Both the position numbers and the translations under genes were made by a program. A stretch of 64,000 nt of DNA from the NCBI RefSeq assembly GCF_004348985.1, contig NZ_SMKW01000027.1, forward strand, positions 1 to 64,000. Reading direction: 5' to 3'. The notes under the pieces are model-generated. The model was given only the letters and a program-made list of their open reading frames with translations, ran no database searches and was not told the DNA's origin. How positions within the stretch are numbered: the stretch's first letter is position 1; every line of letters begins with the position of its first letter. This DNA comes from Saccharopolyspora elongata (GTDB taxonomy: Bacteria; Actinomycetota; Actinomycetes; Mycobacteriales; Pseudonocardiaceae). Positions 1-64,000 of the stretch are shown piece by piece.

Positions 1-1089
1 GACAGGTTCCGGCCGGGGCTGGGTGATCAGCTGCCGGGGGATCAGGACGACGACGCCGGTTCCGCCGCGCGAGGACGACCGGAAGGAGACGGTCAGGCCG
101 TGCTTGCGGGCCAGCTGGCCCACCACGGCGAGCCCGAGCCGGGTGCCCGACATCGCGGCCAGGTCCAGCGGTTCCGCCGACACGGCGCGCTCGGCGCGGG
201 CCAGCGCGGCGGGGCTCATGACCAGGCCGCTGTCCTCGACCGTGACGATGACGCCGGTGTGGAGCTCCTCCACGTAGACGTGGACCTCCTCCGCCGGCGG
301 CGAGAAGCGGGTGGCGTTGTCCATCAGCTCCGCGAGCGCGTGCATGACGCCTTCCGCGGCGTAACCCACCACCGCGACCGTGCTGGTGGAATGCAGCCGG
401 ACCCGCTGGTAGGAGCTGATCCGGCCCATCGCGCCGCGCAGCACGCTCTCCATCACGATCGGCTTGGTCCAGCGGCGGCCGGAGCGGGCGCCGGTCAGCA
501 CCGCGATGCTGTCCGCGAGCCGCCCGGCCTGCGCCGTGCTGTGGTCCAGCTTCAGCAGGTCCGCGAGCACGTCCTCGTCGTGCCGGTTCTCCATCTCGCG
601 GAGGTCGGCGAGCGTGCTGGTCGCCAGCGCCTGCATGCGACCGGCCGCGTTGGCGCAGGTGGCCATGGCCGCGGCGCGCATGCGTTCGCCGGTGGCGACT
701 TCCTGCGCCACGGCCCGGATGACGCGCTGGTGCGCGACGTCGAAGGACGGCGCCGCTTCGGCGAAGGCGGCGTCCGCGGCGACGCCGCTGCGAATCCGGT
801 GCGCCAGGACCGGAAGCGCCTCACCGGCGAGCCTGGCGCGCTCCGCGTCGAGCGCCGCCGAGTCCGCCCGCGCCTGGCGCGAAAGCTGCGCCACACCGAT
901 CGCGACGGCGATCGCGGCGGACAGCAGGAACGAAAGGACGCCGCCGTACCAGGCCACGAGCGCCTGGCTGCCGACCGGTGCGGCGAGGGACACCCACAGG
1001 CAGGCGCCGCCGGTGACGACCAGTGCGGCCAGAAAAGCGAGCAGCGGCGGCCGCACTCCTCGACGGTGAACGGAGACGCGGGTCGGCAT
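1..1089 (-). CDS. CvnA-like sensor histidine kinase (ATP-binding), 3' end outside window
   Basis: Reading from ATG 1089 on the minus strand gives 363 codons without a stop, so the C-terminus lies beyond the left edge. Two membrane segments (about residues 16-37 and 46-66) are followed by a helical cytoplasmic region and a HATPase_c domain: an N-box (ELMDNATRFSPP) near residue 260 and a G-box (GTRLGLAVVGQLA) near 320. No phosphorylatable H-box is evident, as in actinobacterial conservon kinases that sense without a classical response regulator. Roadblock, DUF742 and GTPase genes would be expected outside the window. Class is confident; the conservon context is inferred. Confidence 0.82.
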   Translation of the reverse strand, partial: MPTRVSVHRRGVRPPLLAFLAALVVTGGACLWVSLAAPVGSQALVAWYGGVLSFLLSAAIAVAIGVAQLSRQARADSAALDAERARLAGEALPVLAHRIRSGVAADAAFAEAAPSFDVAHQRVIRAVAQEVATGERMRAAAMATCANAAGRMQALATSTLADLREMENRHDEDVLADLLKLDHSTAQAGRLADSIAVLTGARSGRRWTKPIVMESVLRGAMGRISSYQRVRLHSTSTVAVVGYAAEGVMHALAELMDNATRFSPPAEEVHVYVEELHTGVIVTVEDSGLVMSPAALARAERAVSAEPLDLAAMSGTRLGLAVVGQLARKHGLTVSFRSSSRGGTGVVVLIPRQLITQPRPEPV

Positions 1090-1247
1090 CAAATGAGGTC
1101 CTAAGTGGCCGGTCGGTAGCGGGGCTGAGCTGGCGGACTCGCCATCGGTCCACGATCGTATCCGAGCCTGCATTCGGAAAACTCACAGTTGGATGACATT
1201 TCCGGGGCTGGTTGCCACGGCGCCGATCCGGAGCCGGACGCACGACG

Positions 1248-1297
1248 GGGCCGTGCGTGGTTTGTGCTGCCATGGCGACACAAAACACGCACGGCCC
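1248..1297 (-). terminator. Long hairpin terminator after sodA
   Basis: Two 19-base arms (1248-1266 and 1279-1297) pair with a single G/T wobble around a 12-base loop that contains GCCATGGC. It lies 25 bases beyond the sodA stop and has no long T-run, as is usual for actinobacterial terminators. It separates sodA from the kinase gene. Confidence 0.75.
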
Positions 1298-1322
1298 TGA
1301 AACCGATGTCCTGCTCTACCCG

Positions 1323-1949
1323 TCAGGGAAGGAGCAGGCCGTTCTTGCCGGCGCGGGCGTCGGCGAAGCGCTTGGAGACCTCGTCCCAGTTGACGACGTT
1401 CCACAGGTGCTTGACGTAGTCCGCCTTCACATTGCGGTACTGCAGGTAGTACGCGTGCTCCCAGATGTCGAACACCAGCAGCGGCGTCGTCGCGATCGAC
1501 AGGTTCGAGTGGTGATCGCGCAGCTGCTGGGTGATCAGCCGCTGACCGACCGGATCCCAGGCCAGCACGCCCCAGCCGTTGCCCTGGATCGTGGTCGACA
1601 CCGCCTCCAGCTGCGCGCGGAACTTGTCGAACGAGCCGAAGTCCTCGTCGATGGCCGCCGCCAGCTCGCCGGTGGGCTTGTCCCCGCCGTTGGGCGAGAG
1701 GATCTTCCACCACACCAGGTGCAGCGAGTGCCCCGCCAGGTTGAACGCCAGCGTGGTCTCCAGCCCCACGATGGAGGAGAAGTCGCCCTTCTCCCGCGCC
1801 TCGGCGATCTTCTCCACCGTGTCGTTGGCGCCCTTGACGTACGCCGCGTGGTGCTTGCTGTGGTGCAACTCGTTGATCTCACCGGCGATCGCCGGCTCCA
1901 ACGCCGCGTAGTCGTAATCCAACTCCGGCAACACGTACTGCTGCGCCAT
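1323..1949 (-). CDS. sodA: Superoxide dismutase (Fe/Mn type)
   Basis: A 208-residue cytosolic SOD of usual family length that converts superoxide to hydrogen peroxide and oxygen. The N-terminal helix carries the first metal histidine ([11 protein letters not shown]), the second lies in [11 protein letters not shown], and the C-terminal domain has [12 protein letters not shown] with the Asp and His ligands. ATG 1949 is chosen over an in-frame codon 9 bases upstream because AGGGATGAGG sits at good spacing before it. Single gene with its own terminator. Fe or Mn preference cannot be read from the sequence. Confidence 0.95.
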
Positions 1950-2114
1950 TGTCCTCATCCCTTCGGCCGATCATCTGCGATCGACGAAAGTCTCAAACTT
2001 CAAGCGCGCTGCAGGTCAATGACACGATGGTGGTGTTCTCGATCACGTTTCACCCTGTTCGCCCGATGTTCGGCCGACTACGCTCCGCTTCCTGCACGGT
2101 TACCCGGAGGAATC

Positions 2115-2918
2115 ATGTCGGCACACGGCCAGCTCCCGCAGGACCTCGACCCGGACCGCCCCAGCGGCGCCCGGGTGTACGACTTCTTCCTGGGTGGCGG
2201 CAGCAACTTCGCGGTCGATCGCGAGCTGGGCCGGCGCGTGCTGTCGGTGGCCCCGGACATGCGGCTGAGCGCGCTGGCCAACCGCGCCTGCCTGCACCGG
2301 GTGATCCGGATGTGCCTGGCCCAGGGCGTGCGGCAGTTCCTCGACGTCGGCTGCGGCATCCCGTCGATCGGCCCCCCGCACGAACTGGCCCAGCGGCTCG
2401 ACCCGACCGCGCGGGTGGTCTACGTCGACAGCGAGCCGGTCGCCGTGACGCACGGCGAACTCGTCCTCGAGGGCAACCCGAACACCGCCATCGTGCAGGC
2501 CGACCTGCGCGACATCGACGGCGTGCTGGCCGCCGCCGACGTCCGGCGGCTGCTCGACCGCGACCAGCCCACGGCGGTGCTGATGTTCGCGGTGCTGCAC
2601 CACGTCCCCGACCGCGACGACCCGTCCGCCCTGATCCGCGCCTACCTGGAATCCTTCGCGCCCGGCTCGTTCCTCGCGCTGACCCACCTGACGGCCGACC
2701 ACGCGCCGGAGATCATGCGAGCCGTGTTCGACCTGCTGCCGACCGATCCGCATCCCGGGAAGTCGCGCAGCCGGGCCGAGTTGGAAGCCCTGCTGACCGG
2801 ACTCGACCTGGTCGATCCGGGCGTGGTGCCGATCGCGCAGTGGCGCCCGGAGCGGGGCGATCTCGACCTGCAGCCGACGGCGCCGCTCGGCTACGCCGCC
2901 GTTGTGCGGAAGCCGTGA
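2115..2918 (+). CDS. SAM-dependent methyltransferase, DUF574 (PF04672) type
   Basis: A 267-residue protein of the actinobacterial PF04672 family. It begins with the family signature (GARVYDFFLGGGSNFAVDRE) and has a Rossmann SAM-binding segment FLDVGCGIPS near residue 77, an acidic VYVDSEP strand and a MFAVLHHVPD motif. The substrate is unknown; members occur in many copies and some act in secondary metabolism. ATG 2115 follows CGGAGGAA at good spacing; the open frame continues upstream into sodA-antisense sequence that is not coding. Confidence 0.85.
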   Translation: MSAHGQLPQDLDPDRPSGARVYDFFLGGGSNFAVDRELGRRVLSVAPDMRLSALANRACLHRVIRMCLAQGVRQFLDVGCGIPSIGPPHELAQRLDPTARVVYVDSEPVAVTHGELVLEGNPNTAIVQADLRDIDGVLAAADVRRLLDRDQPTAVLMFAVLHHVPDRDDPSALIRAYLESFAPGSFLALTHLTADHAPEIMRAVFDLLPTDPHPGKSRSRAELEALLTGLDLVDPGVVPIAQWRPERGDLDLQPTAPLGYAAVVRKP

Positions 2919-2995
2919 CCAACCCGGCAGGATCCGGCGAACCGGCCGTGATCAAATCGATCAGAATACGGTAATAATCAGACAAAACTCCCTGG

Positions 2996-3008
2996 TACGG
3001 TGGCGGGC
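2996..3008 (+). promoter_or_regulatory. Probable leaderless -10 element
   Basis: TACGGT (2996-3001) lies seven bases before GTG 3009, so transcription would begin at or next to the start codon. No Shine-Dalgarno sequence is visible. The same arrangement occurs before the HAD gene at 19586. No good -35 is seen. Confidence 0.45.
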
Positions 3009-4130
3009 GTGCCCGAGATGACTACTGCCAGAACCCGTCAAACCTCGGGCCGGAGCACTCGCAAGATCAGCTGGGACGTGGTGCGGACCGGCTGCGTGGT
3101 GCTCGTCATGTGCTACCACTCGACGTTCCTCGGCACCTTCCTGCACTCCGAGATGACGCCGCGCGACATCGTCTTCCCCTACCAGGTCGGCGCGAGCCTG
3201 CTGCTGGTGATCTCGGCGTACTTCGCCTGCGTGACCATCGGCCGTGGCACCGTGCTGCGCTACTGGTGGGGCCGCATCGCGCGGCTGCTACCGCCGTTCC
3301 TCGGCGCGGTCGTGGTGATCTTCGTGGTGATGCGCTGGTCGGCGATCGAGGGCTGGTTCTACCCGAGCTTCAACGACCTCTGGTGGAACCTGCTGATGCT
3401 GTGGAACTGGAAGCCGGCGGACTACTGGTTCATCGACGGATCGCACTGGACGGTCCCGCTGCAGCTGATGGGCTTCACCGCGGCCGCGCTGCTGTTCCGC
3501 ACCAGGTGGGGGCACGGACGGCGAATCATCGCGGTGCTGTGGGCGGCCGTGCTGGTGCCGATCGCGCAGTGGCCGATCCGGGTGGCCGACAAGTCCGAGC
3601 TGTACCGCACGATCGTCGACGGCATCGGCGTGCACCGCTGGCACCTGTTCGTCGCCGGGGTGGCGATCTGGCTGTGGTCGACGCGACGCATCCACCTGCT
3701 GCACTTCGCGGCGATGCTGGCGGCCTGCATGCTCGGCCAGGCGCTGCACAACTACAGCGAGACGCCGGAGGGCCTGATCGCCGACTGGGGCTCGACGGTC
3801 GGGGTGTGCATCGGCATGGTCGTGGTGGCGCTGACGGCCTTCGGGCCGGACTGGAACCGGTTCGTCCCGGGGTGGCTGGCCGGCCGGATCACGTGGTTCG
3901 CCGGGATCTCCTACGGCGTTTTCCTGGTGCACCAGACCATCGGCTACATCGTCATGAAGAAGCTCGACGAGGTCGGCGTCAACCCGCTGCTGCAGACCGC
4001 CGCGATGCTGGTCATCGGCACCGCGCTGGGCTGGGCGCTCACCCGCGTCGTCGAGCGCCCGACGCACAAGTTCCTGATGCGCGCCTACGACTCCCTGGCC
4101 GGCCGCCGCACCCGGTCGAGCGAAGCGTGA
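3009..4130 (+). CDS. Membrane acyltransferase, OafA/YrhL (acyltransferase 3) family
   Basis: About 373 residues with roughly ten hydrophobic segments. The N-terminal signature is WDVVRTGCVVLVMCYHSTFL, with the conserved H at the end of the first membrane helix, and WWGRIARLLPP follows as the usual R-rich loop. Such enzymes move acyl groups (often acetyl) to exported sugars, lipids or antibiotics at the membrane. GTG 3009 is preferred because of a leaderless-type -10; GTG 3000 and ATG 3018 are alternatives. It converges on the S37 peptidase gene. The acceptor is unknown. Confidence 0.85.
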   Translation: MPEMTTARTRQTSGRSTRKISWDVVRTGCVVLVMCYHSTFLGTFLHSEMTPRDIVFPYQVGASLLLVISAYFACVTIGRGTVLRYWWGRIARLLPPFLGAVVVIFVVMRWSAIEGWFYPSFNDLWWNLLMLWNWKPADYWFIDGSHWTVPLQLMGFTAAALLFRTRWGHGRRIIAVLWAAVLVPIAQWPIRVADKSELYRTIVDGIGVHRWHLFVAGVAIWLWSTRRIHLLHFAAMLAACMLGQALHNYSETPEGLIADWGSTVGVCIGMVVVALTAFGPDWNRFVPGWLAGRITWFAGISYGVFLVHQTIGYIVMKKLDEVGVNPLLQTAAMLVIGTALGWALTRVVERPTHKFLMRAYDSLAGRRTRSSEA

Positions 4131-4164
4131 GGGGTGCCCCGAGCCGGTGAGACGCCCCTCGCGC
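4125..4164. terminator. Bidirectional hairpin between convergent genes
   Basis: Arms 4125-4136 and 4153-4164 form a 12-pair stem with two G/T wobbles. The left arm includes the acyltransferase stop codon and the right arm ends just before the peptidase stop, so one hairpin probably serves both genes. Confidence 0.6.
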
Positions 4165-4165
4165 G

Positions 4166-5533
4166 TCAGATCGGGCGCTGCGTCGTGGGCTCCGCGTCGA
4201 GCGGGGTGAGAACGCGGGCGGGCGCCTGGACGCCGGCCCAGCGGCGGACCGCCGCTTCCGCCTCGACTCGCTGCTGATCGGGCAGGCCCTCGATCTTGGC
4301 CCCGTGGTTGCCGCCCGGCACCAGGTAGCTGTAGGAGTCGGCGGTGCCCTGGCCGAGCTCGAAGGGCTCCGCGCTCCACGGGTCGCGCTCGCCGTTGACG
4401 AACATCAGCTCCGCTCCCCTGCTGCGCACCCACGCGTCGATCTGCCGCATGACGCCCGGTTCGAAGCTCATCGGGATGTCGCGCGACACCAGGTTGCGGG
4501 GCTGGCTGAGCTCGCGGTGGTGCAGCAGGTCGGCCAGCGGCTCGTCGGAGACGCCGGGCCAGCCGAGCTGGGTTCCGGCCTGGTAGTAGTACGGCGCGTA
4601 CGGCTCGATGCCCTGGTCGGTGTAGAAGGAGAACTGCACGGTCTCGTCGAAGAACGCGTAGATCTCGTCGGTGCTCGCGGTGGTCGCCGGGACCTTGCCG
4701 CAGTCCTGCTGGCCGCGGTACTGCCAGAACGCGAACGGCGCGTCGAGCACGACCATCTCCAGGCCCCGGTCGATGTCCCCGATGATCCGGTCGAAGGTCA
4801 GCCCCTCGGCATCGGCGTAGGCGCGGAACTTCGCGAGCATCTCGTCGCGCCGGACCAGCGCCTCGCGCTGCACCGCGAGCAGCGCGCCGCGGCAGGCCGG
4901 GTCGGTGCCGACCGAGGCCAGGAACTCGTCGTAGACGTCCCGGTCGTTGTCGACGTCGTTGGGCGCCACGTAGGCCACCGTGCCTGCCACGTCGCCGGGG
5001 TAGAACCGGCGGTGGTAGACGGCCGTCATGCCGCCCTTGCTGGCGCCGGTGGTGAGCCATTCGCGCTGGTAGACGGACTTCAGCGCGGCGATCACCCGGT
5101 GCTGGTCGGTGGCCGCCTGCCAGATGTCCAGGTCGCTCCAGTCGGCGGGGTCGGGCCGGGACGGGGTGAAGAACCGGTGCTCCAGGTCGACCTGGTTGCC
5201 GTCGACCAGCCGCGTCGGCTCGGTGCGGGCGGTCCGGCTCGGTAGCTCGTACCCGCTCGTGTAGAGCACCGTGGGCCGGTCGAGGTCGCGGTGCAGCAGG
5301 GTCAGGCGCTGCTGGAACTGCCCGGCTTCCGGGTGCCGGTGGTCGTCGGGCTGGGTGAAGGTCAGGTCGAACAGCCGGAATCCCGGCTCGGTGGGCCGTT
5401 CGCCGACGACGGTCAGCCCTGGCACCGCCGCCAGCCGCTCCCCGATGTCGTCCGGCGGAGCCGCGCCCACCGGCGTCCCGACGAGCAACATCCCGCACAC
5501 CACCGCGAAGGTGACCAGACCGCGCCAGTTCAT
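4166..5533 (-). CDS. Secreted S37-family tripeptidyl aminopeptidase
   Basis: A 455-residue exported serine peptidase. A signal peptide (basic MNWR, hydrophobic core to about residue 24, AGA-like cleavage site) precedes a catalytic alpha/beta-hydrolase domain. The nucleophile motif is TTGASKGGMTAVYHRRFYP, matching the Streptomyces prolyl tri/tetrapeptidyl aminopeptidase family (PF05576). A late GGNHGAK supplies the likely catalytic His, and VNGERDPWS the Asp. ATG 5533 follows GGAGG by five bases. Likely role: trimming extracellular peptides for nutrition or development. Confidence 0.88.
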   Translation of the reverse strand: MNWRGLVTFAVVCGMLLVGTPVGAAPPDDIGERLAAVPGLTVVGERPTEPGFRLFDLTFTQPDDHRHPEAGQFQQRLTLLHRDLDRPTVLYTSGYELPSRTARTEPTRLVDGNQVDLEHRFFTPSRPDPADWSDLDIWQAATDQHRVIAALKSVYQREWLTTGASKGGMTAVYHRRFYPGDVAGTVAYVAPNDVDNDRDVYDEFLASVGTDPACRGALLAVQREALVRRDEMLAKFRAYADAEGLTFDRIIGDIDRGLEMVVLDAPFAFWQYRGQQDCGKVPATTASTDEIYAFFDETVQFSFYTDQGIEPYAPYYYQAGTQLGWPGVSDEPLADLLHHRELSQPRNLVSRDIPMSFEPGVMRQIDAWVRSRGAELMFVNGERDPWSAEPFELGQGTADSYSYLVPGGNHGAKIEGLPDQQRVEAEAAVRRWAGVQAPARVLTPLDAEPTTQRPI

Positions 5534-5681
5534 TCCGCCTCCTGCTGGGCCCGAGATCAGGCCGAACCTAGTTCCACCGGGCGGCAGCGGGAAGGCTGCG
5601 GCGTGTTCTCGCCGTTTCCCGCTGCGCCAGCTGGAATCCTCGCGGCAGGTAACGAGAACCGCCTCCCGGAAGGAAGAATCG

Positions 5682-6077
5682 ATGCCGAAGGAAGACCTGC
5701 CCGCGGACGTGCAGGAGCTGCTGTCGCGCCCGAACCCGGCGGTGATCGCCACCGTCAACACCGCGGGCGCGCCGGTCTCGGTGGCCACCTGGTACCTCTG
5801 GGACGGCGGAAAGGTGCTGGTCAACATGGACGCGGGCCGGGAGCGGCTGAAGCACCTCCGGGCCGATCCCCGGGTGTCGCTGACGGTGCTGGACGGCGAC
5901 AGCTGGTACCGGCACGTCAGCTTGCGCGGCCGGGTGATCGCCTTGGAGGACGACCCGGACCTGACCGACATCGACCGGCTGGCCCGGCACTACACCGGCG
6001 AGCCGTACCCGGTCCGCGACCGGCCGCGGATCAGCGGCTGGATCGAGGTGACCTCCTGGCACAGCTGGGGCGGCTGA
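5682..6077 (+). CDS. PPOX-class (split beta-barrel) F420/flavin-dependent oxidoreductase
   Basis: A 131-residue cytosolic protein with the pyridoxamine-phosphate-oxidase-like fold: PNPAVIATVNTAGAPVSVATWYLW, LVNMDAGRERLKHLRADPRVSLTV and a C-terminal RPRISGWIEV. This size and pattern fit actinobacterial PPOX-class F420-dependent reductases more than FMN pyridoxamine oxidase. ATG 5682 follows GGAAGGAAG. It diverges from the S37 peptidase gene across about 150 bases. Substrate unknown. Confidence 0.82.
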   Translation: MPKEDLPADVQELLSRPNPAVIATVNTAGAPVSVATWYLWDGGKVLVNMDAGRERLKHLRADPRVSLTVLDGDSWYRHVSLRGRVIALEDDPDLTDIDRLARHYTGEPYPVRDRPRISGWIEVTSWHSWGG

Positions 6078-6103
6078 CGGCCGGCAGAATCGCGCAGGCA
6101 GCG

Positions 6104-6225
6104 GTGAACGGCCCGTTCACCCCGAAAGACGGAGCAAACGGGCCGTTCACTCCACCACGCACCCACCGCCGACCCGAAACGAACGGACCGTTCACCTCGA
6201 AAGACGGCACCAACAGGCCGTTCAC
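6104..6225. repeat. Tandem GTGAACGG/CCGTTCAC palindrome cluster
   Basis: Four GTTCAC-ending palindromic units end at 6120, 6150, 6195 and 6225. They form two dimers, each made of palindrome, a GAAAGACGG spacer and palindrome, repeated with a 75-base period. The first unit, GTGAACGGCCCGTTCAC, is nearly a perfect dyad. A related hairpin is at 14825-14867. The cluster lies between convergent genes and could terminate both. Confidence 0.8.
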
Positions 6226-6237
6226 TCCTTCAGCCGA

Positions 6238-7188
6238 TCAGGCCGTGGCGGCGGCGTCCGCCTCCTGGGGCACCGGCTCCTCGTCGCGCTGCTTGGGCAC
6301 GTTCACGTCGCCGGACGGCACCTGTCCACTGTGGACCACCTCGGCGACGTAACCGTCCGCCTCCTCGCTCCCCGCGCCGGCCTCCGTCGCCGCCAACAGC
6401 GGCTCCGCCGTCGCCAGCACCTGCTGCGCAGCCCGGACCCGCTCCGCGACGTCCTGCCGCATCCGCAGCATCGACTCGGCGTAGTCGTCCGCCTCGCGGA
6501 TCAGCCGCTCGGCCTCGGCGGTCGCTTCGCGGACCCGCCGCTGCGCCTCCTCGCGGCTCTTCTGCTCGCGCTCGGCCTGGATGCGCATCGCCTCTTCGCG
6601 GCGCGCCGCCATCGACACCTCGAAGTCGTGCTCGACCTGGGTGCGCCGCTCCTCGGCCTCGGTGTCCAGCCGCCGGCGGCACTGCTCCGCCTCGCGCGCC
6701 ATCGCCTGGACCTCTTCGCGGGTGCGCGTCAGCATCTCGCCGCGCTGCTGCTCGGACTGGCGGCGCCACTCGTCGGCCTCGGCGACCAGCTTCTCGTAGC
6801 GTTCCCGGAGCTCGGCGGCGGCCTGCTCGGAGCGCGCCCACTCGTGCTCGGACGCGGCCTGCGCGGCGGCGACCACATCGTTCGCCTCGTCCTGCGCGAG
6901 CCGGACCATCCGGCGTAACCGGTCGGTCAGCGCGGCGGCGTCGATCGGCGTGCGCGCCTGCTCGTCGAGCTGCTCCTTGAGCGACTCGATCTCGGCTCGC
7001 GCCTGGTCCAGCTGCGCCGACAGGTCGCCGACCTGGCTGAGCGCCGAATCCCGGTCCTCCGTGATGAGCCTGATCTCGTTCTCGGTCTGCTGGATGTAGA
7101 ACTTCACCTGCGATCGGCGAAACCCGTACCACACTGTGTCGAAATCCGACTTCAGCGGCACTAGTTCGCGGTCTTCGTTGTGCCCCAC
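6238..7188 (-). CDS. Coiled-coil, DivIVA/cellulose-binding-like cytoskeletal protein
   Basis: 316 residues, almost all charged heptad sequence rich in E, R, Q and A from about residue 40 to 255, with a short unstructured acidic tail. The N-terminus (DFDTVWYGFRRSQVKFYI) resembles the membrane-targeting head of DivIVA-related actinobacterial proteins often annotated as cellulose-binding. The likely role is a polar or filament scaffold in tip growth. The GTG start follows GGGGTGAG. No catalytic motif is seen, and an exact family would need a profile search. Confidence 0.65.
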   Translation of the reverse strand: MGHNEDRELVPLKSDFDTVWYGFRRSQVKFYIQQTENEIRLITEDRDSALSQVGDLSAQLDQARAEIESLKEQLDEQARTPIDAAALTDRLRRMVRLAQDEANDVVAAAQAASEHEWARSEQAAAELRERYEKLVAEADEWRRQSEQQRGEMLTRTREEVQAMAREAEQCRRRLDTEAEERRTQVEHDFEVSMAARREEAMRIQAEREQKSREEAQRRVREATAEAERLIREADDYAESMLRMRQDVAERVRAAQQVLATAEPLLAATEAGAGSEEADGYVAEVVHSGQVPSGDVNVPKQRDEEPVPQEADAAATA

Positions 7189-7456
7189 GGTCTCACCCCG
7201 CTCGATTGATCAACTTTGCTGGGAGCGAGCCACGCCCCGACGCGGCAAGTCCGTTGTACACCTGGAGAACGTCCCCGCGATGTGCTCCGCCGGACTGAAA
7301 TCCGCCGGAGTGCACGCGCGGACGCGAGGTGCCACGGATCGCTGCGCCCATTGTCGCCCGCAACGGCGATCGAGATCAACTGCCCGGAATCCGGTGCAAT
7401 GCAACGGTCATCGGATGTTGACCATCCGGTCACCGGGGCGGAATTGCCTGCTGGAA

Positions 7457-8032
7457 TCAGGTTTTCGCGCCCGGACCGAGCACCCGGCGGAATATCGTCT
7501 CGATTTCATCTCGGCTCGGCACCGATTCCCGGACGATTCCTTGCAGCAGCAAACCGCAGAACAGAACGGACAATGCACGCCCGGTGGCCGGATCGGTGTA
7601 GGAGGCGAACAGCTCGGCCAGCGCGGTGTCCCATTCCTGGCTGACGCCGCGCAGCGCCGGCTTGTGCAGCGAGGCGATGTAGAGCTCGTGCTCGACGGCG
7701 GTCTGCGGCCGGGCCGGGCCGAGGTAGTGCAGCACCAGGTCGGTCAGCGCGACGGCGAGATCACCGCCGCACTCCAGCCGCTCGGCCCACTGCCGCAGGT
7801 GCTCGACGTCGTCCTCGGCGGCCTGTCGCAACGCGCTCGCCAGCAGGTCGTCGAGCGTCGCGAAGTAGTAGGTGGTCGACCCCAGCGGAACACCGGCCGC
7901 GGCCGCGACGGCACGGTGCGTGAGCTTCTCCACCCCGCGCTCGGCGACGACCGTGATCGCGGCGCGGGCGATGCGCTCGCGGCGGGCCGGGTCCTTGCGG
8001 CGGGCGGCGGGCGCGGGCTGGGTGGTCGACAT
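7457..8032 (-). CDS. TetR-family regulator, probable BetI-like repressor
   Basis: 191 residues. The N-terminal HTH is typical TetR: RRERIARAAITVVAERGVEKLTHRAVAAAAGVPLGSTTYYF. It is divergent from the aldehyde dehydrogenase-permease-GMC oxidase genes, the usual place of a local repressor, and a dyad TGTACA-GA-TGTACA lies between them. ATG 8032 is chosen as the start of conserved sequence; the only Shine-Dalgarno-like GGGAGG is somewhat distant (13 bases). The open frame extends further upstream but with no family similarity. The choline link is inferred from the neighbours. Confidence 0.78.
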   Translation of the reverse strand: MSTTQPAPAARRKDPARRERIARAAITVVAERGVEKLTHRAVAAAAGVPLGSTTYYFATLDDLLASALRQAAEDDVEHLRQWAERLECGGDLAVALTDLVLHYLGPARPQTAVEHELYIASLHKPALRGVSQEWDTALAELFASYTDPATGRALSVLFCGLLLQGIVRESVPSRDEIETIFRRVLGPGAKT

Positions 8033-8473
8033 TCGCTTCGGCGTTCCTCCCGTGAACTCCACAACGGTGTCCAGCGTGCCATGTTGACCACCCAGCGCGA
8101 TGCGGTCCAGGTCACCGGAACGGCGTTCCGCCTGTTCATCACGACTTTTTCGGCGATTCATGCCGGGGCCGCAGCCCCGATGATGTACAGATGTACAGGA
8201 CCGGTGTTAGGGTCTTCCGCGGCACTGCGCCGGGACACAAGCGTTAACCCGCCACCGAATGGACCGCCAGGAGGTGAATTCCGCGACTCGCGGGTCGATC
8301 GGTCCCCATTCGGCGAATAGCGCGCCGCCGCGCTTACCGGCGGCGCAATCGGCGAACGCGTTTTAGTGTGGCGGAGCGAATCGGATCGCGGCCATGTGCA
8401 CACCGGTACCAGAAGTGCGCAGCGGTGCGGTTCCGGCGCGAAAAGCACAATCGACATCACGGGGAAACGAGCC
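8033..8473. promoter_or_regulatory. Divergent control region of the choline/betaine-type locus
   Basis: The 441 bases hold no convincing gene. At 8184-8197 is the dyad TGTACAGATGTACA. Its first TGTACA could be a -35 element 18 bases from TAGGGT (8208-8213), so a bound repressor would block a rightward promoter. The transcript would then have a leader of about 250 bases with a GC-rich hairpin (8322-8330 with 8338-8346). An AGGAGG near 8271 has no credible ORF after it. Confidence 0.55.
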
Positions 8474-9967
8474 ATGTCGCACGCAGAGAATTCGACAGCC
8501 TCGCTGTTCATTGATGGCGAGTGGACGTCGGCCGCCGACGGCCGAACCCGCGAGATCCGCTGCCCCGCCGACGGCTCGCTGGTGGCCACGGTCGCCGAGG
8601 CCGGGCCGGCCGACGCCGAGCGGGCCATCGCCGCCGCGCGCCGCGCCTTCGACGACGGCGCCTGGGCGAACACCTCACCGTGGGAGCGCGGCGACTTGCT
8701 GCTGCGGGTAAGCGACATCCTGCAGCGGGACAAGGCGGAGTTCGCCCGCGCCGAATCGCTGGACACCGGCAAGCGGCTGGTCGAGAGCGAATTCGACATG
8801 GACGACATCACCGCGTGCTTCCGGTACTTCGGCAAGATCGCCGGCACCGACGCGGGCCGCCTCGTCGACACCGGATCGCCGGACGCGATCAGCCGCGTGC
8901 AGTACGAGCCGGTCGGCGTGTGCGGCATGATCACGCCCTGGAACTACCCGCTGCTGCAGGTGGCCTGGAAGGTCGCCCCGGCGATCGCGGCGGGCAACAC
9001 CTTCGTGCTCAAGCCCAGCGAGCTCACCCCCAGCACCGCGATCCTGCTGATGCGGGCGCTGACCGAGGCCGGGCTGCCCGCCGGGGTCGGCAACCTCGTG
9101 CTGGGCACCGGCGCCGAGGCCGGCTCGGTGCTGGCCGAGCACCCGGACGTCGACCTGGTGTCGTTCACCGGCGGCCTGCACACCGGCCGCAAGATCTCGG
9201 CGGCCGCGGCCGCGACGGTGAAGAAGGTGGCGCTGGAACTCGGCGGCAAGAACCCGAACGTCGTGTTCGCCGACGCCGACTTCGAGACCGTGGTGGACTA
9301 CGCGCTGACCGCGATCTTCCTGCACTCCGGGCAGGTCTGCTCCGCCGGGGCGCGGCTGATCGTGCAGGACGAGCTGCACGACGCGCTGGTGGACGAGATC
9401 GTCCGCCGCGCCGAGCGGATCCGCATCGGCGGGCCGTTCGACTCCGACGCCGAGACCGGGCCGCTGATCTCCGCCGCGCACCTGAAGAAGGTGGACGACT
9501 ACGTGGCCAAGTCGGTCTCCGAAGGCGCCGTGCTGCGCACCGGCGGCCGCCGCCCCGAGGGCGAGCGCTACGCGAACGGTCACTACTACCTGCCGACCGT
9601 GCTCGACGAGGTCAAGCAGGGCAGCTACGCGGTCAACGAGGAGTCCTTCGGACCGGTGCTGACCGTCGAGCGCTTCACCGACGAGGACGACGCGGTGCGC
9701 ATCGCCAACGACACCTACTACGGCCTGGCCGGCGCGGTGTTCACCGGCGATCCGGGCAAGGCCCAGCGGGTGGCCAACCGGCTGCGGCACGGCACCGTCT
9801 GGATCAACGACTTCCACCCCTACCTGCCGCAGGCCGAATGGGGCGGCTTCAAGCAGTCCGGCATCGGCCGCGAACTCGGCCGCGCCGGCCTCGGCGAGTA
9901 CCAGGAAGCAAAGCACGTCTACCAGAATCTGCGGCCCGGACCCCAGAACTGGTTCTCCGGAGAATAA
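8474..9967 (+). CDS. betB: Betaine-aldehyde-type aldehyde dehydrogenase
   Basis: 497 residues, standard ALDH superfamily length. Visible motifs are the NAD-binding PWNYPLLQVAWKVAPA, the catalytic-Glu motif LELGGKNPNV and the catalytic-Cys motif HSGQVCSAGARLIV. It oxidises an aldehyde, probably betaine aldehyde to glycine betaine, given the GMC oxidase, permease and TetR around it. ATG 8474 follows a weak GGGGAAACGAG. The stop is followed by 443 bases of structured non-coding DNA before the permease. Other amino-aldehyde substrates remain possible. Confidence 0.85.
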   Translation: MSHAENSTASLFIDGEWTSAADGRTREIRCPADGSLVATVAEAGPADAERAIAAARRAFDDGAWANTSPWERGDLLLRVSDILQRDKAEFARAESLDTGKRLVESEFDMDDITACFRYFGKIAGTDAGRLVDTGSPDAISRVQYEPVGVCGMITPWNYPLLQVAWKVAPAIAAGNTFVLKPSELTPSTAILLMRALTEAGLPAGVGNLVLGTGAEAGSVLAEHPDVDLVSFTGGLHTGRKISAAAAATVKKVALELGGKNPNVVFADADFETVVDYALTAIFLHSGQVCSAGARLIVQDELHDALVDEIVRRAERIRIGGPFDSDAETGPLISAAHLKKVDDYVAKSVSEGAVLRTGGRRPEGERYANGHYYLPTVLDEVKQGSYAVNEESFGPVLTVERFTDEDDAVRIANDTYYGLAGAVFTGDPGKAQRVANRLRHGTVWINDFHPYLPQAEWGGFKQSGIGRELGRAGLGEYQEAKHVYQNLRPGPQNWFSGE

Positions 9968-10003
9968 ATGACAGTGAGCTGGTCGTTTTGCGCAGGTGGT
10001 CCC

Positions 10004-10128
10004 GTAGCGGAACCTCAGACACCGCCTCGACTGCGGGATCCCCGACTTGTGTATGACCAATACGCGGCATCGGGGCTGTCCTCGCAGAGAGCCCCTTACG
10101 GGGTGGGCACAGTCTGAGAACCCGCGGG
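10004..10128 (+). ncRNA. Candidate structured RNA (multi-helix junction), family not recognised
   Basis: Nested helices can be drawn directly: GCGG 10007-10010 with CCGC 10122-10125; a symmetric AAC/AAC internal loop; CTCAGAC 10014-10020 with GTCTGAG 10112-10118. Inside this stem is one arm of CTGCG 10031-10035 with CGCAG 10083-10087, then CCCCGA 10040-10045 with TCGGGG 10070-10075, then GTGTAT 10049-10054 with ATACGC 10060-10065. A second arm is CCCC 10092-10095 with GGGG 10100-10103. It could be a leader RNA for the permease, or the non-coding end of a decayed IS110-type element. Either strand could be the transcribed one. Confidence 0.5.
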
Positions 10129-10240
10129 TGGTCGATCTGCGTAGGTGACCAAAAGCTGCTTTGCCGCTTGCCTGACGCCAACTGCGGTCAGCACTTCGCA
10201 CGTTGCAACCCACCCAACTCACAAGGAGGAGGAACGTCTC

Positions 10241-10296
10241 CCCGCGGCGGTGACCGAGCCACCGCCGCGGGAACCGCGCGGCCGATCGGGCCGCGC
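10241..10296 (+). promoter_or_regulatory. Two tandem GC hairpins in the permease leader
   Basis: Perfect 12-base arms 10241-10252 and 10260-10271 are followed by perfect 8-base arms 10276-10283 and 10289-10296. An AAGGAGGAGG sequence (10223-10232) precedes them, and a 54-codon GTG frame from 10250 ends in an ATGA overlap with the permease start. This could be a translated leader or an attenuator; there is no direct evidence that it is translated. Confidence 0.4.
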
Positions 10297-10410
10297 TTTA
10301 GCTCGAAACCGCCGCCGTAGGCGGTGTTCTTCGCGCGACGCAAACAACCACCCGATTCGTTCCCCTCCCCGCATCCGGCGGGCGGGGAGGATCGGGAAAG
10401 GAGTCGGGGC

Positions 10411-11961
10411 ATGAGCGCGCCCAATTACGACGCCGAGCTCAACGAGTTCGGCTACACCAACAAACTGAAGAGAAGCCTCGGCGGATTCTCCACCTTCGCC
10501 GCCGGGATCAGCTACATCTCGGTGCTCACCGGCACCTTCCAACTGTCCTACTTCGGCCTGTCCTTCGGTGGCCCCGCCTACTGGTGGTCCTGGCCGATCG
10601 TGTTCGTCGGGCAGTTGCTCGTGGCGTTGAGTTTCGCCGAGCTGGCATCCCGGTACCCGATCGCGGGTTCCATCTACAACTGGGCGAAGAAGCTCGGTGG
10701 TCAGCACGTCGGCTGGCTGGCCGGCTGGATGATGCTGCTGGCCTCCATCGTGTCGATCTCGGCCACCGCGCTGGCCTACCAGAACACGCTGCCGCAGATC
10801 TGGTCCGGCTTCCAGCTCGTCGGCGACGGCAGCACCGGCACCGAGCAGGCCGTCAACGGCATCTTGCTGGCCCTGGTGCTGATCCTGTTCACCACGCTGG
10901 TCAACGCCTTCGGCGTGAAGCTGATGGCCCGGATCAACAGCGCCGGGGTGTTCATCGAGCTGGTCGCCGCGGTGCTGCTGATCGTCGCGCTGGCGCTGGT
11001 CGTGGTGAACCCGCCGACGATCGTGTTCGACACCAACGGCACCGAGTCCGCCTTCGGCGGCAACTACCTGAGCGCGTTCCTCGTCGCCGGGATCGCCTCG
11101 TCGTACGTGATGTACGGCTTCGACACCGCCGCCTCGCTGGGCGAGGAGTCCATCGACCCGCACCGCAACGCGCCGAAGGCGATCCTGCGGGCGCTGATCG
11201 CCTCGTTCATCCTCGGCGGCCTGATCATCCTGCTCGGCCTGATGGCCACCAAGGACTTCTCGGCGCCGCAGCTGGCCGAGAGCGGCCTGCAGTTCGTGCT
11301 CAACGACGCGCTGGGCCCGCTGGTGGGCCGGCTGTTCCTGCTGTCGATCTTCGTGGCGATCACGGTCTGCGTGCTGGCGGTGCACACCGCGGCGATCCGG
11401 ATCGCCTTCGCGATGGCCCGCGACAACGCGCTGCCCGCCGGTTCGCTGCTGGCGCGGGTGAGCCCGCGCTTCCAGACGCCGATCGTGCCGGCCGTGGTCA
11501 TCGGCGTGCTCGCGGTGGCGCTGCTGGTGGTCAACGTCGGGCAGCCGCAGATCTTCACCGCGGTCACCAGCCTGGCGATCATCCTGATCTACATCTCGTA
11601 CCTGCTGGTCACCGTGCCGATGCTGGTCGCACGGCTGCGCGGCAAGTGGTCGGTGCCGCGGGACGAGGCCAAGCGGCAGGGCCGGTTCAGCCTGGGCAAG
11701 CTCGGCCTGCCGATCAACATCCTGGCCGTCCTCTGGGGCGTGGGCATGACGGTCAACCTGGCCTGGCCGCGCCGCGAGGTCTACAACGCCGAGCCGCCCT
11801 ACCACTGGTACCTGCAGTACAGCTCGGTGCTGTTCGTCGGAGTCGCGGCGGTCGGCGGGTTCGCGTACTACTGGTTCGTCCAACGCCACAAGGTCGGCGT
11901 GCTCGCAGACCACGCCGCCCGGTCCACCTCGGACGACGACACGACCAGCCCGGTTGCCTGA
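10411..11961 (+). CDS. APC-superfamily amino acid/choline-type permease
   Basis: 516 residues with about 12 membrane helices. The first helix has the APC signature GGFSTFAAGISYISVLTG and a later loop reads GFDTAASLGEES, as in the ACT/BAT1 branch that transports GABA, choline or amino acids. It probably imports the substrate (choline or a related amine) of the flanking oxidase and dehydrogenase. ATG 10411 follows AAAGGAG. Only 21 bases separate its stop from the GMC oxidase. The substrate is inferred from context. Confidence 0.85.
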   Translation: MSAPNYDAELNEFGYTNKLKRSLGGFSTFAAGISYISVLTGTFQLSYFGLSFGGPAYWWSWPIVFVGQLLVALSFAELASRYPIAGSIYNWAKKLGGQHVGWLAGWMMLLASIVSISATALAYQNTLPQIWSGFQLVGDGSTGTEQAVNGILLALVLILFTTLVNAFGVKLMARINSAGVFIELVAAVLLIVALALVVVNPPTIVFDTNGTESAFGGNYLSAFLVAGIASSYVMYGFDTAASLGEESIDPHRNAPKAILRALIASFILGGLIILLGLMATKDFSAPQLAESGLQFVLNDALGPLVGRLFLLSIFVAITVCVLAVHTAAIRIAFAMARDNALPAGSLLARVSPRFQTPIVPAVVIGVLAVALLVVNVGQPQIFTAVTSLAIILIYISYLLVTVPMLVARLRGKWSVPRDEAKRQGRFSLGKLGLPINILAVLWGVGMTVNLAWPRREVYNAEPPYHWYLQYSSVLFVGVAAVGGFAYYWFVQRHKVGVLADHAARSTSDDDTTSPVA

Positions 11962-11982
11962 GCGGAAACGGAGTTTCGATCC

Positions 11983-13530
11983 ATGACTGACCAGTTCGAC
12001 TACGTCGTGGTGGGCGGCGGCAGCGCCGGCGCGGCGGTCGCCGCGCGGTTGTCCGAGGACCCGGACGTCACCGTGTGCCTGCTGGAGGCCGGGCCGTCCG
12101 ACGTCGGCGACAAGGCGATCCTGGAGCTCAATCGCTGGATGGCGCTGCTGGAGTCCGGTTACGACTGGGACTACCTGATCGAACCGCAGGAGAACGGCAA
12201 CTCGTTCATGCGGCACGCGCGGGCCCGGGTGCTCGGCGGCTGCTCCTCGCACAACTCCTGCATCGCGTTCTGGGCCCCGGCCGAGGACCTCGACGAGTGG
12301 GAGTCGATGGGCGCCACCGGTTGGGGCGCCAAGGACATCTTCCCGCTGTACAAGCGGCTGGAGACCAACGACGGGCCGGGCGAGCACCACGGCCGCAGCG
12401 GCCCGGTGACCATCCGCAGCGTCCCGCCGGAGGACCCGTGCGGCGTCGCGCTGCTGGAGGCCTGCGCCCAGGAAGGCATCCCGACCACGGAGTTCAACTC
12501 CGGCAAGACCGTGCTGCACGGCGCCAACTGGTTCCAGATCAACGCGCGGGAGGACGGCACCCGGTCCTCGTCGTCGGTGTCCTACCTGCACCCGAACCTG
12601 GACCGGCCGAACCTGGAGATCCGCACCCAGGCGTGGGCCAAGAAGGTCACCTTCGACGGCACCCGGGCCACCGGCGTGCAGTACCTGGACGCGGACCTGA
12701 TCCACACCCGCACGGTGACGGCGCGCCGCGAGGTGGTGCTGTCCGCCGGCGCCATCGACACCCCGAAGCTGCTGATGCTCTCCGGCATCGGGCCGTCCGA
12801 GCACCTGCGGGAGTTCGGCATCGACGTGCTGGTCGACTCCCCCGGCGTCGGGTCCAGCCTGCAGGACCACCCGGAGGGCGTGATCAGCTGGGACGCCAAG
12901 CAGCCCATGGTCACCGACTCCACGCAGTGGTGGGAGATCGGCATCTTCACCACCACCGAGCCGGGCCTGGACCGCCCGGACCTGATGTTCCACTACGGTT
13001 CGGTGCCCTTCGACATGCACACCGTGCGCCAGGGCTACCCGACCTCGGAGAACAGCTTCTGCCTGACCCCGAACGTCACCCGCGCCCGGTCCACGGGCAC
13101 GGTCCGGCTGCGCAGCCGGGACTTCCGGGACAAGCCGAAGGTGGACCCGCGGTACTTCACCGACCCGCACGACATGCGGGTGATGACCGAGGGCATCAAG
13201 CTGGCCCGCAAGATCGTGGCGCAGCCGGCGATGCGGGACTGGGCGGGCGCCGAGCTGTTCCCCGGCCCGGATGTGCGCACCGACGACGAGATCGCCGACT
13301 ACCTCAAGCGCACCCACAACACCGTCTACCACCCGTCGGCGTCGGTGCCGATGGGCGCCGAGGGCGACCCGACGAAGCCGCTGGACCCGCGCCTGCGGGT
13401 GAAGGGCGTGCAGGGCCTGCGCGTGGCGGACGCCTCGGCGATGCCGTTCCTGGTGGCGGTGAACCCGAACATCACGACGATGGCGATCGGCGAGAAGTGC
13501 TCCGACATGCTCAAGGAGGACAACCGCTGA
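11983..13530 (+). CDS. GMC oxidoreductase, choline dehydrogenase-like (BetA type)
   Basis: 515 residues with the N-terminal FAD-binding motif YVVVGGGSAGAAVAARL, the GMC signature RARVLGGCSSHN near residue 75, and C-terminal active-site residues in NTVYHPSASVPMG and NPNITTMAIG. It oxidises an alcohol to an aldehyde with FAD, most simply choline to betaine aldehyde, handing the product to the aldehyde dehydrogenase of the same cluster. It follows the permease closely and is probably co-transcribed. Other alcohols are possible in this large family. Confidence 0.87.
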   Translation: MTDQFDYVVVGGGSAGAAVAARLSEDPDVTVCLLEAGPSDVGDKAILELNRWMALLESGYDWDYLIEPQENGNSFMRHARARVLGGCSSHNSCIAFWAPAEDLDEWESMGATGWGAKDIFPLYKRLETNDGPGEHHGRSGPVTIRSVPPEDPCGVALLEACAQEGIPTTEFNSGKTVLHGANWFQINAREDGTRSSSSVSYLHPNLDRPNLEIRTQAWAKKVTFDGTRATGVQYLDADLIHTRTVTARREVVLSAGAIDTPKLLMLSGIGPSEHLREFGIDVLVDSPGVGSSLQDHPEGVISWDAKQPMVTDSTQWWEIGIFTTTEPGLDRPDLMFHYGSVPFDMHTVRQGYPTSENSFCLTPNVTRARSTGTVRLRSRDFRDKPKVDPRYFTDPHDMRVMTEGIKLARKIVAQPAMRDWAGAELFPGPDVRTDDEIADYLKRTHNTVYHPSASVPMGAEGDPTKPLDPRLRVKGVQGLRVADASAMPFLVAVNPNITTMAIGEKCSDMLKEDNR

Positions 13531-13597
13531 TCCGGTGAACGTCGCCTGCCGACTCGGCAGGTGCGTGGGCCGGTGCCCCACCCCGGGCTTCGGACGC

Positions 13598-13663
13598 GGC
13601 GATTTCGCGCGAAATCGCCGCTCCCCACGCCTGCCAGGTGGCGATTTCGCGCGAAATCGCCAC
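13598..13663. repeat. Paired GATTTCGCGCGAAATC palindromes (copy 1)
   Basis: Two perfect palindromes (13598-13619 and 13638-13663) share the 16-base core GATTTCGCGCGAAATC, with centres 42 bases apart. The linker contains CCCACGC-TGCC. The same pair, spacing and linker recur at 36381-36442, and a solo copy is at 18755. It lies between convergent genes. Confidence 0.85.
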
Positions 13664-13719
13664 CCCACCCTGACCCGCGCTCCGACCTCGTCCCCGAGAG
13701 CGCGTCGGTGTCAAGCGCT

Positions 13720-13762
13720 GCCGAAGGCCCCTCCGGTCCCCCGTCCCGGAGGGGCCTTCGGC
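13720..13762. terminator. Strong bidirectional terminator
   Basis: Perfect 17-base arms (13720-13736 and 13746-13762) enclose a 9-base loop, between the convergent GMC oxidase and VOC genes and three bases from the VOC stop. A short T-run follows on the plus strand. Confidence 0.85.
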
Positions 13763-13764
13763 TT

Positions 13765-14139
13765 TCACGCCGTGGTCATGACCTCGTAGAGGTTCCCGGT
13801 TTCGTCGGCGAAGAACAGGCCGCGGGGGCACAGCGGGTGGTCGGTGCGGCCGTTGGCGGGATCGCGCGGGCTGTTGCCGTAGGGCACGCCCCGCGCCTGC
13901 AGCCGCGCGAGGATCTGGTCGAACTCCGCCGGTTCCACGTCGAACGCGAGGTGGTGCGGTTCGGCCCCCGGCACGGTCATGAACTGCAGGGTCAGCGAGT
14001 CGTTGACCGCGACCGGCGCGAACTTCCCGTCGATGCCGTCCGGCGGCAGGCGCCGCAGGCCCATGATCCCGGCGAAGAAGTCCGCCTCCGCGTCGTTGTC
14101 CCGGGCCGGGACGATCGTGTGGTTCAGGGTGACCGTCAT
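13765..14139 (-). CDS. VOC-superfamily (glyoxalase-like) protein
   Basis: 124 residues in two beta-alpha-beta-beta-beta modules: LNHTIVPARDNDAEADFFAGIMGL opens the first, and PHHLAFDVEPAEFDQIL and GLFFADETGNLYEVMT form the second. H and E residues sit where a metal-binding VOC enzyme has its ligands. It may be a dioxygenase, lyase or small-molecule resistance protein. The start overlaps the TetR stop by ATGA, so the two are translationally coupled and the TetR probably controls it. Confidence 0.82.
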   Translation of the reverse strand: MTVTLNHTIVPARDNDAEADFFAGIMGLRRLPPDGIDGKFAPVAVNDSLTLQFMTVPGAEPHHLAFDVEPAEFDQILARLQARGVPYGNSPRDPANGRTDHPLCPRGLFFADETGNLYEVMTTA

Positions 14140-14750
14140 TTCGCCTCCTCGATCGCGCCGTGCAGGAAGACCTCGACGATCTCGGCGGTTTCGACGGGCG
14201 CGGGCTCCTCCGCCCGCGGCCGCACGAACAGCAGCCCGAGGAACATCGCCGCCAACTTCTCCGGCGGCAACCGCAAGGTTCCCCGCTCCGGCTCGAACAG
14301 TTCCGCTATCGCATCGCGGACCTGCCGCATGGACTCCGCCCGGTCGTCGGCCGCCGGCCGCTCCCGGTCCGCGCCGCGCTGGCCGCGCAACTGCCCGGAG
14401 GCGTGCAGGGATCCGACCACCGCGCCCATCCGCTCCAGGTGCGCGGCCAGCGCGTCGGCCGCATCGACGAGCCGCTGCGCCAACGGCTCGTCGATCGAAA
14501 TCGAGCCGATCTCCCGCACCACGTGGTCCGGCCGGACGGCTTCCGCCACGCACGCCCCCAGCAGTTCGTCCTTGTCCGCGAAGACGCGGAAGATCGTCGC
14601 CTCCCCGATCCCCGCGGCCCGCGCGATGCGGCTCGTCGTCACGGCCGCCCCGTACTCCGCGACGAGCGGCACGGCCGCCGCGATGATCATCGCCCGCCGC
14701 TCTTCCGGACTCATCCCCGGCGCCCTGCGCCGCGTCTTCGTTTCCACCAT
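14136..14750 (-). CDS. TetR-family regulator, autoregulated
   Basis: 204 residues. The HTH reads AAAVPLVAEYGAAVTTSRIARAAGIGEATIFRVF; the C-terminal ligand domain is not diagnostic. ATG 14750 is chosen because a promoter with -35 TTGACG and -10 TACTTT (18-base spacer) ends six bases before it, implying a leaderless mRNA. An earlier in-frame ATG (14774) would lie inside the promoter. A dyad operator fills the spacer, so it likely represses itself and the coupled VOC gene. Confidence 0.87.
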   Translation of the reverse strand: MVETKTRRRAPGMSPEERRAMIIAAAVPLVAEYGAAVTTSRIARAAGIGEATIFRVFADKDELLGACVAEAVRPDHVVREIGSISIDEPLAQRLVDAADALAAHLERMGAVVGSLHASGQLRGQRGADRERPAADDRAESMRQVRDAIAELFEPERGTLRLPPEKLAAMFLGLLFVRPRAEEPAPVETAEIVEVFLHGAIEEAK

Positions 14751-14756
14751 GCCCCG

Positions 14757-14806
14757 AAAGTACGGAGTGAGCACTCACTCCGTCAAGGAAGAAGTGAGTG
14801 CTCACT
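14757..14806 (-). promoter_or_regulatory. TetR promoter with operator in the spacer
   Basis: On the minus strand, TTGACG (14781-14786) and TACTTT (14757-14762) are 18 bases apart. The spacer is filled by an AGTGAG/CTCACT dyad (14766-14779). A second copy, AGTGAGTGCTCACT (14793-14806), lies just upstream of the -35. The boxes are reverse complements of each other and fit paired TetR dimers. Confidence 0.8.
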
Positions 14807-14824
14807 CCGATCTCGATGTGGAGC

Positions 14825-14867
14825 GAACGGCCCGTTTGCCTCGCTAGGCGAGGTGAACAGTCCGTTC
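14825..14867. terminator. GAACGG/CCGTTC hairpin
   Basis: GAACGG...GTTTGCCTCGC pairs with GCGAGGTGAAC...CCGTTC around a TAG loop. It belongs to the GTGAACGG repeat family seen at 6104-6225 and lies downstream of the XRE-cupin gene. Confidence 0.6.
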
Positions 14868-14920
14868 ACTTCATCCACCCAACGCCGGCGCGACCCAAGA
14901 CGCTCGCGAAACCGGATGCT

Positions 14921-15484
14921 TCAGGCCGACTCGGCGTAGCGCATGACGAGCGTCGCGGTGGCATCGACTTCCAGCGCTTGGTACACGTGGTCGACTCCGC
15001 CGTCGAAGCGGATGTAGTCGCCCGGACCGAGCGTTTCCGGCGCGGATTCCGGGCCGGCGACCAGAGTTCCGGAGTGCACCAGCAGCTGCTCGACCACGCG
15101 CGGCCGGTGCGCGGCCGAGACGTACCGGCTTCCGGCGCGCACGTGCAGCCGGTACACCTCCAGCTGCTGGCCGCCGCTGAACACCCGGTCCATCAGCTGC
15201 ACGTCCACCGTCCGCCCGGAGAGGTCCGAGCCGCTGGCCCGGCTCACCACCACCGCCGGCTCCGCGACGGCTTCGGGCTCCGCGACAAGCAGCCATCCCA
15301 GCGGCACGTCGAGCACCGTCGCGAGCGCGTACAACGTCTCCAGCGTCGGATTGCGCCGCCCTGCCTCAAGCTCGGAGAGCGTGCCCTTGCCGATGTCGGC
15401 CCGGCGGGCGGTCTCGGACAGCGACAGGCCGCGCAGGGCCCGGGCGGCACGCAGGTTCGCGCCCACCACCTTGACCAGCTCCAC
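14921..15484 (-). CDS. XRE-family regulator with C-terminal cupin
   Basis: 187 residues: an HTH_3 domain (residues 6-62, GLSLSETARRADIGKGTLSELEAGRRNPTLETL split over the two recognition helices) and a cupin sensor domain (about 95-180). This architecture is common for regulators of small carboxylate or amine catabolism. It is divergent from benE, with an inverted repeat between them, so benzoate or a related acid is a plausible effector. The ATG start lies close to the shared promoter. Confidence 0.87.
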   Translation of the reverse strand: MELVKVVGANLRAARALRGLSLSETARRADIGKGTLSELEAGRRNPTLETLYALATVLDVPLGWLLVAEPEAVAEPAVVVSRASGSDLSGRTVDVQLMDRVFSGGQQLEVYRLHVRAGSRYVSAAHRPRVVEQLLVHSGTLVAGPESAPETLGPGDYIRFDGGVDHVYQALEVDATATLVMRYAESA

Positions 15485-15504
15485 CGCTTCCTCCTAGCAT
15501 CGCA

Positions 15505-15524
15505 CCGTTCCATAAACAGAACGG
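15505..15524. promoter_or_regulatory. Operator between XRE-cupin gene and benE
   Basis: CCGTTC-N8-GAACGG is a perfect 6+6 dyad centred in the 49-base divergent intergenic region and ends 9 bases before benE. It probably binds the XRE-cupin protein and could control both genes. Confidence 0.6.
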
Positions 15525-15533
15525 AAGCACAAA

Positions 15534-16706
15534 GTGCAGTTGCGGCAACAGCTCCCGACCGCCCCGCCGATGTCCACATTGGTCTCCGGTGCCATCACCA
15601 CGCTGGTCGGCGTGGTGAGCTCCGCTGCCATCGTCTTCCAGGCCGCGCGGACCCTCGGCGCGGGCCCCGCGGAAATCGGCTCGTGGATCCTCGCGCTCGG
15701 CGCGGGCATCGGCGTCACCTCGATCGCGCTGTCCCTCCGCTACCGCGCGCCGGTCGTGCTGGCCTGGTCCACGCCCGGCGCCGCGCTGCTGGCCACGAGC
15801 GGTCAAGGTACCTCGATGGCGGAGGCCGTCGGCGCGTTCCTGATCGCCGCGGCGCTGACGGTGCTGGTCGGGCTCACCGGCTGGTTCGAGCGGGCGGTCA
15901 ACCTGATCCCGTCGTCGATCGCATCCGCGCTGCTCGGCGGCGTGCTGCTGCAGTTCGGGCTCGGCCTGTTCACCACCATGCAGACCCAGTTCTGGCTGGT
16001 GCTGGCGATGCTGGTGGGCTACCTGCTCGGCAAGCGGCTGCTGTCCCGGTACGCGGTGCTCATCGCGCTCGTGATCGGCGTGGTGTTCGCCGCCTTCCAG
16101 GGCTCGTTGCACTTCGACGGCGTCGGCCTCGCGCTCGCGACGCCGGTGTGGACCTGGCCGAGCTGGTCGCTGCACGCCACGATCAGCCTGGCCGTGCCGC
16201 TGTTCGTCATCACGATGACCTCGCAGAACCTGCCGGGCATGGTGACGCTGCGCGCCCACGGCTACTCGACGCCGGTCTCGCCGATCCTGTCCTGGACCGG
16301 GGCGGTGAACGTGGTGCTGGCGCCGCTGGGCTGTTTCGGCATCAACCTCGCGGCGATCACCGCCGCCCTGTGCATGGGCCGCGACGCGCACGAGGACCCG
16401 GCGCAGCGCTACAAGGCCAGCATCGCCTCGGGCGTCTGCTACCTGCTCTTGGGGATCTTCGGGGCGATGCTCGGCAGCCTCATCGCCGCCTTCCCGATCG
16501 CGCTGGTCACCGCGCTCGCCGGGATCGGCCTGCTGGACACCATCGGCGGCTCGCTGGCCAAGGCCACCGAGGACCCGGGCAGCCGCACCGCCGCGCTGAT
16601 CGCGTTCCTGGTGACGGCCTCGGGCGTGACCGCCTTCGGCATCGCCTCGGTGTTCTGGGGCCTGCTCGCCGGCCTCGCCACCCACCTGATCACCAGGAGA
16701 GGATGA
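15534..16706 (+). CDS. benE: BenE-family benzoate:H+ symporter
   Basis: 390 residues with about 12 membrane helices and the BenE signatures near the N-terminus (SGAITTLVGVVSSAAIVFQA) and in the middle (VITMTSQNLPGMVTLRAHGY). It imports benzoate or a similar aromatic acid with protons. GTG 15534 follows GGAAG; ATG 15570 is an alternative. There are no benzoate catabolic genes next to it, so the true substrate may differ. Confidence 0.88.
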   Translation: MQLRQQLPTAPPMSTLVSGAITTLVGVVSSAAIVFQAARTLGAGPAEIGSWILALGAGIGVTSIALSLRYRAPVVLAWSTPGAALLATSGQGTSMAEAVGAFLIAAALTVLVGLTGWFERAVNLIPSSIASALLGGVLLQFGLGLFTTMQTQFWLVLAMLVGYLLGKRLLSRYAVLIALVIGVVFAAFQGSLHFDGVGLALATPVWTWPSWSLHATISLAVPLFVITMTSQNLPGMVTLRAHGYSTPVSPILSWTGAVNVVLAPLGCFGINLAAITAALCMGRDAHEDPAQRYKASIASGVCYLLLGIFGAMLGSLIAAFPIALVTALAGIGLLDTIGGSLAKATEDPGSRTAALIAFLVTASGVTAFGIASVFWGLLAGLATHLITRRG

Positions 16707-16712
16707 TGCGGA

Positions 16713-16751
16713 ACGGCCTGCCCGCCTCCGTCGCCGAGGCGGGCAGGCCGT
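16713..16751. terminator. Perfect 16-bp terminator hairpin
   Basis: Arms 16713-16728 and 16736-16751 pair perfectly around CGTCGCC, between the convergent benE and secreted-protein genes. Confidence 0.85.
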
Positions 16752-16763
16752 CTCATCGCAGGA

Positions 16764-17399
16764 TCAGCCGATCGTCGTGGTGGTCAGGACCGGGTTGGGG
16801 TTCGGGAAGCACCGCGACGGCACGTTCTGGTCGCCGATGATCGACCCCACCACGGCCGTGAAGGTCAGGCCCGGGTCGTCGTGGCTGGTGCCGTGCAGCT
16901 TGGTCTCGATCGTGCCGGAGTCACCGGCCGTGAGGTGCGCGGTCACGGTGGGCAGCTCGAACTGCGAGCCGCCGGCGATCGGACCGTCCAGGTGGATCGT
17001 GGCGACGTTGCCGTCCACCGTGAACGTCGGCGGGTTCGGCCCGAGACCGGAGCCACCCGCCAGGTCCGCGGAGACGAACGTGGTGTTCGCCGGGATCGGG
17101 ATCTTCAGGTCCATGCCCTCGATCCGCTTCACGGTGTACCCGTTGACCTCGGCGGGCACGGTGTTCGGACCCGGGTCGATCACGATGTCGAGCGCCCCGC
17201 CGGGAGCGACCGAAGCCGGCGCGGTGACGTCGGCGGCCTGCTGCAGGGCGAACTTCTGCTCCCCCACCGGGGAGTCACCGGCGCAGTCGAAGTTGATGTC
17301 GAATGCGGCGGCCATGGCTTGGGGGGTCAACGCGAGCGCCGTGGCCGCGGCGACCGCCGCGGTGATGGCGGCACGTCTACCACGAAGAAGGGACTTCAT
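16764..17399 (-). CDS. Secreted protein of unknown function
   Basis: 211 residues with a clear signal peptide (KSLLRGRR, hydrophobic core to about residue 30, ALA-type cleavage). The mature part is low in charged residues, rich in beta-prone T, V, G and P, with two cysteines far apart (near residues 38 and 200) that could form a disulfide. It resembles actinobacterial secreted beta-sandwich proteins of unknown role; I do not recognise a catalytic motif. ATG 17399 follows GAGGTGAGG; GTG 17408 is an alternative. Confidence 0.7.
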   Translation of the reverse strand: MKSLLRGRRAAITAAVAAATALALTPQAMAAAFDINFDCAGDSPVGEQKFALQQAADVTAPASVAPGGALDIVIDPGPNTVPAEVNGYTVKRIEGMDLKIPIPANTTFVSADLAGGSGLGPNPPTFTVDGNVATIHLDGPIAGGSQFELPTVTAHLTAGDSGTIETKLHGTSHDDPGLTFTAVVGSIIGDQNVPSRCFPNPNPVLTTTTIG

Positions 17400-17767
17400 T
17401 GGCCTCACCTCGCAGAATCGGTGAACGAAAGGGGCGAGCCGCGCGGCGACCGAAATACTTACTGACGAGTAAACTCGGCGTCAACGCGAAGGCATTTCAC
17501 AGAATTCACAGCCCGCTCCGAGCACCACAGCCCGCTGTTCCCGGCTCCGCGCGCAACCGCCGATGGGCTGGATCGCGTTGCGACATGCGTGTTCCGGCGA
17601 AGCTCGATCGGCTCGATTCGCGACGCGGTGTGATCGTGGAGCTCCATTGGTGGTAGTTACACGCTCACCCGGGGCAAGGCCGCGGCCCGCGGCACGCGCT
17701 CGCCCGAACGCCGACCAGGTGCACCCGTTCCGACCAGCGCCATCCCGGATCTACAGGAGGATTTCCC
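17400..17767. other. Divergent intergenic region
   Basis: 368 bases between the secreted-protein gene and the LLM oxidoreductase gene. It is somewhat less GC-rich than its surroundings near 17455-17515. I see no gene, hairpin or dyad that stands out; CAGGAGG at 17755 is the Shine-Dalgarno of the next gene. Confidence 0.5.
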
Positions 17768-18664
17768 ATGCGTCTCGGACTCGCCCTCCCCCAGTTCGGC
17801 CCCTTCGCCGACCCGACCCTGGTGCCGGCGATCGCGGCCGAAGCTGAAGCGCTCGGCTTCGAAAGCCTCTGGACCGGCGAACGCGTGCACGCCGCCACCG
17901 CCCCGAGCACGCCGTACCCGGGAGGCACCATGCCCGAGCAGTTCCGCAGCGGCCTCGACCCGATGCTCGTGCTGACCCTCGCGGCGAACGCCACCACGCG
18001 CCCGCGGCTGGGCACCAGCACGCTCAACGCCCCGCTGCACCCGCCGATCCACCTGGCTCGCAGCCTCGCCGGGATCGACCGGCTCAGCGGCGGCCGGGTC
18101 ATCGCCGGGCTCGGACTCGGCTGGTCGCGCGACGAGTACGACGCCGTCGCGGTGCCGTGGCGGGAGCGCGGCGCCCGGCTGGACGAGACGCTGGACGTGC
18201 TGGAAAGCCTCTGGGCGGCCGACCCCGTGCAGCACGACGGCAGGTTCTGGACCATCAGCCCCGGCGACTTCCGGCCCAAGCCGGTGCAGCAGCCCCTGCC
18301 GATCTACCTGGGCGGGCTCTCCCCCGCCGCGTTCCGGCGCGTCGGTCGCCGCGCGGACGGCTGGCTCGGCGTGGCGCTGCCGGCGGAGGCGCTGCGGGGC
18401 GCGCTCGCGAGCATCGGCGATCAGGCGCGGGACGCCGGGCGCGGACCGATCGCCACGGCCCTGCGCATCAACGTCGCGGTCCACGCCGCGGCGACGGAGA
18501 GGCCGGGGTCCGGCCCGGTCGAGCAGCTCGTCGACTACCTGCACGAGGCGGCGGAGCTGGGCATCGACGACGCGTTCGTGGACCTGCAGTTCACCACCTC
18601 AACCCCGGCCGAACTCCTGGACCTCGCGGCCAGGATCCGGAACGCCTTCGAAGCCACCGCCTGA
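17768..18664 (+). CDS. LLM-class F420-dependent oxidoreductase
   Basis: 298 residues, luciferase-like TIM barrel. It starts MRLGLALPQFG, with FESLWTGERVH, the segment LDPMLVLTLAANATTRPRLGT, and GRVIAGLGLGWSRDEY typical of F420-binding members. It likely reduces or oxidises a small substrate with F420. CAGGAGG precedes the start. It stands alone, with a palindrome repeat downstream. Confidence 0.88.
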   Translation: MRLGLALPQFGPFADPTLVPAIAAEAEALGFESLWTGERVHAATAPSTPYPGGTMPEQFRSGLDPMLVLTLAANATTRPRLGTSTLNAPLHPPIHLARSLAGIDRLSGGRVIAGLGLGWSRDEYDAVAVPWRERGARLDETLDVLESLWAADPVQHDGRFWTISPGDFRPKPVQQPLPIYLGGLSPAAFRRVGRRADGWLGVALPAEALRGALASIGDQARDAGRGPIATALRINVAVHAAATERPGSGPVEQLVDYLHEAAELGIDDAFVDLQFTTSTPAELLDLAARIRNAFEATA

Positions 18665-18754
18665 CGAACCGCACCGGATGGACCCGATTTTCCTGAGCGG
18701 TCGTTTCAGAGCGGCTCCGCCAGGCTCGCCCCGAAGGCGCCCGGTGCCGGTGGC

Positions 18755-18770
18755 GATTTCGCGCGAAATC
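18755..18770. repeat. GATTTCGCGCGAAATC palindrome (solo copy)
   Basis: A single core palindrome. Its left flank (GTGCCGGTGGC) and right flank (ACC) match those of the second unit in the 36381-36442 pair. It lies between convergent genes. Confidence 0.8.
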
Positions 18771-18843
18771 ACCGCACCGCACCCAAGACGACCACTCCCG
18801 CGCGCCCGCGTGCGTGCCGAAACGACCCTGAAATCGGGCGGGT

Positions 18844-19377
18844 TCAGGCGAGGCTCCGGCCGGCCGAGGCTCGGTAGAGATCGCGCAGCAGGCTCACCTC
18901 GGCGCCGTGGTGGAACAGCTCGCGGTTGAGGTGCAGCGCCAGCGCCACATAGCTTCGGTCGGCGAACGGCCCCTCCGCCGGGCCGACCGGCTTCTCCCAG
19001 CCCTCGACGTCGAGGGCGTCGATCCCGTTGCGCCACAACGCCTTCTGCTCGTCCAAGTAGGCCAGCGCGGCCGAAGCGGTGCCCGGGTAGTCGTGGTTGT
19101 CCATCCGGTACGAGGCGTCGCCGAAGTGGTTGTTGGCGCGCATCGCGAAGACGTGCCCGGAGATGTGGCTGAGCCGCCAGGCGATCGTGGTGAACGGCGG
19201 CGGCACCGGCTCCGGGTAGCTGAAGTCCATCGCCCAGCCGTCGTCCACCTGCCGCAGCGACCAGCAATCGGCGACCGGCTCCCAGAAGTACTCCTCGTCG
19301 GTCAGGCCGTCGAGGCCGGGCCGCCACATCGTCCAGTAGAAGTCGAGCTGATCCAGCACTTCCGCCCGCCAGTCCAT
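18844..19377 (-). CDS. DinB-family protein
   Basis: 177 residues, a four-helix bundle of the DinB/YfiT-like superfamily (thiol S-transferase or hydrolase-like, metal-binding). Metal-ligand-like histidines occur in AWRLSHISGHVFAMR (about residue 70) and LNRELFHHGAEVSLLRDL (about residue 155). The N-terminus DQLDFYWTMWRPGLDGLTDEEYFW is typical. Partner thiol and substrate unknown. A single gene. Confidence 0.8.
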   Translation of the reverse strand: MDWRAEVLDQLDFYWTMWRPGLDGLTDEEYFWEPVADCWSLRQVDDGWAMDFSYPEPVPPPFTTIAWRLSHISGHVFAMRANNHFGDASYRMDNHDYPGTASAALAYLDEQKALWRNGIDALDVEGWEKPVGPAEGPFADRSYVALALHLNRELFHHGAEVSLLRDLYRASAGRSLA

Positions 19378-19558
19378 GCCGCGAGCCTAGACGAGCAGTA
19401 CCGATGTGCTCGGTGGCCAAAGGCGACCAGTGATCGTGTGGCGCGTCACCGGCAACAAGTACACCCAGCTGCGAAGCATCTCCACTGCGACCGACCTGGG
19501 GCGACCGCCCGGATTTCGCGGAACACCGCCCGACGTGAGCAGCGGGGTCTAGCGCACA

Positions 19559-19578
19559 TACCGTCTAGTCGGTACGGT
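19559..19578 (+). promoter_or_regulatory. TetR-type operator and leaderless -10 for the HAD-APH-ACAD operon
   Basis: TACCG-TCTAGT-CGGTA (19559-19574) is a near-perfect dyad overlapping -10 TACGGT (19573-19578), seven bases before ATG 19586. A closely similar dyad, ACCGACCAGTCGGT, lies before the acyl-CoA ligase gene at 38945-38958, whose operon ends in a TetR gene. Confidence 0.65.
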
Positions 19579-19585
19579 CCTGGGC

Positions 19586-20269
19586 ATGGGTTCCAGTGAC
19601 GCGACCCCGGAGATCCGGGCGGCGATCTTCGACTACGGCGGCGTGCTGACCACGCCCGGCCGCACCGCCATCCGGACCTGGACCGAGCACGAGCGGATCC
19701 GCCCGGAGACCTTCTCCGCCGCGATCAAGGACTGGCTGTCCCGCAACGCCCCCGCGGGCACCCCGATCCACAAGCTGGAGACCGGCGAGATCACCGCCGA
19801 CGAGTTCGACCGCACCCTGGCGAAGCGGCTGCGCACCGTCGACGACGAACCGGTCGCACCCGACGGGCTGATGGGCCGGATGTTCGCGCGGATGCGCAGC
19901 GAGCCCGCCATGCTCGACCTGGTGCGCCGGCTGCGCGACTGCGGCGTGCGGACCGCGCTGCTGTCCAACAGCTGGGGCAACAACTACCCCTGGGAATTGC
20001 TCGACGGGCTCTTCGAGTGCACGGTGATCTCCGGCGAGGTTGGACTCCGCAAGCCCGATCCGCGCATCTACGAACTGGCCCTGGACCGGCTCGGCCTCAC
20101 CGCGGGCGAAGCGGTGTTCGTCGACGACGGCGCCCCGAACATCGAAGCCGCCGAGCGCCTCGGACTGCACGCGGTGCTGCACACCGACGTCGCCGCGACC
20201 CTCGCCCGGCTCACCGAGCTCGTCCCGGCCCTGCGCCGGAGCGTCCCGCAAGGCAAGGAGAGTTCATGA
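19586..20269 (+). CDS. HAD-superfamily hydrolase, ACAD10 N-domain-like
   Basis: 227 residues: subfamily IA HAD fold with nucleophile motif IFDYGGVLT (residue 15 Asp), TALLSNSWG (motif II), GLRKPDPRIYE (motif III Lys) and VFVDDGAPNIEAA (motif IV). The second Asp of DxD is Gly, as in ACAD10-like and epoxide-hydrolase-like HADs. It is the first gene of a seven-gene operon and overlaps the kinase gene by ATGA. By analogy with animal ACAD10 it may be a phosphatase in hydroxyacyl-CoA handling; the substrate is unproven. The start is probably leaderless. Confidence 0.87.
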   Translation: MGSSDATPEIRAAIFDYGGVLTTPGRTAIRTWTEHERIRPETFSAAIKDWLSRNAPAGTPIHKLETGEITADEFDRTLAKRLRTVDDEPVAPDGLMGRMFARMRSEPAMLDLVRRLRDCGVRTALLSNSWGNNYPWELLDGLFECTVISGEVGLRKPDPRIYELALDRLGLTAGEAVFVDDGAPNIEAAERLGLHAVLHTDVAATLARLTELVPALRRSVPQGKESS

Positions 20270-21306
20270 ACGCCCAACCGTCGCCCGGCGAGCTGCCCGG
20301 CCTCGACCTGGACCGGCTGCGCGCGCACCTCGACGCCGAGTTGCCCGGCCTGGTCGGCGGCCCGCTGACCGGCGAACTCGTCCAAGGCGGCCGGTCGAAC
20401 CTGACCTACCTCGTCGGCGACGGCGCGAACCGCTGGGTGGTGCGCCGTCCGCCGCTGGGCCACGTGCTGGCCACCGCGCACGACATGAGCCGCGAGTTCC
20501 GGGTGATGTCCGCGCTGGCGAGCACGCCCGTGCCGGTGCCCGAGACCCACCTGCTGTGCCAGGACGAGGACGTCATCGGGGCCCCGTTCTACGTGATGGA
20601 GTACGTGCCGGGCACCGTCTACCGCACCCCGAAGCTGACTGATCAGCTCGCCCCGCAGCAGCGCGTCGACCTGGCCTGGCAGCTGATGGACGTGCTCGCC
20701 GACCTGCACTCGATCGACCCGGGGTCCGTCGGGCTGGGCGAATTCGGCCGCCCCGAGGGATTCCTGGAACGGCAGGTGCGCCGCTGGAGCAAGCAGCTGG
20801 CCGCCTCGCACAGCCGCGACATCGACGGCATCGACGAGCTCGCCGCCCGGCTGGCCCGGACCGTCCCCGGCACGCCGCGCGCCGGCATCGTGCACGGCGA
20901 CTACCGGCTGGACAACGTGATCGTCGGCGACGACCAGCGCATCCGGGCCGTCCTGGACTGGGAGATGGCGACCGTCGGCGATCCGCTCACCGACCTCGGG
21001 TTGCTCGCCGTGTACTGGGAGGGCTTCAACGGCGTCGAGCGCAACCCCATCGCCAAGGGCGTCGGCCCCGAGTACGGCTTCCCCACGGCCCGGCAGCTGC
21101 TGGACCGCTACGCCGAACGCAGCGGCACCGATCTGTCCGAAATGGACTGGTACCTGGCGTTCGGGTTCTTCAAGATCGCCGTGATCCTGGAAGGGATCCA
21201 CTACCGCTTCATCCACAACCAGACCGTCGGCGAGGGCTTCGAGCACGTCGGCGCTCTGGTGGCACCGCTGGTCGCCCAGGGTCTTGCCACCCTCAAGGAG
21301 GAATGA
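20266..21306 (+). CDS. APH-family phosphotransferase, ACAD10/11 kinase-domain-like
   Basis: 346 residues with the aminoglycoside-phosphotransferase fold: [12 protein letters not shown] near residue 43 (glycine-rich loop), WVVRRPP (Lys/Arg strand), catalytic [11 protein letters not shown] near residue 207 and metal-binding [16 protein letters not shown] near 230. These C-lobe motifs are those of ACAD10/11 and LvaA-type hydroxyacyl-CoA kinases rather than drug kinases. It probably phosphorylates the hydroxyl of a 4-hydroxyacyl-CoA. Coupled on both sides: ATGA overlap with HAD and one base before the acyl-CoA dehydrogenase ATG. Confidence 0.87.
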
Positions 21307-21307
21307 G

Positions 21308-22519
21308 ATGGATTTCGGCTACGACGAACGCACCGAGGAGCTGCGCAAGCAGCTGCTGGACTTCATGGACTCCCACGTCTACCCCGCCGAACCGGTGTTC
21401 CTCGAACAGCTGGCCGCGGGCGACGACCCGTGGTCGGCGCACCCGCCGATCATGGAGGACCTCAAGGCCGAGGCCCGCAAGCGCGGCCTGTGGAACCTGT
21501 TCCTGCCCGGTGAGCACGGCGCCGGGCTGACCAACCTCCAGTACGCGCCGCTGGCCGAGATCATGGGCCGGGTCGGGCGGCTGGCCCCGGAGGCCACCAA
21601 CTGCGCCGCGCCGGACACCGGCAATATGGAGGTGCTGTCGCTGTTCGGCACCGAGCAGCAGAAGAAGCAGTGGCTGCAGCCGCTGCTGGACGGCGAGATC
21701 CGCTCCGCGTTCTGCATGACCGAACCCGACGTCGCCTCCTCCGACGCCACCAACATCGGCACCCGCATCGAGCGCGACGGCGACCACTACCTGATCAACG
21801 GCCGCAAGTGGTTCTCCTCCGGCGCGATGAGCCCGCGCTGCAAGATCCTGATCGTGATGGGCAAGACCGACCCGGACGCCGAGCGGCACCGCCAGCAGAG
21901 CCAGATCCTGGTGCCCAAGGACACGCCCGGCGTGCAGCTCATCCGCAGCATGAACGTGTTCGGCTACGACGACGCCGACCACGGCGGGCACGCCGAGATC
22001 GTGTTCGACAACGTCCGGGTGCCGGCGGAGAACATCATCGCCGGCGAGGGCGAGGGCTTCGCGATCGCCCAGGCCCGGCTCGGGCCGGGCCGCATCCACC
22101 ACTGCATGCGCGCCATCGGGATGGCCGAGCGGGCGCTGGAGCTGATGTGCCGCCGTGCCAACGAGCGCATCGCCTTCGGCAAGCCGCTGGCCGAGCAGGG
22201 CGTGGTGCAGCACTGGATCGCCGAGTCGCGGGTGAAGATCGAGCAGGCCCGGCTGCTGGTGCTCAAGACCGCGTGGCTGATGGACACCGTCGGCAACCAG
22301 GGCGCGCACACCGAGATCCAGGCGATCAAGGTCGGGGTGCCGCAGATGGTCACCTGGGTGATCGACCGCGCCATCCAGGCGCACGGCGGCGGTGGCGTCA
22401 GCCAGGAGTTCCCGCTGGCCAACCTGTACGCGCACGCCCGCACCCTGCACATCGTCGACGGTCCCGACGAGGTGCACCGCCGCTCGCTGGCCCGCCGGGA
22501 GCTGAAGAAGTACCGCTGA
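21308..22519 (+). CDS. Acyl-CoA dehydrogenase, ACAD10/11-like
   Basis: 403 residues of FAD-dependent ACAD fold. [16 protein letters not shown] is the flavin-side motif, [19 protein letters not shown] follows, and the C-terminus has [19 protein letters not shown], the distinctive ACAD10/11 ending. In the model from mammalian ACAD11 and bacterial levulinate catabolism, such an enzyme acts on the phosphorylated hydroxyacyl-CoA to give an enoyl-CoA. Its Shine-Dalgarno AAGGAGG lies inside the kinase gene end. A long hairpin follows. Confidence 0.88.
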
Positions 22520-22523
22520 TCGC

Positions 22524-22567
22524 TCGTGAGTGGTAGTGGTCGCTGGAACGGCCACTACCACTCACGA
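22524..22567. repeat. CGTGAGTG/CACTCACG hairpin (within operon)
   Basis: Perfect 16-base arms (22524-22539, 22552-22567) with a 12-base loop. One of four hairpins in the window whose arms start or end with CGTGAGTG/CACTCACG or nearly so. It lies between two co-directional genes of one operon and could reduce read-through or stabilise the upstream mRNA. Confidence 0.75.
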
Positions 22568-22600
22568 CCCCAACCACAACCAAACCTGCGAGGAGATCAA

Positions 22601-23356
22601 ATGGCAGACAGTCGTGTCGCGATCGTCACCGGTGCCGCGCGCGGAATCGGTGCGGCCACTGCGAAGCGCCTGGCCGAGGACGGCTTCGCCGTGGCGGTCA
22701 TCGACCTCGACGAGAAGCAGTGCGCCGACACGGTGTCGGCCATCGAGTCCGGCGGCGGCAAAGCGCTGGCGGTCGGCTGCGACGTCAGCGACGCCGGGCA
22801 GGTCCAGGCCGCGGTCGACCGCATCGCCGCCGAGCTCGGCGGGCCGACGGTGCTGGTCAACAACGCCGGCGTCATCCGGGACAACATGCTGTTCAAGATG
22901 TCCGAGGACGACTGGGACACGGTGATGAACGTGCACCTGCGCGGCGCGTTCCTGATGAGCCGCGCCGTGCAGAAGCACATGGTCGAGGCCAAGTGGGGCC
23001 GGATCGTGAACCTCTCCAGCACCTCCGCGCTGGGCAACCGCGGCCAGGCCAACTACTCCACCGCCAAGGCCGGGCTGCAGGGCCTGACCAAGACGCTGGC
23101 CATCGAGCTCGGCAAGTTCGGCGTCACCGCCAACGCCATCGCGCCCGGCTTCATCGCCACCGACATGACCAAGGCGACCGCCGAGCGGGTCGGGATGGAC
23201 TTCGAGGACTTCACCAAGGCCGCCGCGAGCCAGATCCCGGTGGCCCGCGTCGGCCAGCCGGAGGACATCGCGAACACGGTGTCGTTCTTCGCCGACGAGC
23301 GCTCCGGGTTCGTCTCCGGCCAGGTGATCTACGTGGCCGGCGGACCGAAGGCGTGA
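22601..23356 (+). CDS. Short-chain dehydrogenase/reductase (FabG-like)
   Basis: 251 residues. Cofactor motif TGAARGIG (residues 10-17), NNAGV, catalytic Ser in NLSSTSALG, YSTAK with catalytic Tyr and Lys, and a C-terminal GQVIYVAGGPKA. It probably oxidises or reduces a hydroxyacyl/ketoacyl-CoA in the same pathway, like LvaD in levulinate use. GAGGAG precedes ATG 22601. Its stop overlaps the next start (TGATG). Confidence 0.87.
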   Translation: MADSRVAIVTGAARGIGAATAKRLAEDGFAVAVIDLDEKQCADTVSAIESGGGKALAVGCDVSDAGQVQAAVDRIAAELGGPTVLVNNAGVIRDNMLFKMSEDDWDTVMNVHLRGAFLMSRAVQKHMVEAKWGRIVNLSSTSALGNRGQANYSTAKAGLQGLTKTLAIELGKFGVTANAIAPGFIATDMTKATAERVGMDFEDFTKAAASQIPVARVGQPEDIANTVSFFADERSGFVSGQVIYVAGGPKA

Positions 23357-24540
23357 TGACCGTGGACGCCGACGAACTCCGCGGCAAGGTAGGGGAATTC
23401 CTCGCCGCGAACGATCCCGCGCAGATGGACCGGCTGGAGTTCCTGCGGGCCCGCTTCGACGCCGGGCTGGCGTGGGTGCACTTCCCCGCCGGCCTCGGCG
23501 GCCTGGGTGCCGCGCGGGAGCTGCAGCCGGTCGTGGACGCCGCCTTCGCCGAGGCCGGCGCGCCGGACAACAAGCCGCAGCTGAACGTCATCGGGCTGGG
23601 CATGGCAGCCCCGACGATCCTGCGCTTCGGCAACGACGAGCAGCGCCGCCGCTACCTCCGTCCACTGTGGACCGGAGAAGAGATCTGGTGCCAGCTGTTC
23701 AGCGAGCCGGGCGCCGGCTCGGATCTCGCCGCGCTGTCCACCCGGGCCGTGCGCGACGGTGACGAGTGGGTGGTGGACGGGCAGAAGGTCTGGACGTCGC
23801 TGGCGCACCAGGCCCGCTGGGCGATCCTGGTCGCCCGCTCCGACCCGGACCAGCCCAAGCACAAGGGCCTGAGCTACTTCATCTGCGACATGACCGCGCC
23901 GGGCGTGGAAGTCCGCCCGCTGCGGCAGATCACCGGCGAAGCCGAGTTCAACGAGGTGTTCCTGACCGGGGTGCGGATCCCGGACTCCCAGCGCCTCGGC
24001 GAGGTCGGCCAGGGCTGGCAGGTCGCGCTGGGCACCCTGATGAACGAGCGGGTCGCCATCGGCGGGCGCGCGCCCGCGCGGGAAGGCGGCATGATCGGCC
24101 TCGCCGCGCAGGCCTGGCGCGAGCACCCCGAGAAGCGGACGCACGGCCTGCACGACCGGCTGCTGCGGCTGTGGGTCGAGACCGAGGCGACGCGGCTGAC
24201 CAGCATCCGGCTGCGCCAGCAGCTCGCCATCGGCGAACCCGGCCCCGAGGGCTCCGCGGTCAAGGTCGCCTACTCCGAGCAGAACCAGGCGATCACCGGG
24301 TTCGAGCTGGAGTTCCTCGGCGAACCGGGCCTGGCCTACGACGACTGGACGTTCCGCCAGCCCGAGTACACCGACTTCGTCAAGCGCGGCCCCGGTTTCC
24401 GATACCTGCGGGCGAAGGGCAACTCGATCGAGGGCGGCACCACCGAAATCCTGCGCAACATCATCGCCGAGCGGGTGCTGGGCCTGCCGCCGGAGATCCG
24501 CACCGACAAGGACCGGCCGTGGAAGGAGCTGCCGCGATGA
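23356..24540 (+). CDS. Acyl-CoA dehydrogenase, subunit of a likely heteromeric pair (large)
   Basis: 394 residues. FSEPGAGSDLA and the C-terminal EGGTTEILRNIIAERVLGLPPEIR are hallmark ACAD segments. It is joined by overlapping start and stop codons to a second, different ACAD gene, the arrangement of actinobacterial alpha2-beta2 ACADs such as the FadE pairs of steroid side-chain degradation. It would carry out the alpha,beta-dehydrogenation step of a beta-oxidation round. Confidence 0.86.
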   Translation: MTVDADELRGKVGEFLAANDPAQMDRLEFLRARFDAGLAWVHFPAGLGGLGAARELQPVVDAAFAEAGAPDNKPQLNVIGLGMAAPTILRFGNDEQRRRYLRPLWTGEEIWCQLFSEPGAGSDLAALSTRAVRDGDEWVVDGQKVWTSLAHQARWAILVARSDPDQPKHKGLSYFICDMTAPGVEVRPLRQITGEAEFNEVFLTGVRIPDSQRLGEVGQGWQVALGTLMNERVAIGGRAPAREGGMIGLAAQAWREHPEKRTHGLHDRLLRLWVETEATRLTSIRLRQQLAIGEPGPEGSAVKVAYSEQNQAITGFELEFLGEPGLAYDDWTFRQPEYTDFVKRGPGFRYLRAKGNSIEGGTTEILRNIIAERVLGLPPEIRTDKDRPWKELPR

Positions 24541-25655
24541 GCGCCCCGGACCTGCTCTACAGCGAAGTCGAAGAGGACCTGCGCTCGAACGTCCGCCGGC
24601 TGCTGCGGGACCGGTGCGACTGGACCGCGGTGCTGGCCCGCTGCGAGACCGACGAGCCCTACGACCTCGCGCTGTGGCGGACCCTCGCCGGCGAGCTCGG
24701 GCTCGCCGCGCTGCTGGTGCCCGAGGACCTCGGCGGCGCCGGGGCCAGTGCCCGGGAGCTGTCGGTGGTGGCCGAGGAGATCGGCCGGTCCGTCGCGCCG
24801 GTGCCGTTCCTGAGCAACCTGCTGACCACCGCCACCCTGGTGGCCTGTGCGGACGAGCCGCGGGTGCGGGAGATCCTGCCGCAGTTCATCGACGGCTCGC
24901 AGCTCGGCACCGTCGCCGTCGGGCTGACCACCGTGCCCTACGGCGCGTTCCCGCAGTCGGTGAAGGCCGACGGCGCCGCGCTGACCGGCTCGGTGTCGGC
25001 GGTGGTGGACCTGGAGGTCGCCGACTACGTGGTCGTGCCCGCCGCCGACGGGGACGGCGCGGCGCTGTACCTGGTGGACACCTCGGTGTCCGGGGTGTCG
25101 CGGACGCCCACGACGTCGCTGGACCTCACCCGGCGGTTCGGCACGCTCGCCCTGGACGGGGCGGTCGGCGAGCGGATCGCGGCCGGCGCCGACGCCGAGC
25201 GGATCCTCCGGCAGGCGCTGGTGACCGCGGCCGGGCTGCTGGGCGCCGAGCAGGTCGGGCTGGCCCAGCAATGCCTGGACGCCACCGTGGAGTACGCCAA
25301 GACCCGCTACCAGTTCGGCCGCCAGATCGGCTCGTTCCAGGCGGTCAAGCACCGGCTGGCCGACCTGTGGGCGGCGGTGAGCTCGGGGCGGGCCGTGGCC
25401 CGCAACGCCGCCGACGCCCTGGCGCGCGGCGACGAGTCGGCGGAACTCGAGGTCGCCATCGCCCAGGCCTACTGCTCCGAGCTGGTCGTGCAGGCCGCGG
25501 AAGAGCACCTGCAGCTGCACGGCGGCATCGGGATGACCTGGGAGCACTCGGCGCACCTCTACCTGGGCCGGGCCAAGAGCTCCCAGCTCACCTTCGGCAT
25601 CGCCGAGGCGCACCGGCAGCGCATCGGCGAACTCGCCGACCTGCCCACGCCGTAG
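24537..25655 (+). CDS. Acyl-CoA dehydrogenase, partner subunit (small)
   Basis: 372 residues. The N-terminal half is ACAD-like but lacks the strong flavin motif of its neighbour; the C-terminal half has KTRYQFGRQIGSFQAVKHRLAD and LHGGIGMTWEHSAHLYLGRA. The start overlaps the preceding stop (ATGA). Such partners usually complete the FAD and substrate site in a heterotetramer. It is followed by a hairpin and MaoC. Confidence 0.86.
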   Translation: MSAPDLLYSEVEEDLRSNVRRLLRDRCDWTAVLARCETDEPYDLALWRTLAGELGLAALLVPEDLGGAGASARELSVVAEEIGRSVAPVPFLSNLLTTATLVACADEPRVREILPQFIDGSQLGTVAVGLTTVPYGAFPQSVKADGAALTGSVSAVVDLEVADYVVVPAADGDGAALYLVDTSVSGVSRTPTTSLDLTRRFGTLALDGAVGERIAAGADAERILRQALVTAAGLLGAEQVGLAQQCLDATVEYAKTRYQFGRQIGSFQAVKHRLADLWAAVSSGRAVARNAADALARGDESAELEVAIAQAYCSELVVQAAEEHLQLHGGIGMTWEHSAHLYLGRAKSSQLTFGIAEAHRQRIGELADLPTP

Positions 25656-25670
25656 GCCTGCGCGGATCGG

Positions 25671-25720
25671 GGCTCGTGAGTGCGAAAGCCGGTTCTTACC
25701 GGCATGACCGCTCACGAGCC
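25671..25720. repeat. GGCTCGTGAG/CTCACGAGCC hairpin
   Basis: Outer 10-base arms 25671-25680 and 25711-25720 with an inner GCCGG/CCGGC stem (25688-25692, 25699-25703). Related to the CGTGAGTG family. It lies between the last ACAD gene and MaoC. Confidence 0.7.
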
Positions 25721-25759
25721 CACGCACAGCTTTTCGTTGTCGCTCAAGGAGGTTTTGCG

Positions 25760-26212
25760 TTGCGGGTATTCAGCAGCAAGGAAGAGATCGTCGCCGCCAA
25801 GGGCGAGAAGCTCGGCACCAGCGAATGGCTCACCGTCACCCAGGAACAGGTGAACCTGTTCGCCGATGCCACCCTGGACCACCAGTGGATCCACATCGAC
25901 GTCGAGCGCGCCGAGCAGGGTCCGTTCGGCGGCCCGATCGCGCACGGGTTCCTCACCCTGAGCCTGCTGCCGAAGCTGAACTCCCAGACCTACAAGTTCG
26001 AGGGCGCCAAGATGGGGATCAACTACGGCCTGAACAAGGTCCGCTTCCCCAGCCCGGTCCTAGTCGGCTCGCGGGTCCGCTCCACCACGGAGCTCGCGGA
26101 CGTGACCGAGGTGGCCGGCGGCCTCCAGCTGACGGTCAAGTCCACCATCGAGATCGAGGGCGGCGCGAAACCGGCCTGCGTGGCGGAGGGCCTCACCCGG
26201 GTGGTCTTCTGA
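25760..26212 (+). CDS. MaoC-family (R)-specific enoyl-CoA hydratase
   Basis: 150 residues, hot-dog fold. The hydratase 2 motif with catalytic Asp and His is ADATLDHQWIHIDVERA, followed by GPIAHGFLTLSLLP. It hydrates trans-2-enoyl-CoA to (R)-3-hydroxyacyl-CoA. The start is the TTG at 25760, seven bases after a perfect AAGGAGG; no ATG is placed correctly. It is the last gene of the operon and is followed by a terminator hairpin. Confidence 0.88.
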   Translation: MRVFSSKEEIVAAKGEKLGTSEWLTVTQEQVNLFADATLDHQWIHIDVERAEQGPFGGPIAHGFLTLSLLPKLNSQTYKFEGAKMGINYGLNKVRFPSPVLVGSRVRSTTELADVTEVAGGLQLTVKSTIEIEGGAKPACVAEGLTRVVF

Positions 26213-26229
26213 CCGATCCTCCACGTGAC

Positions 26230-26274
26230 GGGCACCATCTGGGAACGCTCTGGCGAGCGGTCCAGGTGGTGCCC
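26230..26274 (+). terminator. Operon terminator after MaoC
   Basis: 13-base arms (26230-26242, 26262-26274) pair with one G/T wobble, starting 18 bases after the MaoC stop. Confidence 0.75.
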
Positions 26275-26415
26275 GCTGCTGTGACCATGATTGCGGCGGC
26301 GCAAGTGCGTTCCGCCAATGCGGAAACAGCAAGCGACTCCGGCAGTTTCGAAGGCGGACTTCCAGATCTTCCGGCGATCTGAGCCCGGCCGGTGTACTAG
26401 CGGCACGACGGCTGC

Positions 26416-26668
26416 TAGATTTCCGCTTCGTGAACGTTGGCGCGCGCTTTGCACCTGGCTGCCGCACATGCGGCTGCCGGGCCCCTGCGCGCCGCGTGCG
26501 GGGCCGCCGAGTGCGGTACCACATCGGATGTGAGCCTGGGCAGGTCAACGGCAGGCGATGGCAGCACTGAGCTGATGCTCGACCTCGCGAGCTCATCGTG
26601 CTCGCGAGGGTGTTCTGCCACTCATACGCACCTGACCGCGGGCACCGTTGTGCCCGCGAGGAGACATC
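26416..26668 (+). promoter_or_regulatory. Probable trpBA promoter and structured leader
   Basis: TAGATT (26416-26421) lies eight bases before GTG 26430, which opens a 46-codon frame ending at 26570 with several Cys codons and one Trp codon near its end. Two hairpins follow: 26583-26591 with 26601-26609, and CGCGGGCAC 26637-26645 with GTGCCCGCG 26650-26658, the latter abutting the trpB Shine-Dalgarno AGGAG. Leader-peptide or ribosome-access control is possible but unproven. Confidence 0.4.
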
Positions 26669-27913
26669 ATGATGTGCCGCCGGTTCTTCTTCCCTGCCCA
26701 AAACACCGATAACGACGCCTATTTCGGCGCTTTTGGTGGATCATTCGTCCCGGAAGCGCTGTTCGCGACCATCGACGACCTCGCCGACGAGTACGCGGCG
26801 GCAAAGGCCGACCCTTCGTTCGTCGCGGAGTTCGATCGCCTGATGGCCCGCTACGTCGGCCGCCCGAGCCCGTTGACCGAGGTCACCCGGTTCGCCGAGC
26901 AGGCGGGCGGCGCCCGCATCTTCCTCAAGCGCGAAGACCTGAACCACACGGGCTCCCACAAGATCAACAACGTGCTGGGGCAGGTGCTGCTGGCCAAGCG
27001 GATGGGCAAGTCCCGCGTGATCGCCGATACCGGCGCAGGTCAGCACGGCGTGGCCACTGCCACTGCTTGCGCGTTGCTCGGCCTGGAATGCACCGTCTAC
27101 ATGGGTGAGGTCGATACCCGGCGACAGGCGCTGAACGTGGCCCGCATGAGGGTTCTCGGCGCCGGCGTGGTGCCGGTGACGTCCGGCAGCCGGACGCTCA
27201 AGGACGCGATCAACGAGGCGTTTCGCGACTGGGTGTCGACTGTCCGAAGTACCCACTACGCGTTCGGTACGGCAGCCGGGCCACATCCCTTCCCCACCTT
27301 GGTGCGCGACTTCCAACGGGTGATCGGTGTCGAAGCGCGCAGCCAGATCCTGGAACACGCCGGCCGGCTACCGGACGCGGTCGCGGCCTGCGTCGGCGGC
27401 GGTTCCAACGCCATCGGTCTTTTCCACGCCTTCCTGCCGGACGAGCACGTCGGGCTCTACGGCTTCGAAGCCGCCGGCGAAGGGCTAGGCGGCACGCGCC
27501 ACGCAGCGACGATCGGCGCGGGATCGGCCGGCGTCCTGCACGGTTCGCGCTCGTACGTCCTGCAAGACGAGCAGGGGCAGACCCGGGGAACCCACTCGAT
27601 CGCCGCCGGCCTGGACTATCCCGGTGTGGGAGCCGAACACTCCTATTTGCACGCCACCGGCCGCGCCCACTACCTGCCCGTAACCGACGCCGAGGCACTG
27701 GAAGCGTTGCTGCTGCTGTCTCGAACCGAAGGGATCATCCCCGCGCTCGAATCCAGCCACGCCTTGGCGGGCGCGTTGCGGCTTGGCCGGGAACTGGGCC
27801 CCGAAGCCGTCATACTGGTCGGCCTGTCCGGACGCGGCGACAAGGACATGGGCACGGTCGCCCGCGAAGCGGGGTTCCTCGACGACCCGACCGCTGCGGA
27901 GGTGGCCCGATGA
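26669..27913 (+). CDS. trpB: Tryptophan synthase beta chain, variant active site
   Basis: 414 residues. PLP lysine in HTGSHKINN, cofactor loop in GGGSNAIG and C-terminal [11 protein letters not shown] are intact. In the motif AETGAGQHG the catalytic Glu (Glu109 of the Salmonella enzyme) is Asp here: ADTGAGQHG, read from GAT. This residue activates indole, so activity or nucleophile choice may differ. Starts at ATG 26669 or 26672 after GAGGAG. Overlaps trpA by ATGA. No trpE, D or C is nearby, so it is probably a second, specialised copy. Confidence 0.9.
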
Positions 27914-28752
27914 CCGGCGGGATCGAGCAGCTCGACAACACCTTCACCCGCATCGCGCAACAGGATCGCGCCGCGCTCATCGGCTTCCTCCCGGCAGGCT
28001 TTCCAAGCGCCGGAGAGGATGTGCAGGTGCTGACGGCGATGATCGACGGCGGCTGCGACATCATCGAGGTCGGAATCCCGTACAGCGACCCCATGCTGGA
28101 CGGTCCGGTCAACCAGACCGCCTACGACCTCGCGCTGCGTGGTGGCGTCACCGCGGAGGCGGTCCTGAAAGCCGTCAGCGCGATCACTTCCCGTGCGGCG
28201 GCGCCGGTATTGGTCATGACGTACTGGAATTGCGTTGATCGCTATGGCGTCGAGGAGTTCGCGGCCGATCTCGCCGCGGCCGGCGGTGCGGGCTGCATCC
28301 TCCTGGACCTGCCCGTGCAGGAGTCGGCATCCTGGCGTCGAGCGGCCGAACGGCACCAACTCGCAACCGTTTTCGTGGCGGCACCGAGCACACGCGACGA
28401 TCGTCTGCGCACGATCACGGCGGCGGGAACGGGCTTCGTCTACGCCGCATCCACCATGGGCGTTACCGGCGCACGCGAATCTGTCAGTGCTGATGCGGAG
28501 AACCTGGTGCGCCGTACGCGCGAAACCACAGCGCTGCCGGTGTGCGTAGGCCTGGGTGTGGCTACCGGTGCCCAAGCTGCGCAGGTCGCCTGCTACGCCG
28601 ATGGCGTCATCGTCGGGTCCGCATTCGTCCGGCAGCTGCTGGATGCGCCCGACTTCCCCACCGGTCTCGCGCGCATCCGGCGGCTGACAGCGGAGTTGGC
28701 ACGAGGTGTGCGCACCCGCCATTCCGGTGTCGACACCGAGTCGCGGCCGTAA
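27910..28752 (+). CDS. trpA: Tryptophan synthase alpha chain
   Basis: 280 residues, TIM barrel that cleaves indole-3-glycerol phosphate to indole and channels it to TrpB. The catalytic Glu and Asp are both present in [19 protein letters not shown]. The phosphate-binding end of the barrel reads [27 protein letters not shown] (split by helix 7). Translationally coupled to trpB. Codon use in the pair is a little less GC-extreme than in neighbouring operons, which may indicate transfer. Confidence 0.92.
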
Positions 28753-28766
28753 GGAGTCCGGCGCTT

Positions 28767-28805
28767 CTCCCCTTGATCTGCTCCTGCGGCGCAGATCAAG
28801 GGGAG
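28767..28805. terminator. Bidirectional terminator between trpA and abgT-like gene
   Basis: Perfect 15-base arms (28767-28781, 28791-28805) around a 9-base loop, placed between convergent genes. Confidence 0.85.
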
Positions 28806-28818
28806 CTCCGACCCCGGG

Positions 28819-30378
28819 TCAGGGTGCGATGTGGATGCCCATGCCGGGGCCCAGGGGCAGGTCCGCGAAGTAGAAGGCCGTCAGGATCAGGGCCCACACC
28901 AGCCAGAACGGGACCACGAACGGAACCATCCTGGCGACCAGGGTGCCCATCCCAGCGTTCGGTTCGTAGCGGCGCAGGTAGCCCAGGATGATGATCATGT
29001 ACGGGTTCAGCGGCGTCATGATCTGCGTCGCCGAGTCGCCGACCCGGAACGCCGCCTGGGCGAAGCCCGGCTCGAAGCCGAGCAGCACGAACATCGGCAC
29101 GAACACCGCCGCCATCAGCGTCCACAGGCTCGAACCCGAGATGATGAACAGGTTCAGCGTCGACGCCAGCACCATGAACCCGAGGAACGCCGGATAGCCG
29201 TCCAGGCCGAGCGCGCGCAGCAGGTCCGCGCCCGAAACCGCCACCCACGCGCCGAGGTTCGTCCAGTTGAACAGCGCGATGAACTGGCCCAGCATGAACG
29301 CCAGCACCAGGAATCCGGTGAGGTCCCGCAGCGCGGCGGCCATCAGCTTCGGCACGTCGGCCGCGCGGCCGATCGCCCCGACGATCGCGCCGTAGACGAT
29401 GGCGGGCACCGCGAAGCCGAAGAAGATCAGCGTGGTCACCGAGTCCAGCAGCGGCGACTTCGGCAGGAATCCGCCGGTTTCGTTGCGCAGCGGCGAATCC
29501 GGCCACAGCACCAGCAGCAGCACCAGCCCGAAGGCGATCAGGAACGCCACGCCCGCCCAGATCAGCCCGCGCCGCTCGGCGGGCTCCAGCGCCACCGCGG
29601 GCACCGGCTGGTCGGCCACTTCGGACTCCTCGCGGGGCACGCCGGTGCGCGCCAGCCGCGGCTCGATGACCTTGTCGATCAGCACCCCGGCCAGCAGTCC
29701 GAGTAGGATCGAGGACACCAGGTTGAAGTAGTAGTTCGACACCGGCGTGACCGCGGTACCGGCGTGCGGCAGGGTTTCGGCGACCTTGTTGCTGATCCCG
29801 GCGAACAGCGCGTCCAGGCTGGTGACCACCGGCGCGGTGGAGTACCCGGCGCCGGTGGCGGCGAAGCCGCCGAGCAGCCCGGCGACCGGGTGCCTGCCCG
29901 CCGCCTTGAACACCAGCGCGGCCAGCGGCGGGATGATGATCATCGACGAATCCGCCATCACGCTGGACGAGATCCCGACCAGCCCCACCGCGTACGGCAG
30001 CACCCAGCGCGGCGCCCCGCCGAAGGCGGCCCGGATCATCGCGGTGAGCAGCCCGGTCCGCTCCGCGAGCCCCACCGCCAGCATGATCGTGACCACGGTT
30101 TCCAGCGGCGGGAAGCCGATGAAGTTCTCCGCCATCTTGGTGAACAGGAACTCCAGGCCCTCGCCGCTGAACGCGCCGCGGATCCGCGTCACCTCGTCGG
30201 CACCGGGGATCTGCACGGTGACGCCGAAGGCGGCGACCACCGTGGACACCACCGCCACGACGAGGAACAGCAGGCCGAAGAGGATGAACGGTTCGGGGAG
30301 CTTGTTGCCGACCCGTTCCACCAGGTTCAGCGCACGGTCGAGCCTCGGTGGCCGGGCGGCCCGGGTTTCACTGCTCAT
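28819..30378 (-). CDS. AbgT-family transporter
   Basis: 519 residues with about 11-13 membrane segments. Family signatures: ERVGNKLPEPFILFGLLFL near the N-terminus, SSVMADSSMIIIPPLAAL, and DSATQIMTPLNPYMIIILGY near the C-terminus. AbgT proteins import p-aminobenzoyl-glutamate or export sulfonamides using ion gradients. ATG 30378 follows GGAG at good spacing; the frame extends upstream but without similarity. No peptidase (abgAB) genes are adjacent. Confidence 0.9.
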   Translation of the reverse strand: MSSETRAARPPRLDRALNLVERVGNKLPEPFILFGLLFLVVAVVSTVVAAFGVTVQIPGADEVTRIRGAFSGEGLEFLFTKMAENFIGFPPLETVVTIMLAVGLAERTGLLTAMIRAAFGGAPRWVLPYAVGLVGISSSVMADSSMIIIPPLAALVFKAAGRHPVAGLLGGFAATGAGYSTAPVVTSLDALFAGISNKVAETLPHAGTAVTPVSNYYFNLVSSILLGLLAGVLIDKVIEPRLARTGVPREESEVADQPVPAVALEPAERRGLIWAGVAFLIAFGLVLLLVLWPDSPLRNETGGFLPKSPLLDSVTTLIFFGFAVPAIVYGAIVGAIGRAADVPKLMAAALRDLTGFLVLAFMLGQFIALFNWTNLGAWVAVSGADLLRALGLDGYPAFLGFMVLASTLNLFIISGSSLWTLMAAVFVPMFVLLGFEPGFAQAAFRVGDSATQIMTPLNPYMIIILGYLRRYEPNAGMGTLVARMVPFVVPFWLVWALILTAFYFADLPLGPGMGIHIAP

Positions 30379-30495
30379 GCTGGCTCCTGCGGCCGGAGGG
30401 AAAAGCGCAAGCAGCAGCGAACCTGCCGGGACCGCCCGGCGCAACCCCCGGCGACGGATTGATCGATCCGCGCAACACGACCGAAACCGGCGACC

Positions 30496-30543
30496 GGTCG
30501 TGAGTGCTTTCGGCTGCTGCAGCGACCGAAAGCACTCACGACC
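30496..30543. terminator. CGTGAGTGCTTTCGG-type hairpin
   Basis: Perfect 18-base arms (30496-30513, 30526-30543), just past the stop of the deazaflavin-dependent reductase gene. The arms share CGTGAGTGCTT with the hairpin at 61736. Confidence 0.85.
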
Positions 30544-30551
30544 CCCGGCCG

Positions 30552-30989
30552 CTACTGGGGCGCGATGCGCTCCAGCACCACCACGGGAATGACGCGCCGC
30601 GTACGCGCCTCGTACGTCCGGTACACCGGCGCCATGTCGACCATCAGCTGCCAGAGCCGCTCGCGCTCCGCACCCTCCGCGGTGCGGGCCCGCACGGCGA
30701 AGCGCTCGCCGCGGATCTGGACCTCGGCCTCGGGGTTCGCCGCCAGGTTCAGGTACCACTTCGGGTGCGTGTGCGTGATCGCCGAACCCGACGCCACGAG
30801 CACGAACCGGCCGTCGTCCTCGCCGAAGAACAGGCCCGTCCGGTACAGCTTCCCGGTCTTGCGGCCGCGATAGGTGAGCACCAGGTTCGTCGCCCCGCCC
30901 TCGCGGAAGCCGCTCTCGCCGTTGGTCGCGAGGTACCGGCGCACGTGCTCGGCGACCGACGGGTCGGGGCTGTCCAGCACCTCGGCCAC
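30552..30989 (-). CDS. Deazaflavin (F420)-dependent nitroreductase-like protein
   Basis: 145 residues. RGRKTGKLYRTGLFFGEDDGRFVLVASG and HPKWYLNLAANPEAEVQI are the DDN/FDOR-A family pattern for F420H2 binding. The start is GTG 30989, three bases past the SDR stop, after GGGAGG. Co-transcribed with the SDR, so the two may act on the same metabolite. Confidence 0.87.
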   Translation of the reverse strand: MAEVLDSPDPSVAEHVRRYLATNGESGFREGGATNLVLTYRGRKTGKLYRTGLFFGEDDGRFVLVASGSAITHTHPKWYLNLAANPEAEVQIRGERFAVRARTAEGAERERLWQLMVDMAPVYRTYEARTRRVIPVVVLERIAPQ

Positions 30990-30990
30990 G

Positions 30991-31734
30991 TCAGTGACCT
31001 CCCAGTCCCTGCGCGAAACCGCCGTCGACCGCCAACTCGACGTTCGTGGTGAACGTCGCGCCCTCGGCCAGGAAGAGCGCCGCGGCGGCGACTTCCTCGA
31101 CGGTGCCGTTGCGACGCAGCGGGGTCGACTCGTCGCCCTGCCGCTCGAACTCCCGGCGCTCCTCCTCGGACAGATCCGCAACGCCCATCGTCGGCGTCTT
31201 GATGTACCCGGGAGCCACGCTGTTCACGCGGATCTTCTTCGGCAGCAGCTCCACCGAGAGCACGTGGGCGAACGCGCGCATCGCTTCCTTCGACGCCGAA
31301 TAGGCGCTCAGCCCGGGGAACACGACGTCGTTGGCGACCGTCGTGAACACCACCGCACCGCCCTCGTTGAGCAGCGGCGCGAGCCGCTGCACGGTGAAGA
31401 ACGCGCCCTTGGTGTTGACCGCGAAGTGCCGGTCCCACGCCTCCTCGGTCACCTCGGCGAGCTCGGCGAACTGCGCGATGCCGTGGTTGACGAAGAGGTA
31501 GTCGACGCTGCCGAGGTGCTCGCCCACGAAGTCGCCGAGCGCGGCGATGTCGGCCATGCTGGCCGCGTCGGAGCGCACGACGTGCGCCTTCTCGCCCTTG
31601 AGCGCGGTGCGCGCTTCCTCGATGTTCCGCTCGTTGCGTCCGGTGAGCACCACCTCGGCACCGCGGGAGAGCAGCTCGCGCACGATCGCCAGGCCCATGC
31701 CGTGGGTGCCGCCGGTGACAACAGCCTTCTTCAT
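30991..31734 (-). CDS. Short-chain dehydrogenase/reductase
   Basis: 247 residues. TGGTHGMG cofactor loop; NHG replaces the usual NAG (FVNHGIAQ); catalytic YSASK follows FPGLSA. The Ser position is within FTTVANDV, where Thr or Asn may replace it. An NAD(P)-dependent oxidoreductase in a two-gene operon, divergent from a large AfsR-like regulator that could control it. Confidence 0.84.
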   Translation of the reverse strand: MKKAVVTGGTHGMGLAIVRELLSRGAEVVLTGRNERNIEEARTALKGEKAHVVRSDAASMADIAALGDFVGEHLGSVDYLFVNHGIAQFAELAEVTEEAWDRHFAVNTKGAFFTVQRLAPLLNEGGAVVFTTVANDVVFPGLSAYSASKEAMRAFAHVLSVELLPKKIRVNSVAPGYIKTPTMGVADLSEEERREFERQGDESTPLRRNGTVEEVAAAALFLAEGATFTTNVELAVDGGFAQGLGGH

Positions 31735-31822
31735 GACTGACTCCGTTTCGTCGTTGACAAGACGAAGGTGCCCGGCGGCGCTCTCGGTCTGCTGTCGATC
31801 CGCTTGCGGCTATCGTGATCGC

Positions 31823-34800
31823 ATGCGTTTCGGGGTGCTGGGGCCGCTCGCGGTGTGGACGCCGAGCGGTGATCCCGTCACGGTGCGCGAGGCTCGCGTT
31901 CGCGCTCTGCTGGCGTCCCTGCTCGTAGCTCCGGGGCGCGTCGTGTCCGCCGACCGGCTGGTCGACGACCTGTGGGGCGACGCGCTCCCGGCCAACCCCT
32001 CCGGCGCTCTGCAGACCCTCGTGTCGCGCCTGCGCCGCGCCATCGGTGCCGACCTCGTCGTGCACCGCCGGCCGGGCTATCTGCTGGACGTGCCGCCGGA
32101 CGCCGTGGACAGCGGGCGGTTCGCCGAGCTCACCGGGCGCGCGCGGCGCACGACCGACCCGGGCGCGCTGGCGGCGCTGCTCGCCGAGGCGCTCGGCCTG
32201 TGGCGCGGCGAGGCGTTCGCCGGGTTCGCCGACGAGCCCTTCGCCAGCACTGCGGCCGCCGCCCTGGAGGAGCAGCGCCTGGTGGCCTGGGAGGACTACG
32301 CCGGGGCGCGGCTGCAGCTGGGTGACCACGCGGTGCTGGCCGGCGAGCTGGGCGAGCTCATCGAGGGGCACCCGCTGCGCGAACGCCTCCGCGCCGCGCA
32401 CCTCCGCGCGTTGCACGGCGCGGGCCGGACCACCGAGGCGCTCGACAGCTACCGCAAGCTGCGCCGGCTTCTCCGCGACGAGCTCGGACTCGAACCGGGT
32501 GCGGAACTCACTGCGCTGCAACAGGAAATGCTGCGTCCCGAGCCGCCCGCACCGGCGCGGCGGAAGGCCCCTCCCCCGCCGTCGCAGGCGCCGTTGCCCG
32601 CACCGCAGACCGAGCTAGTCGGCCGCGACGACGCCGTCGCCGACGTCCGCGCGCTGCTCGGCACGCATCGCCTGGTGACGCTGACGGGACCGGGCGGGGT
32701 GGGCAAGACCAGGCTCGCGCTCGAAGTGGCCCGCGCCGAGGACGAGGTGTGCCTCGTCGAACTCGCCGGCCTGCCAAGGGAGACCACAGTGGACGGTCTG
32801 GCCGACGTGGTCGCCGCCGCGCTCGGCATCCGCGACGGCGCCCGTCCGCAGTCATCGGTCGAACGCCTCGCCGACGCGCTGCGCGGCAGGCGACTGCTTC
32901 TCGTGCTGGACAACTGCGAGCATGTCGTCGAGCCGGTCGCCGCGCTCGTGCCGCTGGTGCTGCCGGCGTCGGACGTGCGGGTGCTGGCGACGAGCCGGGA
33001 ACCGCTCGACGTCTCGATCGAGCACCTGTGGGAGGTGCCGCCGCTGGAGGTCCCTCCGCCGGGTGCGCCGCTGGCGGACGTGCAGCGCTCCGGAGCGGTG
33101 CGGCTGTTCGCCGTGCGAGCAGCCGCAGCCTCGCCCGGATTCGCGCTGTCCGACGAGAACGCCGAAACCATCGCCACGATCTGCCGCCGCGTCGACGGCA
33201 TCCCGCTCGCCATCGAGCTGGCGTCGGCCCGCGTCCGCGTGCTCGGCACCGCCGAACTGGCCGAACGCCTCAACGACCGGTTCGCCGTGCTCACCGGCGG
33301 GCCTCGCGACGCGCCGCCGCGCCAGCGCACGCTGCGCGCGGTGCTCGACTGGAGCTGGGAGCTGTTGACCGCGGCCGAGCGGACGGTGCTGCGCAGGCTC
33401 GCGGTCTTCGCCGACGGCTGCACGCTCGCCGCTGCGGAGGCCCTGTGCTCCGGCGACGGCGTGCGGCACGCGGAGGTGCTCGACCTGCTGGCGCGGCTGG
33501 TCGACCGCTCGCTGGTCGTCGTCTCGCATTCCGCCGACGGCCCGCGCTACGGCCTGCTGGAATCGGTGTCCGCGTACGGCGAGCGGCAGCTGGAGCCGCA
33601 GGAGCTCGCCCGGCTGCGGCACGCGCACGCCGCGTACTACACCTCGCTCGCCGAGGAAGCGGCCGAGCACTTGCACGGCCCGGAACAGCAGCGCTGGCTG
33701 AGCCGCCTCGACACCGAGACCGGCAACCTGCGCCGCGCCCTCGGCGACGGCGAGTTCGTGTCCCGCCTGGCGCGCGCGATGGCGTGGTACTGGTTCCTGC
33801 GCGGGCGACTCACCGAGGCGCGACGGGCCACCGAAGCCGCGGGGTCCGCAGTGGTCGCCGCCTGGCACACCGGATTCCGGCTGCTCACCGGCGAGCCCGT
33901 CGACAGCCGCACCGCGCTGCGCCTGCGCGACGCCATCGCCGACCCCTGCGAGCGCGCGATGGCGGGCTGGTTCCTCGGCTACGCCGCGACGAGGTTCGGC
34001 GACATGCCGGTCGGCGAGGAGCTCATCCGCGCGGCGCTGGCCGAGTTCGAGGACCTCGACGACAGCTGGGGCGTGGCGGCCGCTCTCAGCGTGCGCGCCG
34101 TGCAACGCCACGTCCGGGGCGACCTGAAGTGGTCCACTGTGGACGCCGAACGTAGCCTCGCGCTGTTCCGCGAGACCTGCGACCACTGGGGCCGGGTACA
34201 GGCCTGCGCCGTGCTCGGCAGGCTCGCCGAGATCGCGGGCGACTACCCCGCGGCGGCCGCCTGGCAACGCGAAGGGGTCGAGCTCGCCGAGGAACTCGCG
34301 CTGTGGCCGGACGCCGCCATGCGCTGGTCCGAGCTGGGCCGCATCGCGCTCCTGGAAGGCGACCACGACCGCGCCGACGAACTGCACGAGCGGGGACGAG
34401 CGCTGGCCGTCGAGCACGGCGACTCGGCGGGCCAGGAGTTCGCCGAGGTGGGGCTCGCGCTTTCCGCGCGCCGCCGCGGCCGGTTCGCCGAGGCCGAAAC
34501 CCTGTTGCGGCCGTGGCTGGAGTGGAACCGGCGGTTCGAGGCGGACAACGGCGCGGCGCTGATCCTCGCCGAACTGGGCTTCGCCGCCGAACAGCGCGGG
34601 GACGCGGACGCCGCGTTCGACCTGCACGAGCAGGGCCTCGCCGCGGCCCGTCGCACCGGCGACCCGAGAGCGGTCGCGCTGGCGCTGGAGGGCCTCGCCG
34701 GTGTCCGGTTGCTCGCAGGCCAGCCCGGGCGGGCGAAGGGCCTGCTCGGGGCGGCGGCACGCCTGCGGGAATCCGCCGGCGCGCCACTGCCGCCCTGCGA

Positions 34801-34882
34801 GCGCGGAGACGTCGACCGCATAGAGAAGGCGCTGCACGGCGAACTTCCCGGCAGCGACCGGGAATTGCAGGAGTGCCGGTAG
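31823..34882 (+). CDS. AfsR/SARP-type regulator: BTAD, NB-ARC ATPase and TPR-like C-terminus
   Basis: 1019 residues. Residues 1-90 form an OmpR-like DNA-binding domain (MRFGVLGPLAVWTPSG start), 95-240 a BTAD domain (EALGLWRGEAFAGF; RKLRRLLRDELGLEPGAEL). A proline-rich linker leads to an NTPase with P-loop GPGGVGKTR near residue 290 and Walker B LLLVLDNCEHVVEP. The C-terminal 400 residues are TPR-like helical repeats. It is an ATP-dependent transcription activator. TATCGT lies six bases before ATG 31823, so the mRNA is probably leaderless. Likely target: the divergent SDR operon. Confidence 0.9.
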   Translation: MRFGVLGPLAVWTPSGDPVTVREARVRALLASLLVAPGRVVSADRLVDDLWGDALPANPSGALQTLVSRLRRAIGADLVVHRRPGYLLDVPPDAVDSGRFAELTGRARRTTDPGALAALLAEALGLWRGEAFAGFADEPFASTAAAALEEQRLVAWEDYAGARLQLGDHAVLAGELGELIEGHPLRERLRAAHLRALHGAGRTTEALDSYRKLRRLLRDELGLEPGAELTALQQEMLRPEPPAPARRKAPPPPSQAPLPAPQTELVGRDDAVADVRALLGTHRLVTLTGPGGVGKTRLALEVARAEDEVCLVELAGLPRETTVDGLADVVAAALGIRDGARPQSSVERLADALRGRRLLLVLDNCEHVVEPVAALVPLVLPASDVRVLATSREPLDVSIEHLWEVPPLEVPPPGAPLADVQRSGAVRLFAVRAAAASPGFALSDENAETIATICRRVDGIPLAIELASARVRVLGTAELAERLNDRFAVLTGGPRDAPPRQRTLRAVLDWSWELLTAAERTVLRRLAVFADGCTLAAAEALCSGDGVRHAEVLDLLARLVDRSLVVVSHSADGPRYGLLESVSAYGERQLEPQELARLRHAHAAYYTSLAEEAAEHLHGPEQQRWLSRLDTETGNLRRALGDGEFVSRLARAMAWYWFLRGRLTEARRATEAAGSAVVAAWHTGFRLLTGEPVDSRTALRLRDAIADPCERAMAGWFLGYAATRFGDMPVGEELIRAALAEFEDLDDSWGVAAALSVRAVQRHVRGDLKWSTVDAERSLALFRETCDHWGRVQACAVLGRLAEIAGDYPAAAAWQREGVELAEELALWPDAAMRWSELGRIALLEGDHDRADELHERGRALAVEHGDSAGQEFAEVGLALSARRRGRFAEAETLLRPWLEWNRRFEADNGAALILAELGFAAEQRGDADAAFDLHEQGLAAARRTGDPRAVALALEGLAGVRLLAGQPGRAKGLLGAAARLRESAGAPLPPCERGDVDRIEKALHGELPGSDRELQECR

Positions 34883-34885
34883 CGC

Positions 34886-35503
34886 CTACGGCCGCAGGGA
34901 CGCGATGAGGAGGTCGGCGAACTGCTCGCCGACCTCCTCGCCGGTGAGCTTGCCGTCCTTGCGGAACCAGGTGCCGAGGTGATGCACCGCGCCGAAGAAG
35001 AAGTCGACCACCAGGTCGGCGGCCTTGTCCTCGCGGAACACCCCGGAGCGCTGGCCCTCCTCGATCAGCGCCCGCACCCGCTCGTGATAGCGCCGCCGCT
35101 GCGCCCGGACCTCGGCCTGCTTGTCCGGGTGCAGCAGGTGCATCGAGCGGAAGAAGATCACCGTGTCGTCGAGGTTCGCCGCCGTGGTGGCGACGACGTC
35201 CGCGGCGACCGCGTGCAGCCGCTCCTGCACCGGAGCCCCGCTTTCCGCCGCGCTCTCCATCCGCGCCTGCTGGACCCGCAGGACCCGCGCGTAGATCTCG
35301 TAGAGCAGGTCGTCCTTGGAGCCGAAGTAGTGGTACATCGCCCCCTTGGTGACCCCGGCCGCGTCGACGATCTGCTGCACCGAGGTCATCTCGAAGCCCT
35401 GCTCGGCGAACAACCGCGTGGCCACGGCCAGCAACCGCTGCGGAACCGGTTCGGCGCCCACCGCCGGTCCGGCAGTAGTGCGACCGTTCGCCGACCGCGC
35501 CAT
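34886..35503 (-). CDS. TetR-family regulator of the acyl-CoA regulon (proposed)
   Basis: 205 residues. HTH: RLFAEQGFEMTSVQQIVDAAGVTKGAMYHYF (two helices). The C-terminal domain (FFRSMHLLHPDKQAEVRAQRR) resembles fatty-acid/acyl-CoA-responsive TetRs such as FadR and KstR2-like. It is the last gene of the ligase-SDR-SDR-TetR operon, whose promoter holds ACCGACCAGTCGGT. The same dyad type precedes the HAD-APH-ACAD operon, so this protein is the best candidate to control both. GGGGAGG precedes the ATG. Confidence 0.88.
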   Translation of the reverse strand: MARSANGRTTAGPAVGAEPVPQRLLAVATRLFAEQGFEMTSVQQIVDAAGVTKGAMYHYFGSKDDLLYEIYARVLRVQQARMESAAESGAPVQERLHAVAADVVATTAANLDDTVIFFRSMHLLHPDKQAEVRAQRRRYHERVRALIEEGQRSGVFREDKAADLVVDFFFGAVHHLGTWFRKDGKLTGEEVGEQFADLLIASLRP

Positions 35504-35573
35504 GTCAACCTCCCCTGTCGATCTACACCCAGCGTATCGACCCGCCGGCGCGAACCGGCGGCGACACCTTCTC

Positions 35574-36347
35574 CTACTGCACCTTGCGCTGGAGCTTTCG
35601 CATCCCGGCTTGCCAGCGCTGCGGCTCGGCGGCCCGCAGCGCGTAGTAGTCGGCGACCTCCGGGTGCGGCAGGATCAGGAACTCACCGCTGCCCAGCGAG
35701 TCGGCGACCACGTCGGCGACCTCCTCCGGTTCGAGCGCGCCCTTCGCGAGGATCACCTCGCCGGCGTTGCTGCTGGTGCCGAGCATGTTGGTGCGCACGC
35801 CCTGCGGGCACAGGGCCTGCACCGTGATGCCCTGGTCGGCGTAGCTGATCGCCAGCCATTCGGCGAAGCCGAGCGCGGCGTGCTTGGTCACCGAGTACGG
35901 CGCCGCCTTCAGCATCGTCAGCAGCCCGGCGGCCGACACGGTCGCCAGGAAGTGCCCCTGGCCCCGCTCCAGCCAGTGCGGCAGCACCGCACGGGCGGCG
36001 CGGACGTGCGCCATGACGTTGACCTCCCAGGACTGCGCCCAGGCGGCCTCGTCGGCCTCCGGCCCGCCGCCGCGGGAGATCCCGGCGTTGGCGCAGAACA
36101 GGTCGATCCGCCCGTGCTCGCCGAGCGCGGTGTCGACCAGCGCACGCACGCCGTCCTCGCTCGCCGCGTCGCCGGGCACCGCCGTCCCGCCGACCTCGGC
36201 GGCCACCTTCCGCACCGCGTCGGCGTCCACGTCGCCCAGCACGACCTTCGCCCCGGATGCCGCGAACTTCCGGGCCATCGCCGCTCCGATGCCGTTGCCG
36301 GCACCGGTGATCACCACGACCGCATCAGCGAGCTGCAACTCGCACAC
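35574..36347 (-). CDS. Short-chain dehydrogenase/reductase
   Basis: 257 residues from GTG 36347, chosen because GGGAAGGG precedes it; a start at 36377 would add ten residues without similarity. TGAGNGIG cofactor motif, CANAGI (NAG-like), catalytic YSVTK, and a C-terminus that departs from FabG. Co-oriented with the next SDR and the acyl-CoA ligase. Substrate probably an acyl-CoA or steroid-like alcohol. Confidence 0.82.
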   Translation of the reverse strand: MCELQLADAVVVITGAGNGIGAAMARKFAASGAKVVLGDVDADAVRKVAAEVGGTAVPGDAASEDGVRALVDTALGEHGRIDLFCANAGISRGGGPEADEAAWAQSWEVNVMAHVRAARAVLPHWLERGQGHFLATVSAAGLLTMLKAAPYSVTKHAALGFAEWLAISYADQGITVQALCPQGVRTNMLGTSSNAGEVILAKGALEPEEVADVVADSLGSGEFLILPHPEVADYYALRAAEPQRWQAGMRKLQRKVQ

Positions 36348-36380
36348 CGCCCTTCCCGAGTCTGGTTCCGCTTGCACCAG

Positions 36381-36442
36381 CGGCGATTTCGCGCGAAATC
36401 GCCGATTCCCACGCGTGCCGGATGGCGATTTCGCGCGAAATC
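36381..36442. repeat. Paired GATTTCGCGCGAAATC palindromes (copy 2)
   Basis: A 24-base perfect palindrome (36381-36404) and a second core (36427-36442) with centres 42 bases apart, exactly as at 13598-13663. The linker also matches (CCCACGC-TGCC). It lies between two co-oriented SDR genes. Confidence 0.85.
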
Positions 36443-36451
36443 ACCAAGAGC

Positions 36452-37207
36452 TCACACACCGCCCTTCAGGGTCACGCCGCCGTCGAGCACGAGGACCTGT
36501 CCCGTGATCCACGAGGCCTCGTCGGAGAGCAGGAACGCCGCCGCGCCGCTGATGTCGGCCGGAATTCCCAGTCGCTTCAATGGATAACCCGCCGCGACCT
36601 CGTCCTCCTTGTCCTCGTACAGCGCGGTGGCGAACTTCGTCTTCACCACGGCCGGGGCGACGCCGTTGACCCGGACCTTCGGGCCGAGTTCCACCGCGAG
36701 GTCCTTGGTGATGTACGCCAGCATCGCCTTGGTGGCGCCGTAGAAGCCGATGCCCGGCGCCGGCCGCAGACCGGCCACCGAGGACACGTTGAGCACCGAG
36801 CCGCCGTGCTCCTTCATCCACGCCTGGTGCACCTGCTGGGTCCACGCCAGCGCCGCGAGCACGTTGACCTCGAAGGTCTTGCGCGCGATGCCGTGCTCCA
36901 GCTCGATGAGCGGGCCGTAGGCGGGGTTGATGCCGGTGTTGTTGACCAGCATGTCCACCCGGCCGAACGTCTCCACGGTCTTGGCGACCGCTTCCGCCTG
37001 GTGCTCGGCGTCGTCGGCCTTGCCCGCGATGCCGAGCGCGTTCTCCGCTCCGCCGAGGCCCTGCACCGCCTCCGCCAGCGGCTCGGGCTTGCGCGCGGTC
37101 AGGGTGACCTTCGCGCCCTCGGACACCAGGCGCTCGGCGATGGCCAGGCCGATGCCGCGGCTGGCGCCGGTCACGATCGCCACCTTGCCGTCGAAACGCT
37201 TGCTCAT
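36452..37207 (-). CDS. Short-chain dehydrogenase/reductase (FabG-like)
   Basis: 251 residues: VTGASRGIG, NNTGINPAYGP, NVSSVAG with the catalytic Ser, YGATK with Tyr and Lys, and GQVLVLDGGVTLKGG. It probably acts on the beta-hydroxyacyl-CoA stage of the pathway begun by the ligase gene 43 bases upstream. GAGAGGAAGG precedes ATG 37207. Confidence 0.87.
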   Translation of the reverse strand: MSKRFDGKVAIVTGASRGIGLAIAERLVSEGAKVTLTARKPEPLAEAVQGLGGAENALGIAGKADDAEHQAEAVAKTVETFGRVDMLVNNTGINPAYGPLIELEHGIARKTFEVNVLAALAWTQQVHQAWMKEHGGSVLNVSSVAGLRPAPGIGFYGATKAMLAYITKDLAVELGPKVRVNGVAPAVVKTKFATALYEDKEDEVAAGYPLKRLGIPADISGAAAFLLSDEASWITGQVLVLDGGVTLKGGV

Positions 37208-37250
37208 GAATTTCCTTCCTCTCCAGGCTCTTCCGGTGCCGAACGGCCCT

Positions 37251-38927
37251 TCACCGCGCAGCGGCTCGGGCGGTGTCCCGCAGTTCGCGGCGCAGGATCT
37301 TGCCGGTCGCGGTCTTGGGCAGCTCGTCGAGGATCTCGACGCTGCGCGGGTACTTGTACGCGGCGAGCTGCCGCTTGCAGTGGGCCACGAGCTCCTCGGC
37401 GGTGGCCGACGCCCCCGCGCTCAGGCTGACGTAGGCCTTGACCGTCTCGCCCCGGTAGGAGTCCGGCACGCCGACGACGGCGACCTCCCGCACCGCGGGG
37501 TGTCCGTAGAGGACGTCCTCCACCTCGCGCGGCCAGACCTTGAAGCCGGAGGCGTTGATCATGTCCTTCTTGCGGTCCACGACGTAGAACCAGCCCTGCG
37601 CGTCCATGAACCCGACGTCGCCGGTGTGCAACCGGCCGCCGCGGATGCCCGCCGCGGTCTCCTCGGGCTTGTTCCAGTAGGACGGCACCACCATGGGCCC
37701 GTCGACGACGATCTCGCCGACCTCGCCGGCCGGCAGGTCCTGCCCGGCGTCGTCGACGATGCGCAACACGGTGTTGTAGGTGGGCACGCCGACGCTGAGC
37801 GTGCCCGACTCCTCGTCGACCGGCGCCTCCAGGTGCGCGGGCACCGACGTCGCCGTCGCGGTCGTCTCGGTCAGGCCGTAGCCGTTGCGGATGTAGTGGC
37901 CGTACCGCGCGCGGAAGGCCTCGACGACCGCCGACGGCAGCGGCGCGCCGCCGGAGTACACCAGCTCCAGCGAGGAGAAGTGGTCTGCGGCCACGTCCGG
38001 GTGGTTCATCAGGGCCATGTACGCGGTGGAGGGGCCGACCATGTAGCAGGGCCGGTGCTCGGCCAGCGCGTCGAGCACCACGCCGGGCTCGAACCGGTAC
38101 ACCAGGTCGAGCTGCCTGCCCAGTGCCAGCGCGGCGCCGAGCTCGCAGACCAGGCCGGTGATGTGGAACAGGGGTGCGAGCCCGAAGATCCCGTTGCCGC
38201 CGAGCTTCTCGACGCGGGTCCGCATGCCTTCGGCGTTGAACACGACGTTGCCGTGCGTGTTGGCGGCGCCCTTGGGCACGCCGCTGGTCCCCGACGTGTA
38301 GACGAGCAGCGCGACGTCCGAGCTCGACAGCTCGACCTCCGGCGGCCGCCGGCCGGCGTGCGCCCGCGCGACCGCCAGCAGGTCCGCGCAGCCGGCGGCC
38401 GGGCGGCGTTCGAGCTTGGCGAACAGCCGTGGGTCGTGCCGGGTCTGCAGGTCGAGCTCGCTGGTGGTGATCGCGACCCGCACCCCGGCGGGGCCGGCGA
38501 GCTCGCCGAGGACGTCGTGCCAGCCCTGCTCGGAGGAGACGACCGCGGCCGGCTGCGCGTCGGCGAGGATCTTGGTCAGCTCGCGGGTCCGGTACATCGG
38601 GTTGAGCGGCACCACGATCGCGCCGGCCTTCCACCCGGCGAGCAGCGCGATCGCGAACTGCGGCACGTTCTGCAGGTACAGCGCCACCCTGTCGCCCCGG
38701 CCGACACCGTGTTCGACGAGGTGGCAGGCCAGCCCGTCGCTGAGCTCGTCGAGCTCCCGGTAGCTGAGTCGGCCGTCGAAGTAGGTGATGGCCACGCGAT
38801 CCGGATGGTCCCGGCGGGCCGCGGCGAACAGTTCGAGCATGGTGCCGAACCGCGGCTCGATCGCCACGGGCACGTCGCCGTCGTAGAGCGCCAGCCAAGG
38901 CCGTTCGTCGTACGCGCTGCCCAACAC
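37251..38927 (-). CDS. Acyl-CoA synthetase (AMP-forming)
   Basis: 558 residues, ANL superfamily. P-loop YTSGTSGVPKGA, YGLTETTA, HTGDVGFMDAQGWFYVVDRKKDMI and C-terminal PKTATGKILRREL with the catalytic Lys are all present. It activates a carboxylic acid to acyl-CoA via acyl-AMP. First gene of the ligase-SDR-SDR-TetR operon. GTG 38927 follows GTGGAGG; an operator lies 18-31 bases upstream of the start. It may feed the HAD-APH-ACAD operon, which shares the operator. Confidence 0.92.
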   Translation of the reverse strand: MLGSAYDERPWLALYDGDVPVAIEPRFGTMLELFAAARRDHPDRVAITYFDGRLSYRELDELSDGLACHLVEHGVGRGDRVALYLQNVPQFAIALLAGWKAGAIVVPLNPMYRTRELTKILADAQPAAVVSSEQGWHDVLGELAGPAGVRVAITTSELDLQTRHDPRLFAKLERRPAAGCADLLAVARAHAGRRPPEVELSSSDVALLVYTSGTSGVPKGAANTHGNVVFNAEGMRTRVEKLGGNGIFGLAPLFHITGLVCELGAALALGRQLDLVYRFEPGVVLDALAEHRPCYMVGPSTAYMALMNHPDVAADHFSSLELVYSGGAPLPSAVVEAFRARYGHYIRNGYGLTETTATATSVPAHLEAPVDEESGTLSVGVPTYNTVLRIVDDAGQDLPAGEVGEIVVDGPMVVPSYWNKPEETAAGIRGGRLHTGDVGFMDAQGWFYVVDRKKDMINASGFKVWPREVEDVLYGHPAVREVAVVGVPDSYRGETVKAYVSLSAGASATAEELVAHCKRQLAAYKYPRSVEILDELPKTATGKILRRELRDTARAAAR

Positions 38928-38944
38928 GCCACCTCCACGTTGAG

Positions 38945-38970
38945 ACCGACCAGTCGGTACGTCCAGTCAA
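38945..38970 (-). promoter_or_regulatory. Operator ACCGACCAGTCGGT and -35 of the acyl-CoA ligase operon
   Basis: A 14-base dyad (38945-38958). TTGACT on the minus strand (38965-38970) is a good -35; the -10 is not clear. The dyad resembles TACCGTCTAGTCGGTA at 19559-19574 (shared ACCG-N-C-N-AGTCGGTA pattern). Confidence 0.65.
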
Positions 38971-39122
38971 CGGCTCGCGCCCCGTCTCGTCAACCCTCGG
39001 CGGCATGCCGTGCTCCAAGCGGCGCAACTCCGGCGTCGCAACCTCGCCAAAACCTTGACCCGGCAACTGGTCCAGTCCATTTTTCGAGGACATCATCCGG
39101 CTCTCACCCCACGGAGGCCCGC

Positions 39123-40103
39123 ATGACCGGAAGACTGGCCGCGCTCGCCGCGGCCGTCCTCACCACCGCACTCGCGTTCACACCGGCCGGCTCCGCCGCC
39201 ACCCCGGAGGCCGTGCCCAACCACCACCTCACCGGGTACTGGCAGAACTTCGTCAACGGCGCCAAGCCGCTGAAGATCAGCGACGTCCCGGCGAACTACG
39301 ACGTCATCGCACTGGCCTTCGGCAACGCCGATCCGGCGAAACCCGGCGCGGTCACCTTCAACGTCGACCCGGAGCTGTCCACCGCACTCGGCGGCTACAC
39401 GAACGAACAACTCAAAGCGGACATCGCCGCGAAGAAGGCCGAGGGCAAGTCGTTCGTGCTGTCCATCGGCGGCGAAAAGGGAAACGTCGATCTGGGCAGT
39501 GAAGCGAACGTCGCAAATTTCGTCGACTCGGTTGGAAAAATTTTAACCGATTACAGCATCGATGGGTTAGATATTGACTTAGAGCACGGGCTCAACGTCG
39601 CCAACACGACCAGCGCGATCCGCCAGCTGCGCGAGCGCGTCGGCGACGGGTTCGTGCTCACCATGGCGCCGCAGACCCTCGACGTGCAGCCCGGCGGCTC
39701 CTACCTGCAACTCATCGAGAACGTCAAGGACGTCCTCACCGTCGTGCACACCCAGTACTACAACTCGGGTTCGATGAACGGCTGCGACGGCCAGGTTTAC
39801 AGCCAGGGCTCGGTCGACTTCATCACCGCACAGGCGTGCACCCTGCTGCAGACGCTGCGCCCGGACCAGGTTTCGCTGGGCCTGCCTGCGACCGCGTCGG
39901 CGGCCGGTAGCGGGTACGTCGATCCGTTGATCGTCAACAACGCGCTGAGCTGCCTGGCCGCGGGCACCGACTGCGGTCAGTACACCCCGGACCAGCCGCG
40001 CCCCGAGATCGGCGGCGTGATGACCTGGTCGATCAACTGGGACGCCAGCAGTGGCAATGCTTTCTCGGATCCGGTGCGGACCCATTTGGACAGCCTGCCG
40101 TAG
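39123..40103 (+). CDS. Secreted GH18 chitinase with TTA-rich catalytic patch
   Basis: 326 residues: signal peptide (residues 1-25, AGSAA end) then a GH18 barrel with the catalytic motif DGLDIDLEH (DxxDxDxE, acid Glu near residue 154). There is no carbohydrate-binding module, so it is a single-domain chitinase of the D/ChiC-like small type. Three of the few leucine TTA codons I noticed in the window are here, at codons 141, 149 and 153, within an AT-rich stretch that encodes the catalytic motif. GGAGG precedes ATG 39123. Confidence 0.9.
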   Translation: MTGRLAALAAAVLTTALAFTPAGSAATPEAVPNHHLTGYWQNFVNGAKPLKISDVPANYDVIALAFGNADPAKPGAVTFNVDPELSTALGGYTNEQLKADIAAKKAEGKSFVLSIGGEKGNVDLGSEANVANFVDSVGKILTDYSIDGLDIDLEHGLNVANTTSAIRQLRERVGDGFVLTMAPQTLDVQPGGSYLQLIENVKDVLTVVHTQYYNSGSMNGCDGQVYSQGSVDFITAQACTLLQTLRPDQVSLGLPATASAAGSGYVDPLIVNNALSCLAAGTDCGQYTPDQPRPEIGGVMTWSINWDASSGNAFSDPVRTHLDSLP

Positions 40104-40108
40104 CCACA

Positions 40109-40172
40109 GCCGACTCCGGTCGGGGTCTTCAGATCCACGATCACGCCAAAGAACACCCCGACCGGAGTCGGC
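40109..40172 (+). terminator. Chitinase terminator
   Basis: Perfect 18-base arms (40109-40126, 40155-40172) with a 28-base loop, five bases after the stop codon. Confidence 0.85.
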
Positions 40173-40273
40173 CTGCGGTCACGTTGCGCAATCCACATGC
40201 TACGAAAAGTGATATTTGGCACTGGGCGCACGTTCGCGCACACATTTCCCGAATCCCGCGCTACCCTGGAGTC

Positions 40274-40858
40274 ATGTCAGCCGCGCTGGAGACCGTGTTG
40301 GCACGAGCCGGTTTAAAGGTCACTGCCAACGAATTCCTGACCCTGGTCGAGGACGCCGCGAAGAAGCTCACCTCGCCGCAGGTGGACCCAGCCGCGCACT
40401 TCACCGAGGCGGAGCGACGGGCGCTCACCGAAGCAGGCCTGGACTTGACGCCGCTGAGCGACTCCGAAGTCGACGCTCGGGCGCGGACCGTCGCCGAACA
40501 GGCGGTGCTGCGCGACACCGCGCTCTCGGTCAACCAGGCCGCGGACCGCGTGGGAGTGGACAGCAGCCGGATCCGCCACCGCATCAGCGAACGACGGCTG
40601 ATCGGCTGGAAGGACCGCGGCGGATGGCGGCTGCCCGCGTGGCAGTTCAGCGATACCGACGTGCTGCCCGGCCTGGACGCCGTGCTCGCGCTGATGCCCG
40701 CCGACCAGCCGGCGCTCGTGCTGGCCAACTTCATGACCACGCCGCAGGAGGACCTCGAAATCGGGGACCGGCCGGCGAGCCCGCGCGAGTGGCTGCTGGC
40801 CGGCGGCGATCCGCAGCGGGTCGCCGAGCTCGCCGCCACCATCGGCACCCCGGCCTGA
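40274..40858 (+). CDS. Xre/MbcA-like antitoxin of a RES-type module
   Basis: 194 residues with a central HTH (LSVNQAADRVGVDSSRIRHRI) and a C-terminal segment (SPREWLLAGGDPQRVAELAA) like the toxin-binding DUF2384/MbcA domain. It lies 40 bases before a RES-domain gene. It should bind its own promoter and neutralise the toxin. TACCCT lies six bases before ATG 40274, so the transcript may be leaderless. The N-terminal 60 residues are not recognised. Confidence 0.78.
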   Translation: MSAALETVLARAGLKVTANEFLTLVEDAAKKLTSPQVDPAAHFTEAERRALTEAGLDLTPLSDSEVDARARTVAEQAVLRDTALSVNQAADRVGVDSSRIRHRISERRLIGWKDRGGWRLPAWQFSDTDVLPGLDAVLALMPADQPALVLANFMTTPQEDLEIGDRPASPREWLLAGGDPQRVAELAATIGTPA

Positions 40859-40898
40859 GTGCACTCCCCAACCTTCGAGACCCCAACCCAGGACCTCC

Positions 40899-41555
40899 AT
40901 GGCACGGCTACCACAGCCGCCTGCGCCCGCTGCGCTGCAGGCGATGCTCCGGCGCACCGAAGACGTGATCGCGGTGCCCGCCGGCACTCGCCTCGTGCGC
41001 GTGTTCACCTCCGGGGGCAACCACCCGCAACAGTGGAACAGCTTCCGCTACGCCGGCCCGCTGCCGCACGCCCGGTTCGACCCGCACCTGCCCAACTCCC
41101 AGGGCGGCCCGACGGTCACCCGGGAACACGGCGTGCTGTACTTCTCGCTGTCCGTGCAGACCTGCATCGCCGAGGTCTACCAGGCGACCTCCACAGTGGA
41201 CCGCCGGACGCGCAGCCCGCACCTGGTGCTGTTCCGTCCACGTCGGACGCTCCGGCTGCTGGACCTGACCGGCCTGTGGCCCACCCGGGCCGGCGCCTCG
41301 CAGGCGATCAGCAGCGGCCCCAAGCTCCGCACCCAGGCGTGGGCCCGCGGCATTCGCGCGGCCTACCCGGAACTCGACGGCCTCTGGTACCGGTCCTCGA
41401 TGGACGCGGGAAACCCGTCGCTGTGCCTGTGGGACCCGCCGGCGGCAACGGCGCTGCCGGATTCCCCGGACGTCCTGTTGCCTCTGAGCCACCCGGGGCT
41501 GGACGTCCCATTGGGACGAGTCTGCAAAGAACTCAGCTACACCCTGCTCGACTGA
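40899..41555 (+). CDS. RES-domain toxin (NAD-degrading)
   Basis: 218 residues. The R, E and S of the RES fold are visible: GTRLVRVF, CIAEVYQ and LWYRSSMDAGNPSLCLW. RES toxins such as MbcT and Res break down NAD+, by phosphorolysis or hydrolysis, when not held by an Xre-type antitoxin. Paired with the upstream gene. There is no Shine-Dalgarno beyond GGACC, so translation may depend on coupling. Confidence 0.85.
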   Translation: MARLPQPPAPAALQAMLRRTEDVIAVPAGTRLVRVFTSGGNHPQQWNSFRYAGPLPHARFDPHLPNSQGGPTVTREHGVLYFSLSVQTCIAEVYQATSTVDRRTRSPHLVLFRPRRTLRLLDLTGLWPTRAGASQAISSGPKLRTQAWARGIRAAYPELDGLWYRSSMDAGNPSLCLWDPPAATALPDSPDVLLPLSHPGLDVPLGRVCKELSYTLLD

Positions 41556-41842
41556 CCCGTGTGCGTTTTGTTGCCATAGAGGCTGTTTTGAATCTGGTGA
41601 CCTGCGGTGCGGAAGGGCGGGTTGTTGTCTTTGAAGCGGCGAAGCCGCCTAGCCCACCCTCGCAACTCGCACCGCCGCGGGTTCACGGTGCCCACCCCTG
41701 CGGGGTTCTCCCAGCGAGGACAGCCCCGACGTGGTGAATTGGCATTCATGATGTCGGGGATCCCACAGCGAGAAGGCCGCAGCAACTCCCACAGGGGGCC
41801 GCCACCCGCACCGCCACGCAAGATGAGTCTGGAAACAAACCA
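41556..41842. other. Structured non-coding element, possible dispersed repeat
   Basis: 287 bases between the RES gene and the terC terminator, without a convincing gene; both strands stay open in overlapping frames (for example 41607-41993 plus and 41537-41860 minus) but with unusual composition. Several short stems are visible, such as GCGGC-GAA-GCCGC near 41637 and CCCCGAC/GTCGGGG around 41726-41762. It may be a degraded mobile repeat. Confidence 0.35.
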
Positions 41843-41877
41843 AGTGCCCGGAGTTCTCATGTGGAACTCCGGGCACT
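41843..41877 (-). terminator. terC terminator
   Basis: Perfect 14-base arms (41843-41856, 41864-41877) with a 7-base loop, 11 bases beyond the terC-family stop. Confidence 0.85.
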
Positions 41878-41888
41878 CGAGTGTCAGG

Positions 41889-42917
41889 TCAGGCGTTCTC
41901 GGCCGGTTCCTGTTGCTGCGACTCGGTGTCCTTCTTCGACTTCGCCAGGCTGGCCCAGGTGGTGATGCCCAGTACCACGATGATGAAGCCTAGCGACATC
42001 CAGTTGGTGATCTCCAGCCACTCCGGCACCAGGTGGTACTCGTGGAACGCGTGCAGGATCAGCTTGATGCCGATGAACCCGAGGATCACCGCCAGGCCGA
42101 CCGACAGGTAGATCAGCTTGTCCACCAGGCCGCCGAGCAGGAAGTACAGCTGCCGCAGCCCCATCAGGGCGAAGGCGTTGGCGGCGAAGACCAGGAACGG
42201 GTCCTGGGTGATGCCGAAGATCGCCGGGATCGAGTCCACCGCGAACAGCAGGTCGGCGCTGCCGATCGCGACGATCACCACGAACATCGGGGTCAGGAGG
42301 CGCTTGCCGTCGATCTTCACGGTCGACTTGGCGCCGTGGTAGTCGTCGGTCACCGGGAACACCTTGCGGATCCAGCGGACGACCGCGTTCTCCTGGTACT
42401 CCTCGTCCTCGTCCTTCTTGCGGACCATGCTGAACGCGGTCCAGATCAGGAACGCGCCGAAGATGAAGAAGACCCAGACGAACTGGGCGATCAGCGCGGC
42501 GCCGACCGCGATGAAGATGCCGCGCATCACCAGCGCCAGCAGGATGCCGATCAGCAGCACCCGGTGCTGGTGGATGGACGGCACCGCGAAGCTGGACATG
42601 ATCACCATGAAGATGAACAGGTTGTCCACGCTCAGCGAGTACTCGGTGATGTAACCGGTGAAGTATTCGATCGCGAAGTGCGAGTCCCCGAACACCCAGA
42701 CGCCGATCCCGAACAGGATCGCGCAACCGACGTAGAATACGACCCACTTGGCTGCTTCACCGGTGGTCACCTCGTGCGGCTTGCGGTCCACGATCACGAG
42801 GTCCAGCAGGAGCAGCAGGGCCAGGCCGCCGAGCGTGGCCGCCCAGATCCACCAGGGAACGTCCAGTCGATCGACTGCGGGCTGTGCCTGCTGGGCCAGC
42901 AACGTCACGGCACCCAT
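41889..42917 (-). CDS. TerC/Alx-family membrane protein (probable Mn2+ exporter)
   Basis: 342 residues, about nine membrane helices. TerC motifs: EYSLSVDNLFIFMVIM with acidic residues in the membrane, and ADLLFAVDSIPAIFGIT. A charged cytoplasmic loop (KKDEDEEYQ) splits the halves. TerC/Alx proteins export manganese or help load exported enzymes. Its leader matches the Mn2+-sensing yybP-ykoY riboswitch, which supports a manganese role. GGAGG precedes ATG 42917 and can be sequestered. Confidence 0.92.
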   Translation of the reverse strand: MGAVTLLAQQAQPAVDRLDVPWWIWAATLGGLALLLLLDLVIVDRKPHEVTTGEAAKWVVFYVGCAILFGIGVWVFGDSHFAIEYFTGYITEYSLSVDNLFIFMVIMSSFAVPSIHQHRVLLIGILLALVMRGIFIAVGAALIAQFVWVFFIFGAFLIWTAFSMVRKKDEDEEYQENAVVRWIRKVFPVTDDYHGAKSTVKIDGKRLLTPMFVVIVAIGSADLLFAVDSIPAIFGITQDPFLVFAANAFALMGLRQLYFLLGGLVDKLIYLSVGLAVILGFIGIKLILHAFHEYHLVPEWLEITNWMSLGFIIVVLGITTWASLAKSKKDTESQQQEPAENA

Positions 42918-42922
42918 TCATC

Positions 42923-43050
42923 ACCTCCGGTTCAGGGCATGCGCCAGGGACCGGAGGTCTCTTCCACCGGCCTTCGGCCGGTCGACGGCACCGGGCTTGT
43001 CCGAGCAAGTTCCGTGATGACGACACCGCCGCGAAGGAATACTCCCCTCC
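42923..43050 (-). promoter_or_regulatory. yybP-ykoY-type manganese riboswitch before terC
   Basis: On the minus strand GGGGAGTATTCC (about 43036-43047), CGTCATCACGG, a GGCCG/CGGCC-capped stem and GGAAGAGACC occur in the order expected for yybP-ykoY. The GAGACC end runs into ACCTCCGGT (42950-42958), which pairs perfectly with ACCGGAGGT (42923-42931), the terC Shine-Dalgarno. Ligand-dependent release of this site would give translational control. Confidence 0.75.
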
Positions 43051-43394
43051 ACTTGCCAAGATTGTCACTTATGCGTGGGTCCGCACACCACCCCGGGGTC
43101 GCACAAGCAACGAACATCACGTCGCGAACCGTACGGGGGACCGCTCAGGGCGGCAACGGGAGCCATCGGGGCATCACACCGACGGCCGCAACGAGATCAT
43201 TGCGCCTCACCCGATCATCGCTATGATCACCACCGCCCGGTCGCACCGGGACCGCACGCGGGGATGCGGAAGCGGCCTCGGCGGTCGGCACGACGACGTG
43301 TCCGGTTGCTGTTTGGTCTCTGGTTCATAGCGTCTTGCCTTCGCCCCCGTCTGGAACGAATCCGGTGCCGTCCTCTTCACCTACTGTCGAATGC

Positions 43395-46208
43395 GTGTCC
43401 GCCTCCCCCCGTCGCCGCAAGGGCCTCGCGCTGATAGCCCTTACCTGCGTTGCCCTCGTGGTGTTCGGTGCTTTCCTGTGGTCCGGTGACGAGAAACCGG
43501 CCGCCACGCCGGAAGCGCCCCGGGAAGCGCTGCTGGACGTGCTCGACGGCCCCGGCGCGAACGAACGGGTGCAGATCGACGTCACGCTGTTCGCCCCGGC
43601 GGACACCCCGGCGCCGTCGATCCTGCTCGCGCACGGCTTCGGCGGCAGCAAGGACGACACCGCGGCGCAGGCGCAGGAGCTGGCGCAGCGCGGGTTCACC
43701 GTGCTCACCTATTCCTCCCGCGGTTTCGGCCGCAGCACCGGGAAGATCGCGCTGAACGACCCCGACTACGAGGTGACCGACGCCCGCCAGCTGCTGGACT
43801 GGCTGGCCCGCCAGCCGGAGGTGCTGCGCGACGGCGAGGGCGATCCGAAGGTCGGCGTCACCGGCGGGTCCTACGGCGGCGCGCTGAGCCTGCTGCTGGC
43901 CGGCACCGACCGGCGGGTCGACGCGATCGCGCCGGTGATGACCTACAACGACCTCGGCCAGGCATTGCTGCCCAACGCCGGCTCGCGGGACCAGATCGAC
44001 GGCAGCACCCCGGCCCGCGGCGCCGCGTCCGCCCAGGGCGTGTTCAAGCAGGCGTGGGCGGGGCTGCTGTTCTCGGCGGGGAGCTCGCCGGAGCATCGCG
44101 CCGAGGACCCGCCGCAGGGCCCGCCGACGTCCGACGGCGCCTCGGCCACGCCGACCGGGCAGCCGCTGACCTGCGGGAGCTTCACCGAGCAGGTGTGCGC
44201 GGCCTACACCGAGGTGGCGCAGACCGGCCGCGCCGGGCAGTCGACGCTGGACCTGCTCGACCGCGTCTCCCCCAAGACCGTCACCTCCAGCATCAAGGTG
44301 CCGACGCTGCTGGTGCAGGGCGAACGGGACACCCTGTTCGGCCTCGACCAGGCCGACGCCAACGCCCGGCAGATCTCCGCCGCCGGCGGCAAGGTCAAGA
44401 CCATCTGGTTCGCCGGCGGTCACGACGGCGCCTCGCCGGACGCGGCGCTGCGGGGACGCATCGCGGACTGGTTCGCCTTCCACCTCGGCGGGGTGCCGCC
44501 GGTGCCCGATCCCGGCACGGCCTTCGAGTACGACATCGCGGGACGGCCGCAGCGCAACGGCGAGATCCCGGTGCGCACCGTGTCGGCACCCGCCTACCCG
44601 GGCGTGCACGCCGAGCGCACGCCGCGCTTCGCGCTGCAGCTGCACGGCGCGGTCACGCAGGTGGTCAACCCGCCGGGCGGCAGCCCGGCCGCGACCAGCT
44701 CGCTGCCCGGCGCCGGCGAGGTCCTCGACGCCGCGGGCAGCCTCGGCCGCTCGCTGGCGCGCGACCTGCCCGGCCAGGTGGCGGTGTTCCGCACCGATCC
44801 GCTGGACAGCCAGCTGCTGGTCTCCGGCACGGCGCAGACGCGGATCTCGGTGGCATCGGTGCCCGGCCAGCCCGCGACCGGGGACGCGGTGCTGTTCACC
44901 AAGCTCTACGACGTCGGCCCGGACCAGCAACGCAGCCTGATCGGCAACGCCGTGTCGCCGCTGCACGTGACCGGCCTGCCGGCGGACGGCACGCCGGTCG
45001 AGGTGGACGTGGCGCTGCCGGGCGTCGTGCACCCGCTGGAGACCGGTCACCGGCTGGAACTGGCGGTGGCCACCACCGACCAGGCCTACGCGGTGCCGCG
45101 GGAACCGGCGGTGCACCGCATCGGCCTGGCCGGCGACGGCTCGGTGTCGATCCCGTCGGTGCGCGGCGAGACCACGACCGGCAACTCGGTGCCGGTGGCG
45201 CCGCTGGTCGGCATCGGCATCATCATCGCGGCGGCGCTGGCGGCGTGGGTGATCTCGCTGATCCGGCGCAAGAGCACCGACGACGTCGACCCGCTGCTGA
45301 CCGACACGCCGCTGCTGATCGCCGGGCTGACCAAGTCGTACCCGGAGAAGCCCGCCGCGGTCCAGGACCTGTCGATCCGCGTCGAGCGCGGTCAGATCGT
45401 CGGGCTGCTCGGCCCCAACGGGGCGGGCAAGACGACCACGCTGCGGATGCTGCTGGGGCTGCTCAAGCCGAGTGCCGGGCAGATCCGGGTGTTCGGCCAT
45501 CGGGTGGCCGGCGGGGCTCCGGTGCTGTCCCGGGTGGGTTCGCTGGTCGAGACGCCGGGCTTCCTGCCGCACCTGTCCGGCCTGGACAACCTGCGGTACT
45601 ACTGGGCGGCGACCGGGCGGCCGATGCTGCAGGCTCGCTTCGACGAGGTGCTGCAGATCGCCGGCCTCGGCACGGCGGCCCGCCGGCCCGTCCGCACCTA
45701 CAGCCAGGGCATGAAGCAGCGGCTGGCGATCGCGCAGGCGATGCTGGGGCTGCCGGAGCTGCTGGTGCTCGACGAGCCGACCAACGGGCTGGACCCGCCG
45801 CAGATCCACCAGATGCGCGAGATCCTGCGCCGCTACGCCTCCACCGGCCGCACGGTGCTGGTGTCCAGCCACCTGCTGGCCGAGGTCGAGCAGACCTGCA
45901 CGCACGTGGTGGTCATGCAGAACGGCCGGCTGGTGACGGCGGGCAGCGTGGGCGACATCGTGTCGGTCAACGGCGAGGCGACCTTCCGGGTCGACCAGCC
46001 GGAGCAGGCCGCCGAGGCGCTGTGCACCATCGAAGGGCTCGGCCCGGTGGAGACCGACGGCGACCTGGTGCACGCCGACCTCGCCGGGCACTCGACCGCG
46101 GTGGCGGTGAACGTGCTGGTCGCCTCCGGGATCGGAGTGCACCAGGTGGGGCCGCGGCGGCGGTTGGAGGACGCTTTCTTGCAGCTGGTCGGGGAGGATC
46201 ACCGGTGA
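43395..46208 (+). CDS. Fusion of extracellular CocE/S15-like hydrolase and ABC transporter ATPase
   Basis: 937 residues. An N-terminal membrane helix (about 9-28) leads to an extracytoplasmic alpha/beta-hydrolase (about 40-390) with Ser in GGSYGGALS, Asp in GERDTLFGL and His in GGHDGASP, and a beta-rich S15-type domain (about 400-590). A second helix (VGIGIIIAAALAAWVISLI, near 610) is followed by a cytoplasmic ABC ATPase: Walker A GPNGAGKTTT, signature YSQGMKQRL, Walker B LLVLDEPTNGLDP. GTG 43395 lies seven bases after TACTGT (leaderless). It overlaps the permease gene. Confidence 0.88.
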   Translation: MSASPRRRKGLALIALTCVALVVFGAFLWSGDEKPAATPEAPREALLDVLDGPGANERVQIDVTLFAPADTPAPSILLAHGFGGSKDDTAAQAQELAQRGFTVLTYSSRGFGRSTGKIALNDPDYEVTDARQLLDWLARQPEVLRDGEGDPKVGVTGGSYGGALSLLLAGTDRRVDAIAPVMTYNDLGQALLPNAGSRDQIDGSTPARGAASAQGVFKQAWAGLLFSAGSSPEHRAEDPPQGPPTSDGASATPTGQPLTCGSFTEQVCAAYTEVAQTGRAGQSTLDLLDRVSPKTVTSSIKVPTLLVQGERDTLFGLDQADANARQISAAGGKVKTIWFAGGHDGASPDAALRGRIADWFAFHLGGVPPVPDPGTAFEYDIAGRPQRNGEIPVRTVSAPAYPGVHAERTPRFALQLHGAVTQVVNPPGGSPAATSSLPGAGEVLDAAGSLGRSLARDLPGQVAVFRTDPLDSQLLVSGTAQTRISVASVPGQPATGDAVLFTKLYDVGPDQQRSLIGNAVSPLHVTGLPADGTPVEVDVALPGVVHPLETGHRLELAVATTDQAYAVPREPAVHRIGLAGDGSVSIPSVRGETTTGNSVPVAPLVGIGIIIAAALAAWVISLIRRKSTDDVDPLLTDTPLLIAGLTKSYPEKPAAVQDLSIRVERGQIVGLLGPNGAGKTTTLRMLLGLLKPSAGQIRVFGHRVAGGAPVLSRVGSLVETPGFLPHLSGLDNLRYYWAATGRPMLQARFDEVLQIAGLGTAARRPVRTYSQGMKQRLAIAQAMLGLPELLVLDEPTNGLDPPQIHQMREILRRYASTGRTVLVSSHLLAEVEQTCTHVVVMQNGRLVTAGSVGDIVSVNGEATFRVDQPEQAAEALCTIEGLGPVETDGDLVHADLAGHSTAVAVNVLVASGIGVHQVGPRRRLEDAFLQLVGEDHR

Positions 46209-47134
46209 CCGACGACGCCGAAGGACCGAAGGTCGGGCAGCTGGACACGGCCGAGACCGCGGTGGTCCGGTCCGGCCGCCGCCAGCCGACCCAGCCCGAC
46301 GGCAGCGTCGAGGGCTACCGCGCGAAGCGGACCCTGCCGGTGCGGGTGGAGCTGGCGCGGCAGCTGCGGCGCCGCCGCACCCGGCTGGCGCTGGGTTTCC
46401 TGGCCGTGCTGCCGTTCCTGCTGCTGCTGGCCTTCGAGCTCGGCGACGACGGCGGGCGGCGCGGCCGCACGCTGGCCGACATCGCCACCGCCAGCGGCCT
46501 GAACTTCGCGGTGTTCACGCTGTTCGCCTCGACCAACTTCCTGCTGGTCGTGGTGGCGGCGTTGTTCTTCGGCGACACCGTGGCCAGCGAGGCGTCCTGG
46601 TCGAGCCTGCGGTACCTGCTCGCCGCGCCCATCCCCCGCACCCGGCTGCTCCGGCAGAAGGCGGTCGTTTCGGCGCTGCTGTCGGGTTTCGGGCTGGTCC
46701 TGCTGTCGGCGGTCGCACTCGGCGTTGGCCTGGTGTGGTACGGCGGCGGCGACCTGGTCAGCATCACCGGCGAGACGGTGCCGTTCCCGACCGGGGTGGT
46801 CAGCCTCGCGGCTGCCACGGTCTACCTGGCGGTGCACCTGGCCTGGATCGCCGGGCTGGCCCTGTTCCTGAGCGTCAGCACGGACGCGCCGCTGGGCGCG
46901 GTCGGCGGCGCGGTGGTGGTGTCGATCCTGTCGGAGATCCTGGACCAGATCACGGCGCTGGGAGACCTGCGGAACTACCTGCCGACGCACTACTCGACGG
47001 CCTACTCGGACCTGCTGGGCCACGATGTCGACTGGACGGCGATGGCGCACGGGGCGTTCTCCGGCCTGGCCTATGCGGCGGTCTTCACCGCCCTGGCGAT
47101 CTGGCGCTTCAACCGCAAGGACATCACCAGCTGA
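46205..47134 (+). CDS. ABC transporter permease partner of the hydrolase-ATPase fusion
   Basis: 309 residues: a 55-residue hydrophilic N-terminus, then six membrane helices of ABC-2 type. The GTG start overlaps the fusion stop (GTGA). It supplies the membrane domain for the fused ATPase. The pair may export a molecule that the fused hydrolase processes on the outside, or link hydrolysis to transport. Substrate unknown. Confidence 0.87.
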   Translation: MTDDAEGPKVGQLDTAETAVVRSGRRQPTQPDGSVEGYRAKRTLPVRVELARQLRRRRTRLALGFLAVLPFLLLLAFELGDDGGRRGRTLADIATASGLNFAVFTLFASTNFLLVVVAALFFGDTVASEASWSSLRYLLAAPIPRTRLLRQKAVVSALLSGFGLVLLSAVALGVGLVWYGGGDLVSITGETVPFPTGVVSLAAATVYLAVHLAWIAGLALFLSVSTDAPLGAVGGAVVVSILSEILDQITALGDLRNYLPTHYSTAYSDLLGHDVDWTAMAHGAFSGLAYAAVFTALAIWRFNRKDITS

Positions 47135-47139
47135 CCGCG

Positions 47140-48180
47140 TCAGGGCAGCTCGGTGGGCAGGTCGAAGGGCGGGAAGTGGTCGCGGCCGATGAACGACGTG
47201 ACCTCGGCGATGCGGTCGTCGCGCAGCGTCAGCACGTTGACCGACCAGGCCAGGTGCGCGCCTGCCTCGTCGTCCCAGAGGTAGCAGCCCACCGCGGGCT
47301 GGCCGTTGGCGGTGGTCCGGAGGTGCCGCCAGGAGCCGCAGACCAGCGGGACGTGCACGGCGAAGTCGGTGACGGCCTCGATGCCGCGGTACCAGTGCCG
47401 CATCGGCGGCATCGACCAGGTGACGTCCTCGGTCAGCAGCGCGACCAGGGCGTCGGCGTCGCCGTGTTCCAGCGCGGCGGCGAACCCGCCGACGATCTCG
47501 TGCAGGCGCGCGTCGTCGATCTCCCGCAGCGCCTGTTGCTGGGTGCGGGCCGGGACGCGCTCCGCGACGACCTTGCGGGCGCGTGCCAGGGCCGAGTTCA
47601 CCGACGTGGTCGTGGTGTTCATGGTGGCGGCGATCTCGGCGGCGGAGAACCCGAGCACCTCGAAGAGCAGCAGCGCCGCCCGCTGGTTGCCCGGCAGGTG
47701 TTGCAGCGCCGCGACGAAGGCGAGCTCGACGGCTTCGCGCTGTTCGTAGCGCGAAGCCGGGCCGGCCGGGCCGTCGCCGAGGCCCGCGTCCGGGTAGGGC
47801 CCCAGCCAGGCGACTTCGGTCACCGGGACATCGCCGGTCACGACGCGGTCGCTGGCCGGGCCGAGGTCGACAGGCAGCGCCCGCTTGCCGCGCGCTTCGA
47901 TCGCGTCCAGGCAGGTGCGGGTGGCCACGGTGTAGAGCCATGAGCGCAGCGAGCTGCGTCCTTCGAAGCGCGCGAGGCCGCGCCACGCCCGCAGGAGCGC
48001 GTCCTGCAAGGCGTCGTCGGCGTCGTAGGTGGAGCCGAGCATGCGGTAGCAGTGCGCGTGCAGCTCGCGGCGCAGCGGCTTAACGAGCCGGGTGAACGCG
48101 GCATCGTCACCGCCGCGCGCCCGCGCCAGGTCGTCCTCCGCCACCGGATCCGAAGTCCGCGCGGAAAAAACTTCGCTCAC
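47140..48180 (-). CDS. ECF sigma-70 family factor with SnoaL-like C-terminus
   Basis: 346 residues. Sigma2 (HCYRMLGSTYDADDALQDALLRAWRGLARFEGRSSLRSWL split), sigma4 (LPGNQRAALLLFEVLGFSAAEIAATMNTTTTSVNSAL split), and a C-terminal SnoaL/NTF2-like domain (about 210-330). This is the SigJ/ECF41-like or TIGR02960 group, whose C-terminal domain replaces an anti-sigma factor. GTG 48180 is the start of conserved sequence. It is divergent from a DinB protein that may be a target. Confidence 0.88.
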   Translation of the reverse strand: MSEVFSARTSDPVAEDDLARARGGDDAAFTRLVKPLRRELHAHCYRMLGSTYDADDALQDALLRAWRGLARFEGRSSLRSWLYTVATRTCLDAIEARGKRALPVDLGPASDRVVTGDVPVTEVAWLGPYPDAGLGDGPAGPASRYEQREAVELAFVAALQHLPGNQRAALLLFEVLGFSAAEIAATMNTTTTSVNSALARARKVVAERVPARTQQQALREIDDARLHEIVGGFAAALEHGDADALVALLTEDVTWSMPPMRHWYRGIEAVTDFAVHVPLVCGSWRHLRTTANGQPAVGCYLWDDEAGAHLAWSVNVLTLRDDRIAEVTSFIGRDHFPPFDLPTELP

Positions 48181-48256
48181 GATCGACGATTCTGCCGCAT
48201 CGCGGGAGTCCCTGTGTCGAACTGACATCGACCGCTTGCGCAGGAGACGATCCACA

Positions 48257-48838
48257 ATGGCCGAGGCAGACATGAAAGCCGATCTCCACCGGTACCTGCG
48301 GGAGGCGCGCGCGGCGCTGCTGTGGAAGCTTGACGGGCTTCCCGAGCGCGACATCCGCCGACCGTTGACGCCGACCGGCACCAACCTGCTGGGGTTGGTC
48401 AAGCACCTGATCACCGTCGAGCTGCTGTACCTGAGCCACGTCTTCGGCGAGCCCTTCGACGAGCCGGTGGCCTGGTTCAGGCCGGACGCCGAGCCCAACT
48501 CGGACCTGTGGGCCACCGCCGACGAATCCCGGGAGTACATCGTCGGGCTGTACCGGCGGGCGTGCGAGCACTCGGACGGCACGATCGCGGCGCTGCCACT
48601 GGATTCGGCCGGCTACGTGGAGTGGTTCGCCGAGCCGGACCGGGAGGCGACGCTGCACGGGATCCTGCTGCACATGATCGCGGAGACGAACCGGCACGCC
48701 GGGCACGCGGACGTCGTCCGGGAGTTGATCGACGGCGCCGTCGGCCTGCACGAGGACATCCCGATGATGGCCCCCGGCGATCAGGAGTGGTGGGCGGACC
48801 ACCGGAACCGGCTGGAGCTGATCGCCGCCCAGAGCTGA
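48257..48838 (+). CDS. DinB/DUF664-family protein
   Basis: 193 residues. Helical bundle with histidines in LLGLVKHLITVELLYLSHVF, LHGILLHMIAETNRHAGHADVVRELIDG (the DUF664 signature). It probably binds metal and a low-molecular-weight thiol. ECF41-type sigma factors often neighbour such genes. CAGGAG precedes ATG 48257. Confidence 0.83.
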   Translation: MAEADMKADLHRYLREARAALLWKLDGLPERDIRRPLTPTGTNLLGLVKHLITVELLYLSHVFGEPFDEPVAWFRPDAEPNSDLWATADESREYIVGLYRRACEHSDGTIAALPLDSAGYVEWFAEPDREATLHGILLHMIAETNRHAGHADVVRELIDGAVGLHEDIPMMAPGDQEWWADHRNRLELIAAQS

Positions 48839-49447
48839 CCGGTTCGGCGGGCTCGGCCGCGGTTCGCCAAGCCCGCCACCGCGTTCCGGCGTTCCATTCC
48901 GGAAGCGGTGGACCACTGCGGATCCATTGTGGACCGATGAATTGAGGACCCGGCGCGAACCGGTTCGACTCCACCGGGCACTTCGAAAAAGATCAAGGAC
49001 AATGGGCGGCGGATCGGTTTTCGCCGACGGCCGCCACGCGAAGCTGGGCCGAGCGCCGGATCGTATATACCCGAATGGAGTATCACAGCGTCGTCACCTG
49101 CGAGGACGTCCGGCGCCGCGGCCCACCCAGGCCGAGGATCTCCGCAGCTCAGCAGCCACTCGACCGGCTGCCCGCCCAACCCTCGGAGCCGCTCCCGACG
49201 GGCATCGCGCTCAGGTGAGCGGAGTTGCGGATTCCGCATCCGGACGGGGAGTTTCGCCACGTCGCGCCCGGTAATCCGAACTATTCCAATAGGTCGACCC
49301 CCTGCCTATTCAGCTCCCTTTAGTGTCGCTAGGATCACCCTCGGTGATAAAGTTGATCAACTAGTGAGCACCAGTAGTCCCAGCGGTGACGCCCCGACCT
49401 CAGGCACGCGTGCCCGTCGCCGAACATTCCCCGTACCAAGGACGCTG
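48839..49447. other. Intergenic region before the conservon
   Basis: 609 bases. At 48846-48877 a GGCGGGCT/AGCCCGCC stem can terminate the DinB gene. The rest has no supported gene; base composition falls near 49280-49360 (AATAGG, TTGATCAACTAGTGAGC), which is likely the cvnA promoter. GTG 49364 is an alternative cvnA start that would add 28 residues. Confidence 0.5.
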
Positions 49448-51160
49448 ATGTCAGAGTTACCCCCACCGGCCGCGGGTTCCGAGCAGTCGCCCGGGTCGCG
49501 GCTCAGCAGCACGGACGACGACCTGCGGAGTCGATTGTTGCGGCTGGTCATGGCGCACTTGGCCGCCATGGCCGTGTTGGGGATCGCCGCCGCTGCCGTG
49601 CTCGCCACCAATCCCTCCGACGTGCTCCGCTACTCGGTGCTCGGCGGCGGGCTGGTCGGCTGCGCGGCCATCGCGATCATCGCCTTCAACCGGGTCAACA
49701 CCACCGCGGCCGCCGTCGAGCGGCAGATCGCCGAATCCTCCCAGCGCTCCCAGAAGTGGATCGACGAATCCGCGCAGCACACGCAGCGGTGGATCGAATC
49801 CCTGCGCGCCACCGTCGAGCAGGGAAAGAACGAGTTCCCCCGGCTCGTGGAGCAGGTGCGCGCGGGCGAGCCGCCCGCGCCGCGGTGGCCCGCCGACGAC
49901 CCAGCCCCTGGCAGCCATCCCTTCGCGCTGCTCTCCCACGAGATCCGGCAGGCGCAGGCCGCCGCCGAGTTCGCCGTGGCTCGCTTGCAGCAGGTTCCCG
50001 GAACCGCCAACGCCGCCGAGCCCAGCGTCGCGGTGTTCGCCAACATCGCGCGACGGGTGCAGTCCCTCGCGCACCGGGCGATCCAGCGCCTCGACGAGCT
50101 GGAACAGATGGTGGAGGACCCGGATCTGCTCAAGGGCCTGTTCGCCGTCGACCACCTCGTGACCGGCATGCGCCGGCAGGCGGAAAGCCTCGCCGTGCTC
50201 GGCGGCTCGATGCCGCGGCGGCAGTGGAGCCGGCCGATCCCTATGTACACCGCGCTGCGCTCCTCGGTCGCCGAAGTCGAGCACTACGCCCGTGTCAAGG
50301 TGCTGCCGCCGGTCGAAGGCACGCTCCACGGCCACGCCGTGGCCGACGTGATCCACCTGATCGCCGAGCTCGTCGAGAACGCCACCGCCTTCTCGGAACC
50401 CGACACCGAGGTCACGGTCAGCACCCAGCGGGTCACTGCCGGGCTGGCCATCGACATCCGGGACCGCGGGCTGGGTATGCGCCTCGCCGACCGGGCCAAG
50501 CTGAACGCGCTGCTCGCCGATCCCAGCGGCGTCGACCGCGACGAGCAGCTCAAGGACGGGCGGATCGGCCTGTACGTGGTCGCGCAGCTGGCCCAGCGGC
50601 ACCACGTCGCCGTCGAGCTCGAGAACAACATGTACGGCGGGACCGACGCCCACGTCGTGGTTCCCCTCAGCCTGCTGGGCGATGCCGACGAAGAGCCGCA
50701 CCATGCGTCCGCGGTCGCCGATGGCGTCGCGAACACCGTCGCCGCACCCGAGCCGCAGCCGGCCATCGCCTCGACTCCCGCACTGCCCGCCACACCGCAG
50801 GCCGAGCGCGGCGGCGCGCACCGGGCCCCCGTCGAGTGGGAACCGGTCCGGCAGTTCGACGCCTCGGTGCCCGCCGCGTCGAACGGGAACGGCACCACGC
50901 GGTGGTACGGGCGGCACACGGGAATCGTGCCCGACGCAGTGGCCGAGGACGTGGTCGCCACCCCACCGGGCAACGTCGAACGCCCACCGCTGCCCAAGCG
51001 CGACCGCGCCAAGTCGTACGTGGCGCCCCAGCTCGCCGGTGGTCCCAGGCCCGCCGAGGCTCCGCGCGGTGGACCGAACCCCGGTTTGTGGGCCGCATAC
51101 CGACACGGCGCCAAAGGCGGCGCCCGCGACAACGACGGTTCGGGTGACCACAGCGCCTGA
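49448..51160 (+). CDS. cvnA: Conservon sensor kinase CvnA
   Basis: 570 residues. Two membrane helices (about 34-56, 61-80), a coiled region, then HATPase_c with LVENATAFSEPDTEV and DGRIGLYVVAQLAQRHHVAVEL. A long disordered Pro/Ala tail (about 410-570) follows. In Streptomyces such kinases form a membrane complex with CvnB-D that resembles a G-protein-coupled receptor module. ATG 49448 follows AAGGA by six bases; GTG 49364 cannot be excluded. Confidence 0.86.
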   Translation: MSELPPPAAGSEQSPGSRLSSTDDDLRSRLLRLVMAHLAAMAVLGIAAAAVLATNPSDVLRYSVLGGGLVGCAAIAIIAFNRVNTTAAAVERQIAESSQRSQKWIDESAQHTQRWIESLRATVEQGKNEFPRLVEQVRAGEPPAPRWPADDPAPGSHPFALLSHEIRQAQAAAEFAVARLQQVPGTANAAEPSVAVFANIARRVQSLAHRAIQRLDELEQMVEDPDLLKGLFAVDHLVTGMRRQAESLAVLGGSMPRRQWSRPIPMYTALRSSVAEVEHYARVKVLPPVEGTLHGHAVADVIHLIAELVENATAFSEPDTEVTVSTQRVTAGLAIDIRDRGLGMRLADRAKLNALLADPSGVDRDEQLKDGRIGLYVVAQLAQRHHVAVELENNMYGGTDAHVVVPLSLLGDADEEPHHASAVADGVANTVAAPEPQPAIASTPALPATPQAERGGAHRAPVEWEPVRQFDASVPAASNGNGTTRWYGRHTGIVPDAVAEDVVATPPGNVERPPLPKRDRAKSYVAPQLAGGPRPAEAPRGGPNPGLWAAYRHGAKGGARDNDGSGDHSA

Positions 51161-51204
51161 CCCCGCCTCGTCCGCACCGTATTGATCTCAAGGAGACGTT
51201 ACCC

Positions 51205-51645
51205 ATGGCCAATGACCTGCCCGCTGGCCAGGCGTCGGACCTCGGTTGGCTGCTCGCCGACCTGCTCCGCCGGGTCCCGCACACCCGCTGCGCCCTGCTG
51301 GCTTCCACCGATGGGCTCAAGCGGCACTACCACGGCCTCGACGCCGACGAGGCGGACGCCCTCGCGGCGTGGGCCGCCGCGCAGTGCTCCCTCGCTCGCA
51401 ACGGCGGGGCGCGCTTCGGCGCGGGCGACGGGGTTCGCCAGGTCGTGGTGGAGTTCGACGAACTGCTGTTCTTCGTCTCCGCCGCCGGCGTCGGCGCGGT
51501 CCTCGTCGTGATCGCCTACCCGGACGCCGACGCCAGCGTGCTCGGCTACGAGATCGCCCAGCTCGTCAAGCGCGTTCCGTCGCACCTGACCACGGCCATG
51601 CGGCAGCCCACCGCCGTCGCGCGGGCGGGCGAGATGGGCGGCTGA
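51205..51645 (+). CDS. cvnB: Roadblock/LC7-domain protein CvnB
   Basis: 146 residues of the MglB-like roadblock fold (LGWLLADLLRRVPHTRCALLASTDGL opening, then LFFVSAAGVGAVLVVIAY). It probably acts as regulator or GAP for the conservon GTPase. AAGGAG precedes the ATG. Second gene of the conservon. Confidence 0.88.
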   Translation: MANDLPAGQASDLGWLLADLLRRVPHTRCALLASTDGLKRHYHGLDADEADALAAWAAAQCSLARNGGARFGAGDGVRQVVVEFDELLFFVSAAGVGAVLVVIAYPDADASVLGYEIAQLVKRVPSHLTTAMRQPTAVARAGEMGG

Positions 51646-51647
51646 TC

Positions 51648-52007
51648 ATGTCGTTTCCGCCGGACAAGCCCTGGCTCGACAACGAAGCGGGGCCGCTGCT
51701 GCGCCCGTACTCCCTCACCAACGGCCGGACCAAGCCAACCGCAACCCTGACGTTGCAGTCGATGGTCCGGTCCACCGGCAGGATGGCGCCCGACCGCATC
51801 GAGCCCGTGCACGCCAAGATGCTGGAGCTGTGCCGGTTCGCCACGTCGGTCGCCGAGGTCTCGGCGCACCTGCACCAGCCCGCCGTGGTCACCAAGGTCC
51901 TGCTGTCGGACCTCATCGACTGGGGTGCCGTCACCACCCGCCTGCCCGACGACCTGCCCGACCGAGGACAACTGGAGGCGTTGCTCCATGGTCTCCAACA
52001 ACTCTGA
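51648..52007 (+). CDS. cvnC: DUF742 protein CvnC
   Basis: 119 residues with a winged-helix-like DUF742 fold: LLRPYSLTNGRTKP near residue 16, LELCRFATSVAEVSAHLHQPAVVTKVLLSDLIDWG split across the HTH. A standard conservon member. Two bases after cvnB; overlaps cvnD by 20 bases. Confidence 0.87.
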   Translation: MSFPPDKPWLDNEAGPLLRPYSLTNGRTKPTATLTLQSMVRSTGRMAPDRIEPVHAKMLELCRFATSVAEVSAHLHQPAVVTKVLLSDLIDWGAVTTRLPDDLPDRGQLEALLHGLQQL

Positions 52008-52560
52008 CCTCTTCCCGACCGCGTTCAAGTTCCTCATCGCGGGCGGGTTCGGCGTCGGGAAGACCACGTTCGTGCGGTCGGTCAGCGAGATCGAGCCGCT
52101 GACCACCGAGGAAACGCTGACCGTCGCCAGCATCGGCACCGACGACCTGGCCGGGGTCGGCGACAAGAGCACCACCACCGTCGCCATGGACTTCGGGCGC
52201 ATCACGTTCGCGCCGCAGAACATCGTGCTGTTCCTGTTCGGCACCCCCGGGCAGGAGCGGTTCTGGTTCATGTGGGACGACCTGGTGCACGGCGCGCTCG
52301 GCGCCGTCGTGCTCGCCGACACCCGGCGGCTGCAGGACTGCTTCGCCGCGGTCGAGTTCTTCGAACAGCGCGGCGTCGACTTCCTCGTCGCGGTCAACCA
52401 GTTCCCCGACGGCTTCCGCTACGAGCCCGATGAGGTCCGGGAAGCGTTGGACATCAAGCCCCACGTGCCGGTCGTCCTGTGCGATGCCCGGGATCGGCGC
52501 GCCGCGGCGGCGGCCCTGGCGCGCCTCACCGAGCACGTCCTCACCAACCGTCGCCTGTAG
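51988..52560 (+). CDS. cvnD: Ras-like GTPase CvnD
   Basis: 190 residues. P-loop AGGFGVGKTTFV, switch-region FGTPGQERFWFMWDDL (G3) and VNQFPDG (G4-like NxxD is weak, as in this family). It carries the conservon output signal. GGAGG lies nine bases before ATG 51988 inside cvnC. Confidence 0.9.
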   Translation: MVSNNSDLFPTAFKFLIAGGFGVGKTTFVRSVSEIEPLTTEETLTVASIGTDDLAGVGDKSTTTVAMDFGRITFAPQNIVLFLFGTPGQERFWFMWDDLVHGALGAVVLADTRRLQDCFAAVEFFEQRGVDFLVAVNQFPDGFRYEPDEVREALDIKPHVPVVLCDARDRRAAAAALARLTEHVLTNRRL

Positions 52561-52581
52561 CCGAAACGTGCAGGGACGGAC

Positions 52582-53205
52582 GTGACGTTGACAGCACACA
52601 ACTGCGCACAGGGATGGAGTTCTTCTTTGAATACCTACGATCCCCAGGGGACGACCACATTCGACGACCAGGGCAATCGCATGCTGGAGCCCCAGGAGAG
52701 CGACAAGGTCGTGCGGTTGCGGGTGGCTCGACTGCGGGAGCTCGGCCTGCTGGGCCTGCAGCGGGACGAACAGCTTTCCGGCTTCGCGGCGAAGATGACG
52801 GAGACGTTTCAAGCTGCCGTCGCGGTGGTCAACATCTTCGACGCCACGAATCAGAATTTCGTCGGCGCCCACATGCAGGCGGGCGGAGATGCTTCGAGCC
52901 TCACGGGCATGCCGAAGAACGTTGGTTGGTGCCCGCACACGCTAGCGCGGAAAAAGGCGTTTCCGCTCGGCAATGTCATGGCCTACCCGCGTTTCGCAGG
53001 GAACGTCCTCGTCGACGAGATGGGCGCGAAGTCCTATCTCGGGGCGCCGCTGATCGACGACACCGGCACCGCCTTGGGCACGGTCTGCGTGGTGGACATC
53101 GTGGAGCGGGACTGGAACATGTCCGACGTAAACGCCATCAAGACGTTCGCCAAAGACGTGGTGCAGGGGATCTACCACCGGCAGGGCCGGATCGCGTTGC
53201 CCTGA
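52582..53205 (+). CDS. GAF-domain protein, fifth conservon gene
   Basis: 207 residues. A single GAF domain (about 55-200), with MTETFQAAVAVVNIFD, GWCPHTLARKKAF and YLGAPLIDDTGTALGTVCVVD. It could bind a small ligand and act as input or effector of the GTPase. GTG 52582 follows AGGGACGGAC; later starts are possible because the first 25 residues look unstructured. Placed 21 bases after cvnD, so in the same operon. Confidence 0.82.
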   Translation: MTLTAHNCAQGWSSSLNTYDPQGTTTFDDQGNRMLEPQESDKVVRLRVARLRELGLLGLQRDEQLSGFAAKMTETFQAAVAVVNIFDATNQNFVGAHMQAGGDASSLTGMPKNVGWCPHTLARKKAFPLGNVMAYPRFAGNVLVDEMGAKSYLGAPLIDDTGTALGTVCVVDIVERDWNMSDVNAIKTFAKDVVQGIYHRQGRIALP

Positions 53206-53216
53206 TCGCCGACACC

Positions 53217-53257
53217 GCGGTGCAGCTCGCGTGGACAGTCCGTGCGAGCTGCACCGC
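53217..53257. terminator. Bidirectional terminator
   Basis: Perfect 14-base arms (53217-53230, 53244-53257), 13-base loop, between the convergent GAF and acyl-CoA dehydrogenase-like genes. Confidence 0.85.
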
Positions 53258-53288
53258 ATCCGTGTCGTGCGGTGGGATCACGGCGCCG

Positions 53289-54899
53289 TCAACGCATGAG
53301 CAGCGGATCCACGCAGTGTTCTTCGTCCGGTCTGCGCTGGTCGACGTCGCCGATCGTCTCCTCGTATCCAGCGATATGGCTGAGCAGCGTCGACACGGTC
53401 GGAAGCTCCAGTTCCACGTCGCGCCGTGCTTCCGTCAGCCGCTGGCGCAGTTTGCGCTCACACCACTGGGCTGTGTACGCGTGCATCTCGGAACGGGTCG
53501 CCGTCGAGCTCGTCAACGCGGCCAGGACAGACCAGCACAGCAGGTCCCCGAGCACGTTGTAGAGGATGTGTTGTTCCCGCTCGGTGACGGCGCGGCGGGC
53601 AGTGAACGAAGCGGCCTCATCGACGAGGTCGGTTACCTGCCGGGATGTGGAGAAGGAGTGGACGAGTTCACCGAAGCCGGCCGGGTTGCGGTGGAGCATC
53701 TTCCCGACGTAGACGGTGATGGCCTCGGTCGCTCCTTCGAAGATCCGGAAGAGGCGGTAATCCCTGAAGAACGGCCCGACGATGTTCGTGTCCAGGAAGC
53801 CTCGCGCTCCCAGCATCTGCAGGCTGCGGTCCACGACCGTGAACATCTCTTCTGATGCGACGATCTTCGCAACGAAGTACAGCAGTTCTGGCGGCTGCTC
53901 GCCCATGTCAAGCTGGGACGTGAGGTGATCGAGCAGCGTCTCCACCGCCTGGGTCGCGGCCACCGCTTCGGTGAGAATCTGCTGAGTCCGGCCGTTGTCC
54001 ACCAGCAGGCCCGTGGCGACGGTGCGACGCGTGGCGTACCGTGCCGCCACCTCCAGCGATCTTTTCATCGCTCCGACGCTGCCCGCGGCGAGAACGAGCC
54101 GCGCGAGCATGAAGGCCGCGTTCGCGGCGGTGATCCCCTCGCCTTCGGCGCCGAGCATCCCGTCCGCCGGCACTCGCATGTCCTTGAAGGTCAAGATGTT
54201 TTGCGGCACGGCCTTCAGGCCCAAGGTCAGCAGCTCGGGACCGGCGGTGAAGCCCGGAGTGGTGGTGTCGACGACGAAGCCGGCGTATCCCAGTCGCCTG
54301 CCCTGCTCGTCGCAGAGCCGGGTGAAGACGTTCAGGTAGTGGGAAGCGGCGCCGAGGCTGATCCACCGCTTCGTGCCGTTGATCGTATAGCTGCCATCCC
54401 GGTTCCTGATCGCGCAGGTGGTCATGCCACGCAGGTCCGAGCCCATGCCCGGCTCGCTGGCCGCGCTCGTGGTCAGGCTCTTTCCCTGGGCCAGCAACGG
54501 AAGGACGTCGGCTTTGACTCGGTCAGATGCGTGCTGCATGATCGGCGGGATGCCGACCGCGTTCTGCACGGCGGTCATGACGAACAGGTTGCAGTCGATG
54601 GCTGCGAGTTGTTCCATGATCCGGAACGTGTCCCGGTAGCTCAGTTCCTGCCCCTGGTACCGGCGTGGAACCTGAAGCCCCAGCAGCCCGACGTCGGCGA
54701 ACTCGGGCACTACGCCGAGGTCGACGGATCGACGCTCGTCCATTCGCCGCGAGTCGAGTCGTTCCCGCGCGTACCAGCGGAGGAATTCCAGTATTTCCAC
54801 GGCTTTGCCGGACGGCATTGCGGTTTCGGCAGGGAGATTCCAATGCAGTTCTTCATTAGAGGTCCTGTCGAAAGCGCGCTGGTTCAGGTCTGATGTCAC
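53289..54899 (-). CDS. Acyl-CoA dehydrogenase-like protein, divergent and long
   Basis: 536 residues, about 130 longer than a usual ACAD, with an extra helical C-terminus. ACAD landmarks: SAASEPGMGSDLRGM, TKRWISLG, FKDMRVPADGMLG, RIFEGATEAITVYVGKM. It probably catalyses a dehydrogenation or related flavin reaction on a carrier- or CoA-bound acyl group. GTG 54899 follows GGAGGAG and overlaps the stop of a small upstream ORF (GTGA). Base use is less GC-rich than the surrounding genes, suggesting transfer. Confidence 0.83.
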   Translation of the reverse strand: MTSDLNQRAFDRTSNEELHWNLPAETAMPSGKAVEILEFLRWYARERLDSRRMDERRSVDLGVVPEFADVGLLGLQVPRRYQGQELSYRDTFRIMEQLAAIDCNLFVMTAVQNAVGIPPIMQHASDRVKADVLPLLAQGKSLTTSAASEPGMGSDLRGMTTCAIRNRDGSYTINGTKRWISLGAASHYLNVFTRLCDEQGRRLGYAGFVVDTTTPGFTAGPELLTLGLKAVPQNILTFKDMRVPADGMLGAEGEGITAANAAFMLARLVLAAGSVGAMKRSLEVAARYATRRTVATGLLVDNGRTQQILTEAVAATQAVETLLDHLTSQLDMGEQPPELLYFVAKIVASEEMFTVVDRSLQMLGARGFLDTNIVGPFFRDYRLFRIFEGATEAITVYVGKMLHRNPAGFGELVHSFSTSRQVTDLVDEAASFTARRAVTEREQHILYNVLGDLLCWSVLAALTSSTATRSEMHAYTAQWCERKLRQRLTEARRDVELELPTVSTLLSHIAGYEETIGDVDQRRPDEEHCVDPLLMR

Positions 54900-55051
54900 T
54901 GCTCCTCCGGTGGACTTGGTGTGACCTCGTCGGAAGGTGTACGTGGCGGTGTGGTGCCGGGAATCGGCCCTGCCCTCGCTGTACCTCCGCCGGAACTCCG
55001 GCATGTCCGACACGGCACCACGGGCGACGTGCTCTTGCCGGTCGAGTCCAT
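54896..55051 (-). CDS. Small 51-residue ORF coupled to the acyl-CoA dehydrogenase-like gene
   Basis: ATG 55051 follows AGGAGG at good spacing, and the TGA overlaps the GTG of the next gene, a pattern of real translational coupling. The peptide has a CxxC (PCRTC near residue 14), a glycine run and a Pro/Thr/Glu-rich tail. I recognise no family. It could be a leader that couples translation, a small carrier or peptide substrate, or a chance frame. Confidence 0.55.
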   Translation of the reverse strand: MDSTGKSTSPVVPCRTCRSSGGGTARAGPIPGTTPPRTPSDEVTPSPPEEQ

Positions 55052-55714
55052 ACGCTCCTCCTATGTGGACCGCTCGGCGATGATCTCGTTGCGACGTCAT
55101 GACGGGAAATGGCCGGTTCCGGGATTCCGGCGCCTGCCGGGCGCGGGTCGTCGGGGCGCGAAAAATACCCCGCAGGAAGCGATTCCACGCAGGCGAGTTG
55201 CGAAGAGTCTTACAGCGTAAAGGCGACTCCTCGGCCGATGGCCGCTCGGTCCGCGAACGCCGGCCGCCGGTCGACGCGGCACGACGGGGGCCACGACGCC
55301 CAGCCGGCGAGCGGAAATGTCGGGGTCGGCCCGCGATGCGCACCGACCGCCGGCAGCAGCGCCCCCCGGAGCTGCGGAGAGGCATGCCCGCACCCATCGG
55401 GAGCACCGACGCGAAGCGGCAGGACGGCGCCCATGCGCATCTCCGATCCAAAGTGGCCCACTGCACCCATTCAACTACGAACAGTGAGATTAAACTAGCT
55501 CGCCTTACTTCTTACGGGTACCACCTTTAAGGTGACCGAACCGGCATTTCACTCGAACTTTGTTACATAGAGCGATATTCCCTTTTCCTCGCGGGATTGC
55601 GACATCGCCTCGGCCGGCCTGGGTGATCATCGACGAGACGATCATCACTCTTCTCCCCTGCCGCATCCGGCGGACGCGTTCGCGCACCCGAGCAGCGGAG
55701 TAACCTACTGCTTG
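55052..55714. other. Intergenic region with promoters
   Basis: 663 bases between the small ORF (leftward) and LysR (rightward). Around 55495-55590 it is clearly AT-richer, with an ACCTT-T-AAGGT dyad at 55526-55536, and probably holds divergent promoters. GATCATC occurs twice near 55625 and 55639. I find no supported gene. Confidence 0.45.
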
Positions 55715-56611
55715 ATGGAGATGTTCCACCTGCGCTACTTCGTGGCGGTCGCGGAGAACCTGTCCTTCTCCAAGGCCGCCCGGCAGCTGCACATGGCGAC
55801 CTCGCCGCTGAGCCAGCGGGTGCGGGACCTCGAACGCGACCTCGGCTCGGTGCTGTTCGAGCGGGACTCGCACCACGTGCAGCTGACCGACGCCGGTGCG
55901 GCGCTGCTGCCGATCGCCAAGGACGTGCTCGGTCGCTTCGACGACGTCCCGTGGCGGCTGCGCGAGGCGATCAGCCCGCAGCGCGCCGTCGTCTACATCG
56001 GCATCCCGCCCGGCCTGCACTCGTCGATGCGGCAGCGGCTCAGGTCGTTCGAGGACCGGTGCGCCGCCGAATGCGACATCAAGCGCTGGCCGAGCGGCAG
56101 CGACGACCTGCTCGCCGGGGTGCAGCGCGGCGAGCTCGCGGTCGCGCTGGTGCACCTGCCGGTGCACGCCGAGGGCATCGAGGTGTTCGAGCTGATGCGC
56201 GAGCCGCTCGGGGCGGTGCTCCCGGCGGCGGAGTTCGGCTCCCGCAGCTCGGTCTCGCTCGCCGAGCTGGCCGACTACACCTACGTCAGCCCCGCACCGC
56301 GGATGCTGCCGACCTACTACGGGGAACTGCTGGTGCGGTTGGAGGCGGCGGGAATCCACCGGCGGATCACGCTCGACACCGGCGATTACGGCAGCACCAG
56401 CGAATTGGTGGCGAACGGATCGGCATTCTCCATTTCGATGCTGGATCCGGAAAGCGGGATGCACAAGCACCGCAGCGAGAACACCGTCGTGCTGCCGTTC
56501 GAGGATTTCGACCCGAGCCTGGCGACCGGCATGATCTGGCGCCGCGACCGCGCCGAAAGCCAGCCCGATCTCCGCCGGCTGATCGACGAGGCCAAGCTCG
56601 CCCTCCGCTGA
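55715..56611 (+). CDS. LysR-family regulator
   Basis: 298 residues. N-terminal winged HTH: FHLRYFVAVAENLSFSKAARQLHMATSPLSQRVRDLE (two halves), then a periplasmic-binding-like effector domain. TAACCT lies eight bases before ATG 55715, suggesting a leaderless mRNA. It sits 233 bases upstream of the CoA-transferase operon in the same direction and is its likely activator. Confidence 0.87.
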   Translation: MEMFHLRYFVAVAENLSFSKAARQLHMATSPLSQRVRDLERDLGSVLFERDSHHVQLTDAGAALLPIAKDVLGRFDDVPWRLREAISPQRAVVYIGIPPGLHSSMRQRLRSFEDRCAAECDIKRWPSGSDDLLAGVQRGELAVALVHLPVHAEGIEVFELMREPLGAVLPAAEFGSRSSVSLAELADYTYVSPAPRMLPTYYGELLVRLEAAGIHRRITLDTGDYGSTSELVANGSAFSISMLDPESGMHKHRSENTVVLPFEDFDPSLATGMIWRRDRAESQPDLRRLIDEAKLALR

Positions 56612-56790
56612 TCACGCGCCGGGTGCGCAATTTCGCGAGGAATTGACCATTGCCCGGATGAACGTCGAATTAATTGGACCCCTCCCGAACAGGGCGACCA
56701 TCTGATTGGCGTGACCGCCGCGGTCATGCCATTGTTCGCGCATCGGTGCCGCTGATCAATTGAACCGCCACCCCATCCCGGCCTAGTGTA

Positions 56791-56805
56791 GTTAGCGAAG
56801 CAAAC
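56791..56805 (+). promoter_or_regulatory. Dyad before the CoA-transferase operon
   Basis: GTTAGC-GAA-GCAAAC is a near-palindrome in an AT-richer stretch, 40 bases before ATG 56845. It may bind the upstream LysR protein or another regulator. Confidence 0.4.
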
Positions 56806-56844
56806 AAAAGCCGGGACAGCTCCCCTTTCCCACCTGGAGCGGCG

Positions 56845-58038
56845 ATGATGACGAATTCCGCACCGAGCACCGAAGGCAGGTCCGGCCCGCTGGCCGGCGT
56901 CCGCGTGATCGACATGGCCACCGTGGTGATGGGCCCCTACGCCGCGCAGATCCTCGGCGACCTCGGCGCCGACGTGATCAAGATCGAATCACCGAAGGAC
57001 ACCGCGCGCTTCGGCACCCTGCACCGCACGCCCGGCATGACGCCGCTGGCCCTCAACGTCAACCGCAACAAGCGCAGCGTCAAGCTCAACCTCAAGGACG
57101 ACGCCGACCGGGACCGCGCGCTGGAGCTGATCGGCAGCGCCGACATCCTGATCACCAACATGCGGATCGGCGCCCTGCGCCGCCTGGGCATGGACTACGA
57201 GAGCCTCGCCGCCGCCAACCCGCAGCTGGTCTACGCGCACGCGCAGGGCTTCCGCCCCGACTCCGACCGCGCCGAACTCGCCGCCTACGACGAGACGGTG
57301 CAGGCGGCCTCCGGGCTGCTGGACGTGGCGCAGCGCGCCGGCGACATCGGCGAACCGGTGGTGCTGCCGAGCATCTTCGCCGACAAGGTCGCGGCGCTGA
57401 CCATCGCCTACTCGGCGCTCGCGGCGCTGGTGCACCAGCGGGCCACCGGGCGGGGTCAGCTGGTCGAGGTGCCGATGGCCGACACGCTGCTGGCGTTCAA
57501 CCTCGTCGAGCACCTGCAGGGCCGCACCTTCGAACCGCCGATGGGCCCGACCGGCTTCGCGCTGTCGATGAACAAGGGCCACCGGGCGCGGCCCACCAAG
57601 GACGGCCTGGCCATGATCATCCCCTACTCCACGCAGAACTACCGCGACCTGTTCTGCGCCGCAGGCCGACCGGACCTGGCCGAGGACCCGCGGGTCAACG
57701 GCGAGTTCGTCGACGCCCGCCTCGACGGCGAGGCGATCTCCGAACTGGTCGAGTCGGTCACCCCGAGCCTGACCACCGAGGAGTGGATCGAGGTGTGCAC
57801 CAAGCACAGCATCCCGGTCGGCCCGGTGCTCCGGCTCGACGAGGCGGCCGACGACCCGTACGTCCGCGAAGGGCACCTGCTGGACGTCGCCGAGCACCCC
57901 AGCGAAGGCAGCTACCGCGTCGTCGGGGTGCCGATGAACTTCTCCGCGACGCCGGCCTCGGTCCGCAGGCACGCCCCGCTGCCCGGCCAGCACACCGACG
58001 AGGTCCTCGCCGAACTCGACGCGCGGAGGCTCGCATGA
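56845..58038 (+). CDS. CaiB/BaiF family III CoA-transferase
   Basis: 397 residues. N-terminal LAGVRVIDMATVVMGPYAAQILGDLGADVIKIE (split), catalytic Asp in AAYDETVQAASGLL, and a small C-terminal lobe. It moves CoA between acids. First gene of a five-gene operon with crotonase, decarboxylase-like protein, 3-hydroxyacyl-CoA dehydrogenase and acyl-CoA dehydrogenase. Two ATGs are adjacent. Overlaps the crotonase gene (ATGA). Confidence 0.9.
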   Translation: MMTNSAPSTEGRSGPLAGVRVIDMATVVMGPYAAQILGDLGADVIKIESPKDTARFGTLHRTPGMTPLALNVNRNKRSVKLNLKDDADRDRALELIGSADILITNMRIGALRRLGMDYESLAAANPQLVYAHAQGFRPDSDRAELAAYDETVQAASGLLDVAQRAGDIGEPVVLPSIFADKVAALTIAYSALAALVHQRATGRGQLVEVPMADTLLAFNLVEHLQGRTFEPPMGPTGFALSMNKGHRARPTKDGLAMIIPYSTQNYRDLFCAAGRPDLAEDPRVNGEFVDARLDGEAISELVESVTPSLTTEEWIEVCTKHSIPVGPVLRLDEAADDPYVREGHLLDVAEHPSEGSYRVVGVPMNFSATPASVRRHAPLPGQHTDEVLAELDARRLA

Positions 58039-58808
58039 CCGCCCCGAACACCGCGGTGCAGACCGAAACCGCCGGCTCCGCGCTCGTGATCACCATCAAC
58101 CGCCCGGCGGCGCGCAACGCCATCGACGCCGCCGCGGCCCACGGCATCGCGGCCGCCATCGACGAGCTCGACGCCAACCCCGACCTGAGCGTCGGCGTGC
58201 TGACCGGCGCGGCCGGCACCTTCAGCGCGGGCATGGACCTCAAGGCCGCCGCGCGCGGCGAGTCGCCCACCGCGCCGGGCAAGGGCTTCGGCGGCCTCAC
58301 CGAGGCCGAGACCGGCAAGCCGCTGATCGCCGCGGTCGAGGGCTACGCCATGGGCGGCGGGTTCGAGCTGGCGCTGGCCTGCGACCTGGTGGTCGCAGCC
58401 GAGGGTGCGCGGTTCGCGCTGCCCGAGGTCAAGCGCGGGCTGATCGCCGGTGGCGGCGGCGTGATCCGGCTGCCGAAGCGGATCCCGCACCACCTGGCGA
58501 TGGAACTGCTGCTCACCGGCCGCGCCATCGACGCAGCGCGGGCCCGCGACCTCGGCCTGGTCAACCGGCTGGTGGCCGACGGCGAGGCCGTCCGGGCCGC
58601 GCTGGAGCTCGCCGCCGAGGTCGCCGCGAACGCGCCGCTGGCGCTGGCTGCGGTCAAGAACGTCGTCCGGCTCGCCGACGGCATCTCGGACGCCGAGGCT
58701 TTCACGTTGCAGCGCAACGAAACTCGCGCCCTCCGGGAGTCCGCGGACTTCGCCGAAGGAGTCCGGGCGTTCACCGAGAAGCGCACTCCGAAGTGGACGG
58801 GACGTTGA
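58035..58808 (+). CDS. Enoyl-CoA hydratase/isomerase (crotonase family)
   Basis: 257 residues. Oxyanion-hole segments FSAGMDLKAAARG and GYAMGGGFELALACD; active-site region LPEVKRGLIAGGGG with the Glu typical of hydratases at LPEV. It hydrates an enoyl-CoA in the operon pathway. Coupled to the CoA-transferase by ATGA and overlapping the next frame. Confidence 0.9.
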   Translation: MTAPNTAVQTETAGSALVITINRPAARNAIDAAAAHGIAAAIDELDANPDLSVGVLTGAAGTFSAGMDLKAAARGESPTAPGKGFGGLTEAETGKPLIAAVEGYAMGGGFELALACDLVVAAEGARFALPEVKRGLIAGGGGVIRLPKRIPHHLAMELLLTGRAIDAARARDLGLVNRLVADGEAVRAALELAAEVAANAPLALAAVKNVVRLADGISDAEAFTLQRNETRALRESADFAEGVRAFTEKRTPKWTGR

Positions 58809-59539
58809 ACCGCGAACAGATCCTGCACAGCCTCAACACGCCGCTGACCAACCCGGCCTACGCACCGGCCGTGGCGCGGTTCACCGATCGCGAGTACCTC
58901 AACATCGTCTACCGCACCGATCCCGAGGCGCTGCGGGCGGTGGTCCCGGAGCCGCTGGAGTTCGACGAACCGCTGGTGCGCTTCGAGATCATGAAGATGG
59001 GCGACGTCACCTCGTTCGGCCCGTACGTCGAGGCTGGGCAGGCGATCCCGGTGCGCCTCGGCGACGAGCACGGCGAATACCTGCACGCCATGTACCTCGA
59101 CAACTTCCCGGCCACCGCGGCCGGTCGCGAGGCCAGCGCCTTCCCGAAGGTGATGGGCAGCCCGACGCTGTACGTCGACAACGCCGCGCTGGTGGGCACC
59201 CTGGACTACGGCACGCTGCGGGTCGCGACCGCGACGATGGGCTACAAGCACCACCCGCTGGACCTCGACGAGGCCAAGGCGCAGATCACGACGCCCAGCT
59301 ACATGCTCAAGATCGTGCCCGGCTACGACCACCGGCTGCGCGTGTGCGAGCTGGTGCGCAGCCAGATCACCGACGTCGTGGTGAAGCAGGCCTACACCGG
59401 CCCGGCCCGGCTGCAGCTGTTCGAGCACGTGCTCGCGCCGGTGGCGGACCTGCCGGTGCGCGAGATCGTCTCGGCGAGCCACATCCTCACCGACCTCACC
59501 CTGGGCGGCATCGAGCCCGTCCACGACTACCTGGCCTGA
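58793..59539 (+). CDS. Acetoacetate decarboxylase-like protein
   Basis: 248 residues of the ADC fold. The Schiff-base lysine is in EASAFPKVMG (Lys119). In Clostridium ADC this Lys is followed by a second Lys that lowers its pKa; here it is Val. The enzyme would decarboxylate a beta-keto acid, or be an aldolase/hydratase-type member of the superfamily. GTG 58793 and TTG 58805 are both possible starts; both overlap the crotonase end. Confidence 0.83.
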   Translation: MDGTLNREQILHSLNTPLTNPAYAPAVARFTDREYLNIVYRTDPEALRAVVPEPLEFDEPLVRFEIMKMGDVTSFGPYVEAGQAIPVRLGDEHGEYLHAMYLDNFPATAAGREASAFPKVMGSPTLYVDNAALVGTLDYGTLRVATATMGYKHHPLDLDEAKAQITTPSYMLKIVPGYDHRLRVCELVRSQITDVVVKQAYTGPARLQLFEHVLAPVADLPVREIVSASHILTDLTLGGIEPVHDYLA

Positions 59540-59552
59540 CCGGGAGGACATC

Positions 59553-60497
59553 ATGCATCCACAATGGACGAAGGTGGCGGTCGTCGGGGCCGGGACCATC
59601 GGCCTGTCCTGGGCCGCGCTGTTCGCCTCGCGCGGCATCGAGGTGCGCATCAGCGATCCGCGCGATGACCTCGCCGACGTGGTGCGCGACGCGATGCCGA
59701 TGCTGGCCGCGAGCATTCCCGGCGCCGACACCGACGATCTGCTCGGCCGCATCCGGCTCACCGGCGAGCTCGCCGAGGCCGTCGCGGATGCCGAGCTGGT
59801 GCAGGAGAACGGCCCGGAGCGGCTGGAGTTCAAGCGGCGGCTGTTCGCCGACATCGCCCGCCTCGCGCCGGAGAACGCGGTGCTCGCGTCCTCCAGCTCC
59901 GGCATCATCGCCTCGGCGATCGCCGCCGAACTGCCCGACGAGGTGGCCGCCCGGCTGCTCGTCGCCCACCCCTTCAACCCGCCGCAGGTGGTGCCGCTGG
60001 TCGAGATCGTGCCCGGCGAGCGCACGGCGGAGCCGGTCGTAGCAGCCGCGACCGAGTTCTACCGGGCGCTGGGCAAGACCCCGGTGCGCCTGCACAAGGA
60101 GATCCCCGGCTTCGTCGCCAACCGGCTGCAGAGCGCGATCATGCAGGAGTCGATCTTCCTGGTGCAGGGCGGGGTCGTCCGCGCCGACGAGCTCGACGAG
60201 GTGATGAAGGCGTCGCTCGGCGGCCGCTACGCGGCGGTCGGCCCGTTCGAGAGCTTCCACCTCGGCGGCGGCCCCGGCGGGATCCGGCACATGATGGCCC
60301 ACCTCGGCGTGGGCATGGCGGAACGCTGGAAGGACCTCGGCCATCCGGAGCTGATCCCGGAGACCATCGCCGCCATCGCCGACCAGACCGAAGCGGCCTA
60401 CGGCGCAGGCCCCGAGGCGTACCGGGAGCGCTCCGAACTGCGCGACCGCAAGCAGAACGCGCTCAACACCGCACTGCACGACATCGAGCACAACTGA
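59553..60497 (+). CDS. 3-hydroxyacyl-CoA dehydrogenase family protein
   Basis: 314 residues. NAD-binding VVGAGTIGLSWAALFASRG, catalytic HPFNPPQVVPLVEIV, and a C-terminal helical dimer domain. Length and pattern fit single-domain members such as L-carnitine dehydrogenase, lambda-crystallin-like or 3-hydroxyacyl-CoA dehydrogenases. In the operon it would oxidise the 3-hydroxy intermediate to the 3-keto form. GGGAGGACATC precedes the ATG. Confidence 0.87.
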   Translation: MHPQWTKVAVVGAGTIGLSWAALFASRGIEVRISDPRDDLADVVRDAMPMLAASIPGADTDDLLGRIRLTGELAEAVADAELVQENGPERLEFKRRLFADIARLAPENAVLASSSSGIIASAIAAELPDEVAARLLVAHPFNPPQVVPLVEIVPGERTAEPVVAAATEFYRALGKTPVRLHKEIPGFVANRLQSAIMQESIFLVQGGVVRADELDEVMKASLGGRYAAVGPFESFHLGGGPGGIRHMMAHLGVGMAERWKDLGHPELIPETIAAIADQTEAAYGAGPEAYRERSELRDRKQNALNTALHDIEHN

Positions 60498-60513
60498 TTT
60501 GAGGATCATCGCA

Positions 60514-61698
60514 ATGCCCAAGCCCGCCAATGCAAATCCTGACTTCTTCGGCTTCTACGACCTGCTGAGCGAGCCCGAGCGAGCCGAGCTCGCCGAGATC
60601 CGCGCGTACCTGGAGCGCGAGATCAAGCCGCTGGCCAACGCCGCGTGGGACAAGGCCGAGTTCCCGTTCGAGGTCGTCGAGAAGTTCGCCAAGCTCCAGC
60701 TGGCCGGCTACCAGTACCCCGAGTACGGCGACGGGAAGCAGCGCAGCCCGCTGTTCACCGGATTCCTCAGCCTGGAGCTGAACCGGATCGACCCATCCCT
60801 GGCGGTGTTCTCGGGTGTCCACACCGGACTGGCGATGGGCAGCATCTACAACGGCGGCGACCAGGAGCAGCGGGACCGCTGGATCCCGGACATGGCCGAC
60901 ATGACCAAGATCGGCGCGTTCGCGCTGACCGAGCCGGAGGGCGGCTCCGACGTCGCCGGCGGCATGCGCACCACCGCGCGCCGCGAGGGCGACAACTGGG
61001 TGCTCAACGGCGCGAAGCGCTGGATCGGCAACGGCACGTTCGCCGACCTCGTCGTGGTGTGGGCGCGCGACGAAGCCGACGACCAGGTCAAGGGATTCGT
61101 CGTCGAGAAGGGCACGCCCGGCTTCACTGCCACCAAGATCGAGGGCAAGATCGCGCTGCGCACCGTGCAGAACGCCGACATCGTGCTCGACGACGTCCGC
61201 ATCCCGGAGGCCAACCGGCTGCAGAACATCAACAGCTTCCGGGACACCGCCAAGGTGCTGGCCAAGACCCGCGGCGGCGTGGCGTGGCAGGCGCTGGGCG
61301 TGGCGGTCCGCGCCTACGAGCTGGCCCGCGAGTACGCGGTGCAGCGGGTGCAGTTCGGCAAGCCGATCGGCGGGTTCCAGATGATCCAGGACCTGCTGGT
61401 GAAGATGCTCGGCAACGTCACCGCGATGTTCGGCATCGTGGTGCGCCTCAACGAACTGGTCGCGCAGGGCCGTGGCGGCGCGGAGCAGGCGGCGCTGGCC
61501 AAGGCGTTCACCACCACGAAGATGCGCGAGGTGGTGGCCTGGGCGCGAGAGCTGCTCGGCGGCAACGGAATCGTGCTCGACTACGAGGTCGCGAAGTTCT
61601 TCTCCGACGCGGAAGCGGTCTACTCCTTCGAGGGCTCCCGCGAGATGAACACCCTGATCGTCGGCAAGTCCATCACCCGCCTCAGCGCCTTCGCCTGA
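60514..61698 (+). CDS. Acyl-CoA dehydrogenase, glutaryl-CoA dehydrogenase-like
   Basis: 394 residues. ALTEPEGGSDVAGG flavin motif, KRWIGNGTFADLVVVWAR, and C-terminal YSFEGSREMNTLIVGKSITR with the catalytic Glu placed as in glutaryl-CoA dehydrogenases. It makes the enoyl-CoA for the crotonase of the same operon. GAGG lies nine bases before ATG 60514. Last gene of the operon. Confidence 0.9.
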   Translation: MPKPANANPDFFGFYDLLSEPERAELAEIRAYLEREIKPLANAAWDKAEFPFEVVEKFAKLQLAGYQYPEYGDGKQRSPLFTGFLSLELNRIDPSLAVFSGVHTGLAMGSIYNGGDQEQRDRWIPDMADMTKIGAFALTEPEGGSDVAGGMRTTARREGDNWVLNGAKRWIGNGTFADLVVVWARDEADDQVKGFVVEKGTPGFTATKIEGKIALRTVQNADIVLDDVRIPEANRLQNINSFRDTAKVLAKTRGGVAWQALGVAVRAYELAREYAVQRVQFGKPIGGFQMIQDLLVKMLGNVTAMFGIVVRLNELVAQGRGGAEQAALAKAFTTTKMREVVAWARELLGGNGIVLDYEVAKFFSDAEAVYSFEGSREMNTLIVGKSITRLSAFA

Positions 61699-61735
61699 TC
61701 GCCGTCCTGAAAGCCGTCGCCTGAGCGGCTCCGGC

Positions 61736-61781
61736 CCCGTGAGTGCTTCGGGTGCATAGGGCGCCCCAAAGCACTCACGGG
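61736..61781. terminator. CGTGAGTGCTT hairpin after the CoA-transferase operon
   Basis: Perfect 13-base arms (61736-61748, 61769-61781). Same arm core as 30496-30543. It ends three bases before the LysR pseudogene stop and can serve both strands. Confidence 0.8.
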
Positions 61782-61784
61782 TGC

Positions 61785-61986
61785 CTACTTCCGCAGCGGA
61801 CCGAGCTCCTCGACGACCTTGGCGAAACGTCGGTCTCGGAGCTGGTGCGCCAGATCAGCGACCACCGCACCGGGTCGACGTCGCGGATGGCGCGGTAGGC
61901 ACCCGCTCCGCGGTCCTGCCGAAGTGCAGCTCCTCGGCAAGCGTCAGCAGTACCTCGACATCCCGCAGCTCCCCGTCGGTCCCCAC
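61785..61986 (-). pseudogene. LysR regulator remnant (internal deletion and frameshift)
   Basis: From GTG 61986 the frame reads a LysR N-terminus (ELRDVEVLLTLAEELHFGRT AER split), then jumps at about 61895 to a LysR C-terminal segment in another frame (YRAIRDVDPVRWSLIWRTSS). After ETD the frame must shift again to give RFAKVVEELGPLRK and a TAG at 61785. About two-thirds of a normal 300-residue gene is missing. It probably once regulated the adjacent MFS gene or operon. Confidence 0.72.
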
Positions 61987-62056
61987 CGAAATCCGGCCGC
62001 CAAGCCAACCGGCGCCACAGTAATGCGGCGCGCCGGGTGGCCGCGGCCGAATGCGC

Positions 62057-63466
62057 TCATCCTCGTTCACGCCCGAACCGGACCAGCGCCAGCACGGCGG
62101 CGGCACCGACGAGGGAGACGACGCCGGTGAGGACGGCTACGTGGTTCCAGCCGGACAGTCGGGCGGCGATGTCGTCGTGCGGGGCGGCGGCGAGGACACC
62201 GACGACGGTGACCCCGATCGAGGCACCGACGTAGCGGGTGGTGTTGTTCATCCCGACCCCCACCGCGGCCCGGTCGGGCGGAATGGTCGCCGTGGCCTGC
62301 CGTCCCAGACCGGCGTTGAGCACCCCGGTGGCGACGCCTGCCACGAGAAGGCCGGGAATCAGCTGCCCGGCGGTCGAATCCGCGCCGAGCCCGGTGAGCA
62401 TCAGCAGGCCGACACCCGTGGCCGCGAGCCCGATGGCCAACTGCGCCGTGCCGGTCAGCCGCGCGACGAGCCGGCGGCTGAGCACGGCCGAAACGGCGCT
62501 GGTGCCGGACCACAGCCCGAGCAGGGCACCGGCTTCCAGTGTGCTCATCCCCATGCTGGTGACGAGGAAGGTGCAGGCGAACGACATCAGTGCGATCACA
62601 CCGGCGCCGGTGACCGCGGCCGCCGTCGCGGCCGCCGCGAAGTCACCTCGGCGGAACAGCGCGAACTCCACCATCGGCGACCGGCTCCGCAGCTGGCTGA
62701 TGGCGAAAGCCGTCAACGCGACCGCCGCACCACCGGCGCAGAGCAGTGCCGGCCGGAGTCCGCCTTGGCGCACTTCGACCAGCGCGACCAGCAGCAGCCC
62801 CAGCCCGCCGGTCATCAGCGCGGCGCCGAGCAGATCCAGGCGCCGGCCCGGGATCACCGCCGTCTCGGAGAAGCACCACCGCGAGGCGATGGCAATGCCC
62901 ACGCCGACCGCGGCCAGCAGCCAGTACGGCGCGCTCCACAAGCCGGCGAGATCGAACAAGCCGGTCATCAGCGGGCCGAGGGCGATGCCGAGGCCCATGC
63001 TCGCGCCCCACCAGCTGGCCGCCGCCGAGTGGGCTCGGGCGTCGCTGTTCACCGCGGCGACGAGCCCCAATCCGGTAGCGATGACACCGGCCGCGCCAAC
63101 GCCTTCGACGAGTCGCCCGATGACGAATTGCGTCGCCGTGGCCGAGGTGGCGCACACCGCGGAGCCGACCGCGAACACGTACGCGCCGAGTTCGAAGACC
63201 CTGCGGCGGCCGGTCTGGTCGGCCAGTGCGCCCGCGGCCAGCAGGCTCACCGCGAGGCCGGTGCTCATCGAGCTCAGGATCCACATGGTGGCTCCCGGTC
63301 CGGCGGCCAGCGCGCCGGTGAGCGTCGCCGCGTTCCCCAGCGGACCCGAGTAGGCCAGCATCGCCCCGAACGTGCTCAGCGACGTCAGGATGAGCGCCGC
63401 CGCGAAGGACCTGCTCGCACCGCCGGTGCGCCGATTCGTGGCATCGCGAAGACTTAGTCTGTTCAC
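62057..63466 (-). CDS. MFS transporter, 14-helix DHA2-like drug exporter
   Basis: 469 residues with 12-14 membrane helices. The loop 2-3 motif reads GALADQTGRRRVFELG, and the antiporter region lies in FVIGRLVEGVGAAGVIATGLGLV. It probably exports drugs or metabolites by proton antiport. GTG 63466 is chosen; it lies inside the left arm of a dyad shared with a divergent HxlR gene, so the HxlR protein likely represses it. Confidence 0.88.
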   Translation of the reverse strand: MNRLSLRDATNRRTGGASRSFAAALILTSLSTFGAMLAYSGPLGNAATLTGALAAGPGATMWILSSMSTGLAVSLLAAGALADQTGRRRVFELGAYVFAVGSAVCATSATATQFVIGRLVEGVGAAGVIATGLGLVAAVNSDARAHSAAASWWGASMGLGIALGPLMTGLFDLAGLWSAPYWLLAAVGVGIAIASRWCFSETAVIPGRRLDLLGAALMTGGLGLLLVALVEVRQGGLRPALLCAGGAAVALTAFAISQLRSRSPMVEFALFRRGDFAAAATAAAVTGAGVIALMSFACTFLVTSMGMSTLEAGALLGLWSGTSAVSAVLSRRLVARLTGTAQLAIGLAATGVGLLMLTGLGADSTAGQLIPGLLVAGVATGVLNAGLGRQATATIPPDRAAVGVGMNNTTRYVGASIGVTVVGVLAAAPHDDIAARLSGWNHVAVLTGVVSLVGAAAVLALVRFGRERG

Positions 63467-63504
63467 CAGACCATGCTCGCACGGCGATGGTCTGGTGAAC
63501 AGAC
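63457..63504. promoter_or_regulatory. Long dyad operator between MFS and HxlR genes
   Basis: Perfect 18-base arms (63457-63474, 63487-63504) with a 12-base centre. Each arm contains the smaller dyad GTCTG-TTCAC-CAGAC or its complement, so two HxlR dimers could bind. The left arm overlaps the MFS start codon. Confidence 0.8.
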
Positions 63505-63526
63505 CGCATCGCGGTACAATCGCGTC

Positions 63527-64000
63527 GTGGCACTCGGAACCGGATACGACCAGCAGGGTTGCTTCCTCGCTCGCGCGCTGGAAGTGGTCGGAGAGCGCTG
63601 GACCCTCCTGATCCTGCGCGACTGCTTCTACGGCGTGCGCCGCTTCACGGACCTGCGCGAGCACCTCGACATCTCCCGAGCCGTGCTCACCGACCGGCTC
63701 GACACCCTGGTCGAGGCGGGCGTGCTGACCCGGGACGATGCGGGCGGACACCCGGAGTACCTGCTCACGGAGGCCGGCCGGGCGCTGTGGCCGGCGATCT
63801 TCGCCCTGTCCAAGTGGGGCGAGCGGTACACCAGCGGGCCGCATCCCGCCCGGATCTTCAGCCACGCGGCATGCGACGCCGACATCGACGAATCCGGACG
63901 ATGCCCCGCGTGCGGCCAGCACCCGGGCCCCGACGACCTCGTCGTCCGCCTCGGCCCCGGAACGAACGCGATGCACCGCAGCGACCGCGTAGCCCGAGCC
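63527..64000 (+). CDS. HxlR-family regulator, 3' end outside window
   Basis: 158 codons to the right edge without a stop. HxlR winged HTH: CFLARALEVVGERWTLLILRDCFYGVRRFTDL (Cys near residue 12), then ISRAVLTDRLDTLVEAGVL and a C-terminal Cys pair (CPACG). The N-terminal and CxxC cysteines may sense oxidants or electrophiles. -10 TACAAT (63515-63520) lies six bases before GTG 63527, so the mRNA is probably leaderless. Confidence 0.9.
   Translation, partial: MALGTGYDQQGCFLARALEVVGERWTLLILRDCFYGVRRFTDLREHLDISRAVLTDRLDTLVEAGVLTRDDAGGHPEYLLTEAGRALWPAIFALSKWGERYTSGPHPARIFSHAACDADIDESGRCPACGQHPGPDDLVVRLGPGTNAMHRSDRVARA

Follow-up and report, generated by a model that had tools for sequence, protein, structure and literature searches.

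In animals, ACAD10 readies 4-hydroxy fatty acids for breakdown. The locus described here raises the question whether the three parts of this fusion protein, a HAD-fold domain, an APH-family kinase and an acyl-CoA dehydrogenase (ACAD) domain, are found as neighbouring genes in an actinomycete and, if so, which reactions such genes would catalyze. For ACAD10 and ACAD11 and for bacterial orthologs of LvaA/LvaC, the chemistry, phosphorylation at C4 and elimination, has been shown in vitro (PMC12440821, PMC11342911). The locus lies in what is called here the window, which is the whole stretch of 64,000 nucleotides analysed (Saccharopolyspora elongata, contig NZ_SMKW01000027.1 of GCF_004348985.1, positions 1 to 64,000, forward strand). 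Our preferred reading, to which we give a probability of roughly 0.7, is that the operon would encode a route for 4-hydroxyacyl-CoAs, with phosphorylation at C4, elimination and beta-oxidation, in which a protein of phosphatase fold either holds the kinase back or removes its product.

The operon

Seven genes follow one another on the same strand (Table 1). The stop codon of the HAD gene and the start codon of the kinase gene share four bases (ATGA, 20266–20269), and a single base separates the kinase stop (21306) from the ACAD start (21308). The motifs FDYGGVLT (HAD), HGDYRLDN (kinase) and DGPDEVH (ACAD) are all in frame, and Pfam matches at the locus are to Hydrolase/HAD, APH, Acyl-CoA_dh N/M/1, adh_short and MaoC_dehydratas. 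A first-pass annotation, made from the sequence alone, had described HAD, kinase and ACAD genes that overlap or abut in ACAD10 order and had counted an SDR, a probable heteromeric ACAD pair and a MaoC hydratase to the same operon; the coordinates agree with both statements, the additional genes all lying downstream. It should be noted, however, that there are three separate reading frames rather than the one polypeptide of ACAD10. The suggestion that the operon may be a full route was too strong for the window, because none of the seven genes encodes an acyl-CoA ligase (LvaE type), a lactonase or a thiolase.

Table 1. Features of the putative 4-hydroxyacyl-CoA operon in the window
Feature	Description	Coordinates	Strand
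Palindrome	perfect palindrome TACCGTCTAGTCGGTA, candidate operator	19559..19574	.
HAD	HAD-fold protein, 227 aa, ACAD10-HAD-like; motif I DxG, not DxD; motifs II–IV kept	19586..20269	+
Kinase	APH-family kinase, 346 aa; probably phosphorylates 4-hydroxyacyl-CoA (type of LvaA and the ACAD10-11 kinases)	20266..21306	+
ACAD	ACAD10/11-LvaC-type ACAD-fold enzyme, 403 aa; flavoenzyme that probably eliminates phosphate from 4-phosphoacyl-CoA	21308..22519	+
SDR	SDR oxidoreductase, FabG-like, 251 aa	22601..23356	+
ACAD pair, first gene	acyl-CoA dehydrogenase, probably one subunit of a heteromeric pair; ATG 23356 assumed as start codon	23356..24540	+
ACAD pair, second gene	acyl-CoA dehydrogenase, partner subunit of probable heteromeric pair	24537..25655	+
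MaoC	MaoC-type enoyl-CoA hydratase, 150 aa; Rv0130 is the best solved relative	25760..26212	+

The acyl-CoA dehydrogenase and the kinase

The best PDB match of the ACAD is mouse ACAD11 (8v3u, E 3e-145), followed by human ACAD11 (2wbi) and 4hr3, and the first general ACAD appears with an E of only 4e-49. PMC12440821 describes roles and mutants of R626, R631, H634, R637, H597 and D753 (mouse ACAD11 numbering). The window protein itself has the phosphate site R626, H634 and R637 and the catalytic Asp D753, which are R257, H265, R268 and D384 in its own numbering. All six residues are kept in 39/39 ACADs of other kinase-bearing loci, which were picked for having these genes and include two paralogue pairs of the window genome (L044, L045), the window protein serving as uncounted reference row. 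At loci without a HAD, the phosphate site and D753 were present in 24 of 24 ACADs and H597 in 23. R626, H634, H597 and D753 are missing in all four control ACADs of the window genome, two of which, as aligned, have an Arg at the position of R637. An ordinary FadE was ruled out on these ACAD11-type residues, most of which the controls lack, and by sequence the window ACAD is of the ACAD10/11/LvaC type.

The kinase finds 9o56, 3dxp and ACAD11 as its best solved relatives (E 4e-66 to 8e-53), with 9fsg (E 3e-12) and viomycin kinase (E 9e-6) further away; to the ACAD11 kinase it is only distantly alike. The core residues D220 and N225 and R176 (for CoA) are kept in all 39 other loci. Membership of the APH Pfam family, a score of 43 bits with the APH(3') model and the naming of the near relatives 9o56 and 9fsg after aminoglycoside phosphotransferase could be taken to mean that the gene encodes an antibiotic phosphotransferase adjoining an ordinary fatty-acid operon. 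However, 43 bits is the best score with any NCBIfam aminoglycoside or macrolide phosphotransferase model, the cut-off for APH(3') being 205, and the PDB ranks and residues favour ACAD11 and LvaA; on these grounds the drug-kinase identity was discarded as hardly credible. In sequence the kinase groups with ACAD11-like kinases and not with known drug kinases, and it is probably a 4-hydroxyacyl-CoA kinase of the LvaA / ACAD10-11 type. The first-pass annotation had called for a profile comparison with ACAD10/11 and LvaA/LvaC, and PDB ranks and residues bear out the homology of both proteins. Among the findings that it had said would speak against it were drug kinases or ordinary FadE proteins as closest homologs and an unconserved operon; what was found are ACAD11-type relatives and an operon that is conserved.

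Conservation of the gene order in actinobacteria

A genome scan with the HAD, covering at least 569 relatives, left 80 loci that were kept as HAD loci. Because most HADs of the query alignment adjoin a kinase, the scan may favour kinase-linked loci. In 31 of the 80, all from other actinomycetes, HAD, kinase and ACAD genes stand in ACAD10 order, and the full seven-gene order recurs in four (L054, L056, L057, L058), so that the three-gene arrangement is not due to chance; the operon conservation expected from the sequence alone is thus real. Five more of the 80 have HAD-kinase and four kinase-HAD, and neither a kinase nor an ACAD11-type gene was present in the stretch examined at 35, some of which end at contig ends. 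In a phylum-wide sample of 29 HAD loci, 16 had a same-strand kinase in the 1.5-kb flank, all in the order kinase-HAD, and 12 had no kinase within 1.5 kb. The order therefore varies between lineages. Conversely, a HAD match was absent at five Streptomyces-like kinase-ACAD pairs and at two further pairs in the window genome. No HAD-kinase fusion was found in the three loci with long open frames whose reading frames were compared (L015, L021, L023), none being in frame.

The loci without a kinase in both samples (35/80 and 12/29), and the Streptosporangiales, in which some HADs adjoin other genes, indicate that the HAD is not tied to this pathway alone. It could even be a general protein of beta-oxidation clusters, for example one that dephosphorylates some other acyl or CoA metabolite, beside the kinase only incidentally; in several Streptomyces (L068, L073) it lies behind thiolase and SDR genes without a kinase match. 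We consider this improbable, since two opposite orders occur beside one kinase type in different actinobacterial lineages, in 21 of the 31 HAD-kinase-ACAD loci the HAD and kinase genes are inferred to overlap or to lie no more than 2 bases apart, and the HAD is fused in ACAD10. Among the open-access papers listed, titles and abstract openings yielded no report of a bacterial HAD beside this kinase, and the available parts of PMC11342911 and PMC12440821 do not mention one.

The HAD protein

The HAD keeps the nucleophile Asp and lacks the second Asp of the DxD motif, which reads DxG. The same is true of all 37 kinase-linked HAD loci, which also keep motif II Ser/Thr, motif III Lys and the DD of motif IV. 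Across 115 HAD rows the second position is Gly in 113 and Ala in one, and in one it is not covered; DxG is a trait of the subfamily, kinase-linked or not. Of three other HADs of the window genome looked at, L041 and L042 have DxD and the more distant L040 has DYG; a nearer partial paralogue (L039) reads DCA. The predicted fold (pLDDT 92.4) is nearest to the N-terminal phosphatase domain of soluble epoxide hydrolase and to YihX from Escherichia coli, YihX sharing the DxG. Identity to the top structural matches is about 23–26%, however, the genomic context is another one, and the score of 98.8 with TIGR02247 is under the cut-off of 125.4. The HAD of ACAD10, in an approximate sequence, aligns to the HAD profile with 32.6% identity over 221 aa and 116 bits (YihX 91); D48 and D463 of that sequence sit where the paper puts them.

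The ACAD10 HAD likewise has the nucleophile Asp but no DxD; it lowers kinase activity and has negligible phosphatase activity on 4-phosphohydroxyhexanoyl-CoA (PMC11342911). A dead enzyme was nevertheless not deduced from DxG, which occurs irrespective of kinase linkage and is no proof of inactivity because YihX, whose motif I is DLG, is an active phosphatase (PMC4251788).

Histidine phosphatases beside the kinase in other bacteria

On plasmids of Proteobacteria, Deinococcus and Streptomyces, a histidine phosphatase unrelated to the HAD is encoded next to nine comparable kinases. Fourteen plasmid regions were taken by their ACAD match, selected from two 60-row listings drawn from 118 records. 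The first 12 had a phosphotransferase gene in nine and a phosphatase gene in three, the phosphatase of L182 being a tyrosine phosphatase from a divergent operon and those of L172 and L178 histidine phosphatases. The Deinococcus deserti region, picked since D. gobiensis had a histidine phosphatase, has one too; the Cytobacillus region has the kinase and no phosphatase. Eight of 27 histidine phosphatase records together with L172, L178 and L191 gave a set of 11 proteins. These phosphatases keep RHG, but all 11, as aligned, have Ser in place of the second catalytic His; nine of them stand beside a kinase, their genes touching the phosphotransferase gene. The phosphatase gene does not touch it in Haematobacter (L187), and in the unannotated record of C. 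metallidurans (L189) there is no adjoining kinase and no APH match. By coordinates alone, phosphatase and ACAD are at most 3 kb apart in seven records among the matches listed, and the distance is about 14 kb in those Sulfitobacter records that have both listed. In an actinobacterial sample of 11 genomes, no histidine phosphatase was adjacent to HAD-less ACAD genes, the nearest PF00300 match in Streptomyces-like genomes being at least 25 kb away.

Together these sequences suggest that in bacteria the kinase is often paired with a worn-down phosphatase-like partner. The HAD may still be a working phosphatase, hydrolysing 4-phosphoacyl-CoA or a wrongly phosphorylated acyl-CoA to the free CoA ester and so serving proofreading or the relief of a dead-end intermediate, not kinase regulation. 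The motifs kept in all linked HADs, the predicted fold, the activity of YihX despite its DLG and the equivalent place taken by the histidine phosphatase are consistent with this, and the authors of PMC6692424 suggest that the P. citronellolis protein may dephosphorylate 4-phosphovaleryl-CoA. The negligible activity of the ACAD10 HAD and the Ser in all aligned histidine phosphatases speak against it, and we regard it as conceivable, though rather to be doubted than assumed. Only tentatively can we put forward a regulatory role, in which many 4-hydroxyacyl-CoA kinases would be under a governor derived from a worn-down phosphatase. Two unrelated folds would then have been recruited beside the kinase, the DxG HAD in actinobacteria (fused in ACAD10) and the RHG/Ser histidine phosphatase in Proteobacteria, Deinococcus and some Streptomyces; both would bind 4-phosphoacyl-CoA, turn the kinase down and prevent CoA trapping, and the HAD of ACAD10 would descend from a bacterial subunit instead of having been added in animals.

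Proposed pathway

In the 4-hydroxyacyl-CoA route that we prefer, the kinase would use ATP to phosphorylate a 4-hydroxyacyl-CoA at its C4 hydroxyl. In the ACAD11-type flavoenzyme, the Asp would remove the C2 proton of the 4-phosphoacyl-CoA while two Arg and the His hold the phosphate, which, with transient flavin redox, would be expelled to give the 2-enoyl-CoA. The genes, their residues and the conserved linkage are observed; we infer these two core reactions from characterised relatives, and the substrate and the roles of the other proteins are our proposals. MaoC would hydrate the 2-enoyl-CoA. The SDR would oxidise the 3-hydroxyacyl-CoA or, like LvaD, reduce a 4-oxo precursor; a conventional dehydrogenation step on that acyl chain would fall to the heteromeric pair. 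The HAD, as free-standing counterpart of that in ACAD10, would bind the phospho-intermediate and restrain the kinase or slowly clear its product.

The operon resembles each known system in part. With ACAD10 it has in common the gene order, the HAD nucleophile without DxD and the active-site residues of kinase and ACAD, but its genes are separate and include the SDR, the ACAD pair and MaoC; the ACAD10 protein is itself cut between kinase and ACAD (PMC11342911). ACAD11 (kinase-ACAD fusion; 8v3u, 8v3v, 2wbi) has the nearest solved ACAD domain, with the published phosphate-binding residues kept, but no HAD. As in the Pseudomonas lva operon (LvaA, LvaB, LvaC, LvaD, LvaE), kinase and LvaC-type ACAD genes are separate with an SDR alongside, whereas an LvaE-type ligase is missing, the ACAD pair and MaoC are extra, and the HAD contrasts with the 12-kDa LvaB in P. 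putida and the histidine phosphatase in P. citronellolis (PMC6692424).

The three parts of ACAD10 thus exist in cultured actinomycetes as separate proteins, in ACAD10 order, and HAD and kinase can therefore be combined freely and each gene deleted by itself. That a phosphatase-like neighbour recurs can be tested as a rule for the pathway and for the annotation of genes now called 'phosphotransferase family' or 'HAD family phosphatase'.

The ACAD pair and lactone-derived substrates

For the two proteins of the pair (23356–25655), the best PDB matches come from the same solved complexes (6wy8/6wy9 and 4x28), one protein matching one partner chain and the second the other. Their scores with the NCBIfam models for IpdE2 and pimC/pimD stay below cut-off. 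The two proteins probably form a heteromeric pair, as had been proposed from the sequence alone. The solved complexes are known for steroid side chains. This resemblance would fit an operon for the breakdown of one specific lactone or bulky cyclic acid, in which case a lactonase of the phosphotriesterase type, with its gene outside the operon, would open the lactone to the 4-hydroxy acid. A phosphotriesterase-family gene does follow the kinase-ACAD genes in Tsukamurella (L048, L082) and Nocardioides phosphati (L085); in Tsukamurella tyrosinosolvens (L048) a thiolase and an annotated ligase also surround the same genes, and its phosphotriesterase-family protein best matches 4if2 and the 2vc5 group, which are lactonases. 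However, the Saccharopolyspora loci L054–L057 have no match to the phosphotriesterase-family gene. The sequences pointing to lactone-derived substrates are those of relatives, not that of the window locus, at which we hold such a specialization to be unlikely.

The upstream palindrome

Position 19559, from which the first-pass annotation had counted the feature, is the first base of the palindrome in Table 1, not the HAD start (19586). With up to two mismatches allowed, TACCGTCTAGTCGGTA matches at two sites, which count once per strand, versus 0.22 matches expected. In six of seven loci examined (L054–L058, L063), TACCGNCTAGTCGGTA or a near variant lies 5' of the HAD gene; at the seventh, L059, no such palindrome was found. 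The palindrome is probably a repressor operator of the operon, by its look perhaps of the TetR type. The extended form ACATACCGN4GTCGGTA has a single mismatch-free occurrence in the genome assembly.

The ACAD and the Kinase

The first three operon genes encode a HAD, an APH-family kinase and an acyl-CoA dehydrogenase (ACAD), counterparts of the fused domains of animal ACAD10. The first-pass annotation had this order right: the HAD and kinase genes overlap by four bases (ATGA), one base separates the kinase and ACAD genes, and an SDR gene, two ACAD genes and a MaoC gene follow, all identities agreeing with family scans. Among the matches listed in a species-genome scan, the closest named relative is Saccharopolyspora spinosa (HAD 82% identical, best segment).

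In the PDB the ACAD is closest to mouse ACAD11 (8v3u, E 3e-145), human ACAD11 (2wbi) and then 4hr3, and ordinary ACADs follow only after a gap (E 4e-49). Mouse ACAD11 requires R626, H634, R637 and D753 for 4-phosphoacyl-CoA processing (PMC12440821); R257, H265, R268 and D384 of the window's ACAD align with these. The six residues checked (R626, R631, H634, R637, H597 and D753) are invariant in 39/39 ACADs of other loci also carrying a kinase, a set that includes two paralogue pairs of the own genome. In four control ACADs (two others of the own genome and the operon's second and third), R626, H634, H597 and D753 are absent throughout; the R637 position is, as aligned, Arg in two, and three keep R631, a residue common to ACADs in general. 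A further 24 loci that lack a HAD show five of the six residues invariant and H597 in 23. Two further kinase-ACAD pairs of the own genome (L134 on contig C52, L135 on C137) have all ACAD11-type residues and no HAD; an acyl-CoA ligase-like gene lies beside one of them. In Rhodococcus opacus PD630 (L181), one of two adjoining genes is annotated 'Acyl-CoA dehydrogenase family member 11'; the other, annotated 'member 10', is by length and match a kinase only.

The closest solved relatives of the kinase are 9o56, 3dxp and ACAD11 (E 4e-66 to 8e-53), followed by 9fsg (3e-12) and viomycin kinase (9e-6). By record name, 9o56 is an 'aminoglycoside phosphotransferase' and 9fsg 'aminoglycoside phosphotransferase-like'; 3dxp is named 'putative acyl-CoA dehydrogenase', yet the match is to the kinase. 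Catalytic D220 and N225 and CoA-contacting R176 are kept in 39/39 kinases and in 25/25 of a further comparison. R86, also named in PMC12440821, falls by count on no Arg of the printed chain and was therefore left out. Against an approximate ACAD10 sequence, the kinase is 41% identical over 231 residues and the HAD 32.6% over 221, values to be read as a pointer only. What the analysis establishes directly is the genes, their order, their residues and their conservation; phosphorylation and elimination would proceed as in the characterised relatives, and the substrate and the action of the HAD are guesses.

Table. Coordinates of the operon genes and of other features mentioned in the text
Feature	Sequence	Position	Strand
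HAD	window	19586-20269	+
APH-family kinase	window	20266-21306	+
Acyl-CoA dehydrogenase (ACAD)	window	21308-22519	+
Intergenic hairpin	window	22525-22566	
Intergenic hairpin	window	25672-25719	
trpB- and trpA-like genes	window	26648-28752	
Imperfect palindrome copy	window	38944-38959	
Kinase-ACAD pair	L134 (C52, own genome)	5351-9451	
Kinase-ACAD pair	L135 (C137, own genome)	6410-8679	
'Member 11' and 'member 10' genes	L181 (R. opacus PD630)	6001-8285	
Histidine phosphatase cluster	L188 (Sulfitobacter pontiacus plasmid)	1714-8692	

The HAD as a Recurrent Free-Standing Partner

What is new is that the ACAD10-like HAD recurs as a free-standing partner. From at least 569 matches in a species-genome collection 80 loci were kept, found with a HAD alignment drawn mostly from HADs beside a kinase, which may favor such loci. 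HAD, kinase and ACAD11-type ACAD follow each other on one strand in 31; five have HAD-kinase with no ACAD in range, three kinase-HAD, one kinase-HAD plus a divergent ACAD, five a divergent ACAD without kinase, and 35 neither, some being truncated by contig ends. In 21 of the 31, the kinase is inferred to overlap the HAD gene or to start at most 2 bases from its stop. The complete seven-gene order is kept in S. spinosa (L054) and in three other loci (L056, L057, L058), and six genes in L055.

Independently, 198 genomes of the phylum, the own genome included, were sampled; 42, the own genome among them, carry the HAD (E 1e-15 or better). Of 29 loci outside the own genome, examined with flanks reaching 1.5 kb at most, 16 have a same-strand kinase, always in the order kinase-HAD, one has it on the opposite strand and 12 have none; larger stretches show ACAD-kinase-HAD in four loci (L141, L143, L144, L145). 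The two orders fall largely in separate parts of the HAD tree. That the same partner occurs in two gene orders argues for a working link between HAD and kinase. Against such a link, HAD matches are missing from five Streptomyces-like kinase-ACAD pairs, among others, and some Streptosporangiales HADs have other neighbors. ACAD11-type ACADs (E 1e-110 or better) occur in 73/198 genomes, and the HAD is thus an optional companion.

In Thermobifida, a Nocardiopsis and Frankiales (L089, L090, L122, L128, L132) the HAD gene and an ACAD11-type ACAD gene lie head to head, with no kinase match nearby. A small gene (MRVYLPCTL... or alike, ~150-190 aa), function unassigned, lies 3' of Streptosporangiales-type HADs (L097, L105, L121, L122).

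Two Phosphatase Folds beside One Kind of Kinase

Also new is the incomplete active site of the free-standing HAD. Motif I reads D-Y-G, with the nucleophile Asp present and the second Asp of DxD replaced by Gly (DxG). The ACAD10 HAD likewise has the first Asp only, shows negligible phosphatase activity and restrains the kinase, whose activity is higher in D48A (PMC11342911). DxG is found in 37/37 HAD loci checked with a kinase beside, motifs II, III and IV being kept, and of 115 HAD rows, 113 have Gly at the second position, one has Ala and one does not cover it. The predicted structure (mean pLDDT 92.4) is closest to soluble epoxide hydrolase (5mwa, through its phosphatase domain) and YihX. 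DxG alone does not decide activity, since YihX reads FDLGNV and is an active phosphatase (PMC4251788).

A parallel version with a histidine phosphatase beside the kinase is likewise new. In P. citronellolis such a gene sits between the LvaA (kinase) and LvaC (ACAD) homologues, and LvaB, the 12-kDa LvaA-binding protein of P. putida, is absent (PMC6692424). Among plasmid records, a histidine phosphatase gene touches a phosphotransferase gene in Azoarcus, Deinococcus gobiensis, Deinococcus deserti, Caballeronia, Ideonella, Pseudoalteromonas, Streptomyces NBC_01136, Sulfitobacter and Burkholderia multivorans; in Haematobacter and C. metallidurans it touches none. The first 12 ACAD-centered regions, hand-picked among the matches listed from 118 records, have a phosphotransferase gene in nine and a phosphatase gene only in three. 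The arrangement is not universal; the Cytobacillus plasmid ACAD region has no phosphatase gene. Sulfitobacter pontiacus (L188) has a cluster of this type with the other phosphatase: kinase and histidine phosphatase lie in a row with thiolase, two SDRs and an ACAD pair.

All 11 aligned histidine phosphatases keep RHG and have Ser (SGG) at the position of the second catalytic His. His is found there in 6/6 usable histidine phosphatases of the own genome (eight regions fetched, two unusable). The two not touching a kinase (Haematobacter, C. metallidurans) also have Ser, which is therefore a subfamily trait. In a quick tree, kinases beside a HAD and beside a histidine phosphatase lie on different branches. 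Two unrelated phosphatase folds thus adjoin the same kind of kinase, and both retain the nucleophile but have a substitution at one other catalytic residue; this is the result of most interest. Among the open-access papers listed, titles and abstract openings yielded none describing this as a pattern; PMC6692424 has the single P. citronellolis case.

Remaining Genes, the Lactone Question and the Upstream Palindrome

The operon's second ACAD and its third match different partner chains of one complex, in 6wy8/6wy9 as in 4x28, so that the heteromeric pair proposed earlier is likely. MaoC is closest to Rv0130. In Tsukamurella tyrosinosolvens the same genes occur with a thiolase, two SDRs, a quinone-oxidoreductase-family gene, a phosphotriesterase-family gene and an acyl-CoA ligase. 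The phosphotriesterase is closest to 4if2 and the 2vc5 group, which are lactonases. This gene set supports the lactone idea in relatives, and the window's operon may degrade lactones too. The core of the first-pass annotation, a split counterpart of ACAD10, is well supported; the window by itself does not amount to a full lactone route.

A perfect palindrome, TACCGTCTAGTCGGTA, starts at position 19559, where that annotation also began. It is kept 5' of the HAD in 6/7 loci examined; its extended form occurs once in the genome assembly. We take it as a candidate repressor operator. The window holds a second, imperfect copy with two mismatches. Two intergenic hairpins, which by eye share their outer arms (CTCGTGAGTG...CACTCACGAG type), divide the operon into HAD-kinase-ACAD, SDR-ACAD-ACAD and MaoC, and are perhaps a repeat family or attenuators. 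Just 3' of the operon lie, from a look at the sequence, trpB- and trpA-like genes.
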